A stretch of 64,000 nucleotides of DNA from Chamaelirium japonicum (taxonomy: Eukaryota; Streptophyta; Magnoliopsida; Liliales; Melanthiaceae). The stretch covers positions 32,270,209-32,334,208 of the forward strand of contig OX393557.1 of NCBI GenBank assembly GCA_947650365.1, in the 5' to 3' direction. Positions 1-64,000 of the stretch are shown piece by piece (position 1 is the stretch's first letter; each line of letters opens with the position of its first letter). A program made the translations under genes and the position numbers. The notes under the pieces were generated by a model. It made no database searches. It was not told the origin of the DNA and saw nothing but the letters and a program-made list of their open reading frames with translations.

Positions 1-1218
1 CTCTAATAGGGATTGGCCTAGCAACTATGTCCTGGGATGGTTGAAGCCCCCAAAGTAATGCAAGTGGGGCGGTAGGACCCACCGTGAAAGATGGAAAACA
101 TCTTATAACCATCTGGATGAATTATGCATAGTGTTGGTGGATGCACGGCGAGAGAGTTGGCCCTCTATATTGAAATAAAAGGCCCGGTAGTAATGCCCGA
201 CTGGGGGCAGGATGAACAAAATATACGGGGTTCACTTTAGGATTGATGATTTATACTGTAATTCATAATTATGAACGGTAGAATATCTAATGGACTGTAA
301 GGTAGATAACCTAGTGACAGTAGGAATTGCATGTGAACATAGGCTACTGGTAGGCTTAAGTTAACCTTCTATAAATTTCATTAATACCTAGACTGCTAAT
401 ATAATTTAATTCAATTAAATATATCGTCTCATATTATTAAAGACTATAGGATGTCACTAGCCATTAATTTGGCTAATCTCTCAATTTTCCATTAGAGGCT
501 ACTCTTTTCCATGAGTAGACTCTCCTGCAGGTTTGGAGGTTCAGGAGTAGCAGTGGGGGGGCCAGAGACAGTTTTAGGGTTACAGTCATATTTTGTTTTG
601 GTATGTGGTTTCGTGTCAATGTAATTGGTGGATTTTGTATAAGAATCTTTTGGTTTAAGGTTTATATTTTTATTATTTGTTAGTGGCAATGATACAGCTG
701 AATTCTTTTGGGTAGGCCTCTCCTCAAGGCCACAAGCCTAGGATAGTTCACAATGAAAATATAAGTCTCTAAATGGCCTAATTGACTAGCCCTGTAGATA
801 GGACCTCTAGACCAGTGTACCGAGTGTCAGGGAGTGGGTGAGACTCCTAGCTCGCCATCAGTGGCTCGAGTCCCGTGCTCCCTTAGAGGGATTCCTGTCA
901 GCAGGTGGTGGCGCCGATAGGCCACACATGCTGAGAGGATAACCCGGTTGAAAGTCGAGCGTGATTATCTCTCTATCGATAAAAATTTTATCTCCCTACT
1001 TTCTTTTAAAATAATAATAATAATAATAATAATAATGCTTTCATAAAAATGAAGTTTTAAAACATATCTTGTTTTCCCCTTCTCCTTCCTTATTTATGAG
1101 AGAGCCGTAGTCCTGTGAGAAGCCCTAATTTGTGTAGTTAGTCGACCAAACCCTAAACCCCTTGGTTTTCCTCACCTCATACCCCAAGGATCGGTCCAAG
1201 ATTTCTGGGGCGTGACAT
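1..1218 (-). mobile_element. LTR-like remnant, probably Ty3/gypsy
   Basis: No gene is visible here. Read on the reverse strand, the segment begins at 1218 with TGTCACGCCCCAGAAAT, a start typical of plant gypsy LTRs, directly abutting the copia gag remnant. The rest is non-coding. I could not find the other end or a target duplication, so this may be a truncated or solo LTR. Lineage and orientation are inference. Confidence 0.35.
1010..1036. repeat. (ATA)n microsatellite
   Basis: About nine uninterrupted ATA units inside the LTR-like segment. Confidence 0.9.
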
Positions 1219-1219
1219 A

Positions 1220-1765
1220 TCATCTCCAACTTGTTAAGGTTGAAGTTAGTGACAAAGCCTTCAAAGGCTCCAAACAGGATGTAAGGAAGATATCAGTCAT
1301 AACCTCGTTATCCAGCACAATATTCATGGTAGCCAGTTTGTTCTGGAACCCGAGCATTTTTAGCATGTGTTCCCGGACAGGCGTCCCTTTGGACATCTTA
1401 GTGCTAACGAGCTTTTTCATTGTGAGGTAGCGCGTTACGTGGCTATGCCCCTCAAACATTTCTTTGAGGTATAACATCATATCAGAAGCATCAGACATTT
1501 CTTCGACTTGCTTCTATAGAGTTGTCTGCAAGGAAGCTATGATATAGCACTTGCACATCTCATTAGAATCTCGCCAGTCGGAGAAAGCCTTGGTCTCTGC
1601 CTCAGTGGCATCTGGACCCGGTAGGTTCGATTCCTGAGTGGTTAGGGCCATGGTGTGTTTATCGATCCTCAGAACAAGCATGAGGTTACATTTCTAGTCC
1701 TCATAGTTAGGACCCGTAAGCTTGTTATCATTTAGGATGGCAGATAAGGGGTCTAGTTTGGTCAT
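1220..1765 (-). pseudogene. Ty1/copia gag polyprotein remnant (UBN2-like)
   Basis: From an ATG at 1765 the reverse strand reads a capsid N-terminus with the copia signature ILNDNKLTGPNY followed by a conserved-tryptophan position, then LYLKEMFEGHS, HVTRYLTMKKLV and KMSKGTPVREHMLKM. These match the UBN2 gag domain that forms the virus-like particle of copia elements. The frame is continuous except for two TAG codons, at 1694-1696 and 1514-1516, each at a position where related gags have Trp. This fits G-to-A decay of methylated DNA. Protease, integrase and RT would lie at lower coordinates but are missing, replaced by the LTR-like block at 1-1218. The retroelement family is clear; the exact lineage is not. 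Confidence 0.8.
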
Positions 1766-3515
1766 CTGAAAAATAAATGGGAGTATATTAGAATGTTTCA
1801 TAAACTCATTTTATGGTATTATTAAAATGAGTCAAATTATATCCAAATGTCAATGCTACCCTCAAAGCGAAGACATATCTATGGATCAATTTTACCATGT
1901 ATATGAGATCTCGAATTCGGATACACCCGCCCGAGGGGGTAGTGTGCAGCATCCTCCGCTCACAGCAGGTCTCTCGGATCCAATCCAAATCTACCACAGA
2001 CGGGCTATAATGGACCATGGTTTTTTTTTTGGCCAGCCACTCGTGATCTCCATGCGACGCAACGGGTAGCCTCACGGGTGCTTCGGATGCTTACCTACAA
2101 GCCTAGGCAATCATAACACGGGAGTTCATGCGGCCCCCGCGAGGGCGGGAAAATCCCTTCTCTCTTGGCATTGTGACCACCATATCCCGAAGGAGACTGC
2201 TAAGCCTCCGGCATGACAGAAAATAACTCTCACCCGAGGGGGATGTTAAGTCATACCCTATCACCCGAAAATTCAGCAGTTGGCCATGGAGGCCAGGGGT
2301 ACTCAAACTGAGTCCTCTTACACATCCCTTAATTATAGTGAGGGTTATTTTAATGCAAGTATTTTAGATTCTAGGTTGCGACAACCTAGACCTAGACCCT
2401 GGTCGTACCATGATCCCACTAGAGTTAAGACCTCTTACGAAGTATAGATAGACTTGGAGAGGATCATAGTCCCTATCCAGTGGATACTCAGTTGTCACCT
2501 TTCTCCTGAGAATCACATTACGTACTTTCCAAGCCTTCGATACTAAATAAAATAATCATTACCCTTTGTGCTCTAGAGCCTAGCCTATGGTCTAGACATA
2601 CAAGGAAAGGTCTCTTATTAGTATGACTCCTCGTATGCAACTTGATGTTTGATGTCATAGATGATCACCATATTACTATTGGTTTCGATGTCAAACCAAT
2701 TAGGGACATCCGACAACCTCCGTCGGACCTCAACCTAACGGTGGCATAACCGAGTGTTATGGGATCCAACTACCATCAAACACCAATTAAACTATGGGTG
2801 TCATTAAATAGAGATCTAACCTAATGGTTGCAGGGACCAAGTGGGGAATAGGCATCCCACAAATAGTTGGGAAAGGGCATCCCACAATCTAATACCTACA
2901 GTATTAGAATATATAATTTCACCGGGGTCTTAAAAAATATCCAACTACCATTAAACGTAAACATCCATTGATATCAAGTTCAGGGTCCGACCCCTGAACC
3001 TGACTAGCAATGCTCTGATGATCCCGTTCATGGCATCTTCCGGATATCTCTTCCTTTGGCCCACCACATCCGGTCTTCCGGTAATGGATTTTTCATCTAA
3101 TCTTGTCCTTCAAATCTTCAACCTGTAATTGAAAAATCTAGTATGCTCCGAGCAATCGTTCGTTCATACACATTTTCTTAGGATAAAGAATAATGAAAGT
3201 ACAAGAATAGAAATAATTGGCCGGACAAAACCAACCCATGGAATAACCTCCACGTACTTGTCCCATTAGGCCTTACAAACATCCATCACAGAAAGAACAA
3301 AAAATAACTATGCAATCATTTTTTTTGGGGTCCGACCCCCGTAACCAAACAATCACAATTATTATTTTATAGCGGCGCCCTGCAGGAAAACATAGCATGC
3401 AACACATATGCATATATAATCTAGCGCATGCAAACCCCGGTGAATGCATTCATTCATCAAATACGCATTTGATTCGATTCATAGAAAAAAATTTCATGAA
3501 TCGTACACCGAAAAT
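1766..3515 (-). mobile_element. Non-coding stretch between copia primer site and gag
   Basis: I see no supportable gene. Short open frames on both strands lack family resemblance. The segment joins the reverse-strand primer-binding site to the gag, so it is probably the untranslated leader. At about 1.75 kb it is long for a copia leader, so it may include unrelated inserted sequence. Confidence 0.4.
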
Positions 3516-3528
3516 GGCTCTGATACCA
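3516..3528 (-). other. Primer-binding site for initiator tRNA-Met
   Basis: The reverse strand reads TGGTATCAGAGCC, the classic plant LTR-retrotransposon primer site complementary to the initiator methionine tRNA 3' end. It lies two bases inside the LTR end at 3531 and fixes the element's orientation as reverse. Confidence 0.85.
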
Positions 3529-3530
3529 TT

Positions 3531-5512
3531 TGTTGGAAACAAATCAGTGGCACAACGAAAGCCGGACTCGATCTTAGGATCGATACGGTGTGCGATACAT
3601 TTTTAAAATTTTCTTAAGAAACAATCAAATGCGCAAGATTAAAATGGAATGCAAACGAACCTCTATGGTCATCTATCGAAACACACCATAAAAATTATGT
3701 ATGTAATTCAATAGATCTAGGGTTTAGTTTATTATACCTCCGTGCGAGATTTAGCACCGCAATGTTAATCTTCCAAGTTGATGATGACGGAAGTATCCAC
3801 GTGCGTGGGAGAAGTCTCGTTCTTCTTCGGGTACACCCGATCTTGCGAATCGACCCGGATCCTTGCACTCCAATCTCTGAGTGCTTCAGAGTGTAAACTT
3901 TCTCTTCTTCTTTATCACACACACTCTATGGGGAGAAGAAGATGAGATGAAGAAGATTTTCTCTTCACACCTTAGGTCAAACCAAAGAGTGAGAGAGATG
4001 AGTGCCCAAGAGAGTGAGGGAGGCCAAAACCGAACACAAAGGAGAGAGGGATCGGTCTTTCTCTGAAAAATCTAAATGCGGCTTGGTTTTCCTTGCCTAA
4101 TATGCCTTGAAAACCATGCCCCCCCTCTCCCCTTGTCCATATGAACCGTTCCCCCTTCTCTCTCTCTTATTAATCCTCAAAAACAAATGCCCACTATTGT
4201 ATAGTTGCCATATTTGGTTTTGCAATTAAAGAGAATAGATTCAAATCATTTCAAATCTGAATTAATCTCTTTAAATATAAATTTGATGGCCATGCATATT
4301 TACCCTAATGAGGGGGGCGGCTACTAGGGCATGCGGGACATTTTGAAATGACCAAAATGCTCCCCATGAATCTAGTGGCCATCCACCTCATACGGAAGCA
4401 TACATGGTCCATCTCCGTGCATGATAAAGTACTCTAACACTTAGGATACCTCATCCATACCTATTTAACATACCATGGAGTAATAAATAGTGTTTTTACT
4501 ATTTACTGGGGTGCCCTCACTAAAACATGGGATGCCCCTATAGTAAAAATCACTAAACACACAGACCGTGTTCTAATGTGATAAGCACACACGGAATAAA
4601 CTCCTTATGGAATTATGGCAACATCGTGTGTCCCTACACTGCTCTGGGGTTGCTCCCTAGTGAACACAATTAGTCCTGTGCAAACACCATGCCCTAGTGC
4701 AATGTACTCACGGAGCACAGGATGATTAAGGCATTATTTCTTCAACTCATATTGTGTTGTGAGACAAGGAGAAAGTTATGATCTGTAACGATCGTGGATA
4801 ACGTGGAACCTTCAGGGACTAGGATTCATGGCTTCCAATTGGACCCGATCGACACACTACCCAAGTGTCCCTGTCAATCCTCGGGGTCCCGGTTAACCTG
4901 CGTGGCCACCCAGAGTGCAACGCAGGCTGCACTCCAATTCTCCCAGACTTACTAAGCTCTCTCACATACCCCTGCTCTTCGCTTAGTTAGATAATTAGAT
5001 GTCCTTTCACTCGGTGCCATGTGTCAACTTGAGCGATGGAAAGCACCGTCAGACTCAAGTGACCATATGACTAGGTTCCTTCCAGGTTGATTAACACATC
5101 GTACCTCTAATTATTTTGGCCAAACAACCGGATTCGGTCTAACAGCTCAACTGTTAACCACCAGGCCTAGTTTTAGTACGATGTATGTCAGACCAAGGAA
5201 CACACCTCCCAATGGGGATGTGAATAGCCTACAGGAGTAGCATACAGATGCAATGCCAGCCCGGCAACCCAGCGCACCGTGGTATTGGGTCGTGGTTAGA
5301 CCCCTCACACGTTAGTGAACCAAAGTTACCCAAACTGGTTAGTCCACCGATCATGGTTCCTCAAGGTTTATGACTGATTACCCTAAGCAGAAATACGGCT
5401 ATGTGCACCGGTGTCTGCTCACCGATCTGTGCACCATGTTGGTTCTGTTCAGCCATAGACATTGTGCTTGGTAATGACCATGGTGCGAAACCCATGCTCT
5501 GTCATTCCAACA
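3531..5512 (-). mobile_element. 5' LTR of reverse-strand copia element
   Basis: The segment is bounded by an 8-bp inverted repeat, TGTTGGAA at 3531-3538 and TTCCAACA at 5505-5512, with the canonical TG...CA ends. It is about 1.98 kb long and has no convincing ORF. Its inner end is two bases from the tRNA-Met primer site. The second LTR would lie beyond the left window edge, so no target duplication could be checked. Confidence 0.7.
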
Positions 5513-5767
5513 GCTTAATCTGATAAGGCGACCAACCCTAATCAGAACTGTGAACAATTTAGACTAATAGTACTAATCAACTGAGTCTCCCACTCAGATG
5601 AACCACTATACATCCATGGCTCTTTTCAGTTCAGTATATAGAACACGTATAATACGCACCAATTAAGCTATTTTAATATAAATATCAATTCATTTATTAA
5701 TCAACCATGGTTTTTACAAGTCCTAGACCATATCTTACTCAACATATCAGACCCTGGATATTTCCCG

Positions 5768-5925
5768 TAGGTCCCAGGTAGGGCTGTGGGTCCCACTATC
5801 GTCTTTGTGGCCCCAAGTAGGACTGCGGGTCTCACTGTCATCTTCGTAGGCCCCAGGCAGAGCTGTGGGTCCTACTGTCATCTTTGTGGGCCCCAAGTAG
5901 GGCTATGGGTCCCATTGTCGAGCTT
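5768..5925 (+). repeat. Minisatellite, about four 40-45 bp units
   Basis: Imperfect tandem copies of a unit containing CCCCAAGTAGGGCTGTGGG followed by TCCCACTGTCATCTTTGTGG. The copies differ by several substitutions each. Such short tandem blocks often occur inside LTRs, and this one may be part of the decayed LTR upstream of the next primer site. Confidence 0.7.
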
Positions 5926-5939
5926 TAGCTAGATTATGA

Positions 5940-6470
5940 ACCCACTTCGTGGGTGTTTCTGTAAGAGGTATCAACGGGAGGGTTTGCTGGGTTCGAAAGA
6001 TGGTTACCCATTTCATGTATGACATTTTGATAGTGATAATCCATATCCTTGATTGCCAGTGACATCTGTGTTGTTCGTACGTTTGTTTGGTGCATTGAAT
6101 TCTCTGATTTTTGTAGGACTCTGATCCTCTATTTGTAACATGATTTTTTTGATTGCACTCGATGAATCACCATGGTGTGTAAGCAATATTGAGATCTAGG
6201 TTTGATATGCACCCTACAAAGTGGTATCAGGGCTTGGATCCCAACAAGTGGTATCAGAACCAATGGTTCATTGCAATGATTCGAGGAGGATGGAGAAAGA
6301 GCTGTCGACAAGGTGAGAATCGAGAAATTGAATGGTATGAACTTTCTATTCTAGAAGATGTAGATAAAGCTAGGGATTTCTATTTACCTCTTGGCGTAAA
6401 GGCGGACAAGCCAGAGGGAATGTTTGAGAAGCATTGGAAGGTTCTCGATAGAAAGCATATGTAATGATTC
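5940..6470 (+). mobile_element. Decayed LTR end and leader with tRNA-Met-type primer site
   Basis: Two near-copies of a TGGTATCAG primer-like motif occur at about 6223 and 6250 on the forward strand, downstream of AT-rich non-coding sequence that looks like an LTR end. The frame from 6189 is open for about 90 codons, but I do not recognise the peptide. It is read as retrotransposon leader rather than a gene. Confidence 0.4.
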
Positions 6471-6498
6471 ATCTCTGTTTTTTTTTTATCTCAAGTGT

Positions 6499-6756
6499 CT
6501 CCAAGGAGAAGACCAAGACCACTGCACCCTCAGCATTCAGTTCGATCCTCAGATCTCGGTCAAGGGAAAAATTATGGTAGACTTCTTGGCAGATTTCCTA
6601 GTGGAAGATCTGGTCACCCTTCTAGACAACGCCGAATACATGCAGCTCGAGGAACAGGAAGATCAACAAGTAGATCAAGATCCAAAAACTCCCAGGATGC
6701 CCATAGCAGGATGGAGGATCTATACTGATGGGGCCTCAAGTGCAATAGAATCCTAA
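6499..6756 (+). pseudogene. Ty3/gypsy pol fragment (RT tail to RNase H)
   Basis: The frame reads ISVKGKIMVDFLADF, an acidic linker, then GWRIYTDGASS. This is the order seen at the junction between reverse transcriptase and the RNase H domain of gypsy (Tat/Athila-like) polyproteins, where an 'ADFLAEF' motif precedes the first catalytic RNase H aspartate in 'DGASS'. Only about 85 residues remain. The frame stops immediately after the DGASS motif, and the following sequence belongs to a LINE, so the fragment is truncated by a later insertion or rearrangement. Confidence 0.65.
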
Positions 6757-7905
6757 ACCTTATGATATATATACCAGGTTTGCTTCCCGAAGAAGCTTGG
6801 AGGCATTGGAGTGCTATTTGAGGAGATTAAATATTTTGATATTGGGCAAATGGTGGTGGAGGCTTCAACAAGATGACAGTGGTTCATGGAGAGATATCCT
6901 GCTTGCTAGGTATTTTTGAGATTCCATCCAGGCCAGGAGCAAAGTTTCGGGTAGAGTTTCACCATTCTAGCGAGGGATTCTAAAGGTGTGTGACATTTAC
7001 AAGCAGGAAAATATTTTATCTTTGGGCGACGGCCACAACATCAGTTTCTAGGAGGATGCATGGTTGGGTGACATGCCGCTAAGCCACCTGTTCTCGCACC
7101 TTTATACGTTTGCCCGGGTTCCTAGGGCCTCGATGTGCTCTCAATTTTTTAGATGCACCTGGCGTTGGAGCCCAAGTTTCAAAATACCATTGCCGTCGGA
7201 GAGAGAGCAAGAATGGGAATATTTGTTGCAGCTACTCCAAGCAGCTAGCTTTCGTACGAGGTCAGATAGTGTAAAGTGGCATTGGCACTCTTCGGGGACC
7301 TTCTCGCTGAGATCTTTCTACAGGCATTTGTTGCCTTAAGGCGAGAGCTACAACCTTTAGAGAGCTATCTGGAGAGTAAAGGCCCCAACGAATATCAAGG
7401 TCTTTTACCTTTTGGCGGTGAGGAATAAAATCCTAACCAAAGTGAACCTACTCAAGAGGAGGAAATCGAATGTCACGGACTCATCTTGCACCTTTTGTCT
7501 ATCAGAGGAAGAGAGTGCATTCCACCTACTCCTTAATTCTTGCCCCCTCGCTTAGTAGGTATGTGGCTCTTGGGACATTTTAGCGCTTTGGTCTAGATGG
7601 TGAAGGAGGAGGGTGAAGAAGGAGCTATGTGGCTCTTGGGACATTTTAGCGATGGCCATTCTTTGGGTTATCTGGCTAGAGAGGAACAATCAGGCTTTCA
7701 ACGGCAAAATATCAGAGGTCGAAGTACTTCGGAGATCAATGGTCTCGATCTTCAAATTTTGGATCATTCCATAGGTTGAATTCTTTAGTGAGGAAGCACG
7801 GGTCTTTTGTAATCGTATTGTAACTTGATTCTCTAGTTTAAAATAACTAGGTGGGGGCTGCCTAACCCTCCCTCCTTCTAGAGGGGTTCTAAAAATAAAA
7901 AAAAA
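6757..7905 (+). pseudogene. 5'-truncated L1 LINE, ORF2 C-terminus with zinc-binding domain
   Basis: Translated fragments in shifting frames give the usual C-terminal layout of plant L1 ORF2. First KWWWRLQQ and a 'GDGHNISF-EDAWLGDMPL' region, then KWHWHSSGTFSLRSFYRHL, then VKAPTNIKVFYLLAVRNKILT with CTFCLSEEESAFHLLLNSC (the zf-RVT Cys/His module), and finally a WAILWVIWLERNNQAF tail. Several stops and frameshifts break it, and the reverse transcriptase and endonuclease are gone. The 3' end (7848-7905) carries the motif TGGGGGCTGCCTAACCCTCC followed by an A-rich tail. That motif recurs at 28,680 and 29,577. Confidence 0.75.
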
Positions 7906-8280
7906 CCTCAAGGATTTCTTTTCTCAAAATGGCCCTCAATTCTAATGAATTGCTGGTAATTGACCAGCTGCTTTTTTTTTTTGGAAATCAACTCTCCTTT
8001 ACGAATCCTAAGAATCCTCCTGATGTGCCTAGTTACTGTGTTCACCAGGTCCCACATCTAAAGAATTATTAGGGGTTATAGAGGGTGTTGAGCTATATTG
8101 ATAATCAAAAGCATCCTTACACATGATATCTTGAACACACAAAGGTGTTGAGAAGGACGAGGACTCTTGAAACAAGGAGTGGTTAACAACAAATTTAGCA
8201 AGCCCGCGGGTGGCACCATTGTCTCGTCTAGATACAAACTTGACTTAAATATTTGGGTTTTGCTTCAGCAGTAATCTGCA

Positions 8281-11200
8281 TTATTTAATCACTGAGATTA
8301 ACCTCGAAGGGATAACTTTGTCTCTATTATTGATCAGCATGACAATTAATTGAGCATCTCCTTCAATAGTGACTAGATTAGCAAACTTTGAGCATAGCAT
8401 TAGTCCTACTGCTTCCACAAGTTCTGGTAGAGAGGATGGTACCTTCGTGGAGGAGCCCAAAACTAGGTGCCCTTTCGCATCTCTGACAATAACCACCGCT
8501 GCAGAATGAGTAGGTTTAGTAGCTCCATCTACATTAATTTTAAGCTCTCATTGCTTCGGAAAAACCCACGTAGTGACAGTTGTATTTCTCTGGGATCGAG
8601 AGTTGAATTTTTGACCAGGGTTGGACTCTTCTTTCCCAGCTATAGAATAATCATTGAAGGAAGTAGTAATACCTTGGATTACTCAGATGGGGCTCGTGTC
8701 CTTGTGATCAAAGATCTTTGTGCATAGAGCTTTCCAAATGAGCTATAACGTTATAGCTGCAAGGCGAAAGTAATCTGGATTGGAATTCGTAATGATCCGG
8801 CCATTTTTTGATCCATTCTCATGCTGATAATTGAACGGATATGGTATCTAATCAGAGGGGTGAGCCAAACCAAATGGCTCCTGTGAAGGGGCATAAAAAG
8901 AATAGATGATCCACCACTTCTTTGTCATTGGAACAAAATGGACATCTATCATCCATTAACGGGATCCTCCTTCTTAAAATATCTCTTGTGGGAATGATAT
9001 TGGATAAGAGTCTCCAAATAAACATAAGAATTTTTTGTGGTAGATTTTTAACGACCCAGATCTTACGCCATACAGGGTCATCCCGGGGGCTCAAAGAGGA
9101 TCTAGGGGCATTGGTGGCCTCACTAGTAATGGTTTTATAGGCTGAGTTGATCGTGAAAACTCCCTTCTTGGTTAAACTCCAGAACCAAGAGTCTTCATCC
9201 TCCACTTCTGGACTGCTCAAGGGAATCTTAAAAATAGCTTCCCTAACTATAGGATCAAAGATATGGGAGATGAGAGAGATCTTTCAAGTTTTAGTTTTTT
9301 GGTTAATTAGATCAGTCACCCGAGAAATGGATGCATCTCTATTGACCCAATCCACTAAAGGCAACGATGGGATCTAAGTATCTCGCCAAGCATTTATATT
9401 GAGACCATTGCCAATGTGAAGGCACGCTACTTTTTTGAGTATGTGTCTGGACTGAGGAGGCTTTTCCATATCATTGAGCAAGTGGAAGTAATATTAGATT
9501 CCCAATAATTCGATCTTTTAAGATACTTGTTCTGGAGAACTCAGCACCATAAGGTATCTTTTTCAGTGGTAAAACGCCAAGAGAGTTTTGTCAACATAGC
9601 CTTATTGATCGATTCCATCTCTCTAATGGCTAGTCCTCCTTGTTTCTTGGGAAGGAGAAAAGACTTCCAAGCTTTCAGGTATAGGTGGCGACCCTCCGCT
9701 TTGAATCCCCACCAAAAATCTATCAGGAGAGCGTTTATTTTTAGACAAATAGCTTTAGGAAAGCTAATAGTATTCATTGAGTATATAGGTAACGAAGATA
9801 AAACTGACTTGATGAGAATTGTCCTTCCCGTATGAGACAACAATTTGTCTTTCAATACCTTTAGCCTTGATTGAAAGTTATCGGCGATAAACTTAAAGGA
9901 TTCACTCCTTTTTCTTTCAAAGAACATAGGGCCACCAAGGTACATCTCCTTGTTAGACAAAGGTAGTAATCCAGTCTTGTGAAGGTGCTCCTCTTTAACA
10001 AAGTGAGGGGTATTACCACTGAAGAATAAGGAGAATTTGTTGCAATTGACCATTTGGCCCGACCAGGATTCAAATCTATTGAGACAGTTAAAAAAGTTCT
10101 CCATCTCTGAATTGTTTGCCCTGCCAAACAATAAAATATCATCCGCAAATAACAAATGGGTCACAATGGGATCACCTCTGCCAACTTGGATGTCTTTAAT
10201 ACACTTGTGTTCCTCTATCTAGATAATACATTAAGAAAGGATCTCTATGCATAATATGAATAGATAAGGGAAAAGAGGGCAGCCTTGCCTGATACCTTTT
10301 TCTGGAATAAAAAAACCTTCGGGGTTCCCGTTAATAAGAACCGAGAAAGAGACTGAAGAAATGCACATCCTGACAAGATGTCTGAATTTGATAAAGAATC
10401 CAAATATTTTAAGAGTATCGTCAATGAAACTCCATTCAAGTCTGTCATATGCTTTAGACATATTAAGCTTCATTGCAAAGAGATATGATTTCCCCCTTTT
10501 GAGTTTCATTGAATGTAGAAGTTCTTGGCCAACTATAGTATTATCAGCAATTTGCCTTTTGGGAACAAAGACACTTTGATTAGGAGAAATAAGTCTTCCA
10601 AGAAGGGGACGGAGATGATTGGCAATGATATTTGTGATCGCTTTGTAAGCAACATTGCAAAGACTAATAGGCCTGAAGTCACCTGGCTCTTGAACTTGCT
10701 CCTTCTTTGGAACAAGGACAATGAAGGTATGATTTGTAGTAGGGGGATATATAAAGAACAAAATGCTTCTTGAATAAGATGGATAACTTCCCCTTTAACA
10801 GTATCCCAATAAGTATGATAGAAAATAGTTGGGAATCCATCTGGCCCTGGACTTTTCAAAGAACCCATGCTCGTTAAAGTTGATTTGATCTCTACTTCCT
10901 CTGGGATTTTACATAGAGCTTCATTCTCCAGATTTGAGACCGGATCCAAAGGAGTAAAAAGATTATGAGGCTTCCTATCGTTAGTATAAAAAGTAAAATT
11001 CTTTTAAAAGTATTGAATGAAACAAGTGGAGATAGATTTACCCTCAGTAGTCCATACCCCCGACTCAAGTTGGATGCCATGGATATAATTCTTCATTTTA
11101 CGGTTGAGAGTAGAGACATGGAAGAATTTTGTGTTCTGGTCTCCCTCCTTAAGCCAGTGAATCTTGGCTCTCTGCTTCCAAAAAATTTCTTCTTGAATAG

Positions 11201-12190
11201 CAAGATCTTTGTGTTGTTGTAGTAATGCCTTGTCCCTGGCAAGCATATCAATCGACACAGGCTCCATTTGAACAGCAGCAATTCGGTCTCTGAAGTCTTT
11301 GATTTGCTGAATATTATGAGAATTGCCTTTAGCTTTCCACTGTCTGATAGATGATTTCAATTGTTGTAGCTTGGTTCTTAATACCCCATTTCTATTTCCC
11401 AGACTAGGACAAGCCTCTTGAATCATGGAGTTAAAAGAGGCATTTTTAGTCCACATAGCTTCAAATCTAAAGATTTTTTTTCGAGCTACGGATTTACTTT
11501 GGAGGTTGAGTAAATAGGACTATGGTCACTCCCAATAGCTGGTAAATGGAGGACCACCGCTTCATGGAATAAATTCCTCCATTCTGGATCAACAAGTACC
11601 CGATCAAGTCGTTCTCTGATGTTGAACTCCGGTTGTCACCAATTTGACCAAGTATAGGCAGCACCTTTATAGCCCAAATCAATCAACACCGCCTAATTCA
11701 TAAAGCTTTTAAAATCTCTTAACGCCATGGTTGTTCACCAGAGCTCCACCTTGTTTTTCTGTTGCCACGAGAATAGCATTGAAATCCCCCAAACAGCACC
11801 AAGGCATAGAACATGTGCTGCTAAAGTCAATAATTTTGTTCCACACCGCCTTTCTTTTTTATCTGCACAGAGCGCCGTACACACAAACTAAATACCAAAG
11901 ATGAGCGTTGCAGGCCGACTTTTCTATTCCGGCTATGATAATATTTTTAGATTCATACTGGATTGACAACTGAATATGGTTCTTCCAGGTGAGCCAGAGT
12001 CCTCCGATGGAACAATATAGTTGTTATGGAGATTAAGGGTGAGCATTGATTGAGCTGATAGCAAGTTGCTTCTGGTTTCAGAAATAAATAGAATGTCTGG
12101 GATAACCGAGTTGAGGAGAGCTTTGACGTGTCTGATTGTCGAGCCCCCCCTAGCCCTCCCTCCTCGACAATTCCAAGAGATAATCTTCAT
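8281..12190 (-). pseudogene. L1 ORF2: endonuclease, reverse transcriptase, RNase H
   Basis: ORF2 would nick target DNA and copy the LINE RNA into it. It starts at an ATG at 12,190 with MKIISWNCRGG, the start of the APE-type endonuclease. A linker (about 11,456-11,004) contains FWKQRAKIHWLKEGDQNTKFFH. The reverse transcriptase (about 10,950-9,550) has GDFRPISLCNVAYK, RQIADNTIVGQELLHSM, the SKAYDRLEW block, GIRQGCPL and FADD (10,140 region). A zf-RVT domain follows at 9,220-8,850, with CPFCSNDKEVVDHLFFLC. The RNase H (about 8,545-8,281) has KINVDGATK and EGDAQ. Frames shift several times and stops interrupt it. The first RT catalytic Asp is Asn at 10,462-10,464. It is inactive. Confidence 0.85.
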
Positions 12191-12304
12191 AGATCACGAG
12201 GCTGATTTGGGCCAGCCCCCCCCCCCCGTTGTTAATAATGAGCTTGGTCGATTTCATATTTACTAGCATGACCTCTTTGTTAGGAGGATCAGATTTTTTT
12301 GGAT

Positions 12305-12637
12305 TCATACTCTTAGCTTTAGGCTTGAGTGCGGTAATAACTGCAGAATGGATCTTGCATTTTTTTTTCTCTCATTTGAATTTGCCAGTGACTCCTTTCG
12401 GTTCCGGCCCCATTCCTTCAAAGAGATGACATTAATAGTGGGATAATGATTTCCTCCAAAATGATCTGTTGCTACGTTGAGAAGATTTGAAATATTCACT
12501 TGAGGATGATTGGCTAGAATAGTAGTACGTGGGTATGAGATGTTCGTAATATCTTCATGCAAAACTTCCACCCCTTGAAGTCGGGACCGTATGCTAACGC
12601 TTCCATGATTTACTCCCTCATGCTCGGAGTGTGACAT
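12305..12637 (-). pseudogene. L1 ORF1 C-terminal remnant
   Basis: A 110-codon open frame directly upstream of the ORF2 endonuclease start, low in complexity and rich in Ser, Asn and Arg. It lies where L1 ORF1 (the RNA-binding gag-like protein) ends in plant LINEs. I see no zinc knuckle, so the assignment rests on position. It could also be fortuitous open sequence in an ORF1 region that has lost its reading frame. Confidence 0.45.
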
Positions 12638-12802
12638 TAATTTGGTAATCGTCTTCCCCGAATGATGCAGGATTTAGCCCTGCAACCTGAATTTTTGAAG
12701 CGTGAATCCAGTTGCTTTTTGCATTACTTTTTTGATCACTTTTTTATTTCGGACTACAATACCCCCGAGAGTTATAAAGGGCTTCACTTCCAATTTAAAG
12801 GG

Positions 12803-13218
12803 ACTAGTAAGAAACCCAGGCAATACCCGAATGTGCTTGATGCACGTCATTTGGCAAAGACGACATCGTAACTATTCGAAGAAGTGTGAAATCTGAAATG
12901 AGTGTTATTCACTTGTTAGAAAGAGAGAAAGAGACTGACATCAAATGACCATTAAATGTCATTGAATGAAAATTTATTATTTCATCGTAGGTTTTTAAAT
13001 GAATTTAAAAGAGAACCGCGCTCACTCATGAAAGAAGAATTCTAGTTCTTTAAAATACGTCCACGTGTCACAACATGGGAGAGAGGCTTCCGTTTTAGTA
13101 TAGACTAGTAAGAAACCCGGGCAATGCCCGAATGTGCTTGATGCACGCCATTTGGTAAAGACGACATAACAACTGTTCGAAGAAGTGTGAAATCTTAAGT
13201 GAGTGTGATTCACTTGTT

Positions 13219-13275
<57 letters not shown>

Positions 13276-13455
13276 TAGATTAACATCGAATGACCATTAA
13301 ATGCCATTGAATTAAAATTTATCATCTTTATGATAGGTTTTTAAATGGATTTAAAAGAGAGCCACGTTCACACACTAAAGAAGAATTCTATCTCTTTAAA
13401 AGACGTCCACGTGTCACAACACAAGAGAAAGGCTTCCATTTTAGTATATATATAG
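12803..13455 (+). repeat. Tandem duplication of a 301-bp unit
   Basis: Unit one starts at 12,803 and unit two at 13,104, each with ACTAGTAAGAAACCC followed by a GC-rich palindromic CCCGGGCAATGCCCG-type motif, and each closes with GGCTTCC.TTTTAGTATA. The second copy is lengthened by an AG microsatellite. The start motif resembles plant non-autonomous DNA elements, but I could not define terminal repeats, so the class is open. Confidence 0.8.
13223..13271. repeat. (AG)n microsatellite
   Basis: An uninterrupted AG run within the second 301-bp unit. The first unit has only a short AG-rich stretch at the matching place, so the expansion came after the duplication. Confidence 0.95.
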
Positions 13456-13538
13456 ATATACAGATTTGGCGCCGCTCAACTGATAATCTATCTTCCCATT
13501 CGATCGGTGACACTTTAGGAAGAGACACGTGGTGCATT

Positions 13539-14230
13539 CTATTTCAATTGCCACGATTGGGCCATGGGATTAATCCTAGAGGGATGCTAGTACCATGACC
13601 GACTACAGCCCACCACCAGCTATCATCGCTCGCCCATCGCCGTCAACCACCGGCGGACACCTCTCATCGACGACGCCACTCCGTCGGCCACCACCTGCTG
13701 CCGTCGTTGTCAGCCACCACCCCCATCGACCACCGGTTGCCCATCGCCACTGCCTTGTCGGCCACCACCCATGGTGGCCGATGGGGCAGCGAGGGTGGTG
13801 GCCAGTGGCGATGGTGGTTAGTGGTGGTTAATGGGGCTTCGGCCATGCTGAACTTGTCTCTGGCTCTCATTTCCATCTCTCATTTCACTGCGGCGCGCCG
13901 TAGAATGCGCCAACATATTTCATTGCATTGCTGCAGTAGAATGTGTTGGCGCATCAGTGAAATGCTCTGACCCACATGGGCCGGCTTATCAGTGAAATAC
14001 TATGAAGCATTTCACTGATGCATTGGCGTTGTATTTGTGCCAGTGCATTTCAATGTCTACGATTGGGCCTTGGGATGAACCCTATGAGGATGCCACCACC
14101 ACCTGCCATCGCTGTGCCGTGCCGAACTTGCCTCAAAATCTCATTTCTATGTCTCATTTTTTTCCTTTTGTGCAATATTTTTACATTACATCCATCCAAT
14201 CTTTCATTAATAGTTCCTGATGGTGCAGAC
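13539..14230 (+). repeat. Two decayed copies of a non-coding repeat
   Basis: The block around 13,541-13,596 (ACGATTGGGCCATGGGAT core) recurs about 505 bp later at 14,044-14,098. CTCATTTCCATCTCTCATTT at about 13,866 recurs as CTCATTTCTATGTCTCATTT at about 14,138. Between them is a GC-rich CCACC/CGTCGG stretch and a TTTCACTG palindromic segment. Open frames are proline/histidine low complexity and look non-coding. Confidence 0.5.
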
Positions 14231-14239
14231 ATCATTTTA

Positions 14240-15077
14240 CATTAAAAACCCTTGGATGGTTTCGAGGAATTTGAAAGCTCAGTGGCGCGCACTCGTGGGC
14301 AGGATCTTTGGAGTGTTTCAACACTAGCTAAGACAAATAAGGGGATAGGACCTCGGGATCATGTCACTCCCAAACAAGCAAGACTTGTCAAATGGGAACC
14401 GCTGGATGAGGTTGGATAAAATTAAAGTCAATTTCGATGGTGCTGTGACTCGAAACTCTGGACAAGCTAAAGCTGGTTTTTTTTTTTTTTTTTAATAGAA
14501 TTACATATTCCACTACTAGAAGCTATACTACATCTGACTAGATAATAGAAGCAAGCTGCAAGGCTATTGGCCGGCAAAAACAACGGGGACAAATGTCGTC
14601 CTGACAGAGAACCTGGAGGCCATGTGGGCTGAAGCTGGTTTTGCTATACGGAACTGGAGGGGGAACATAGTAGCAGCAGGTAGCACACTGCTTGTCCAGG
14701 CGACAATTGCCCAAGTGGAGGCGAGTGCAGCATGGGAAGGTATCAAGACAGCAACAGGCCGGCTTGGGACGTCAACCAACATATGGCTAGAAGGGGACTC
14801 ATTATCGACAATCCAAACCTTCGAAGGGGAGATTCTGATAATGTCCTGTTGTGTGATTGTGCCAATTTCCCACTCCGTTTTAGGGATGTGAAGATATCCC
14901 ATATCCTCTGCGAGTGTAACCAGGTGGCCAATTATCTAGCGACTCTGGCGAAGAATTCAACAGCTAGCTTATTTTGTTTGGAAAATTTTAACCCGGCAAT
15001 CTTAGCCATTGCCAGGGTGGATGTTAGTTGTTATAATTATATTTGTTGAGGATGTTTTAGATTCACTCCAAAAAAAA
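14240..15077 (+). pseudogene. LINE RNase H (RVT_3) remnant, split by a small insertion
   Basis: The forward strand reads KIKVNFDGAVTRNSGQAKAGF up to 14,480. After a 151-bp insertion it resumes at 14,632 with AGFAIRNWRGNIVAAGSTLL and VEASAAWEGIKTA, then NIWLEGDS. These are the plant LINE-type RNase H (RVT_3) motifs, including the first catalytic Asp (FDGA), the EA helix and the GDS strand. A downstream segment, in another frame, reads like the C-terminal helix. An A-rich tail near 15,070 may be the LINE 3' end. No RT remains, so the copy is 5'-truncated and dead. Confidence 0.75.
14481..14631 (-). mobile_element. 151-bp retroposed insertion with poly-A and 11-bp target duplication
   Basis: The insert starts with a T run (14,481-14,493; poly-A on the reverse strand) and is flanked by AAGCTGGTTTT at 14,470-14,480 and again at 14,632-14,642. 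Removing it restores the host RNase H reading frame. The poly-A and target duplication show L1-type retroposition. The source (truncated LINE 3' end, SINE or mRNA) is not recognised. Confidence 0.8.
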
Positions 15078-15201
15078 TTCTCCATGGGTTCATGAATTGC
15101 TCCAACCCATAGTGCTACTGTCCTAACTCTTCTAACAAAGTCCCTGCAGAACATTTAACCTCTCCTTGGAGTGTAGCCGCACGAAGTTCCACTCCCATCA
15201 C

Positions 15202-15488
15202 TAGGAGTGTGCACGATCCAAACCAAACTGACTAAACCGGCCAAAAAACACCAAATCGACTGATTTTTAAGTTGAAACTAGGTCCTAATAGATGGGAAAA
15301 AAAAGTCTAATAAGAATATGGGCCAAAGTCCAAATCGACCATCCAATCCAATCAAGACCGAATTTAATTTGATTGGATTCCAATCTCAGCTAGGTTTGGA
15401 TCCGATTGAAAAACCCCAAAACCGATCAACGTTGGATCTGTTTGGGTTTTGCCTAAATAGGTTGGTTTCAAACCGATGCACACCCCTA
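15202..15488. mobile_element. hAT-like MITE (287 bp) with 8-bp target duplication
   Basis: Terminal inverted repeats TAGGAGTGTGCACG at the left and, read on the reverse strand from 15,488, TAGGGGTGTGCATCG. The element is flanked on both sides by CCCATCAC (15,194-15,201 and 15,489-15,496), an exact 8-bp duplication as hAT transposases make. There is no coding capacity. Confidence 0.85.
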
Positions 15489-15496
15489 CCCATCAC

Positions 15497-16040
15497 CAAG
15501 GGCTCGGCTCCTCTCTATTCCTTGCTCCCATTAGCAGGATTGAGATTTAACCATATAGATTAAAAATTGGGTTAATGTGTGAGAGGTTCCTGACAACATA
15601 TCCATCTTGTGAACATGACTTGCTAAAGTTTCTTTTAGCCTAAGATTTTTGCCTTTTTTGCAAAATCCGAAATTACCCTTTCCCTGCTCTCGTCTCTTAT
15701 CTCTCTCTCGACGCGACAACCACCAGTGAGGAAGAAGGAGGTGGGGCTCCGGCTGGTGCATCGCATCCCACCCTGATGGCAGCCACTGCCGACCGATGCA
15801 TCGCACCCCACCCCGAGGACAGTCACCGTCGATGAGGAGGGAGGAGGTGGGAAAAGGATAGAGGGGTTCAGCAGCGGCAAGCAACGGAGGTGAGCAGATT
15901 TGGCTAGGTTCACAGGTTCGGTGACATTGCAAAGAAAAATTAAAACGCAGTAGAGTGTACTTTCGTCTGCAGGTATTCAAACAGTCCTTTACCTTAACCG
16001 GTTTCTTTGTCAGGGACAGCTCACTAAGCCCCCCTTAAAC
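15497..16040. other. No gene seen
   Basis: Unique-looking sequence with a GC-rich patch around 15,720-15,900. The 149-codon reverse frame across it has no family resemblance and atypical composition, so I do not call it. Confidence 0.5.
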
Positions 16041-16312
16041 ATTTTAGAATAAAATACACATAGACCCCTTTTAGTTTGGCCGATTATCACTTATACCCCC
16101 ATTTCTTTAAAAGTCTACAAATAACCCTTGTAGTTAGACAAACATACCACTTGCACCCTTCCAAGGGGCCCCTAGATGGGGTTTATGAGTATGGCTTTTC
16201 AAACTGTAAGTGAGCATTTGTATGGTTTTAAACATGAGGGGTTATAAGTGATAATCAGTCAAACTACATCAGTCAAACTACAGGGTTTGTGTATAATTTA
16301 TCTAATATTTTA
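16041..16312. mobile_element. Palindromic MITE (about 270 bp)
   Basis: The left arm (about 16,041-16,101) and right arm (about 16,240-16,312) are inverted copies. Both contain GATTATCACTTAT and a TAGTTTG.C motif, with AT-rich ends (TAGAATAAAATACACA versus, reversed, TAGATAAATTATACACA). Divergence between arms is moderate. Target duplication is not resolved. Confidence 0.65.
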
Positions 16313-16315
16313 TGG

Positions 16316-17326
16316 GAAATTTTGTTCATACCCCAAAAATCTGTAATTAGCCCCCATCTCCCTATCGTTTCTCAATAACTTACTCAACAACCCTTTAATA
16401 CCAACAATGCCCTTTTCTTTTGTACCCCAAACCCCATAGCCCTAACTTGGCGTCTTTTGTACTCCCAACCCAACCTAAGGTTTGTTTGAACTTCTTTAGC
16501 CCAAGCCCAACCCATCGGGTTGATCGGGTTATGCAGGGTGGGTTCAGATTAAACCGCCCAAATTCGGGTTGGGCTCGGGTTGGCCCGCCCAAGTTGCAAC
16601 CCTACCTGTGCCTTCAAGTACCAGCCAACGGCATGGGGTTTATTTTAAGAGTGGGGTGTATTCAAGAGTAGGGCTGGCAATTTCGGGCCCGACACGGCAG
16701 ACCCGACAAGAAGTTAGCGGGTCTAGGTCAGGGCTAAACGGGGTTTGGGTCGTAAACGGGCTGACACGATAGACCCGTTTAATAAACGGGTCGGGTCCGG
16801 GTTTAGGGTCTAGACACGGTAGACCTAGGAAGAGTCGTTAATTTAGTATTCAACGGGTCGTGTCGGGTCGGGTCTACCCGCAATTCGATACTATAATATA
16901 TATATCAGCGGGTCTTTCGGGCCAGGTCGGGTCGAATCGGGTCAACTGAATAGACCCGGGTAGTATACGGGTCTTACCAGGTCTATCCGTTTATTAGCGG
17001 GTCGAGTATGGGTTTAGGATCTAGACACGATTAGTTAAACTGGTCGGGTCTGGGTCTGGGGGTTTTGGACAGGACACGAACCCGACACGGCCCGACCCAT
17101 TGCCACCCCTATTCAAGAGTGCATATATATTTAAGGGGGTAGGTATATGATTGGGGTATAATCAAGTTGGGGCGGGCCATTTAACTGGGGTGTATTGATG
17201 GTTGGGTTTATGAGGAAAGGATATTTTTGGAACAAGAATGGGGTATGAAAAAAAAAAAATTGGGGTGTGTTCAAGTTTGTTGAAAATGGAGGCTAATTAC
17301 AGGTTTTTGGGGGTATGAATAAAATT
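16316..17326. mobile_element. Non-autonomous DNA element with about 40-bp inverted ends
   Basis: The left end, AAATTTTGTTCATACCCC then CTGTAATTAGCCCCCAT, is mirrored at 17,287-17,326 as ATGGAGGCTAATTACAGG then GGGGGTATGAATAAAATTT. The interior is non-coding and is itself split by the nested hAT-like MITE at 16,669-17,111. No clear flanking duplication was found, so the superfamily (Mutator-like or foldback) is undecided. Confidence 0.65.
16669..17111. mobile_element. Nested hAT-like MITE (443 bp) with 8-bp target duplication
   Basis: Starts TAGGGCTGGCAAT and ends ATTGCCACCCCTA (inverted match with one difference). It is flanked by TTCAAGAG at 16,661-16,668 and 17,112-17,119. The interior is rich in GGGTC/GACCCG motifs, as in a common plant GC-rich hAT MITE group. 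The first 12 bases recur at the extreme right end of the window. Confidence 0.9.
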
Positions 17327-17339
17327 TTTCTTTTTTTAT

Positions 17340-18073
17340 TTTCAACCGGCACCATTGCATCATAGTGAAGATTGATCTGAACCGTTGAATCCCGATCCCG
17401 CGCATAGGAGCATGGATATGAGGGGATCTGAGGTACCCTGGCATTGAGACGAGCCGAACCAGTTACCAAACCGACGCCCTCCTTTTCTTTTTTTTGGGGG
17501 AATTAGCAATAAACCATCTTAGGAGATGATTTGGGGCTGCAGTCCCGACAATATTTTCATTGGAGCTCAAACCCTTATAGACAAAAATATCCCTCATTTG
17601 ATTTTAAATTCATATTTATTGACATCATCTCGCTGTTGGAACTCCTCCTAACCGAACCCTCCGTCACCACCACCCGTCGTTGGATCTAACCGACCCCCCA
17701 CCTAATCTAAGACCATGGGATGAATCGCTAGACCTATAAATCCCAAACCTAAACTTCCCCTCCGCCACTGCCGCATCTGCTATTGTCGACTTCACCTCCA
17801 CTGCTTGTGTCCGTCGTCGTTGTCGCCTTCACTTCAACAGCTCGCACCGCCTGCCACCGCCAGACCTGACGACCTGAGAGGAGAGGATGTGAGAGTACGT
17901 GATCTCGGGATTAAAAAATTGAAAAAAATTTATCCTAATATTTGATTGGTTAGAGGGCTAGAGCTCAAAGTAAAAGGTTAAGCGGTTTTCTCCTAATGTT
18001 GGGTTGGTTAGAGGAAGTGTTAGGCTAATAGTGGCATTCATTATTTATTGGGAACCAACCCCCTCTTCCTCCT
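17340..18073. other. Upstream region of the P450 gene, no gene seen
   Basis: AT-rich sequence with a CCACCACC-rich patch near 17,660-17,880. A short direct repeat with TTGGTTAGAG core occurs at about 17,943 and 17,999. No ORF is supportable. It would contain the P450 upstream control sequences. Confidence 0.5.
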
Positions 18074-18080
18074 TATAAAG
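18074..18080 (+). promoter_or_regulatory. TATA box of the P450 gene
   Basis: TATAAAG, 59 bp upstream of the ATG at 18,139. The spacing leaves room for a transcription start near 18,105 and a short leader made largely of the adjacent GA run. Called from position and motif. Confidence 0.6.
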
Positions 18081-18104
18081 CAACCTCGTTCACCCCTGGT
18101 TACT

Positions 18105-18105
<1 letters not shown>

Positions 18106-18137
<32 letters not shown>
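18106..18137 (+). repeat. (GA)n in the P450 5' leader
   Basis: A 32-nt GA run ends one base before the start codon. Its position matches plant GAGA-type leader elements, but it may be a neutral microsatellite. Confidence 0.9.
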
Positions 18138-21302
<3,165 letters not shown>

Positions 21303-21412
21303 AAGACGAGTGGCAGTACGTGGACAGAGTGATGAACATGTTTAGATTGATTGGAGATTTTTCAAGTTCGATCTACCCCCCCCCCTGCTTTTCTTTGTTT
21401 CATGTAATGAAA

Positions 21413-21418
21413 AATAAA
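21413..21418 (+). terminator. Polyadenylation signal of the P450 gene
   Basis: AATAAA about 110 bp past the stop codon, in a T-rich 3' region. It is the only canonical signal before the following repeats. Confidence 0.55.
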
Positions 21419-22180
21419 GAGGAAGGCCTTCTTTTCCACCAAGATTTGATGTGAACATGTTTGGTGAGATCATATATATATATATATATATTAATTTTGC
21501 CCAATTATTTATTGTTGACGTGATTAGCTGCACACAACAAGATGTTAATGCAATTGGCTTCATGGTGGCTGTTCAACTCAGAGCATGTACCACTAGCAAA
21601 ATTAATTGAGCTTTACCGTCCAATAAATTCTAAGAGTAATCTTGCCAAAATACAGTTCAAAGATTGTACTATATGTACACGCACTAAGAGCAACTCCAAC
21701 GGTCTTCTCATCCTCAAAGTACAATTGACGAGGTCAAGGACATCCATCTCCTCCTCAGAGTAACCCCCAACTTTTTGCCAAATTTAAGATCTGAAATTAC
21801 AAGACATATAAGGCCAAAATACAATTTAGGAGGCCAATGACATCCACATGTGATGTTCACGGTCACTTATCAAAAGATCGTGAGCGTTGGATTAGAACCA
21901 ACGCTCCATAGTTCAAAGGCTTGCACCACCCACGGGTTGCTATAAGATGGGAAGAGGGAGGTTTTTTTCATCCCCAAGTTTTAGGGAGGCGAAGAGGAGG
22001 TTGTGTGATCCCCACATGCTTGAGGAAGCCTTTAGAGGTCAGTTTTTCGGTTGAAAATCATGATGAATTGAGTTTTGCCTAAAAAAATCCAAAAGAAAAA
22101 AAAAATTCTGAAAATTCTTAAATTCAGCTTTGTCAAAAAATATATATTATTCATATATCGTAGGTACCCTGTGACCACCC
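21419..22180. other. P450 3' flank, repeats only
   Basis: No gene seen. An (AT)n run lies at 21,473-21,490. GAGCAACTCCAACGG at about 21,692 looks like one end of a MITE. The stretch TAGCTGCACACAACAAGATG (about 21,528) recurs at about 22,578, and GTACCACTAGCAAAATT (about 21,588) recurs at about 22,913, so the region carries a dispersed duplication. Confidence 0.5.
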
Positions 22181-23165
22181 GAGTGCTAAAAAAGACGAAT
22201 CTCTTGAAAAGATAAGAGCACATGCATAAAGTGTATTAAGAGAGGCCACCTCACTCATCTTACTGATGTGGGACTACTACCGTTGGATTAGTCCACATCC
22301 CATTCACGCATGGCACGAGTGGTAAGACACAATCAGACGATGCTCCCGAGGCAGGCCAAACTCTGACACCATATGAGAACACCAAAGAGCTCCAAATGGC
22401 CGACCTCTTGAAAAGAGGAGAGCAAATGGGATATATCAAGAGAGGCCACCCTGCCCCTCTTTTGTATGCAGGACTAATACCGGATGTATAGCCGATATGG
22501 TGTCCGATTGAGGCTGCCATCCTAATCTCGCCAAGTAACATGGTATTTTTGCTCAACGTACATTTTGTCATCATGGGTTAGCTGCACACAACAAGATGTT
22601 ATTGATGTGATTGGCTGCACGCAAACGACATGTTGATGGACGTGACTCCAAGGGGAATTCCAACACCAAATTATAATTGCTCATGAGAAATGTTAGTCAG
22701 ACCGAAGGTCTTTTCGATTTCACCCGCCCGATTGACATGACAGCATGAAACTAGTGCTGTTAAAGATTTTAAAATTGCTAGTGAGTTTCAGCCACCCGTT
22801 GCACACTGCCACGTCAATCGGGCCGACGAAATCGGGACAAACCTTCGGACTGACTAGCATTTCTCAATAGCTCATCTATGGGTGTGCACGCACTAAGGAC
22901 ACATCAGAGTATGTACCACTAGCAAAATTTTCAATTCATGATGAATAAAGTGTTGTTGTCATTGTTAAAAAAAAAATTAAAAGAAAAAAATAGGTCTAAA
23001 AATAATATTTGACAACACCCGATTGCTCGAAAAGACCGATCTCTTGAATAGAGAAGAGCACAAGGGGTATATTAAGAGAGGCCATCCTGCTCCCGACGTG
23101 GGCCAACTCTGTTACCATGTGATAACACCTGAGTGTTCCAAAGATCAAACCGATTGAAGAGAGGA
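22180..23165 (-). mobile_element. Three partial copies of an LTR end with adjoining primer-site remnant
   Basis: A block reading 'CTCTTGAA-AGA-AAGAGCA ... TAAGAGAGGCCA' occurs at about 22,190, 22,400 and 23,035. Next to two copies are CTCTGACACCATATGAGAAC (about 22,357) and a CTCTGTTACCATGTGATAAC relative (about 23,110). These look like a reverse-strand tRNA-Met primer site abutting an LTR that starts TGATAACAC. The copies are degenerate and no coding sequence remains. Confidence 0.5.
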
Positions 23166-23411
23166 AAACAAACTACATAAATTAACAATTGTCCTCAACC
23201 GTCGTTTTATAAATGACGGTCTTTATAAAAAACGACGTTCTAAAATTATTGTTTATTCAGAATTAAATATTTTTTAATTAGAAATGTTGTTGCAAATATA
23301 ACGATGGTCTGGGACCATCGTTATATCTGCAATAAATCTCGAGAGATCAGACCTTGTCCCGATCATTGTTATCCTTGTGTGTTTTTCACCCCCCGCCCCC
23401 TCCCCCCTTAT

Positions 23412-23412
<1 letters not shown>

Positions 23413-23482
<70 letters not shown>
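23413..23482. repeat. (CT)35 microsatellite
   Basis: A 70-nt uninterrupted CT run, the longest in the window. It is preceded by a short palindrome around 23,293-23,330 (ATAACGATGGTC...GACCATCGTTAT). Confidence 0.95.
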
Positions 23483-23485
<3 letters not shown>

Positions 23486-23812
23486 GTGCTCTCCTGAAGG
23501 GCTCGTCAGGGTTGATCACGATCCTCCCGCCATCATAGGCAGGTAGGTCCTCTCCCTCTCTTCTCTCATTCTCTATTCTTTTCCTCTCCTTTCCTTCTCT
23601 GATCTTTCTTACCTCTCTATCAGTTGCATGCGATGCCTCCCCAAGCTCCTCCAACCATCTCTGATTTCCGATCAAGTCACCCCGAGCCCTCCCCAAGCTC
23701 CTCCGGCCAAACCCTAGGCATGAGTCTCATGCTTTCTAAATTATGAAAAAATATAAAATTTATTTTCTTTTTTTTTTTTTACCTATAATCCAAAATTATT
23801 GTTAGGGTTTCT

Positions 23813-25388
23813 CAAACATAGTAACAAAGTTCAGATTTGGCATTAATTCGGTGGTGGGTCAATTCAGTTTAGTTCGAACAAATTCGGGGAAGATTTGAAA
23901 ACAAATTGGAGAAATTTGAGAGTTTTTACAAGATAACTTAGAAGTTTTATGGTTTTTTAGGGATTTGTTGAAGGTATTAGAATTTTCATGTGTTTTTAAA
24001 GAATTATTTGTGACTTTTTCATATTATTCGGTATGTTCGAGATTATTTGGAGAACTGACGAATTAGATGATTGATCACCGTTTTATTCGACTGACCCTTA
24101 ATGCTTGAATATTCGAAAAATTTTAAAAAAATTCGGAGAACTTTATGATTATATTCACCTAAATGGCGCATTCGGAGAAAACATAGTCACCAAGTTCTCT
24201 AAACTTTTCAAAAAATTTCCAAATATTTGGGCATTAAGGGTCAGCCAAATAACGAGGATTAATCATCTAATTCGTTAGTTCTCCAAGTAATCTTGAACAT
24301 GCTAAATAATCTTAAAAAGACATGAATAATTTTTTAAAAACACATAAAAATTCTAAAACCTTCAACAAATATAAAAAAACCATAACTTTGTAAAAACTTA
24401 AGTAATATTATAAAAACTTCTGAAGTTTTTTTATTTTTTTCAAATCTTTTTTTTTTTGGTATTATGAAGGGAGATCACAACAGATCTCAGGAGGGACCAC
24501 AGCCTAGTACAAGCACAGAAAGTCGCCACTACAGCGACCAGAGAAAGGCCCTACTACAAGACACAATAAATCACCCCGAGGCGAAGAAACCAGAAGGGGA
24601 ACACAACCCCACACCGCCATCCATGTCGGGATCTACCCCACACCAGAGCTCCCAACAGTCGTCGGACACCGACATCAAGACAAACCCACAAAAGGAAAGG
24701 GCAAACAAGCGTCCAAAAACAAACAGAACATCAACAAAAACAAACAAACCAAAAATCGGATCACATACCAGATCCATCACCATCTCAGAAACCTGACCAT
24801 CTTTGATCGAATCTTCAGCATCCATACCGAACATATCCGTCAGCCATGTGGACCAACTCCAAATTTGATCCGTCTCCCTCAGCACCGGCGAAATTGCAGA
24901 GCTCACCGCCACTCCGATCTGCCATGAACCAGCACCATCTTCGCCCCGAACCTCCGGGAACCACTACCGCACATGGGAGGGGACTGGAGAAACCCATGGC
25001 GGACACCGGCCGAGGTCCAGACCCACCACACCGCCTCAAAAATGGCCGGAAACCCCTGATCCACTGGTGACAGACGTTGGCCCGAGGAGGGGGAGTGCTA
25101 CACAACTCTGATCCCGGCAAACACAAAATCCGGGCCGAGAGAACGCCTCTATGTACAAGGGGGGAAAGGGGGCCGAAACCCTACCTCCGAGAAGCCTTCA
25201 ACTGCAAGCTCCTGACCTCCCCGGAACCGCCGATGGCGGCCGAGGAGGCCAAGAGGGCCGAAACCCTAACCCTAAATCAGGGGAAAAAGGGGGAGAGTGC
25301 ACTGTAATAAGTACTGAAGTTGTCCGAACTAAACCAGATTGACTCACCACCGAATTAGTACCGAATCCAAACTTTGTTGCTATGGTTC
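23813..25388. mobile_element. Large foldback element, one arm split by a retroposon
   Basis: The left arm (about 23,813-24,147) pairs with a right arm in two parts. 24,192-24,430 matches inverted 23,925-24,147 (shared GACGAATTAGATGATT / CTGACCCTTAATGC). 25,313-25,388 matches inverted 23,813-23,888 (shared TTCGGTGGTG, TTTAGTTCG). The loop is only about 45 bp. The sequence between the two right-arm parts is foreign and starts with a T run. No coding capacity. Confidence 0.75.
24448..25310 (-). mobile_element. Retroposon inserted in the foldback arm
   Basis: On the reverse strand this is a GC-rich, about 860-bp sequence ending in a poly-A run (T run at 24,448-24,458 on the forward strand). Composition differs sharply from the AT-rich foldback around it. 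Open frames on both strands (for example 24,464-24,796 forward and 24,571-24,912 reverse) have no family resemblance. It may be a LINE fragment or processed transcript; the target duplication is not resolved. Confidence 0.5.
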
Positions 25389-26200
25389 AAACCACATGGG
25401 CCATGCTGGGTTGGAAGGGTTTAAGCCTTTTCTTTTTACTTTTAAGATCAATTAAGTAAGCCTTCCTATACTTCTAAAAAAAATTAGATACATAATAATT
25501 AATCAATCGAACGGCCCTCAAGTATCCAATCCTTAGGCATACAAATTAACACAAATATTGAATCGGATACTGTTTGGGTCAACTAGACGTTATGTGATGC
25601 TAGGACCACTAATATCTCCCAATTCATCATTGGCTCTACCCAAATGGTTGTGGTCATATTGTCGAATGCTTCAATGAACCATTTTTGCTCTATGGTCATT
25701 AAACCGTGTAAAACATAGGACTTAAGGATTGACATGGTTCGCTATGGCCAATTACAGACTTCATTCTGGAATAACACTTAACAAATTACCTTTAGAAATT
25801 GGAATATCACTCAACGATTCGACCCAATTTGTACTCGAATCGATCAATTTGTCTCTAAAATGGTCCGATTTAATTATGAATCATAATCGTGCCCTAATTT
25901 GGCTAATTCATACTTTTCGTGCCTAATTGGATCGATTCATACTTTTGTGCCCTAATCGTGCCACTATGGCCAAAAATCACTTGGTATTCACACAATTAGG
26001 CTAACATTAATTATCATATGGTTAATATTTAAATAATTTTGATAATTAATCATTCTATTCTAAAATTTCATCGGGATGTGTTCAATTCCTCCAAACAAAG
26101 TATGGATGAAGGTACTGAAGCTGACAGTCGAGTATTTAGATAGTGTTTAAAATTTTATCACCTTTGTAAAAGAAATTTTGAATGGTATTGATTGGTGTAT
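25389..26200. other. No gene seen
   Basis: AT-rich sequence, including a short direct repeat of ATTCATACTTTT...GTGCCTAAT at about 25,908 and 25,936. Nothing supportable. Confidence 0.5.
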
Positions 26201-26225
26201 GCATGTTCATGTGTGAAGTGTCGAA

Positions 26226-27745
26226 ATGGAAGAAATCGTTAGAAATATTTAATCATTAATGGTATAGACAAGTCGTACACGACATGGTTCATTCACGGAG
26301 AGGCATTGTCAAGTTCATCTACTGGTAATGTTGCAGTTTCGGATATTCCATATAGAGGTGATTATCAATAAAATGAATATCCGAGGATGGTCGATTTGGT
26401 GGAGAATGCATTACGGCATATTGAACCAGATGATATAGATGTTTGCATGAATGGGATATTTTATGTTGATCATCATAGCGAAGAGCAGAATAAACCAGCG
26501 AAGCAAGAGAACGAGTACCAATATTTGATGAATGCTGCAAAACAACCCTTATATCCCTCTTATCTACCAGTGCATACAAAGTTATCGGTGACAATCGAAC
26601 TAATGTGTTTGAAAGCACGACACCAATAGTCCAACACTAGATTCACAGAGTTATTAGAAACTCTTAAGAAGATATTACCAACTGAGAATACCTTACCAGA
26701 GACAACATATGTTGCTAAGAAGAGCATAAACTCTCTAGGAATGTGTTATGAGATGATTCACACTTGCCCCAATGATTGTATTCTTTATTGGGCAAAGCAT
26801 AAACACTTTGAGAGTTGTTCTACATATGGTGCCAGCAGATGGAATTCTGAGTACCTTGCAAAGAAAAGAGGTAGCCATGTACCAATGAAAGTGTTACGGT
26901 ATTTTTCATTAACACCAAGGTTGTAGAGGTTGTATACCGTTCCATGGATTATAGAAAATATGTCATAGCATGTCAGATTAGTTATTCAAGATAAGTTCAT
27001 GTGTTATCTAGTTGATTCTTCTAAATGAAAATAGATAAACTTAAAGTGGCCTGATTTTGATAGTGATTCATGAATTATCCGTTTGGGTCTTGTTATGAAT
27101 GACTTCAATCCGTTTGGAAATATGAGATGATCGTATTGTTGTTGGCCTGTTATGATTATTTCAGGCAATATTTCACCATCATTATGCATTAGGAAAGAGT
27201 TTACGATATTATATATCATTATTGATTCCTAGGAAGAATAGTCATGAAAAAAATATTAATGTCTACTTGCAGCCTTTGGTCGTAGAATTAAAAACTTTAT
27301 GATCGACAGGAAGCATCACCTATGATTCTCATAGTAAGACCATATTTAATATAAAAGTCATTCTGGTGTGAGCCATACATGACTTCCCAGTATACAAAAA
27401 TTTTGCGGGTTGCAGGACTAGGGGTAGCGACATACTATGGGGTCATCAAAAAATCCTTGAATTGAATTATTATGATTTTAAACAAATAGTATTCTACTGT
27501 GACTGGATACAAATAGAAGATAGGATAAAAGGATACATATACGACCAAGAACTAAACCTGACCCATGTAATGATGTAAAATTTGAAAAATTCAAGAGAAT
27601 TTTGAAAGGAGAAGATGAACCTTTCATATTGGCATCACAAGCATCTGAAGTCTTCTACTGCCCGGATCCTAATAGAGATGGTTTGTATACGGTTATGAAT
27701 GCTCCAAAGAGATTGACCAAGGATATGAATGCTTCTAAAGATACT
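26226..27745 (+). pseudogene. Decayed CACTA (En/Spm) TNP2 transposase
   Basis: Pieces in order match a TNP2-type transposase, the enzyme that cuts CACTA elements at their ends. First comes SYTTWFIHGEALSSS (end of the transposase-associated domain), an acidic spacer, then LMNAAKQPLYPS and LETLKKILP. KSINSLGMCYEMIHTCPNDCILY follows, with a weakened zinc-like motif, then MNDFNPFGNM and finally EDEPFILASQASEVFYCPDP from the C-terminal DUF4216-like domain. More than ten stops and several frameshifts break it. The same domains occur nearly intact in the element at 30-46 kb, but the two are clearly diverged, so this is an older, separate CACTA insertion. Its ends were not found. Confidence 0.75.
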
Positions 27746-28374
27746 TAGGTCTTCGAAGCCAAAATGAAAGCACAATCTTCCATCTCAACGTTAGTAAATG
27801 AGAGATGAAAGATATGACTGAAGTATCATAGGTGGATGATCATAATCCTTGATTTTCAAAATATTATAAAGCAACTTCGAGATCCGGTACAATAATTATT
27901 TGATCATTAGTTCTATTTTGTAGCATGAATACAGTCCAAAATAGCATTATGAAATAGCATAAATACAGTCCAAAATAACATGAATCAGCCCAAATTAGAT
28001 ACTAATATGGTTCACTATGTTTATATTTCTAACAGGATGGCGAATACGCCCGATCTTAGCTCCACTGGTCAGCAGGCATGCTCTTCCTATACTGGGGAGA
28101 TACTAGGTTAGTATGAGTTAAATATTCATATAGTTCCATCGAAATTAGGAGATGATTCAGGCACTTCTTGGTTCTAATTAGCGAGGAACATGACCACTGC
28201 ACGAGGAGCTTGGATGTTGCTCGAATGAAATGACAAAAAAATTGAAAATAATGAAGGAAATATCTCCTTTTTAGGTTTTATGTGTAGTACAACGGCTACT
28301 TGTAGTATCGCTAATCTTAGGAGATGATTTCTAGATCTACTGACGATAAACAAGTGGCTACATGAGTAAGGATG

Positions 28375-28740
28375 TTGTTGATTGACGATATGGCAGAAAA
28401 TGAGAAAAAAGAAAGAAAATATTTTAGTCAGAAGCAAAAGAGGTGGCTAGAAAAGTAATACAAAAGTGTAACCGGAGTGAATTCCAACAATACGTGAGAG
28501 CTGGGGCTCATTTTGGAAAAAAAAATTATTTTTTTTAATCAATCAGGTAGCAACAATGTGCATCCTCCACACCACTAGTTTGAGAGAGCAATTTTGTTAA
28601 TTGGTGGTCTCTTTGGCAAAAGCACACCAAAAAGTTGGTGTTGATCACTTTGGCAAAAGATTTTATTTTAATATAACTAGTTGGGGGCTGCGTATCCCTC
28701 TCTCCTCTAGGAGGGGTTCTCAAATAAAAAATAAAAAAAC
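28375..28740 (+). repeat. LINE 3'-end repeat, copy 1
   Basis: About 365 bp, from GACGATATGGCA through AATACGTGAGAG and TTGTTAATTGGTGGTCTCTT to the tail TTGGGGGCTGCGTATCCCTC, then an A-rich end. It matches 29,234-29,635 along its length. The tail motif is shared with the truncated LINE ending at 7,905, pointing to the same LINE family. Confidence 0.7.
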
Positions 28741-29233
28741 GTTGGCCCACTGTGTTCCATCCATGCGAGTGTCTCATATCTGTAGAGAATGAAATCGAAC
28801 GGCTGAAGGCCGGCTTGCTAGCCAAGGAATGTAGGCGGCATCACTATCTCCCAACTCAAACTTTCCGAATGAATTAATGTCGCTATATAAGATTGAAATC
28901 AGTCCATGCTTATGTTTTACGAACATTGGTATATAATGTAAGGGCTCTTGTCTACTAAAAATTATTTACAATGTTTATGATTCCAACAGTAGAATATTTA
29001 ATTCAGACTTCAAAACAAAACAAAGATGGAAACAATTAACCACCGGGTAGACGTTAAAATGTATTATGGGTTCTGAATTAACCGACCTAGCCTATATGGA
29101 TCAACCACCGGTTTTCATAGACTCCACTCGATTAACATTTGTTTGTAGTCTTAAAAGAGCTCTTTACTAGTAAATGCCCATGTCCGTCGGTACTCAAATG
29201 ACCGCCTTCGACGGTCGCTGCACCAGTAAGGCG

Positions 29234-29635
29234 GCTGTTGATCGACGATATGGCAAAAAATGAGAAAAAAAAAGAAAAAAAAATCTCTCTTTTTTTTATC
29301 AAAAGAGAGATGGGGTAGTTTAGTCAGAAGAAAAAAAGGTGGTCATAAAAGAAATGCAAAAAGGCAACCGGAGCGAATTCCAATAATACGTGAGAGTTGG
29401 GGTCATTTTGAAAAAAAATATATTTTTCTCAACTAGTGGGGCCTACCAATGTTCATCATCCACAGCACTCGTTTGAGAAAGCAATTTTGTTAATTGGTGG
29501 TCTCTTTGGCAAAAGCACACGATAAAGTTGATGTTGATCACTTGGGCAAAAAAAATTATTTTAATATAAGTAGTTGGGGGCTGCCTAACCCTCTCTTTTC
29601 TAGAAGGGGTTCTCAAATAAAATAAAAAAAACTTT
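29234..29635 (+). repeat. LINE 3'-end repeat, copy 2
   Basis: A second direct copy of the 28,375 repeat with an extra 40-bp A-rich and palindromic insertion (CTCTCTTTT...AAAAGAGAG) near the start. It ends in TTGGGGGCTGCCTAACCCTC and an A-rich tail. Whether it is a duplication of copy 1 or an independent insertion is undecided. Confidence 0.7.
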
Positions 29636-29639
29636 GGGG

Positions 29640-30312
29640 AAACATCTGAATCAACCAAATCAGATCCGAAACTCAACCATAGGCACCGAGTTGGTACGAC
29701 GAATCGAGTTAAGAATTTCCCGAATCAGCCAAATCAAACGCATATTTCAATTCTTTTACTAGTCAACTATTAGTTGAACAGTCTCACCAAGAATCTAAAC
29801 CCAAACTCAAATCCAAATTGGTTCGTTTTTATACACACCCCCCGAACCAAATTTCTGGATCCTTGAATGAAAGGTGACTTAAACAATAATAGAGACATTA
29901 ATTAACTCATTGCTATCAAAGACCGAAATACCCTATTTGAAACACACCATCAACTTTCAAATCCATTCATTCCTCTTCCCCCCCCCATCTCTCCCCCCCC
30001 CCCAAATTCCAGAATCTAACCCTATGAGCCATCTTCACGCACCAGCTGGAGGATGATAGCATGGAAAATGCCTTAATTAGTCCTCCGGAAAGAACCCATC
30101 AATGATGAGTAGGTAAAACCTTAGCCATTGTCTCCCCATTCTTTTTTTCACTGTTCGCGAGTGGTTTAGCCAACCATAGCCGCACCCGATGCACACCGTT
30201 CTATCTGATATGGCCGGACATTGGTGCAGTGGGTAGCTGGTGTTGGCCGGACGAAACTGTTACAACCGGTCGGAGCTGCCCGGACCAATTAAGATATTGT
30301 TGGAGTTGGTGT
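29640..30312. other. No gene seen; left flank of the CACTA element
   Basis: AT-rich flank with short C runs near 29,980-30,003. The last three bases, TGT, are the left copy of the CACTA target duplication. Confidence 0.6.
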
Positions 30313-30329
30313 CACTACAAGAAAGAGGG

Positions 30330-31075
30330 TCTTTACCGACGGACATTATTATCACCGTCGGTAATAATAAACTTTTTACCGACAGTGACTATAATATCCG
30401 TCGGTATTATAACTTCAATTTTTTAAATTTTTTTTGCACATTTATTACCGACGGTCAAATAGATTTCGTCGGTAAAATGATTTATACCGACGGTACATAT
30501 ATGTCCCGTCGGTAATATACTTTATACCGACGGCTACATAAATACCGTCGGTAAAATGTCACGACGAAACTCAGGGTAAAAACCGGCCTCTGAAAAAAAA
30601 TGTGACCCTGAGTTTCGTCGGCGAGTTTTACCGACGGACTTTATATGGCCGTCGGTATAACTAATTATACCGACGGAAATTTTATGGCCGTCGGCACGAT
30701 ACCGACGGTAATTAAATATCCGTCGGTAAAATTGTCCCGACGAAACACAGGGTAAAAACCGAGCCTCTGGAAAAAAATGGAACCCTGAGTTTCGTCGGTG
30801 ATTGTTACCGACGGACGTTATATTTCCGTCGGTATAACTAATTATACCGACGAAAATTATATGTCCGTCGGTACGATACCGACGGTAAATAAATATCCGT
30901 CGGTAAAATTGTCCCGACGAAACTCAGGGTGAAACCCGAGCCTCTGGAAAAAAATTGGAACCCTGAGTTTCGTTGCTGATTTGTACCGACGGAAATTATA
31001 CTACCGTCGGTATAAAGTAATTATACCGACGGAATTTATAAGTTCCGTCGGTAAAAACCCGTCTAATTTACCTAA
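30330..31075. repeat. Left subterminal region with three foldback units
   Basis: TACCGACGG and its complement recur about every 20-40 bp. Within this, a unit of about 177 bp repeats three times (starting near 30,561, 30,738 and 30,915). Each contains CGACGAAACTCAGGG and, after a 30-40 nt spacer, its complement CCCTGAGTTTCGTCG, so each can form a hairpin. Confidence 0.9.
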
Positions 31076-31079
31076 CAGC

Positions 31080-31326
31080 CACCCCTTTTCTTTTTCTGTT
31101 TCGACCGAATCCGGCGCCCCTCTCTGAATCTCTCTCTCTCTCTCTCACCGATCGACCCGACCCGTCCGGCGACCCCGTCCCCCTCCGGCAGCCGCGCGAT
31201 CCCCTCCGGCCACCTATCCCCCTCCCGGCCACCCATCCCCCTCCCGACCTCCGCCCCTCCCCGGCCTCCCGACCCTCTCTCTCTCTCTCCCCGGCCTCCT
31301 CCCCCCCTCCCCGGCCTCCCTAGCCT

Positions 31327-31363
<37 letters not shown>

Positions 31364-32578
31364 CCTCCCCTCACCTCTCTCTCTCTCTCGATCTAAACCC
31401 CCCCTCCGGCCGACCACCCATCCCCTCCCTTGCACCTCCGGCCACCCCTCCCCTTTCTCGCGCCACCGACTGCGACACCAGTTCTCCTCCTCCTTCTCGA
31501 GGCCTGCCGACCATCGCTGGTGAGCTCCTCCTCCTCCTCCCTTTCCCCCTTAGGTTAATTTGTTCCAAATTGTATACTAAAGTTTGAAATGTTATCTTAT
31601 CAAAATTGCATACTAATTTTGTCATCTACGTACTGAATTTCCTTATGAAAATTGCATACTTATTTGATAATTTTTATCTTATCAAAACTGAATTGAATGG
31701 GGGGAATCGAATGGGAATGTATCCATTCATACGATTCATTCATATGAGTTATTATCATACGATTCATATGAGTTATTCCAATTCATTCATATGAGTAATT
31801 TTTATCTTATCAAAACTGGTTAATTCCCTAATTTGGTAATTTTTACACTGTTTTAAAACTCGCCGAGTCGACTCGAAACTCGGCCGAGTCGACTCGACTC
31901 GGTCCAAAACTCGAGTTTCGATCCGACTCGGCTGAGTTTCGATCCGACTCGAGTTTTGTCGGGTTTTAGCCGAGTTGTCGTGTCTACTTGACTCATTAAG
32001 GTTTCGAGTCGAGTCGAGTTTTCGTGTTTTAAAACATTGATTTTTATCCTATCAAAACTGAATTGAATGGGGGAATGGGGGGCAAAATGTAGTTTTTAGA
32101 CTAGGGTGAGCGTCGGTTTTGTCGGTCGGTTTCGGTGTGGGTTTTGTCGGTTATATTTTTTTCGGTTTACGAAAAATCAAAACCGAAACCGAAACCGAAA
32201 CCGAAATGGTCGGTTTTTGTCGGTTCGGTGTGATATGAGGTATGCTAAAGCTATAAATCTACTCGAGCGACAGAGAGAACCGTCAGACCCCAAGTGTTTA
32301 CTTGATGAGGCTCCCTGACTTGTTGACTTACTGTCGCATAACTTTGGTGTTATGCCTAGCATTCGAACTATCAGCAGTTCAAATGCTGGCCAACAACCCT
32401 AGGTTTACTATGTGACTAGTCTACTCATCATAATACACTCATCCATTAGGGATGTGGATGGCCTGTAGAAGTTTTGGTTTTTGGTTCGGTGTTCCATACC
32501 CGGGAACCGAAACCGAAATTGTGCGGAGTCTTATAACATTGTTTGAAATTATATGTCAGGTGTTGTATAGCCAGATAG
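31080..32578 (+). other. CACTA 5' leader region
   Basis: A C-rich, CT-repeat-rich stretch (31,100-31,540) resembling a transcribed leader is followed by AT-rich sequence. Two low-complexity patches follow: GAGTCGACTCGG motifs at 31,860-32,000, and CGGTTT / AACCGA motifs at 32,105-32,235 and about 32,465-32,515. No gene is supportable. The open frames over the C-rich part are Arg/Glu or Pro low complexity. Confidence 0.6.
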
Positions 32579-35500
32579 ATGAAGATATCTTCGATCGATA
32601 AGAGTTGGATGCGTAATTCGAATCGCATGAGCCAAGAGTACAGAGAAGGAGTCAGGAAATTTCTGGATTTTGCATTTGAGCGTCTTGCACCGCTTGATGG
32701 AAAAATTGTGTGTCCCTGTATAGACTGCGGAAGGGTGATTAGGAAGGTTCGAGAGGAATGTGAGGTTGATCTGGTAATGCGTGGCATTGACATTAGCTAT
32801 ACCCGTTGGTTCTCGCACGGTGAGGAGCTAGATGCAGTCCCCATGGCAGCTCACGGTGAAACTTCAAACACAGTGATCGCTGATGATAATATTAATACAG
32901 ACGATGACGATGACATGCAGGGTATGATACATGATTTGCAAGGTGGAATAGGCACGAAAACACCGTCAGGTGATCAGCCCAATATCGAAGCGGACAAGTT
33001 CTAAAGATTGCTTAAAGATGCCGAACAAGCTCTATACCCGGGGTGTGAGAAGTTTTCAAAACTCTCTTTCATTGTAAAGCTTCTTTATTTGAAGTGCCTC
33101 AATGGTTGGAGTAATAAGTCATTTAATATGTTGATAGAGTTGCTGAAAGAGGCTTTTCCTATGGGTGAGACAGTACCGAAATCATTCTACAAGGCAAAGA
33201 AGACAATTAAAGATCTCGGTCTGGGTTATGAGAAAATTGATGCATGCGTGAACGATTGTATGTTGTACCGGAAAGAGTACGAACATGCGCGGTCATGCCA
33301 CATATGCGGAGCAACGAGATATAAAGAGACGGATGCCGAGTCTAGTACCAGTCGAAGGAAGAAAAATGTATCTGCAAAGGTTCTCCTATACTTCCCGCTC
33401 AGGGATAGGCTTCAGAGGTTGTTTATGTCATCGAAGACTGCTGAGCACATGAGGTGGCATGCACGAGAACGTACAGATGACGGGATTATGAGACATCCGA
33501 CCGACTCTCTGACGTGGAAAGATTTTGATCATACCTATCCTGAATTCGCATGTGAAGTTCGCAACGTCAGGTTCAGGCTTGCTAGCGATGGCTTCAATCC
33601 CTTTGGGAATATAAGTGTGTCGTACAGCATTTGGCCAGTTGTCCTAGTTCCATACAATTTGCCTCCCTGGATGTGCTTAAAAAAGCCATACACAATGCTC
33701 TCCTTGCTCATTCCCGGACCCAGGTCGCCTGGTAATGATATTGACGTTTACTTGCAGCCGTTGATTGAGGAGTTGAACGAGTTATGGGAAGTTGGGGCCG
33801 ATACGTATGATGCCTCGTTGCGCCAAAATTTTCAGATGCATGCGGCACTTCTATGGACCATCAACGATTTCCCTGCATATGCCAACTTATCCGGGTGGAG
33901 TACTAAAGAAAAATTGGCGTGCCCTACATGCAATAAGGAGACAGATTCATTACGGTTGAAGAACGGAGGCAAGTTCTGTTATATGGGCCATCGAAGATTC
34001 CTTGTTGACGGCCATAAGTGGAGGCAGAACAAAAGAGCTTTCAACGGCAAGAAGGAACTTGCAAAGGCCCCGGAGCAGCTTTCGGGGGTAGAAGTCTTGT
34101 GCAAATTGGATCAGCTTGATGCCGTGGCACTTGGAAAAGGTAAAAAGAAGAGAACGCATGAAGATTCTACGCGTGAGCATAACTGGAAGAAGAAGAGTAT
34201 TTTCTTTAAACTACCGTACTGGAGCAGCCTACTCTTGCGGCATAACTTGGATGTTATGCATATCGAGAAAAATGTGTGTGACAACATTATAGGAACACTG
34301 CTGAATCTCGACGGTAAGACGAAGGATAATCTTAAATCTCGTCTCGATCTTAAGGAGTTGGGCATCCGAAAATCACTTCATCCCCAAGAGATTGGGGATA
34401 AGTATGTGTTGTCAGTTGCATGCTACACCATGAGCTCACAGCAAAAGGCAGCCTTATGTGCATTCCTACGGTCTGTGAAAACGCCAGACGGTTATTCTTC
34501 GAATATCGCACGATGCGTGCAAGAGAACGGTCGGAAGTTGTCTGGATTAAAGAGCCACGATTGTCATGTTCTTATGTAGCGATTGTTATCTCTTGCTATA
34601 CGTGGAAATTTAACCGAACAGCTGTCCGGTCCGTTAATTGAGCTCAGCACTTTTTTCAGACAGTTGTGCTCGAAGGTACTTAGAGTTGACCAACTTGAAC
34701 AGATGGAGAGGGATATTGCGCTCACATTGTGCAAGTTAGAGATGATATTTCCACCTTCATTCTTTGATGTCATGGTGCATTTGACCGTTCACTTGGCAAA
34801 TGAGGCCAAACTCGGCGGCCCAGTTCATTACCACTGGATGTATTTTATCGAGAGGTAATCGTCTCGTCTCATTCGCACAATGTATTTGATCGTTCTTGAT
34901 ATATTCATCCAAATATTTTTTTCTCAAATTAGGTACTTGCGAACATTAAAATCATATGTTCGTAATAAAAGTCGTCCGGAGGGATCAATTGCTGAAGGAT
35001 ACCTAGCAGAAGAATGTCTAACATTCTGCTCAAGATACCTACATGGTATAGACACGCGATTCAATCAACTTGAGCGGAACTATGACGGTGGTCCAATAGA
35101 CTTCGATGGGGGTCTGTCTATATTTGCCGAAATGGGTAGACCTGTAGGAGGAGGCAAAACCCGTCGATTGTCTGTAGATGAGATTCAACAAGCACAAATG
35201 TATGTGTTGCGCCAATGTGATGAAGTGTGGCCATTCATTGAGTAAGCATTTTACGATCATTTACTCATTCTTTCAGTCCATTCATTAAGTATATGTGCTA
35301 ATTATAATCTAATTCATAACCGGTAAAACAGGAAGCATAAAGCCATCATTAATAATCGGGGTACTCGAAATGCTCCCCAAATTTATGATTGTGAATTCCC
35401 ATCGTGGTTCGAGAAACACGTAAGTATTCACATCATTACTTAATTTCATTGACATCCATTACCGAACAATAATTATGTGTTCATATCATAAATGTCATGT

Positions 35501-36186
35501 GGTTATTATAGGCACAAGAGCTGCACGACAACCACGATCCGCTGATAAAAGAGGATCTCTGGCGCTTATCTTGTAGTCCTTTGCAAGACGCAATATCGTA
35601 CGATGTTTATATCGTGAACGGTTATAGATTTCGGACGAAAGATAGTGAAAAATCACGAAGAACCCAAAATAGTTGGGTTGTCGTCAATGGTGAGCAAGAA
35701 GAATTAGAAAATATCGACTTCTACGGCGTCCTCAACGAGATTCTCGAGATTAAATTCCTTGGCCAAAATCGGATCGTATTATTCAAATGCGATTGGTATG
35801 ATGTTAATAATCGCGGGACTGGTTATAATGTCGACAAATACGGTTTTATCAGCATCAACACTGGCAAGAGATTGAATACCCAATATGAAGATCCATTCAT
35901 TCTTGCCTCTCAAGCGCAACAGATATTTTATGCACCGGATAATACCTCTCCAGGTTGGCAAATTATAGTCAGATCACCACCCAGAGATTTTTATGACATG
36001 GGAGACAAGGATGCGGGGGTCGTCGATGATGATTTGGATGCATACCAGAATGATGAGATAATCATTGTCGACGCAGTGCACGATGAAAATGAAGATGTCG
36101 ACAATATAAACTGGACAACGAATGCAGATCAAATAATAGAAGAGGGAAGCGATGAGAGTGACAGAGATGAGACAGAAAATGACTAG
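32579..36186 (+). pseudogene. TNP2-type CACTA transposase with two nonsense codons
   Basis: Four exons with GT-AG introns (32579-34854, 34933-35241, 35332-35419, 35512-36186) give a 1,115-codon frame, normal for this family. It begins MKISSIDKSWMRNSNRMSQEY (given here only as the start) with a Cys-rich transposase-associated domain (CPCIDCG; WFSHGEE). The TNP2 core has CHICGATRY, MRWHARERTDDGIMRHP, FRLASDGFNPFGN and NLDVMHIEKNVCDNI. It then continues through a DUF4218-like part (FFDVMVHLTVHL, YMFIERYLRTLK-type block) to a DUF4216-like C-terminus (LFKCDWYD, QAQQIFYAPD) and an acidic tail. Only two changes break it: TAA at 33,002-33,004 and TAG at 34,577-34,579 (a Gln codon in relatives). It would bind and cut the element ends. 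As read it is inactive, but only just. Confidence 0.9.
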
Positions 36187-36189
36187 ACC

Positions 36190-36350
36190 GTATTTAAATC
36201 AAATTGTTTCATATTTAAATCAAATTGTTTCATATATAAATCATATTGTTTCATATGTATATCATATTGTTTCATATGTAAATCATACTGTTTCACCGAT
36301 TCATATGTAAATCATACCGTTTCATATGTAAATCATACTGTTTCACCGAT
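36190..36350. repeat. Minisatellite, GTTTCATATGTAAATCATACT type
   Basis: About seven imperfect units of roughly 20 bp (TTTCATATGTAAATCATA core) directly after the transposase stop. The same minisatellite recurs on the other side of the left satellite array (39,265-39,470), so it brackets that array. Confidence 0.85.
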
Positions 36351-36354
36351 TTAC

Positions 36355-39262
36355 GATCCGATCGATTCACCGATTTAGAGTCTAAGTGTTGGAAAATCAT
36401 AAGTTAGCGTGTTTCGGATATGAAATAGGTTTGGATTCGATCGGATCGTCAACGGATCGGCATCCGATAATTCGAACTTGGGATTATTCCGTATTTTGGA
36501 CTTGCGATCGGGTTCTAATTGGATATTTGACCAATTTATGATCCGATTCACCGATTTAGAGTCTAAGTGTTGGAAAATCATAAGTTAGCGTGTTTCGGAT
36601 ATGAAATATGTTTGGATTCGATCCGATCGTCATCGGATCGGCATCCGATAATTCGAACTTGGAATTATATTCCGTATTTCGGACTTGCGAGTGGGTTCTA
36701 ATTGGATATTTGACCAATTTACGATCCGATTCACCGATTTAGAGTCTAAGTGTTGGAAAATCATAAGTTAGCGTGTTTCGGATATGAAATAGGTTTGGAT
36801 TCGATCCGATCGTCATCGGATCGGCATCCGATAATTCAAACTTGGAATTATATTCCGTATTTCGGACTTGCGAGCGGGTTCTAATTGGATATTTGACCAA
36901 TTTACGCTCCGATTCACCGATTTAGAGTCTAAGTGTTGGAAAATCATAAGTTAGCGTGTTTCGGATATGAAATAGGTTTGGATTCGATCCGATCATCATC
37001 GGATCGGCATCCGATAATTCAAAGTTGGAATTATTCCGTATTTCGGACTTGCGAGCGGGTTCTAATTGGATATTTGACCAATTTACGATCCGATTCACCG
37101 ATTTAGAGTCTAAGTGTTGGAAAATCATAAGTTAGCGTGTTTCGGATATAAAATAGGTTTGAATTCGATCCGATCGTCATCGGATCGGCATCCGATAATT
37201 CGAACTTGGAATTATTCCGTATTTTGGACTTGCGAGCGGGTTATAATTGGATATTTGACCAATTTACGCTCCGATTCACCGATTTAGAGTCTAAGTGTTG
37301 GAAAATCATAAATTAGCGTGTTTTGGATATGAAATATGTTTGGATTCGATCCGGTCGTCATCGGATCGGTATTCGATAATTCGAAGTTGGAATTATTTCG
37401 TATTTCGGACTTGCGAGCGGGTTCTAATTGGATATTTGACCAATTTACGATCCGATTCACCGATTTAGAGTCTAAGTGTTGAAAAATCATAAGTTAGCGT
37501 GTTTCGAATATGAAATAGGTTTAGATTCGATCCAATCATCATCGGATCGGCATCCGATAATTCGAACTTGGAATTATTCCGTATTTCGGACTTACGAGCG
37601 GGTTCTAATTGGATATTTGACCAATTTACGCTCCGATTCACCGATTTAGAGTCTAAGTGTTGGAAAATCATAATTTAGCGTGTTTCGGATATGAAATAGG
37701 TTTGGATTCGATCCGATCGGTATCGGATCGGCATCCGATAATTCAAAGTTGGAATTATTCCATATTTCGGACTTGCGAGCGGGTTCTAATTGGATATTTG
37801 ACTACTTTACGATCCGATTCACCGATTTAGAGTCTAAGTGTTGGAAAATCATAAGTTAGCGTGTTTCGGATATGAAATATGTTTGGATTCGATCCGATCG
37901 TCATCGGATCGGCATCCGATAATTCGAACTTGGAATTATATGCCGTATTTCGGACTTGCGAGCGGGTTCTAATTGGATATTTGACCAATTTACGATCCGA
38001 TTCACCGATTTAGAGTCTAAGTATTGGAAAATCATAAGTTAGCGTGTTTCGGATATGAAATAGGTTTGGATTCGATCCGGTCGTCATCGGATCGGCATCC
38101 GATAATTCAAACTTGGAATTATATTCCATATTTCGGACTTGCGAGCGGGTTCTAATTGGATATTTGACCAATTTACGCTTCGATTCACCGATTTAGAGTC
38201 TAAGTATTGGAAAATCATAAGTTAGCGTGTTTCGGATATGAAATAGGTTTGGATTCAATCCGATCGTCATCGGATCGGCATCCGATAATTCGAAGTTGGA
38301 ATTATTCAGTATTTCGGACTTGCGAGCGGGTGTTCTAATTGGATATTTGACCAATTTACGATCTGATTCACCGATTTAGAGTCTAAGTATTGGAAAATCA
38401 TAAGTTAGCGTGTTTCGGATATGAAATAGGTTTGGATTCGATCCGATCGTCATCGGATCAGCATCCGATAATTCGAACTTGGAATTATTCCGTATTTCGG
38501 ACTTGCGAGCGGGTTATAATTGGATATTTGACCAATTTACGCTCCGATTCACCGATTTAGAGTCTAAGTGTTGGAAAATCATAAGTTAGCGTGTTTCGGA
38601 TATGAAATATGTTTGGATTCGATCCGATCGTCATCGGATCGGCATCCGATAATTCAAAGTTGGAATTATTCCGTATTTCGGACTTGCGAGCGCGTTCTAA
38701 TTGGATATTTGACCAATTTACGATCCGATTCACCTATTTAGAGTCTAAGTGTTGGAAAATCATAAGTTAGCGTGTTTCGGATATGAAATAGGTTTGGATT
38801 CGATCCGATCGTCATCGGATCGGCATCCGATAATTCGAACTTAGAATTATTCCGTATTTCGGACTTGCGAGCGGGTTCTAATTGGATATTTGACCAATTT
38901 ACGCTCCGCTTCATCGATTAAGAGTCTAAGTGTTGGAAAATCATAAGTTAGCGTGTTTCGGATATGAAATAGGTTTGGATTCGATCCGATCGGCATCGGA
39001 TCGGCATCCGATAATTCAAAGTTGGAATTATTCCGTATTTTGGACTTGCGAGCGGGTTCTAATTGGATATTTGACCAATTTACGATCCGATTCACCGATT
39101 TAGAGTCTAAGTGTTGGAAAATCATAAGTTAACGTGTTTCGGATATGAAATAGGTTTGGATTCGATCCGATCGTCATCGGATCGACATCCGATAATTCGA
39201 ACTTGGAATTATATTCCATATTTCGGACCTGCGAGCGAGTTATAATTGGATATTTGACCAAT
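36355..39262 (-). repeat. Left 181-bp satellite array (about 16 monomers)
   Basis: The AGAGTCTAAG motif recurs every 181-182 bp from 36,376 to about 39,096. Monomers carry CGATTTAGAGTCTAAGTGTT, TTAGCGTGTTTCGGATATGA, a CGATCCGATCGTCATCGGATCG palindromic block and GGATATTTGACCAATTTACG. Copies differ by a few substitutions and 2-bp indels (ATATTCCG versus ATTCCG). Orientation is opposite to the right array. The 68-codon frame inside each monomer is a by-product of the repeat. Confidence 0.95.
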
Positions 39263-39264
39263 TA

Positions 39265-39470
39265 TAACTGTTTCATATGTAAATTATACCGTTTCATATG
39301 TAAATCAAATTGTTTCATATTGTTTCATAAATCATACTGTTTCATATGTAAATCAAACTGTTTCATATAGTTTCATATGTAAATCATACTGTTTCATATG
39401 TAAATCAAATTGTTTCATATTGTTTCATATGTAAATCTTACTGTTTCATATGTAAATTAAACTGTTTCAG
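39265..39470. repeat. Minisatellite, second block
   Basis: Same CATATGTAAATCATACTGTTT units as at 36,190, about ten copies. It ends in ...CTGTTTCAG immediately before the ATG of the second transposon gene, a plausible splice acceptor. Confidence 0.85.
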
Positions 39471-41162
39471 ATGGCATCACAGTCATATGTTCGTAGAGGC
39501 AGGGGTGGGGCAGCTCGGAGCGCTCCGGCTGCCACCCCAGGGTCCGAGGCTGCGCCGTCCGGATCTGGTAGTGCTGCTCCTCTCTCCACACCAGCTCCTG
39601 ATGTAGTCGCAGCCTCCGAAGCTTCGAGCAGTGCTCAGCACTCGGCTACAGCGTCTACGCCCACAGGTAATGTTTAGATCTAAAGTTTTATACATGTTGT
39701 AAATACTTCTTCAGTACTGATGTATATTTTATTTGCAGCGTCGAGGATCACCAGGCACGTATGCGACCGGGGCGTGACGACGGCCCGGCGCTTGTCGGCC
39801 TTACACGAGCCGCTGTCCCTACAGTGGAGCGGCAGGACCTTTGTAGGCGAGCACGCTTCTGACGCCGCCATGTGGGTCGGCATTATAGTACGGGAGGAGA
39901 GGAATGCCCCGATTGTGGGGTTAAGGGGGTGGAAGAACATTGATGCATCCTATAAGGAGAGGATGTATCAGCAGTTTTTGGTACGTTAGTTTCATTAAAG
40001 CATTTTAGAATAATATCGTACTTCTTTATAATTTGATTTGATAAAATAACTTGTTTCTAAATTGATTTTATAGGAGAAATTTATATGGGAGAACATAAAA
40101 ACCGACACCCATCGGGAGGACTTGTGGAAGATGATGGGTGAGCGGTACAGGGATTACCGTCACAAGCTCTACCAGCTCTACGGTTACTTGGTCGGCCAGC
40201 CGGCTGAGGAGGTACAGGCTATGGCCGGGATGAGAGACGTGCCACCGCTACACGTTCTACAATTTTTGGTCGCTCACTGGGCCACCCCTAGCTTTCAGGT
40301 ATAATTATAATTTTGTTGATTCGTACTTGTTTTAATGTTATACTAAAAATTTGTATTGATGTTTCAAAATTTAATCGATTGACACAGAGGAAATCTGCTA
40401 TAGGCAAGCAGAATAGAAGTGCCTCGACGACACCTGCTCCAGTGAAGGGGAGGACCTCCATGCCCCAGCTTGCCCAGCAGCTGGTAAATGATACAAACAT
40501 TATTATTATTTAAAGCTTTATACATGTTATATTAACTCATCTATTTATTTTATATGTCCAACAGACACAGTCCTTGGGCCACGAGCCTAATAGGATTGAC
40601 CTTTTTGAGGCCTCTAGGAGGCGGCGTATCGATGGGGTATTTCTGGACGACATGGTTGCCTCACAAGAGGTAAGTAATTAAATTACTGTTAATATATTCT
40701 TATACATATGTCATAAAATATCATTGAATATCATTGGTTATTTTTATATAGGAGAGGATGCGACTTCTGGTGACCCCGTCGGGCGAGGCCGGCTCCTCCT
40801 CCAGCTCAGTATCTGTCGACTCAGCGATGGATACTGTGTTGAGACCTGCCACGCACGGTCGTGTCCTCTGTACGGGCCTTAGAGTTACACCCTCCTCCTA
40901 CTTTGGACGAGAGGGTATGCGCTCGAGAGCACGGGACACCCAGACCGGTGCTATCACTCAGCTGCAGTCTGCGCTAGACGCGGAGCGAGAGCAGAGGCAG
41001 GCCCTCGAGCAGAGGATTGAGGCAGAGCAAGAGCAGAGGCAGGCCCTCGAGCAGAGGGTTGAGGCGGAGAAGAAGGCCCTCGATAAGGAAAGAGAAGCTC
41101 GCAGGGAACTGGATAAATTTTATGAATTCATAAACCGGTCTAGCGGTGGCTCATCCTCATGA
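39471..41162 (+). CDS. Second CACTA gene, Transposase_24 (Ptta/En/Spm) type
   Basis: Six exons with GT-AG introns (39471-39666, 39739-39980, 40074-40298, 40388-40483, 40565-40669, 40752-41162) give an uninterrupted 424-residue protein. An Ala/Ser/Pro-rich disordered N-terminus (1-70) is followed by the Transposase_24 core. This includes an SGRTFVGEHA stretch, a WENIKTDTHREDLWKMMGER helix region and VAHWATPSFQ-RKSAIGKQNR. The C-terminus (about 345-405) is a Glu/Arg/Gln heptad-rich coiled coil with a duplicated EQRQALEQR segment. It corresponds in position to TNPA, the DNA-binding partner that holds the two transposon ends together in En/Spm. That exact role is inference. It sits between the inverted satellite arrays. 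Confidence 0.8.
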
Positions 41163-41166
41163 TCAG

Positions 41167-41592
41167 GTACTTACTAATCTTTATAATATTAGCAAAAAAT
41201 ATGAATCTTACTAATTTGAGTTTAGATCATATTATCACACTTATGATTTTCCAACACTTAGACTCTAAATCGGTAAATCGGATCGTAAATGGTCTCTCTC
41301 TCTCTCTCATGGTAATGATGTAGCCTCTGTTTTTCTTTTAAATGATAGAATTTTGTTTTTTAATCATGCTAGGTGTGTGCCTCGTTGGAAGAGAGATATC
41401 CCTCTCATGTGACATTTGTAATGGACACAACAATATGCCACCCAACGTAGTTCGATTTCTATCTCTGCAGTTATGCTGGCATACAGGTAAACTTTGACTG
41501 AAGCTTTATAAGTGCAAATTATTTTAAATTCACTAATGCAATAGGTACTTTTTACGATTATACAAAGAGAATATAGTAGAAAGATGTAATGC
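41167..41592. other. Spacer between second CACTA gene and right array
   Basis: Begins with a strong donor-like CAG|GTACTT at 41,164-41,172. Contains one partial satellite monomer at about 41,237-41,292, cut by a short CT run. The rest is AT-rich without a supportable gene. Confidence 0.6.
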
Positions 41593-44500
41593 CAACACTT
41601 AGACTCTAAATCGGTGAATCGGAGCGTAAATTGGTCAAATATCCAATTATAACTCACTCGCAAGTCCGAAATACGGAATAATTCCAACTTCAAATTATCG
41701 GATGCCGATCCGATGACGATCCGATCGAATCCAAACATATTTCATATCCGAAACACGCTAACTTATGATTTTCCAACACGTAGACTCTAAATCGGTGAAT
41801 CGGATCGTAAATTGGTCAAATATCCAATTAGAACCCGCTCGCAAGTCCGAAATACGGAATAATTCCAATTTCAAATTATCGGATGCCGATCCGATGACGA
41901 TCGGATCGAATCCAAACCTATTTCATATCCGAAACACGCTAACTTATGATTTTCCAACACTTAGACTCTAAATCGGTGAATCGGAGCGTAAATTAGTCAA
42001 ATATCCAATTATAACCCGCTCGCAAGTCCGAAATACGGAATAATTCCAAGTTCGAATTATCGGATGCCGATCCGATGACGATCGGATCGAATCCAAACCT
42101 ATTTCATATCCGAAACAAGCTAACTTATGATTTTCCAACACTTAGACTCTAAATCGGTGAATCGGATCGTAAATTGGTCAAATATCCAATTAGAACCCGC
42201 TCGCAAGTCCAAAATACAGAATAATTCCAAGTTTGAATTTTCGGATGCCGATCCGATGACGATCGGATCGAATCCAAACCTATTTCATATCCGAAACACG
42301 CTAACTTATGATTTTCCAACACTTAGACTCTAAATCGGTGAATCGGATCGTAAATTGGTCAAATATCCAATTAGAACCCGCTCGCATGTTCGAAATACGG
42401 AATATAATTCCAAGTTCGAATTATCGGATGCCGATCCGATGATGATCGGATCGAATCCAAACCTATTTCATATCTGAAACACGCTAACTTATGATTTTCC
42501 AACACTTAGACTCTAAATCAATGAATCGGATCGTAAATTGGTCAAATATCCAATTAGAACCCGCTCGCAAGTCTGAAATACGGAATAATTCTAAGTTCGA
42601 ATTATCGGATGCCGATCAGATGACGATCCGATCGAATCCAAACATATTTCATATCCGAAATATGCTAACTTATGATTTTCCAACACGTAGACTCAAAATC
42701 GGTGAATCGGATCGTAAATTGGTCAAATATCCAATTAGAACCCGCTCGCAAGTCCGAAATACAGAATAATTCCAAGTTTGAATTATCGGATGCCGATCCG
42801 TTGACGATCCGATCGAATCCAAACCTTTTTCATATCCGAAACACACTAACTTATGATTTTTCAACACTTAGACTCTAAATCGGTGAATCGATCGGATCGT
42901 AAATTGGTCAAATATCCAATTAGAACCCGCTCGCAAGTCCGAAATATGGAATAATTCCAAGTTCGAATTATCGGATGCCGATCCGATGACGATCCGATCG
43001 AATCCAAACATATTTCAAATCCGAAACACGCTAACTTATGATTTTCCAACACTTAGACTCTAAATCGGTGAATCGGAACGTAAATTGGTCAAATATCCAA
43101 TTAGAACCCGCTCGCAAGTCCGAAATACGGAATAAAATTCCAATTTTGAATTATCGGATGCCGATCCGATGACGATCGGATCGAATCCAAACCTATTTCA
43201 TATCCGAAACACGCTAACTTATGATTTTGCAACACTTAGACTCTAAATCGGTGAATCGGATCGTAAATTGGTGAAATATCCAATTAGAACCCGCTCGCAA
43301 GTCCGAAATACGGAATAATTCCAAGTTCGAATTATCGGATGTCGATCCGATGACGATCCGATCGAATCCAAACATATTTCATATCCGAAACACGCTAACT
43401 TATGATTTTCCAACACGTAGACTCTAAATCGGTGAATCAGATCGTAAATTGGTCAAATATCCAATTAGAACCCGCTCGCAAGTCCGAAATACGGAATAAT
43501 TCCAAGTTCGAATTATCGGATGCCGATCCGTTGACGATCCGATCGAATCCAAACCTATTTCATATCCGAAACACGCTAACTTATGATTTTCCAACACTTA
43601 GACTCTAAATCGGTGAATCGATCGGATCGTAAATTGATCAAATATCCAATTAGAACCCGCTCGCAAGTCCGAAATACGGAATAATTCCAAGTTCGAATTA
43701 TCGGATGCCGATCCGATGACGATCCGATCAAATCCAAACATATTTCATATCCGAAACACGCTAACTTATGATTTTCCAACACTTAGACTCTAAATCGGTG
43801 AATCGGATCGTAAATTGATCAAATATCCAATTAGAACCCGCTCGCAAGTCCGAAATACGGAATAATTCCAAGTTCGAATTATCGGATGCCGATCCGTTGA
43901 CGATCCGATCGAATCCAAACCTATTTCATATCCGAAACACGCTAACTTATGATTTTCCAACACTTAGACTCTAAATCGGTGAATCGGATCGTAAATTGGT
44001 CAAATATCCAATTAGAACCCGCTCGCAAGTCCGAAATACGGAATAATTCCAAGTTCGAATTATCGGATGCCGATCCGATGACGATCCGATCGAATCCAAA
44101 CATATTTCATATCCGAAACACGCTAACTTATGATTTTTCAACACGTAGACTCTAAATCGGTGAATCGGATCGTAAATTGGTCAAATATCCAATTAGAACC
44201 CGCTCGCAAGTCCGAAATACGGAATAATTCCAAGTTCGAATTATCGGATGCCGATCCGTTGACGATCCGATCGAATCCAAACCTATTTCATATCCGCAAC
44301 ACGCTAACTTATGATTTTCCAACACTTAGTCTCAAAATCGGTGAATCGATCGGATCATAAATTGGTCAAATATCCAATTAGAACCCGCTCGCAAGTCCGA
44401 AATACGGAATAATTCGTAGTTCGAATTATCGGATGCCGATCCGATAACGATCCGATCGAATCCAAACATATTTCATATCCGAAACACGCTAACTTATGAT

Positions 44501-45597
44501 TTTCCAACACTTAGACTCTAAATCGGTGAATCGGATCGTAAATTGGTCAAATATCCAATTAGAACCCGCTCGCAAGTCCGAAATACGGAATAATTCCAAG
44601 TTTGAACTATCGGATGCCGATCCGTTGACGATCCGATCGAATCCAAACCTATTTCATATCCGAAACACGCTAACTTATTATTTTCCAACACTTAGACTCT
44701 AAATCGGTGAATCGGAGCGTAAATTGGTCAAATATCCAATTAGAACCCGCTCGCAAGTTCGAAATACGGAATAATTCCAAGTTCGAATTATCGGATGCCG
44801 ATCCGATGACGATCCGATCGAATCCAAACATATTACATATCTGAAACACGCTAACTTATGATTTTCCAACACGTAGACTCTAAATCGGTGAATCGGATCG
44901 TAAATTGGTCAAATATCCAATTAGAACCCGCTCGCAAGTCCGAAATACGGAATAATTCCAAGTTTGAATTATCGGATGCCGATCCGTTGACGATCCGATC
45001 GAATCCAAACCTATTTTATATCCGAAACACACTAACTTATGATTTTCCAACACTTAGACTCTAAATCGGTGAATCGATCGGATCGTAAATTGGTCAAATA
45101 TCCAATTAGAACCCGCTCGCAAGTCCGAAATACGGAATAATTCTAAGTTTGAATTATCGGATGCCGATCCGATGACGATCCGATCGAATCCAAACGTATT
45201 TCATATCCGAAACACGCTAACTTATGATTTTCCAACACTTGGACTCTAAATCGGTGAATCGGATCGTAAATTGGTCAAATATCCAATTAGAACCCGCTCG
45301 CAAGTTGGAAATACGGAATAATTCCAAGTTCGAATTATCGGATGTCGATCCGTTGACGATCCGATCGAATCCAAACCTATTTCATATCCGAAACACGCTA
45401 ACTTATGATTTTCCAACACTTAGACTCTAAATCGGTGAATCGGAGCGTAAATTGGTCAAATATCCAATTAGAACCCGCTCGCAAGTCCGAAATACGGAAT
45501 AATTCCAAGTTCGAATTATCGGATGCCGATCCGATCGAATCCAAACCTATTTCAAAACCGAAACACGCTAACTTATCATTTTTTAACGCTTAGAATC
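41593..45597 (+). repeat. Right 181-bp satellite array (about 22 monomers), inverted to the left array
   Basis: TAGACTCTAAATCGGTGAAT recurs every 181-185 bp from about 41,596 to 45,418, the reverse complement of the left-array monomer. From about 42,500 on, marker variants recur every fourth monomer: ACGTAGACTC at 42,684, 43,413, 44,142 and 44,870, and the 4-bp expansion GAATCGATCGGATCG near 42,885, 43,618, 44,347 and 45,070. That gives a higher-order unit of about 729 bp. The GTTGACG/GATGACG variant alternates about every second monomer over the same stretch. Confidence 0.95.
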
Positions 45598-45639
45598 AGT
45601 TATAGATATAAACCATTTTTTTAACAAATACATGTTAAT

Positions 45640-45780
45640 TGCAGGAGCAGGGTGGCGTCAGGGGATCGATGAGAGCACCAGTGTTAGTGGCGGGCGGGGG
45701 TGGTTAAGATAGGGCGGCGTCAAGGGATCGATGAGAGCACCAGCGTTGGTGGCGGGCGGGGGTGGTTGAGATAGGGCATG
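45640..45780 (+). repeat. 63-bp tandem duplication after an acceptor-like site
   Basis: AATTGCAG|GAGCAGG at 45,637-45,651 looks like a 3' splice site. It is followed by two near-identical 63-bp units (GGGATCGATGAGAGCACCAG, then GGCGGGCGGGGGTGG) at about 45,654 and 45,717. This could be a terminal untranslated exon of the transposon transcript; that is inference. Confidence 0.6.
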
Positions 45781-46020
45781 TAGGGCATGTATAATCTCTC
45801 AGTTTTGGATTGTGTAAATATTATTTTGTAATATGTGGTTATTTTTTGTTCTTGTCTATAATTGTTGGGTACTGTGGTAATATTTGATAATTTGCTGTAA
45901 TTTTTTATCAATTTAGGTAATATTTTAAAATTTGCGGTAATATTTTATAAATTGTGGTATTGTTGTAAATCACAGGAATTAAATAACATTATTTAGGTAA
46001 ATTTATAAAAAAAAAACATA

Positions 46021-46437
46021 CTTATTACCGACGGACATGAATTATTCCGTCGGTAATAATGTTTTCATTTTTTTTAAATTATAAATAATTTGCCGACGGC
46101 ATATAATACCGTCGATAATATATATATTATTACCGACAATATATACCAACCGTCGGTAAAATGCTTATATATTACCGACGGATTATTAAGATTCGTCGAC
46201 CATAATATATTATATTAATTTTTAATTGAATAAATATGACCGACGGCTTTAATATTACCGTCGGTATTAATTATTATTACCGACGGTAATATTTGGTCCG
46301 TCGTATTGTTTTCCCCGACACCTTTTTTCCCGACAGCCGGCGACGGAAATGTCTTCCGTCGCTATAAACTATTACCGACGGAATGTTAATATTACCGACG
46401 GATATTTTTCGTCGGTAATAACTTTTTTTTTGTAGTG
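46021..46437. repeat. Right subterminal region of the CACTA element
   Basis: TTACCGACGG and CCGTCGGTAA motifs recur in both orientations up to the terminal inverted repeat. The three 177-bp hairpin units of the left side are absent here, so the two ends are asymmetric. Confidence 0.9.
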
Positions 46438-46489
46438 TGTGTTTTGATAAAGCAGAAGACTACTTGATTGGGAGGTAACATTGAACATG

Positions 46490-48080
46490 GGAACTGATGT
46501 CGTTGCAACTACTAAAGCCGTTGGAGATGTTATTTTTAGTTTTTCTAATCATAGGACTGTAATACTTAGAGATTTTTTCTAATTTATATTTTTAAAATAC
46601 AACTTGATATCTATTTCCTCTTTGGTTAATAAAGGTTAAACAGTTTATTTTGATGCTTCTGTTGTATCTTTTAAGCTGAATGAAACTTTTATAGTAAGAA
46701 AAATAGTTCAGAGTAGTATCTATATTCTCAGTCCTAACTTAGAAAAACTTTTCATCTGAACCCATCTAAGCATAAAAAATATTTGAAAAATTTAACCCAA
46801 TTGTGGCACTTAAGACTAGGTCATATTGCCTCAAACAGAATTCACAGATTAATAATAGTCGGACTTCTGGACACAAATCCCTTAGATATCCTTCCAACCT
46901 ATGAGTCCTTCCTGGAAGGCAAGATGACCAAGAGGGCTTTTAAAGCCAAGAAAATCAAGCCACTGAAACATTAGCATTAATCAATTCAGATATTTATAGA
47001 CCCATAAGCGTCAAAGTGATAAGATGCCATGAGTACTTTATCACTTTCTTCGATGATTACTAAAGATATGGCTATATTTACCTGATGCATCGAAATTCAG
47101 AGTCCTTTAATAAGTTCACAAAATTCAGGGTTCAAGTAGAAAAGCAGACAGGTAATATATAAAAATCTTTCGATTTGATCGAGGTGGCGAATACCTATTG
47201 GACGAGTTCATTGGGTCTTTGGTGGAGTATGGGATTGTATCCCAGTTAATTGCATTAGGGGCACCATAACATAATTGAGGTTCCAAGAGAAGGAATCGAA
47301 CCTTATTGGATATGGTTCAGAGTATAATGAGTTATGCTAGTTTACCACCTACCTTTTAGGGGGATACACCTTAAAAACAATATATTCTAAATCTCATTCC
47401 ATCTAAGTCAGTGTCTCAGACCAATAGAGAGCTACGGTTAAGGTGAAAGTCGATACTACAATATTTTAAAGTGTGAGGAGTCCTGTATATATGCAAAAGG
47501 ATAAAAGTGGTAAGATAGAATCAAAGTCTAGGGTATGTCTGTTTATAGGATATCCCAAGAAAACCAAAGGCTAACTATTTATGATCCCGATGATAAGAAT
47601 GTAATCATTTCCATTAATACCATTTTCCTAAAGCAGGATTATATTATTTACCACAAGACTACCAGTAAAGTAGTTCTGGATGAACTACAGAGTACTAGTG
47701 GAGAGCGCGCATCTGAAAGCATATAGTGGGAGCTGACAAAACAGATATTAATATAGCAGAAACTGAAAAACCTAATCATTCAATACCACCACCACCGCCT
47801 ATTCGCAGTGGGAGAACCATCAGAGCTCCTAATAAATACTTTGGGGAAACCTTACTGGTTGATATATAGGGTCAGGAGGATGGTTCTTTAAGCTATGACG
47901 AAGCAGTGGAGTTTCTGACAAGTCTAACTGTCAAAAGGCCATGGTAGCAGAGATCGCATCTATGTCCCATAATGTTTTTTAGACTCTTGTTACACCATCA
48001 TCCAATATTAAACATATTGGGTATAAATGAGCGTATAAGAAGAAGAGAGGAGCCAGGGTTCGACTGGAACCGATGGTTCC
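46490..48080 (+). pseudogene. Ty1/copia pol remnant (GAG_pre-integrase, integrase, early RT)
   Basis: Forward-strand fragments in changing frames read, in order: AVGDVIFSF and YLFPLW-type pre-integrase sequence; ILSPNLE; LTQLWHLRLGHIASNR with LPTYESFLEGKMTKRAF (the HxxxH-type GAG_pre-integrase zinc region); and integrase core pieces (FITFFDDY, FNKFTKFRVQVEKQTGN). Then come KSRVCLFIGYPKK and FLKQDYI, and an IRSGRTIRAPNKY linker before reverse transcriptase. Stops and frameshifts are frequent. The 5' part is absent at the CACTA junction, and no LTR was identified, so it is a truncated, dead copy. The integrase would insert retrotransposon cDNA. Confidence 0.8.
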
Positions 48081-48407
48081 GTATAAGAAGAAGAGAGTAT
48101 TTGGTGGTTCCGTAGATCCGCATGAAGGTATGATAATCTCTAACACATAGATCTAGTGTTGATTCGACTTGCATATATGCGACATATTTCGTATCGCTAG
48201 ATTGTCGCTATGGTGTTCGATTCACTTGCTAGCACGTGCACGAACATATAGATTAGTTATATATAAATTAAATAATGGAACACACACGACCTATGGTATT
48301 CTGACCACTAAATTGCTTATGTTTGCAGACCTCTGATCATAGGAATTTTCCAACAGATATACTGCATCGATCGGTGCCGGCCGGACTAACATCCTCTACA
48401 TGGCCAA

Positions 48408-51400
48408 TGTTAAGTATCCAAATTAGTATTATTGTCTTTTCTTTTTCATGCATATCTCATCATTCTCTTGCGTAAAACATTCATATTACACATAAAATGC
48501 ATAAATTTATTTTCATCGTTGCATAGTACAATTTTGTATGAAAACATTGGTGTATTGGTTTCCATTCATACATTATCTGAATGGAAATACACAAAGACCG
48601 ATATTCAATTATTAATTTTACTATGTTTCACTATAAGGAACTGATGGGTATCATTTTATGTCTGTTTCGCAGTAAATGGGATCGTCATCTTAGCGTGTAG
48701 CTACTGTGGAGCGTGACTATACGGTGGGCATCATCACAATGCTTTGGTAGCGAACTTAAGACGCTCGCCAATGATCGACAAGCGGATGAACTAGCTTAAA
48801 AGAAGATGCAAATTATCGGAGCCCACAAAGGAGATTCTTAGCAAAACCGGCTCGCATACAACTCGGAAGTAAAGCATCAAGAAAACAAGACACATCCAAA
48901 CTCAGAGGACACCCAAGCTTGCCATCTTTTCTCTCTCTCATTTCCTTTTATCTTCATAAAGCACCCGGTCTCATAGCCATCTAACAGCTCAACCGGCTCG
49001 GTCTTGCACCCAACCTCTTGGCTATGAAGCATTGCACTTGAGCCCACTTTAAATCCCCTCCGATCCACTCTTTCCCATCCGGAGCTTGCATCACAGCCGT
49101 CCATGCCACCTAATCCCTCACATGCATGCACGTCCCAAACCCATCGATGCATTCATGCACGATCCCATCACATCCGTCCCTTTCCGACTCCCATACGCAA
49201 ACTCCATCCATAGCCATGTGCATGCATACATCCCGGCCATTAGATCCCATCTTAATTTCTTACTGAATTGTACCCATCCATTTTGCACAAACCCAATAAC
49301 CCATCAATTTACCAATGCATGCACATCCCTTGCATCCAAATGATCACAGCCCTCCATTGCATATATACAACCCATGCATGCATTAGTTCAGCCGTCCAGG
49401 CTGTCCAGCATACCCAAGTGACCCAACTCCCTCTCTTAATTGAATCTCAATCCCATTAAAGCCCAGTCATCCAATAACCCATGCAGCCGTCCCATACAAT
49501 TCAAAACTCATGCATGCATTACAGACATTCCAAGTTTAACCCATTCATGCGGTAATCGCAGTCGTCCCTTCCATGCAACATGCATGCATGCAAAAAAACC
49601 CACTTATCCTGACCCTACTCAAAACATAATCACAGCCGTCCGATTCACCCCAGTCATGCATGTGACCTCCCCTCCCCTCACCCGAAACGTCTCTCTCTAC
49701 TTTTTAATTAATCACAGCCGCCCATTCTACCTTGAACCCATACACCCCCTGCGATCTCTTCTCTCCTTCCTTTTCTCTTAATTGCAACCCGATCCAGCCA
49801 TGCATGCAAAATCACAACCGTCCCTTACCCTGATTGATACCCGTTTCTCTCTCTAAATCTTTCCTATTTTTTTCTCATGCGATCTTCCTTCCCTCTCTTT
49901 CCTTAACCGTCCAAGCACCCGACCCAGCCGCCTACCTCTCTCCTCTCCTATTCTCTCTCTAAAACCGTTTCTTTCTCTCTCCTTAATTCTCTCTATCTTT
50001 TTCCTTTCTTAACAACCCGGATCTCCTTTCTCTCTCTTCTTTATCTCTCTAGATCCCAACCGAGATCCTCCTCTTTCAAACCCAGCTGTACCCGGCCCTC
50101 TCTTCCTATCTTCGATCATGATTTATTCCCTATTTAATATCTTATTTACTCTTCTTTTTCCTTATTTAATTATCGTGCAAATCTCTCCCCCATATCTCTA
50201 CCCAACCGAAACCCTCTCTCTCCTCCAAATAAAACTTGCGAGATCCCTTAAGTTTCTCTCTTTTCTTTCCTATCATGCAGCCGTCCGTGCCATCTCACAC
50301 CGACCCAATCGCAGCCTTCCACCCTACCCAGCCCGGTTTCTTTCTTTTTCTCTCTTTCCATTTTCTCTCTCTGTTGCCTTATCTAAATCAACCAAACCCA
50401 GCCCTCTCTCTCCCTATTTAAAGGTTGGCCTGGAAGAGGGGGGACCGGAGAGAGAGGGAAGAGAACCGACCCACCCCTCCCGCCAGGGAGGGGCATGCAG
50501 TTTTTTTTAAGAGCTTTTTCACCATGATTCTGTAGAGAGAGTGCGAAGTGTGTGTGTGTTTGTTTGTAGTATTGTCCCGTTTATGAAAGAAGTTTTTCAA
50601 AGTAGTGGATGTAATTGTTTTTTTTTGATTTAATAAAAGTGTCTTTTACTTATAGTTTCTTATTCATTCATCTCTTTCTGCCATGCTTAATTTTATTAAA
50701 TATTCTGTATGCATTCATACCATGACCGACTAAATTCCCTCCCGCCAGGGAGAGGGGTTCGATGCCATAGTGAGTAGTTAGCTTTATTTTCTTACGTATT
50801 GCTCTCGATCTCGCTTAATGTATACGCCTCTCAATTAATTGATTTTAATTATGGAGAGCTAGCTCTCCCGTGTTTCCATTCAATTGGGATTCGGGTGATA
50901 CTTCACACTCCAATAGTTAATCATTGGTTGAATAGGCAAACTATTATTATTTTTATCTAATTTTCATTATGTCAATTTTCGCAATTGAGTACTAGTCTTA
51001 CTTCTTCACTATAAGAAGAATTCAATTCTTGAGATTGCGAGAATATTATATAATGAAATTAAATAAAGTGGACTTTAACTCTAAATTTTCCGCTTGAGAT
51101 GGTAAAACTTCCAATCTCAAGTGTAGATAAAGAGAGTAATATTGCAAGAGAGTTGACTTCGAACCATGATTTTTCAATCCCTGTCCTAGGCAGAATTCTT
51201 TTAAATTTCAGCAATGTCTTATGTTTTTATTTTTTTTATTCAATCTTTATTTCAGAAATGTCTTATGTTTTCTTTCTTGTTATTCAATCTTTATTTCAGA
51301 AATGTCTTATGTTTTTATTTTTATTATTCAATCTTTATTTCAGAAATGTCTTATGTTTTCTTTCTTGTTATTCAATCTTAAATTTTAGTAATGTCTTATG

Positions 51401-51809
51401 CTTTCTTGTTTTTTGTTATTCAATCTTTAATTTCATCAAATGTCTTATATTTTCTTTATTGTTATTCAATCTTTAAATTTCAGCAATGTCTTATATTTTC
51501 TTTATTGTTATTCAATCTTAAATTTCAGCAATGTCTTAATTTAAATTCTCTTCTTCTAAACTATTAATTTGAATCATTACTTATTAGCCTTTACTTTCTA
51601 AAATAAATTATTTACAAAATGATAAAAATACAAACTCCCTTCAATTCAATCTAGCTTCACTTGTGATATCTTCTTTAAGCCTTGCACTTACATGTGGTTC
51701 GATCCTTACTTGCCCTTTACTTTTAAAGTTCTCTGAGTTATGTATGCAGGTATTGGTTTTTGATAAATAGCTTTTACAACAACGACACAAAGAAAAAAGC
51801 TTTCTATCA
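48408..51809 (+). repeat. 5' LTR of the LARD element
   Basis: Contains a TATTTAAA promoter motif at 50,415-50,422, a GCATGCA- and CAGCCGTCC-rich middle, and an AATAAA signal at 50,632-50,637 about 215 bp past the TATA. Near its end is a tandem array of about 45-bp units (AATGTCTTATGTTTTC core, 51,210-51,540). The open frames inside it are present in both LTRs and have no protein-family resemblance. Confidence 0.92.
50415..50637 (+). promoter_or_regulatory. LTR core promoter and polyadenylation signal
   Basis: TATTTAAA at 50,415 followed by AATAAA at 50,632 defines a likely R region of under 200 nt. The same pair is present in the second LTR at about 55,932 and 56,149. Confidence 0.5.
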
Positions 51810-53914
51810 AAATGGCGTCGTTGCCAACGTAACGAACCTAAAGAGGACTCACATATAAGCTAGGATAAAGCCATGACGAAGAAGCAGTAGCAAAGTTGAG
51901 CAGTAAAGCTTAACAACCAGCTAAGTCCTTGAATTTCTCTGAATTTTTTTTTATTGGTTGCTACTCTGAAATTTCATATTGCAAATCATTAATGTGCAAA
52001 TTCTAACCCCCTAGAAAAAAAAAATTGCATTCAACCTTGCAAAGTTGTCGCCGACTCGGCACATATGACTCTTAAAGTTGTATGTGTGTCTTAAGCGTGG
52101 GGTGTACACTCAACTTTGCATTGATAGTAACCTATTTCTAGGGTGGCACAGGGCATGTATTGAATATATAGCTTTACAATTTTGCATATCTATGCAAACT
52201 CAAGCCATTTCCTGATTAACCTCTATACCTGCTAGAGGTTTTGTTCATATATATATATATATATATATATCTCTATAAAAAAAAAAAAATCATTCAAATG
52301 TCTGCACTTATTATTCATGAACATCCCATATTCCTTATACTTATGCATCATTGAGGACAATGTTTATTTCAAGTTTGGGGGTGTGGTGTACTTTCCTGTC
52401 TATATCTAATTTCTGTAAAATTTGTCAGTTTTAGGTTTATTTTTGAATAAAAAAAATTAAAAATTAATTATATTATTGCATCAACTTACGCTGTAGTGGG
52501 AAAGCTCGGCACATACGTCTCGGCGTATGTGTGTCCAGTCTGTAGTCCCCTACCAAAACTACAGCGTTCGTATAGAAATCTATAGGAATTTGCATTTGCA
52601 TGTTTTATTTTCTTTTTCATGTATTAGTGTTTTCTGTAACCTTTTTATCGTCTTGTTTTATCTATTCCAAAAAAAAAAAATTACTTTTATTTCAGGTTTT
52701 ATAGTCTAATTTTATTGTACTCGAATAGTACTATAAGGCACTTGATAATCAAGGTAGAACGTCCAAGGATTAGCTAAAAAAAAGTATGTCTAATATGGTT
52801 CCGACCCTTAGAAACCTTTTAGCGATTGTCAAAACATACTAGACTCGACTTTTCACTTCACATTTGGCTTACACATCTAGGGTCTAGATTCAAAGCTTTC
52901 ATATCACCTAATAGTTACTTGGAGTCCTGATGAATCATGCGGATCTGGTTCACTTGGTTTGAGAAAATCGACCAGTGAATTTTAAGGTATAGCGGAAAGG
53001 GCTACCTATTAGCATGGTCTAGAACTTAATTATGTAAAAGTCCTAACTTGTATACCCTAGTATTGGTAAAGCTTGGTGTATAGGGTTATGAGAATGATCC
53101 TATGTACTCGAGTGAATCGAATATAAAGGTAATATAAGGATGGCTACCTAACTCATGAGAGCGTTGGCAGCGTGTCATGGACATAGAGTGCAGCTAACAT
53201 GGTACAAGTTAGGAAGGGATATATAATTAGATTCAAAAAAAAAAAAAGACTGAAAAAAAAGAAAGAAAGAAAAATAAAATAGTGTGAAAGCCGTCGTTAT
53301 AAATAACGTGGGGAAACTGGAATATCACATATAAAGCCCATAGGGTATTAAGGGGAATATCCACAACTCTCACTAGCCTGTCTAGATTAGCTGGTTTTGA
53401 CTCAGGTTCTGAGGTCGACTTTGATCATTCTAGGAGACTGTTAGAATGATATGCGGGTAAAGAACCAAACCCCCAGTTGTGTTTAGCCCAGACAGCACCG
53501 TGCACTCGAGTATAGTTGACCTTGACCTTTTCTAACGGGAAACTAATAGTTAGAACCTAAAGTGCTTACTTTGAAAGTTGAAGCTTGGACTAGATACTTT
53601 GGGAGTCTTGTGCCATAGAAATTCTATTTTTGAGTACTTTTTAATTATTCTGTAAAACTGACTTTTCTTATTTTATATTTATATTTTTAAAAAAAATAAA
53701 AAATAAAAAATTTGAATTTTGTGGGTATATTCACTGCAAACCCTCACGAGATAACACTCGTCCACTGGGGTAACCCAGGGGTTTAACGGCTTATTGCACA
53801 TGCTAAGTGCAATCGCGATTCCTGCGAAAGTGAGTGAGTTTATTTTATTATTCATTTATTTTCTTTTATTCGGTTTGCTTTCTCGAGGACGAGAAAGATT
53901 CAAGTTTGGGGGTG
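51810..53914 (+). mobile_element. Non-coding interior of the LARD element
   Basis: The primer site TGGCGTCGTTGCCAAC at 51,813-51,828 matches the Athila/Tat tRNA-Asp-type site with a few changes. No gag, protease, RT or integrase motifs appear in any frame. AAGTTTGGGGGTGTG occurs twice: at about 52,371, preceded by a GAGGACAATG motif, and at the true polypurine tract (about 53,901-53,916), preceded by GAGGACGAGAAAG. Homopolymer A runs and an AT run (52,246-52,270) lie between. Confidence 0.85.
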
Positions 53915-56900
53915 TGTTAAGTATCCAAATTAGTATTATTGTCTTTTCTTTTTCATGCATATCTTATCATTCTCTTGCGTAAAATATTCATATTACACAT
54001 AAAATGCATAAATTTATTTTCATCGTTGCATAGTACAATTTTGTATGAAAACATTGGTGTATTGGTTTCCATTCATACATTATCTGAATGGAAATACACA
54101 AAGACCGATATTCAATTATTAATTTTACTATGTTTCACTATAAGGAACTGATGGGTATCATTTTATGTCTGTTTCGCAGTAAATGGGATCGTCATCTTAG
54201 CGTGTAGCTACTGTGGAGCGTGACTATACGGTGGGCATCATCACAATGCTTTGGTAGCGAACTTAAGACGCTCGCCAATGATCGACAAGCGGATGAACTA
54301 GCTTAAAAGAAGATGCAAATTATCGGAGCCCACAAAGGAGATTCTTAGCAAAACCGGCTCGCATACAACTCGGAAGTAAAGCATCAAGAAAACAAGACAC
54401 ATCCAAACTCGGAGGACACCCAAGCTTGCCATCTTTTCTCTCTCTCATTTCCTTTTATCTTCATAAAGCACCCGGTCTCATAGCCATCTAACAGCTCAAC
54501 CGGCTCGGTCTTGCACCCAACCTCTTGGCTATGAAGCATTGCACTTGAGCCCACTTTAAATCCCCTCCGATCCACTCTTTCCCATCCGGAGCTTGCATCA
54601 CAGCCGTCCATGCCACCTAATCCCTCACATGCATGCACGTCCCAAACCCATCGATGCATTCATGCACGATCCCATCACATCCGTCCCTTTCCGACTCCCA
54701 TACGCAAACTCCATCCATAGCCATGTGCATGCATACATCCCGGCCATTAGATCCCATCTTAATTTCTTACTGAATTGTACCCATCCATTTTGCACAAACC
54801 CAATAACCCATCAATTTACCAATGCATGCACATCCCTTGCATCCAAATGATCACAGCCCTCCATTGCATATATACAACCCATGCATGCATTAGTTCAGCC
54901 GTCCAGGCTGTCCAGCATACCCAAGTGACCCAACTCCCTCTATCTCCCTCTCTTAATTGAATCTCAATCCCATTAAAGCCCAGTCATCCAATAACCCATG
55001 CAGCCGTCCCATACAATTCAAAACTCATGCATGCATTACAGACATTCCAAGTTTAACCCATTCATGCGGTAATCGCAGTCGTCCCTTCCATGCAACATGC
55101 ATGCATGCAAAAAAACCCACTTATCCTGACCCTACTCAAAACATAATCACAGCCGTCCGATTCACCCCAGTCATGCATGTGACCTCCCCTCCCCTCACCC
55201 GAAACGTCTCTCTCTACTTTTTAATTAATCACAGCCGCCCATTCTACCTTGAACCCATACACCCCCTGCGATCTCTTCTCTCCTTCCTTTTCTCTTAATT
55301 GCAACCCGATCCAGCCATGCATGCAACATTACAGCCGTCCCTTACCCTGATTGATACCCGTTTCTCTCTCTAAATCTTTCCTATTTTTTTCTCATGCGAT
55401 CTTCCTTCTCTCTCTTTCATTAACCGTCCAAGCACCCGACCCAGCCGCCTACCTCTCTCCTCTCCTATTCTCTCTCTAAAACCGTTTCTTTCTCTCTCCT
55501 TAATTCTCTCTATCTCTTTCCTTTCTTAACAGCCCGGATCTCCTTTCTCTCTCTTCTTTATCTCTCTAGATCCCAACCGAGATCCTCCTCTTTCAAACCC
55601 AGCTGTACCCGGCCCTCTCTTCCTATCTTCGATCATGATTTATTCCCCATTTAATATCTTATTTACTCTTCTTTTTCCTTATTTAATTATCGTGCAAATC
55701 TCTCCCCCATATCTCTACCCAACCGAAACCCTCTCTCTCCTCCAAATAAAACTTGCGAGATCCCTTAAGTTTCTCTCTTTTCTTTCCTATCATGCAGCCG
55801 TCCGTGCCATCTCACACCGACCCAATCGCAGCCTTCCACCCTACCCAGCCCGGTTTCTTTCTTTTTCTCTCTTTCCATTTTCTCTCTCTGTTGCCTTATC
55901 TAAATCAACCAAACCCAGCCCTCTCTCTCCCTATTTAAAGGTTGGCCTGGAAGAGGGGGGACCGGAGAGAGAGGGAAGAGAACCGACCCACCCCTCCCGC
56001 CAGGGAGGGGCATGCAGTTTTTTTTAAGAGTTTTTTCACCATGATTCTGTAGAGAGAGTGCGAAGTGTGTGTGTGTTTGTTTGTAGTACTGTCCCGTTTA
56101 TGAAAGAAGTTTTTCAAAGTAGTGGATGTAATTGTTTTTTTTCGATTTAATAAAAGTGTCTTTTACTTATAGTTTCTTATTCATTCATCTCTTTCTGTCA
56201 TGCTTAATTTTATTAAATATTCTGTATGCATTCATACCATGACCGACTAAATTCCCTCCCGCCAGGGAGAGGGGTTCGATGCCATAGTGAGTAGTTAGCT
56301 TTATTTTCTTACGTATTGCTCTCGATCTCGCTTAATGTATACGCCTCTCAATTAATTAATTTTAATTATGGAGAGCTAGCTCTCCCGTGTTTCCATTCAA
56401 TTGGGATTCGGGTGATACTTCACACTCCAATAGTTAATCATTGGTTGAATAGGCAAACTATTATTATTTTTATCTAATTTTCATTATGTTAATTTTCGCA
56501 ATTGAGTACTAGTCTTACTTCTTCACTATAAGAAGAATTCAGTTCTTGAGATTGCGAGAATATTATATAATGAAATTAGATAAAGTGGACTTTAACTCTA
56601 AATTTTCCGCTTGAGATGGTAAAACTTCCAATCTCAAGTGTAGATAAAGAGAATAATATTGCAAGAGAGTTGACTTCGAACCATGATTTTTCAATCCCTG
56701 TCCTAAGCAGAAATCTTTTAAATTTCAGCAATGTCTTATGTTTTTATTTTTTTTATTCAATCTTTATTTCAGAAATGTCTTATGTTTTCTTTCTTGTTAT
56801 TCAATCTTTATTTCAGAAATGTCTTATGTTTTTATTTTTGTTATTCAATCTTTATTTCAGAAATGTCTTATGTTTTCTTTCTTGTTATTCAATCTTAAAT

Positions 56901-57326
56901 TTCAGTAATGTCTTATGCTTTCTTGTTTTTTGTTATTCAATCTTTAATTTCATCAAATGTCTTATATTTTCTTTATTGTTATTCAATCTTTAAATTTCAG
57001 CAATGTCTTATATTTTCTTTATTGTTATTCAATCTTAAATTTCAGCAATGTCTTAATTTAAATTCTCTTCTTCTAAACTATTAATTTGAATCATTACTTA
57101 TTAGCTTTTACTTTCTAAAATAAATTATTTACAAAATGATAAAAATACAAACTCCCTTCAATTCAATCTAGCTTCACTTGTGATATCTTCTTTAAGCCTT
57201 GCACTTACGTGTGGTTCGATCCTTACTTGCCCTTTACTTTTAAAGTTCTCTGAGTTATGTATGCAGGTATTGGTTTTTGATAAATAGCTTTTACAACAAC
57301 GACTCATAGCAAAAAGCTTTCTATCA
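53915..57326 (+). repeat. 3' LTR of the LARD element
   Basis: A near-identical copy of 48,408-51,809, offset by 5,507 bp up to about 49,430 and 5,517 bp afterwards because of a CTCTATCTCC-type 10-bp insertion near 54,940. Ends in TATCA followed by the GCCAA target duplication. Confidence 0.92.
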
Positions 57327-57600
57327 GCCAACGCCAGTCAAATGCTCATCCTCCACATGCATGCCCATTCCTTCGATGTCGTTGGGTGTGGTCGGCTTGC
57401 ATTTTTCATTAGGGTTTATATTTTTAAAAAAATCCCTCTGTCTCTCTCGTTGAATAGTCGGCCGTGTCGTATTTTCAAAACTATATTGTATGGAGTTTGG
57501 GCATCTACCTATTCCAACAAAGTGGGTTTAGAATGTGTTATAGGCTACACATCTATATCTTCTATGCATGAGATTTTTAAAGTAGAGATGTGATGATTAC
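57327..57600 (+). other. Right flank of the LARD insertion, possible gene remnant
   Basis: Across the target duplication the forward strand reads NASQMLILHMHAHSFDVVGCG. This loosely resembles the HPxHLHGHxFxVVG copper-ligand motif of plant laccases. The surrounding sequence does not support a full gene, so it is at best an old fragment. Confidence 0.2.
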
Positions 57601-59535
57601 GTGGACTCGTGACACTGAGTGGACATACGGGTTTGTTATTATGATAAAGAGTTTTGTTGCATTGCCCCTGCTAAGAAACTACTGGTTACATTAACTTGTG
57701 AACAGAGCAGTGACTATAGACCCATAAGCAAGAAGACAACAAAAGAAATATCAAAATTTGCAAGAAAGACCAGCAGTAAGAAGTGCAACTGTCCATTTAC
57801 ATTAAAGGGTATAAAGCAACCAAATGAGGATGATTAGGTGTTGCGTGTGGAATGTGGTGTGCACAATCATCCTAACGTCGATTATCTTGAGGGACACTCA
57901 TTGGCTAGGAGATTATCTAAGGAGGAGGAAGCATTGCTAGTTGATATATCCAAAAGCACGGTTCGGCCGAAAGACATATTGACAACTTTGAAGAAAAAAG
58001 ATCCCCGCAACGTGATAACGATAAAGGCGATCCACAATGCACGTCAAAGGTATAAGCTGGCAGAGAAGGCAGGGAAATCGCAAATGCAGTACCTTTTGGG
58101 TAAGTTGGCTGAGTATAAGTACACTGAGCGGCCTATGAGTGTTGATGACACTGATACTATGCGAGACTTATTCAAGGCACACCCGACTAGTATTGACTTG
58201 TTACATGTATTTCCACGTGTTCTGATCATGAATTGCACATACAAGACTAATAGGCACTATCTTCCCCTCTTGGAGATTGTTGACATGATTTCCACTTATA
58301 GGACTTTCTCAGTTGCTTTTGCATACCTTGAGTCCGAGCGAGAAGGCACGTACACTTGGGCATTACAGACATTAAGGTCCCTGCTAGATTAGTCTCCTAT
58401 GTCGGACGTGATAGTGACGACAGAGATCAGGCACTAATGAACGCCATCAAAAAGGTATTTCCTACGGCCACTCATTTGTTGTGTAGATAGCACATAAATA
58501 GGAATATATTGACTAAGTGCAAGAAGTTATACATTTGCCACGAACAAGAGATGGAAAATGTTCATCAAGGCTTGGAATGAACTCGTTTTATTCTCCACCG
58601 AAGGTGATTACCTGCATGCAAAGTCTAGCCAGTCTAGAAAAAGAATACATGGGCCATCCATAAGCGATTAAGTATGTCACATATACATGGCTCAAGTACA
58701 GGCCAGGCAAGATTTCAAGTACAGGCTAGGCAAGATTTGTAGCGACAAGGACTAACAAAGATATGCACATTGGAAACACTACATCCAACAGGGTAGAACA
58801 AACGCACGCAAGGCCGAAGAGGCGACTTGGCTCGAGCCAAGTTAATTTTGATGCATCATGGACTCCCATACATATATGCATTGCTTGAGCTATAGCACAC
58901 TGAAATCAAATCAATCATTCCAGAAGAGCTTGATAGTTGTGTAGCACAATTTTAGACCATTTGATCGAGTTTAAGTAACTTAGAGGTTGTATCTCCATCA
59001 AAGCATTGAGCATATACTCGATGAGTTGAAGAGAGCCGATTCGATTAGAGTTGATGTTTCCTTATGTGGGTGCGTTGCTCAACACATCCATTGCTTACCA
59101 TGTGCTCATCAAATTACAGAATTTAAGAGAGAGAATCATCTCATTTAAAGTATTGGCGATCATTGGACGAAACGTTATATGGTACCGAAGTCGAAGACCT
59201 GTACAGAGACAAAGATGCCTGAGTTGAGCTGTCAGCCATAATTTAATTTAATTGCTAAGCGCTTCGAGGAGAATAAGCTCGATACAAAGATTTAAATCCT
59301 GAAGAAATTGATGGAGATAGCAAATCCGGAGTCGACATCTCTTGTTGAACCGAAAGTGAACTTGAAGACACGGGGTCAAAAAATTGATAAATCTACTCGT
59401 TGTGATCCTTCGTTTTTTGAGATTGTGTTATATCACAACACGATAGTTTTGATCCATGACACTCGAGCAATATCAAACAATATCCATCAATTCAATCAAT
59501 ACAAGGCAAACAAAATCGACGACCAAAATAACTAA
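57601..59535 (+). pseudogene. Mutator-like (MULE/FAR1-type) transposase
   Basis: A FAR1-type DNA-binding domain opens the frame (KKCNCPFTLKG, then after a TAG at 57,835-57,837, CGVHNHPNV). A spacer with KDILTTLKKKDPRNV and IHNARQRYKL follows. The MULE catalytic domain (about 58,080-58,600) has PTSIDLLHVFPRVLIMNCTY and YTWALQTLRSLLD, and later segments in other frames read KAWNELVLFSTE. A SWIM zinc finger (CGCVAQHIHCLPCAH) lies near 59,065-59,107, followed by KLMEIANPESTSLVEPKV. The first catalytic Asp of the D-x-TYKTN motif is Asn (58,231-58,233). Stops and frameshifts after 58,390 make it inactive. The frame continues after an inserted element at 62,140. Confidence 0.85.
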
Positions 59536-62072
59536 AGGTGCGTTTGGCATTGGTTTTGAAATTTTAGGTTTTGATTTTGGAATACCAAGAACTAGTTTTG
59601 TGCAAAACCAGTTTTAGCTTATCGAAAACCAGTTCTAGAATTATCAACATTTGAGCATTTGGCAATAAAATTAGTTTTGAGTCTAAAACTAGATTTGCAG
59701 TTATTTCCTCTATTTTTAAATATTCTATTTGTAAAACATTATCAATATAACATACTCTATCCATCACATTCTTTTTCTATAGTATATTCTCTCTATAATA
59801 TTTTCTCTATATCATTTTCTCTCCAATAATTTCTCATTCTAAAACATTATTTGTGTAACACTCTCTATGTTTATATTCTCTCTATATAATATTTCTCTTT
59901 AGAGTACTTTCTCTCTCTATAATATTTTTTATCTACAATATTTTCTCTTTATAATATTTTCTCTCAATGATATTTTCTTCTTCTCTCTCTTATGTCAATT
60001 TATCTCTACAATATTTTATTTTTCTAAAATGTTATCTCAAATATTTTTTCTCTACGATATTTTTGTTTTCTACAATATTTTCTCTCTATAATATTTTCTC
60101 TTCTCACTACGTCATTTTCTATCTAAAATACTCTCCTTCTACAACATTTTATCTCTGCAATATTTTCTCTCTAAAATATACTCATTCTACAATATTTTCT
60201 CTCCATGATATTTTCTCCTCACTACGTCATTTTCTATCTAAAATACTCTCCTTCTACAACATTTTATCTCTCTACAATATTTTCTCTCTAAAATATACTC
60301 ATTCTATAATATTTTCTCTCTCTAAAATATTCTCTTGCTACAAGATTTTCTCTTTCTAAAAATATTCTCTCTATAACACTTTCTCTAATATTTTCTCTCT
60401 ACAATATTATTTATCCTCTCTCTACCCCATTTTTTTTCTCTATGATATTTTTTCTCTATAATATTTTCTCTCATTCAGTTTCTCTTTTAAATATTTGCTC
60501 TTTTAAATATTTTGTCTTTACAATATTTTCTCTCTAAAATATTTTTTTTGTACAATATTTTTTATCTCTAAAATATTCTCTTTCTATATCATTTTCTCTT
60601 TACAATATTTTTTCTTTATAAAATATTATTTTCTATAACATTTTTTCTATTTGCAATATCTTCGATCTCTTTCAACAATATTTTTTTTCTATACCATTTT
60701 TTCTCTATGATATTTCCTCTGTATAATATTTTTTCCTTTTTATGTCATTTCCTCTCACTACAATATTTTCTCTTTCTAAAATATTCTCTCTATAATATTT
60801 TCTCTCTCTAAAATATTCTCTTTCTATAAAATATTCTCTCTAAAATATTCTCTTTCTCGAAAATATTATCTCTACAACATTTCTTTCCTCTAAAATATTC
60901 TCTTTGTATACTATTTTCTCTCTCTAAAATATTCTCTTTGTATACTATTTTCTCTCTCTAAAATGTTCTTTCTATAATATTTTCTCTCTTGAATATTTTC
61001 TCTCTCTATGATATCTTCTCTCTCTATAATTTGTATTTTTCTCCCCTCTATGTTATTTTCTCTCTCTATGATATTTCTTTTCTAAATTTTACTCTTTATA
61101 ATATATTCTCTCTCTAAAATATTATCTTTCTATAATATTTTATCTCTATAAAATATTTTATTTCTATAATATTTTCTCTCTCTATAATATTTTTTCTTTT
61201 TAAAATATTCTCTCTCTATAATATTTTCTCTCTCTAAAATATTCTCTCTCTATTATATTTTCTCTCTCTAAAATATCCAATTTCTATAAAGTTTTCGCTC
61301 TATAACATCTCTCTCCAAAATATTCTCTTTTTATAATATTTTCCCTCTCTAAAATACTCTATTTCTATTATATTTTCTCTCTCTATGATATATTCTCTCT
61401 CTATTATTAATATTTTGCTCATCTCTATATTTTTCTCTCTCTACAATATTTTCTATCTAAACTACTCTCTATAATATATTCTTTCTCTAAAATATTATCT
61501 ATCTATAATATTTTCTCTGTTTAAAATATTCTCTTTCTATAACATTTTCTCTCTCTATAATATTTTATTTTTCTATAATATTTTCTCTCTCTATAATATT
61601 TCCTCTCTATAATATTTTTTATCTTCAATATTTTCTCTCACTATATATTTATTTATTTAATACTCTATTTTTCTCTTTAGAATTTTCTCTGTATAATATT
61701 TTTATATCTATCATATATTTTCTCTAAAGTATTCTCTCTATAATAATTTTCTCTCTCTACAATATGATATGTATATATTCTCCCGATTTTAATTTTTTCT
61801 CTTTACAATAGTTTCTCTCTACAACATATATGCTATTCACAATAATTTCTTTTAATTATTGTTTTGCCTTCTTGCCTCAAGAACCCAAAAGAAGAACCCA
61901 AAAGCAGAAAATTTCTGCTTTTGGGTTTTGATGATTTTCTGGTTTTGGTTTTGGAAAACCAATTTTCTAATCGAATCCCAAAGGCACTAAAATCTTATAC
62001 CAAAACCAGTTTGGCAAGTGGAACTAGTTTTGACGCAAAACTAGGCCTCCAAAACCAATGCCAAACACACCC
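59536..62072. mobile_element. PIF/Harbinger-like element filled with TCTC/ATATTTT repeat, 2,537 bp
   Basis: Ends are AGGTGCGTTTGGCATTGG at the left and, read on the reverse strand, GGGTGTGTTTGGCATTGG. TAA flanks both sides (59,533-59,535 and 62,073-62,075). Subterminal AAACCAGTTTT / AAAACTAG motifs recur inverted inside each end. The interior from about 59,750 to 61,860 is a degenerate repeat of CTCTCTATAATATTTT type. No transposase is encoded; the 130-codon frame at 59,967 is repeat-derived. Confidence 0.8.
59750..61860. repeat. Low-complexity minisatellite, TCTCTCTATAATATTTTC type
   Basis: About 2.1 kb of variably spaced TCTCT and ATAATATTTT / AAAATATTC blocks, period roughly 18-22 bp, with much variation between units. 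Strong strand asymmetry: pyrimidine-rich on the forward strand. Confidence 0.9.
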
Positions 62073-62144
62073 TAATAGTTTTGTTAACATTGTTAAACTG
62101 TTTATTTATTTATTTTATCTATATTTCTTTAATTTTGTGTATTG

Positions 62145-62390
62145 CAGTTGAGGAGGATGCCTAGAACCCAATCACAGCCATTCTTCTATGGATTTCTAGA
62201 GGCGATTTGGTCGTTCATTGCTTGCATATGAGATGTTGCGGGTGATGGCAATTGTGGGTTTAGGGCGATAGTTGCCTTGATGGGCAATGGCGAGGAAGAA
62301 TAGGAAAGGGTAAGGTGAGACTTGTTGGCTGACCAAGTTGCATGCTCATACAGATCATATATTGCTTCAGATGTTGGGGTAAGGATAAGG
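62145..62390 (+). pseudogene. OTU-like domain at the end of the MULE protein
   Basis: After a TTGCAG acceptor-like site at about 62,143 the forward strand reads SQPFFYGFLEAIWSFI, then DVAGDGNCGFRAIVALMGNGEEE, stop, ERVR, stop, DLLADQ (split here). DGNCGFRA is the catalytic Asp/Cys motif of OTU-type cysteine proteases, which remove ubiquitin-like tags. OTU domains are found downstream of FAR1/MULE transposases in some plant elements. Both stops fall where related sequences have Trp. The catalytic His region is lost where the sequence runs into telomere-like repeats near 62,380. Confidence 0.65.
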
Positions 62391-62929
62391 GTTAGGGCTA
62401 GGGGCAAGGGTTAGGTTGGGGTTAAAGTTAAGTTAGGGGTTAGGGTTAAGATTATGGGTTAGGGTTAGGGTTATGTTAGGTTGGGTTAGGGTTAGCTCTT
62501 AGGGTTATACAGTACATAAACTTAACAGAAATACACTTCAACAAAACACAAAAATGAACACATTGCATAAACTTGCCGGCATAATCGATCGAATTAGGGT
62601 TAGAGGTTAGGGTTAAGGTTAACGGTTAGGGCTAAAGGTTAGAGATAGGGTTAGGGTTAATGTCATGTTGGATCCATCGAATCAGACAATAATATCAAAA
62701 ACCGAAATCGTTCAATAAAATCTGTCGCTCATGGAACATATCCCATATATCCTTTCGTAAAGTGAAAACAATAACGCATAATCTCGTAATCAACCAATTA
62801 AATCATAAAAAATAATTAATAATTAGGGTTAGGGTTATGGTTAAGGGTAGCTAATATTTAAGATCAAGTTTTCTAGGTTTATTGAATTTTATATTTCTAA
62901 TTGAGTATTCCAAAGATTGATGGCCATAT

Positions 62930-63080
62930 CAGCTATAAATCGGAGGTGGAGCACTAGACTCGTTTTGTAACATCCGTCCTAAACACACAAGATATTGTCC
63001 GCTCGGTCTGTGCCCGTACGAGAACTTTTCAGGGATGTCTTGACTCTTGGCTATTAGATCTTGGTTGTCACACGTTTAAA
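62930..63080 (-). mobile_element. Possible LTR fragment
   Basis: TGTAACATCCGTCC and ACAAGATATTGTCCGCT are motifs that recur in plant LTRs. No pair, primer site or coding sequence was found nearby, so this is only a suggestion and the strand is uncertain. Confidence 0.3.
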
Positions 63081-63988
63081 TATCAGGCGTTTGGTAGGCT
63101 TTTTTTAGACATCGCCAATCAAAAGAAAAAATCACTAAAAATCTTACAATTCATCCTAAGTGCAAATGACTGTACTGTGTGTTTAGTAACTAAAATATAA
63201 CAATAAAAAATTTGCTACGACAATACTAATAATTAGATTCTACAGTAAATTAATTTTATAAATAATAATTTAATCAAAATGACAAAGCATAATATACTTA
63301 CATGACCCCATTCATAAATCAAAGAGGATCGATGATTCAGTCGATCATACTGCACGAACTCGGTGGTCGGACCCCTAGGAATACGACCATTATTTATTTG
63401 CTATGCCATTGGGATTATGGTTAAGGGCTAGCTGACTAGGGTTAAGGTTAAGGGTTCAGGGCTAGGGTTAGGGTAATGGTTAAGGGTAGGGTTAAGGACT
63501 AGGGTGAGGGTTAAGAGCTAGGATAAGGGTTAAGGGTGGGCTAATAGTTAAGGGCTAGGGTTAAGGGCTTGGGTTAAGGTTAAGGTTAAAAGTTAAGGGT
63601 TAGGGTAAGGGTTAAAGGTTAACGGTGGGTTAAGGGTTAAGGTAAGGGTTAGGGTTAAGGGTTATAGATTAGAGTTAAGGACTATGGTTAAGATTAAAGA
63701 TGGGTTAAGGATTAAGGACTAGGGTTAAGGTTAATGGTTAGGGTTAGGATTAAAGGTTAAGGGTTCAGGGCTAGGGTTAATTAGGGTTAATGGTAGGGTT
63801 AAGGGCTAGGGTTAGGATTAGGTTAGGGTAAGGGTTAAGGGTTAGGAGTAGGGTTAAGGATTAGGCTGGGTTAGGGTTAGGGTTAAGGTTAAGGGAGTTA
63901 AGGGTAAAGGGTGGGTTTAGGGTTAATGGTAGGGTTAAGGAATAGGTTAAAGGTTTGGGTTAAGGTTAAGGGTGGGTTAAGGGTTAGG

Positions 63989-64000
63989 TAGGGCTGGCAA
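63989..64000. mobile_element. Start of a second hAT-like MITE, cut by the window edge
   Basis: TAGGGCTGGCAA equals the first 12 bases of the MITE at 16,669. Only this terminus is visible, so the call depends on sequence beyond the window. Confidence 0.4.

Follow-up and report, generated by a model that had tools for sequence, protein, structure and literature searches.

How does a single CACTA transposon come to hold two large satellite arrays in opposite orientation, and does such an element carry a satellite family or seed one through the genome? These questions are raised by a 64,000-nucleotide stretch of Chamaelirium japonicum DNA (the window), in which an inverted pair of arrays with 181-bp monomers had been predicted around a transposon gene.

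Anatomy of the element and its two arrays

The original prediction placed both arrays in one CACTA transposon. This was confirmed by locating the ends and target-site duplication of the element (copy A), with both arrays inside 30313–46437. Its termini, CACTACAAGAAA and CACTACAAAAAA, are terminal inverted repeats (TIRs) of the CACTA type, and the 3-bp duplication TGT flanks it on the left and the right. Subterminal repeats are present in both orientations, as in other CACTA (En/Spm) elements; ACCGACGG and CCGTCGGT occur 11 + 11 times in the left 760 bp and 6 + 3 times in the right 480 bp, and 0 times in 31101–45900 of the window. The features are as follows.

30313–46437, plus strand: CACTA (En/Spm) element, copy A; 16,125 bp, target-site duplication TGT/TGT, TIRs
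30313–31053, plus strand: left subterminal repeats with the ACCGACGG motif; 177-bp unit × 2.9; CpG observed/expected 2.21
32579–36186, plus strand: TNP2-like transposase gene; Pfam domains Transpos_assoc, Transposase_21, DUF4218 and DUF4216; two in-frame stops
36191–36351, plus strand: outer 21-bp minisatellite flanking the left array (TRF)
36359–39263, plus strand: left 181-bp satellite array; 16 monomers, 7-monomer higher-order period (TRF)
39267–39469, plus strand: inner 21-bp minisatellite flanking the left array (TRF)
39471–41162, plus strand: TNPA-like gene; six exons, 424 aa, Transposase_24
41163–41241, plus strand: 79 bp past the TNPA stop; splice-donor-like CAG/GTACTTACT; 79/79 identical in copy C
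41239–41290, minus strand: solo partial monomer, at the 3'-array start site of copies C and E
41291–41591, no strand assigned: about 300 bp from the solo monomer to the main right array; unmatched in copy C
41592–45597 (end approximate), minus strand: right 181-bp satellite array, opposed to the left; about 22 monomers, 4-monomer higher-order period (TRF)
45598–46000, plus strand: tail beyond the right array; acceptor-like TTAATTGCAG, 62-bp repeat × 2
46000–46437, minus strand: right subterminal repeats and TIR; CpG observed/expected 3.19

TRF assigned the left array a period of 181 with 16.0 copies (score 5156) and the right array (41592–45535) the same period with 21.7 copies (score 7036). 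Over its full length of 2,905 bp, the left arm aligns at 94.4% with the reverse complement of the right, which establishes the predicted inverted pair. Anchor matches to the monomer number 17 on the plus strand at left and 24 on the minus strand at right; excluding the out-of-register matches at 36342 and 43275 and the solo fragment at 41277, the 16 and 22 monomers of the original prediction remain. Together the arms make up 6,911 of 16,125 bp, or 42.9% of the element, where over 40% had been claimed. Head-to-tail tandem arrays of a unit with many genomic copies, they are satellite DNA. They flank TNPA in copy A and lie inward of the subterminal repeats, the left array beginning 6.0 kb from the left end and the right array stopping 0.8 kb from the right end. 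The left-array identity at a lag of seven monomers was reached by 5e-5 of 20,000 shuffles (0.014 as the best of all lags). The right-array identity at a lag of four was reached by 1e-4 of shuffles, which is strong as a single lag and not as the best of all lags (0.11). For the two arrays the ratio of observed to expected CpG is 2.13 and 2.19, compared with a median of 0.66 and a maximum of 1.04 in 1-kb windows outside the element.

Pfam identifies the first gene of copy A as a TNP2-type transposase (Transposase_21, E 4.6e-100) and the second as TNPA-like (Transposase_24, E 3.1e-14, above its cut-off). In the gene models, the two in-frame TNP2 stops are common to copies A and B, and TNP2 is broken in all three copies checked (A, B and C). 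TNPA is open across six GT-AG exons in copy A and has internal stops in B and C. The original description of the gene between the arms as intact holds for TNPA in copy A and would not extend to TNP2, and none of the three copies pairs an uninterrupted TNP2 with TNPA as an autonomous CACTA element does. Protein searches with whole TNPA and with residues 66–300 returned no relative at E 0.001, a null we ascribe to the word filter, as Pfam finds the domain.

Copies of the element and genomic distribution of the monomer

Five further array loci (copies B to F) were read, all on contig C9. Copy B (C9:32342004–32358140) is 98.76% identical to copy A end to end, starts 41.5 kb from the start of copy A and has arrays of 16.0 and 22.1 copies. 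Because the flanks of A and B also match (98.9% over 3.6 kb and 99.5% over 2.1 kb, the extent compared), an independent insertion is ruled out and copy B is a local segmental duplication. Since that event 37/37 monomers have kept their order, one with a tie. Aligned array columns of A and B diverge by 0.89–1.07%, not counting two 181-bp gaps in the right-array alignment, one per side. The corresponding values are 0.86% for TNP2, 1.60% for TNPA, and 0.83% and 0.48% for the two flanks; CpG transitions account for 26 of the 65 array differences.

The right array has 35 monomers in copy C and 30 in copy E, and by probes it exceeds 15 kb in copy F; the left array of copy D has 6.7 monomers. In 5/5 copies whose right array was read (A, B, C, E and F), that array points the same way within the element; the left arrays known from A, B and D point the other way. 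Array edges fall at an identical site in A and C. Copy C has a deletion across the place of the left array, and no matching 3-bp duplication was found flanking it. The opposed pair was seen directly at A, B, F and C1:0.42 Mb, the other left junctions being read on the left-array side.

We then counted short diagnostic sequences in the 1.52-Gb host genome, for which reversed-pattern controls gave 0. The outer junction of the left array has 559 matches and the inner junction 70 (60 exact), so the pair is not peculiar to one element as first supposed. Thirty-one of the 70 inner junctions pair with one of 100 outer junctions listed (of 559). All 31 pairs lie on the same strand and enclose a whole number of monomers, from 3 to 16, and the left array of the window, with 16, is the longest of the 31 measured between listed junctions. 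Separately, one left array on contig C1 is about 20 monomers long as judged by distance to the TNPA end, where an insert is possible.

A 31-nt piece of the monomer has 46,520 genome matches and a marker just past TNPA, at its 3' end, has 1,505, giving 31 monomers per TNPA 3' end, roughly the content of single elements. This whole-genome search was a check proposed with the original prediction. Contig C9 was also sampled, once every Mb with 400-bp probes (74 in all) and with 18 stretches of 10 kb; the array loci met in this way (C, D, E and F) lie inside this CACTA family in 4/4 cases. That a mobile element carries the satellite family is supported by these counts and loci. On C1, 16 of 24 outer junctions listed have a same-strand exact TNPA 3' end 2.5–5.5 kb downstream, and three of the other eight lie beyond the TNPA 3'-end matches listed. 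One of five monomer clusters listed on C1 (C1:494458–498254) is without an exact TNPA 3' end among the matches listed.

The suggestion that the element seeds independent satellite blocks fared less well. No free-standing array was seen among loci A to F, the ratio of 31 monomers per TNPA 3' end accords with single elements, and the 74 C9 probes met no Mb-scale block, on an assembly from which centromeres may be missing. A candidate free block at 54.5 Mb on C9, where a left inner junction lies at C9:54485721, was ruled out, as its flanking probes are TNP2 and element tail. Seeding may nonetheless occur elsewhere. The term "centromere-like" refers to monomer length alone, and these data caution that a genome-abundant satellite need neither form blocks nor mark centromeres. 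The monomer had no match in IMG/VR.

Origin of the arrays and competing explanations

Junctions are shared at hundreds of places, array length changes in whole-monomer steps, and the monomers accompany the element wherever they were read. The genome counts, the C9 loci within the family and the whole-monomer left arrays together suggest a satellite that resides in the transposon, is dispersed when the element transposes, and changes by whole monomers. We consider it likely that this is a high-copy CACTA family in which the 3' array of the resident satellite is older, the left array arose by one inverted duplication, and transposition spread them. The 3' array would occupy a fixed site between the TNPA end and the right terminal repeats, and the second, opposed array would sit between TNP2 and TNPA, inside the 21-bp minisatellite, in a large part of the family. 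The left array probably derives, by a single origin, from a part of the presumably older 3' array duplicated in inverted orientation. Both arrays would then have been resized by unequal exchange or slippage, each acquiring its own higher-order period, and the pair would have multiplied by transposition and, in the window, additionally by local segmental duplication. On the simplest reading, the arrays are passenger DNA tolerated in untranslated stretches of the element.

The polarity of this scheme comes chiefly from one arm-separating site and one outgroup copy, C, whose array carries G in 26/35 monomers, A in 4/35, a gap in 5/35 and C in 0/35. The right arms of A and B pooled have G in 32/42 and the pooled left arms have C in 30/32, the near-copies A and B counting twice. 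Because copy C is deleted across the left-array position, the pair may instead be ancestral. Right-array monomers R17–R20 resemble left-array monomers; their true order fits the left array no better than other orders, and a colinear block exchange between the arms was accordingly rejected. High support was reached by 0/34 inner branches of the monomer tree.

In an alternative view, pieces of an independent genomic satellite, for example a pericentromeric one, were captured repeatedly by the elements, landing on both flanks of TNPA in opposed orientations. Belyayev and co-workers read the 171-bp array of Chenopodium quinoa in terms of capture, in the available part of their report (PMC8978399). 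The monomer is also without significant likeness to the eight other element parts tested, 0/8 aligning above shuffles (smallest p 0.12), which set aside an origin from those parts; its score against tnp2 stays within chance (p 0.12). Repeated capture is nevertheless unlikely, as the same outer junction at 559 matches and the coincident array edges of A and C speak for one event per side, and all four hits of the C9 sampling are in elements. The 3' array could stem from one early capture. Mis-assembly of the inverted pair draws on the general point that array lengths in assemblies can be wrong. It is scarcely credible here: the two arms are distinct both in sequence and in higher-order period, the junctions of the left array turn up again across many loci, and copy B repeats the whole pair at 98.8%.

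Two further readings would give the arrays a function. The opposed arms could pair as a hairpin (their longest perfect match is 139 bp, and 2,620 of 3,983 right-arm 24-mers have a perfect complement in the left arm), in which case a transcript spanning both arrays and TNPA would fold, be cut to small RNAs, and silence or tune the family. The recurrence of left-array junctions at 559 places, the single sense of the right arrays in the five copies read there and the contiguous tnpD–tnpA transcripts reported for lettuce (PMC8195511, in part) are consistent with such a built-in hairpin. However, the arrays may be spliced out ahead of pairing, and left arrays of 3 to 16 monomers do not suggest a maintained length; we regard this reading as improbable. 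Otherwise the arrays might offer additional cis-acting platforms, to be bound by TNPA or methylated, much as tandem repeats in the TIRs of foldback-like Galileo add transposase-binding sites (cited in PMC4079207, available in part). Array CpG values near those of the subterminal repeats and above the outside windows, and the CpG transitions between A and B, would fit. Against this, the ACCGACGG motif is absent from 31101–45900 and the monomer aligns with the subterminal repeats no better than chance (p 0.96 and 0.25). C-to-T or G-to-A singletons fall at 8 of 32 CG, 4 of 10 CHG and 7 of 32 CHH positions. They show no clear CG excess, and a methylation imprint in the monomers was rejected despite the 26/65 CpG transitions. 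We regard a platform role as improbable too. The composite proposal, that the satellite, its monomers numbering in the tens of thousands, is wholly transposon cargo and the opposed arrays around a regulatory gene are kept for self-silencing of the family through a read-through hairpin or CpG-rich repeats, strikes us as improbable. If true, it would make the satellite a working part of the transposon rather than a passenger.

On the preferred reading of a resident satellite spread by transposition, the family offers a clean system for the open question of how satellites are born, move and are resized. Because junctions are shared and whole-monomer numbers differ, growth and shrinkage can be read per insertion against element age. 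The opposed arrays around a regulatory gene also provide a natural setting for asking whether small-RNA silencing draws on inverted satellites.

Relation to known satellite-bearing transposons

Comparisons below follow the available portions of the cited reports. A satellite-bearing CACTA element is already known from Chenopodium quinoa, and the opposed second array is the variant described here. The quinoa element, Jozin, is CACTA-like, 16,523 bp long and present in several copies. Close to its 3' end lies a captured array in which a 171-bp monomer is repeated 32.5 times (5,550 bp); by FISH the satellite is dispersed along chromosomes (PMC8978399). Both are CACTA elements of similar size with an array near the 3' end. 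Jozin has one array, near the 3' end in all elements analysed, whereas the C. japonicum element adds an inverted array between TNP2 and TNPA. The two monomers are no more alike than chance, 186/200 shuffles scoring as high (169 letters compared of the stated 171).

CACTA (En/Spm) elements are linked to satellite arrays in two other cases, the Chenopodium satellite CficCl-61-40 (PMC7320549) and the Atenspm arrays of Arabidopsis (Kapitonov and Jurka, as cited in PMC7320549). The CficCl-61-40 monomer, roughly 40 bp long, originates in the tnp2 gene of a CACTA-like element, unlike the C. japonicum monomer with its chance-level tnp2 score. Soybean Tgmt* (20.5 kb; PMC2613891) shares large size, a tnp2-type transposase and subterminal repeats with our element, and the lettuce genome has tnpD–tnpA pairs and the CACTA element LsC1 (PMC8195511); the available descriptions of Tgmt* and LsC1 mention no satellite arrays, whereas the C. 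japonicum element has two. Tetris, a foldback transposon of Drosophila virilis, is likewise a DNA transposon with tandem arrays, its TIR-220 repeats (about 220 bp) growing within the element in two inverted ends (PMC4079207). The Tetris arrays lie within terminal inverted repeats, in complete copies described as having no conserved ORFs; the C. japonicum element, by contrast, has ordinary CACTA ends rather than the array-bearing TIRs of the Tetris/FB foldback type, and its arrays are internal and flank TNPA.

Opposed satellite arrays in the CACTA element

The window spans C9:32270209-32334208 of a genome that we read as a plant's from its gene families and protein relatives; among the 120 relatives listed, those with an organism name are plants. 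The original prediction of two opposed 181-bp arrays around the second gene of a single CACTA element is confirmed in the following feature of the window, referred to here as copy A:

30313-46437, 16,125 bp: CACTA element bounded by CACTA termini and flanked on each side by TGT, the target-site duplication

The left array of 16 monomers sits between TNP2 and TNPA and is enclosed by a 21-bp minisatellite, and the right (3') array of 22 monomers sits past TNPA in the opposite orientation. Together, the two arms make up 42.9% of the element. In our gene models TNP2 contains two in-frame stops, and TNPA has six exons with an open reading frame. The subterminal repeats are CpG-rich; CpG observed/expected values exceed 2 in these repeats and in the arrays, whereas the median for sequence outside the element is 0.66, and no motif common to the arrays and subterminal repeats of copy A was found. 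Perfect 24-nt matches between the opposed arms (2,620 of 3,983) are consistent with arms that could pair within a read-through transcript.

With partial monomers excluded (leaving 15 on the left and 21 on the right), mean identity was 94.8% among left-arm monomers, 94.7% among right-arm monomers and 94.3% between the arms. Monomers of the left array follow a 7-monomer period (a score reached by 5e-5 of 20,000 shuffles; 0.014 for the best of all lags) and those of the right array a weaker 4-monomer period (1e-4 of shuffles; 0.11 for the best of all lags). One site separates the arms, with G in 16/21 right monomers of copy A versus 1/15 left. A tree of 37 monomers groups the left monomer L01 with 16 right monomers, and the right monomers R13 and R17-R20 with left ones, with high support on 0 of 34 inner branches. 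Period, separating-site and tree patterns thus point to arm histories that are partly separate, with some monomer types in common.

Duplicated and diverged copies

Copy B (C9:32342004-32358140, on C9, the contig carrying the window) was found in the stretch adjoining the window and has the same arrays, with 98.76% identity to A end to end. Substitutions between A and B amount to 0.83% in the left flank, 0.48% in the right flank, 0.86% in TNP2, 1.60% in TNPA, 1.07% in the left array and 0.89% in the right array, the last with a 181-bp gap on either side of the alignment set aside. For every one of the 37 monomers, the closest match in the other copy occupies the corresponding position (one tied). 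Because the flanks match too, copy B is the product of a segmental duplication. The duplicated locus (26712-48506) has its second copy ~41.5 kb downstream at 98.8-99.5% identity, the duplication being followed to a point short of its far end.

Further copies came from sampling along C9: copy C from 18 10-kb samples (1/18), and D, E and F from 74 400-bp probes at 1-Mb steps (3/74). All four of these sampled array hits, each on C9, lie inside the CACTA family. Six 1-kb probes on the contigs C1-C6 contained no monomer array.

Copy C (23.0 Mb) retains 93.5% identity to A in TNP2 and 89.7% in TNPA over aligned parts, and carries a deletion from within TNP2 to within TNPA. Its single 3' array of 35 monomers has start and end edges coinciding with those of A. 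We interpret the solo partial monomer found at window positions 41239-41290 as the start of this, presumably older, array. The 79 bp past the TNPA stop (41163-41241), which include a splice-donor-like site, are identical in A and C at 79/79 positions, versus 89.7% for TNPA. In copy D (21.5 Mb; TNP2 98.3%, TNPA 95.7% identity), the left array comprises 6.7 monomers and the solo monomer is present. Copy E (49.5 Mb), the left part of which falls outside the fetched sequence, has a 3' array of 30 monomers and a TNPA interrupted by a ~2.6-kb insert (L106:650-3277); the insert's flanks overlap by 4 bp, as a target-site duplication would leave. At locus F (54.5 Mb), monomers fill 10,000 of 10,000 bp. 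Eight 100-bp probes around F placed TNP2 at 54,480,001, monomer at 54,490,001 and the element tail at 54,510,001, with no match in the other 5/8; a left inner junction (the array's edge on the TNPA side) lies nearby at C9 54,485,721. If the gaps between probes are also array, F would be a CACTA copy whose right array exceeds 15 kb.

The A-C comparison gives a dN/dS of 0.75 in TNPA and of 0.43 in the aligning part of TNP2. Given these values and the interruption, in our gene models, of TNP2 in A, B and C and of TNPA in B and C, constraint on both genes is weak or gone.

Spread and origin of the satellite

A mobile element had been proposed to carry, and perhaps seed, a satellite family. A pattern search of the whole genome (1.52 Gb, 3,253 contigs) with a monomer 31-mer at ≤2 mismatches returned 23,079 + 23,441 = 46,520 matches; reversed-pattern controls for this and the other genome searches returned 0. 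At 181 bp each, these matches add up to 8.4 Mb (0.55% of the genome), which is a minimum because the 31-mer matches just 9/35 copy C monomers. A marker for the TNPA 3' end (≤3 mismatches) gave 736 + 769 = 1,505 matches; 46,520 / 1,505 makes 31 monomers per 3' end. The left outer junction gave 263 + 296 = 559 matches and the inner junction 33 + 37 = 70, 60 of them exact.

Among the matches listed on C1, 4/5 monomer clusters adjoin an exact TNPA 3' end; the cluster at C1:494458-498254 has none among the marker matches listed. At C1:421985-430153, monomers in both senses surround an exact 3'-end mark, and for 16/24 listed C1 outer junctions an exact 3' end follows on the same strand, 2.5-5.5 kb downstream. 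With 100 of the 559 outer junctions listed, 31/70 inner junctions could be paired with one; all 31 pairs are on the same strand and enclose whole numbers of monomers to within 0.1. These left arrays hold 3 to 16 monomers, the window's being the longest of the 31, and one more C1 copy, going by how far it lies from the 3' end, may hold ~20. Only at four places was the opposed pair itself read.

Since the arrays occupy two fixed sites, common to many copies that differ by whole monomers, the satellite is probably a resident cargo of the transposon. Transposition would have multiplied it, and unequal exchange or slippage would have altered the length of its arrays. We infer that the 3' array is older than the left one from copy C and the state at the arm-separating site, where the copy C array has 26 G, 4 A, 5 gaps and 0 C (35 monomers), and where, with A and B pooled, 32/42 right-arm monomers have G and 30/32 left-arm monomers have C. 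Most simply, the left array would have come from one inverted duplication of a right-type segment.

A 16,523-bp Chenopodium quinoa CACTA element likewise holds a satellite array (32.5 x 171 bp) close to its 3' end, and this satellite is dispersed by FISH (PMC8978399). The foldback DNA transposon Tetris is described with tandem arrays in its two inverted ends (PMC4079207). Among the open-licence papers listed, and in the portions consulted of PMC9659126 and PMC2756281, none described a pair of opposed satellite arrays flanking TNPA within a CACTA element. Satellite arrays within CACTA elements are therefore already known and, on this literature, the opposed pair around TNPA is the variant.

Other repeats

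A 23-bp tandem minisatellite with a unit like ATTCGTACGATCCATTCTAATTC occurs in 12/74 of the 1-Mb-step C9 probes and in 1/6 probes off C9 (samples L025, L042, L048, L049, L055, L063, L064, L080, L081, L093, L097, L098 and L100). A short related run lies at 31730-31800, in the leader of copy A. The window also contains:

9541-10794, minus strand: LINE-like reverse transcriptase ORFs (RVT_1)
48408-51809 and 53915-57326: direct 3.4-kb repeats, 98.9% identity, 2.1 kb between them
57838-58392, plus strand: MULE-type transposase piece (E 5.7e-8)
62373-63988: degenerate TTAGGG / TTAAGGG-like repeats

The RVT_1 matches have E-values of 1.2e-23 (10231-10794) and 0.001 (9541-10215). The direct repeats, which contain 44-bp tandem repeats, look like LTRs of an element of little coding capacity. 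The TTAGGG / TTAAGGG-like repeats lie deep inside the 74-Mb contig, at ~32.3 Mb.
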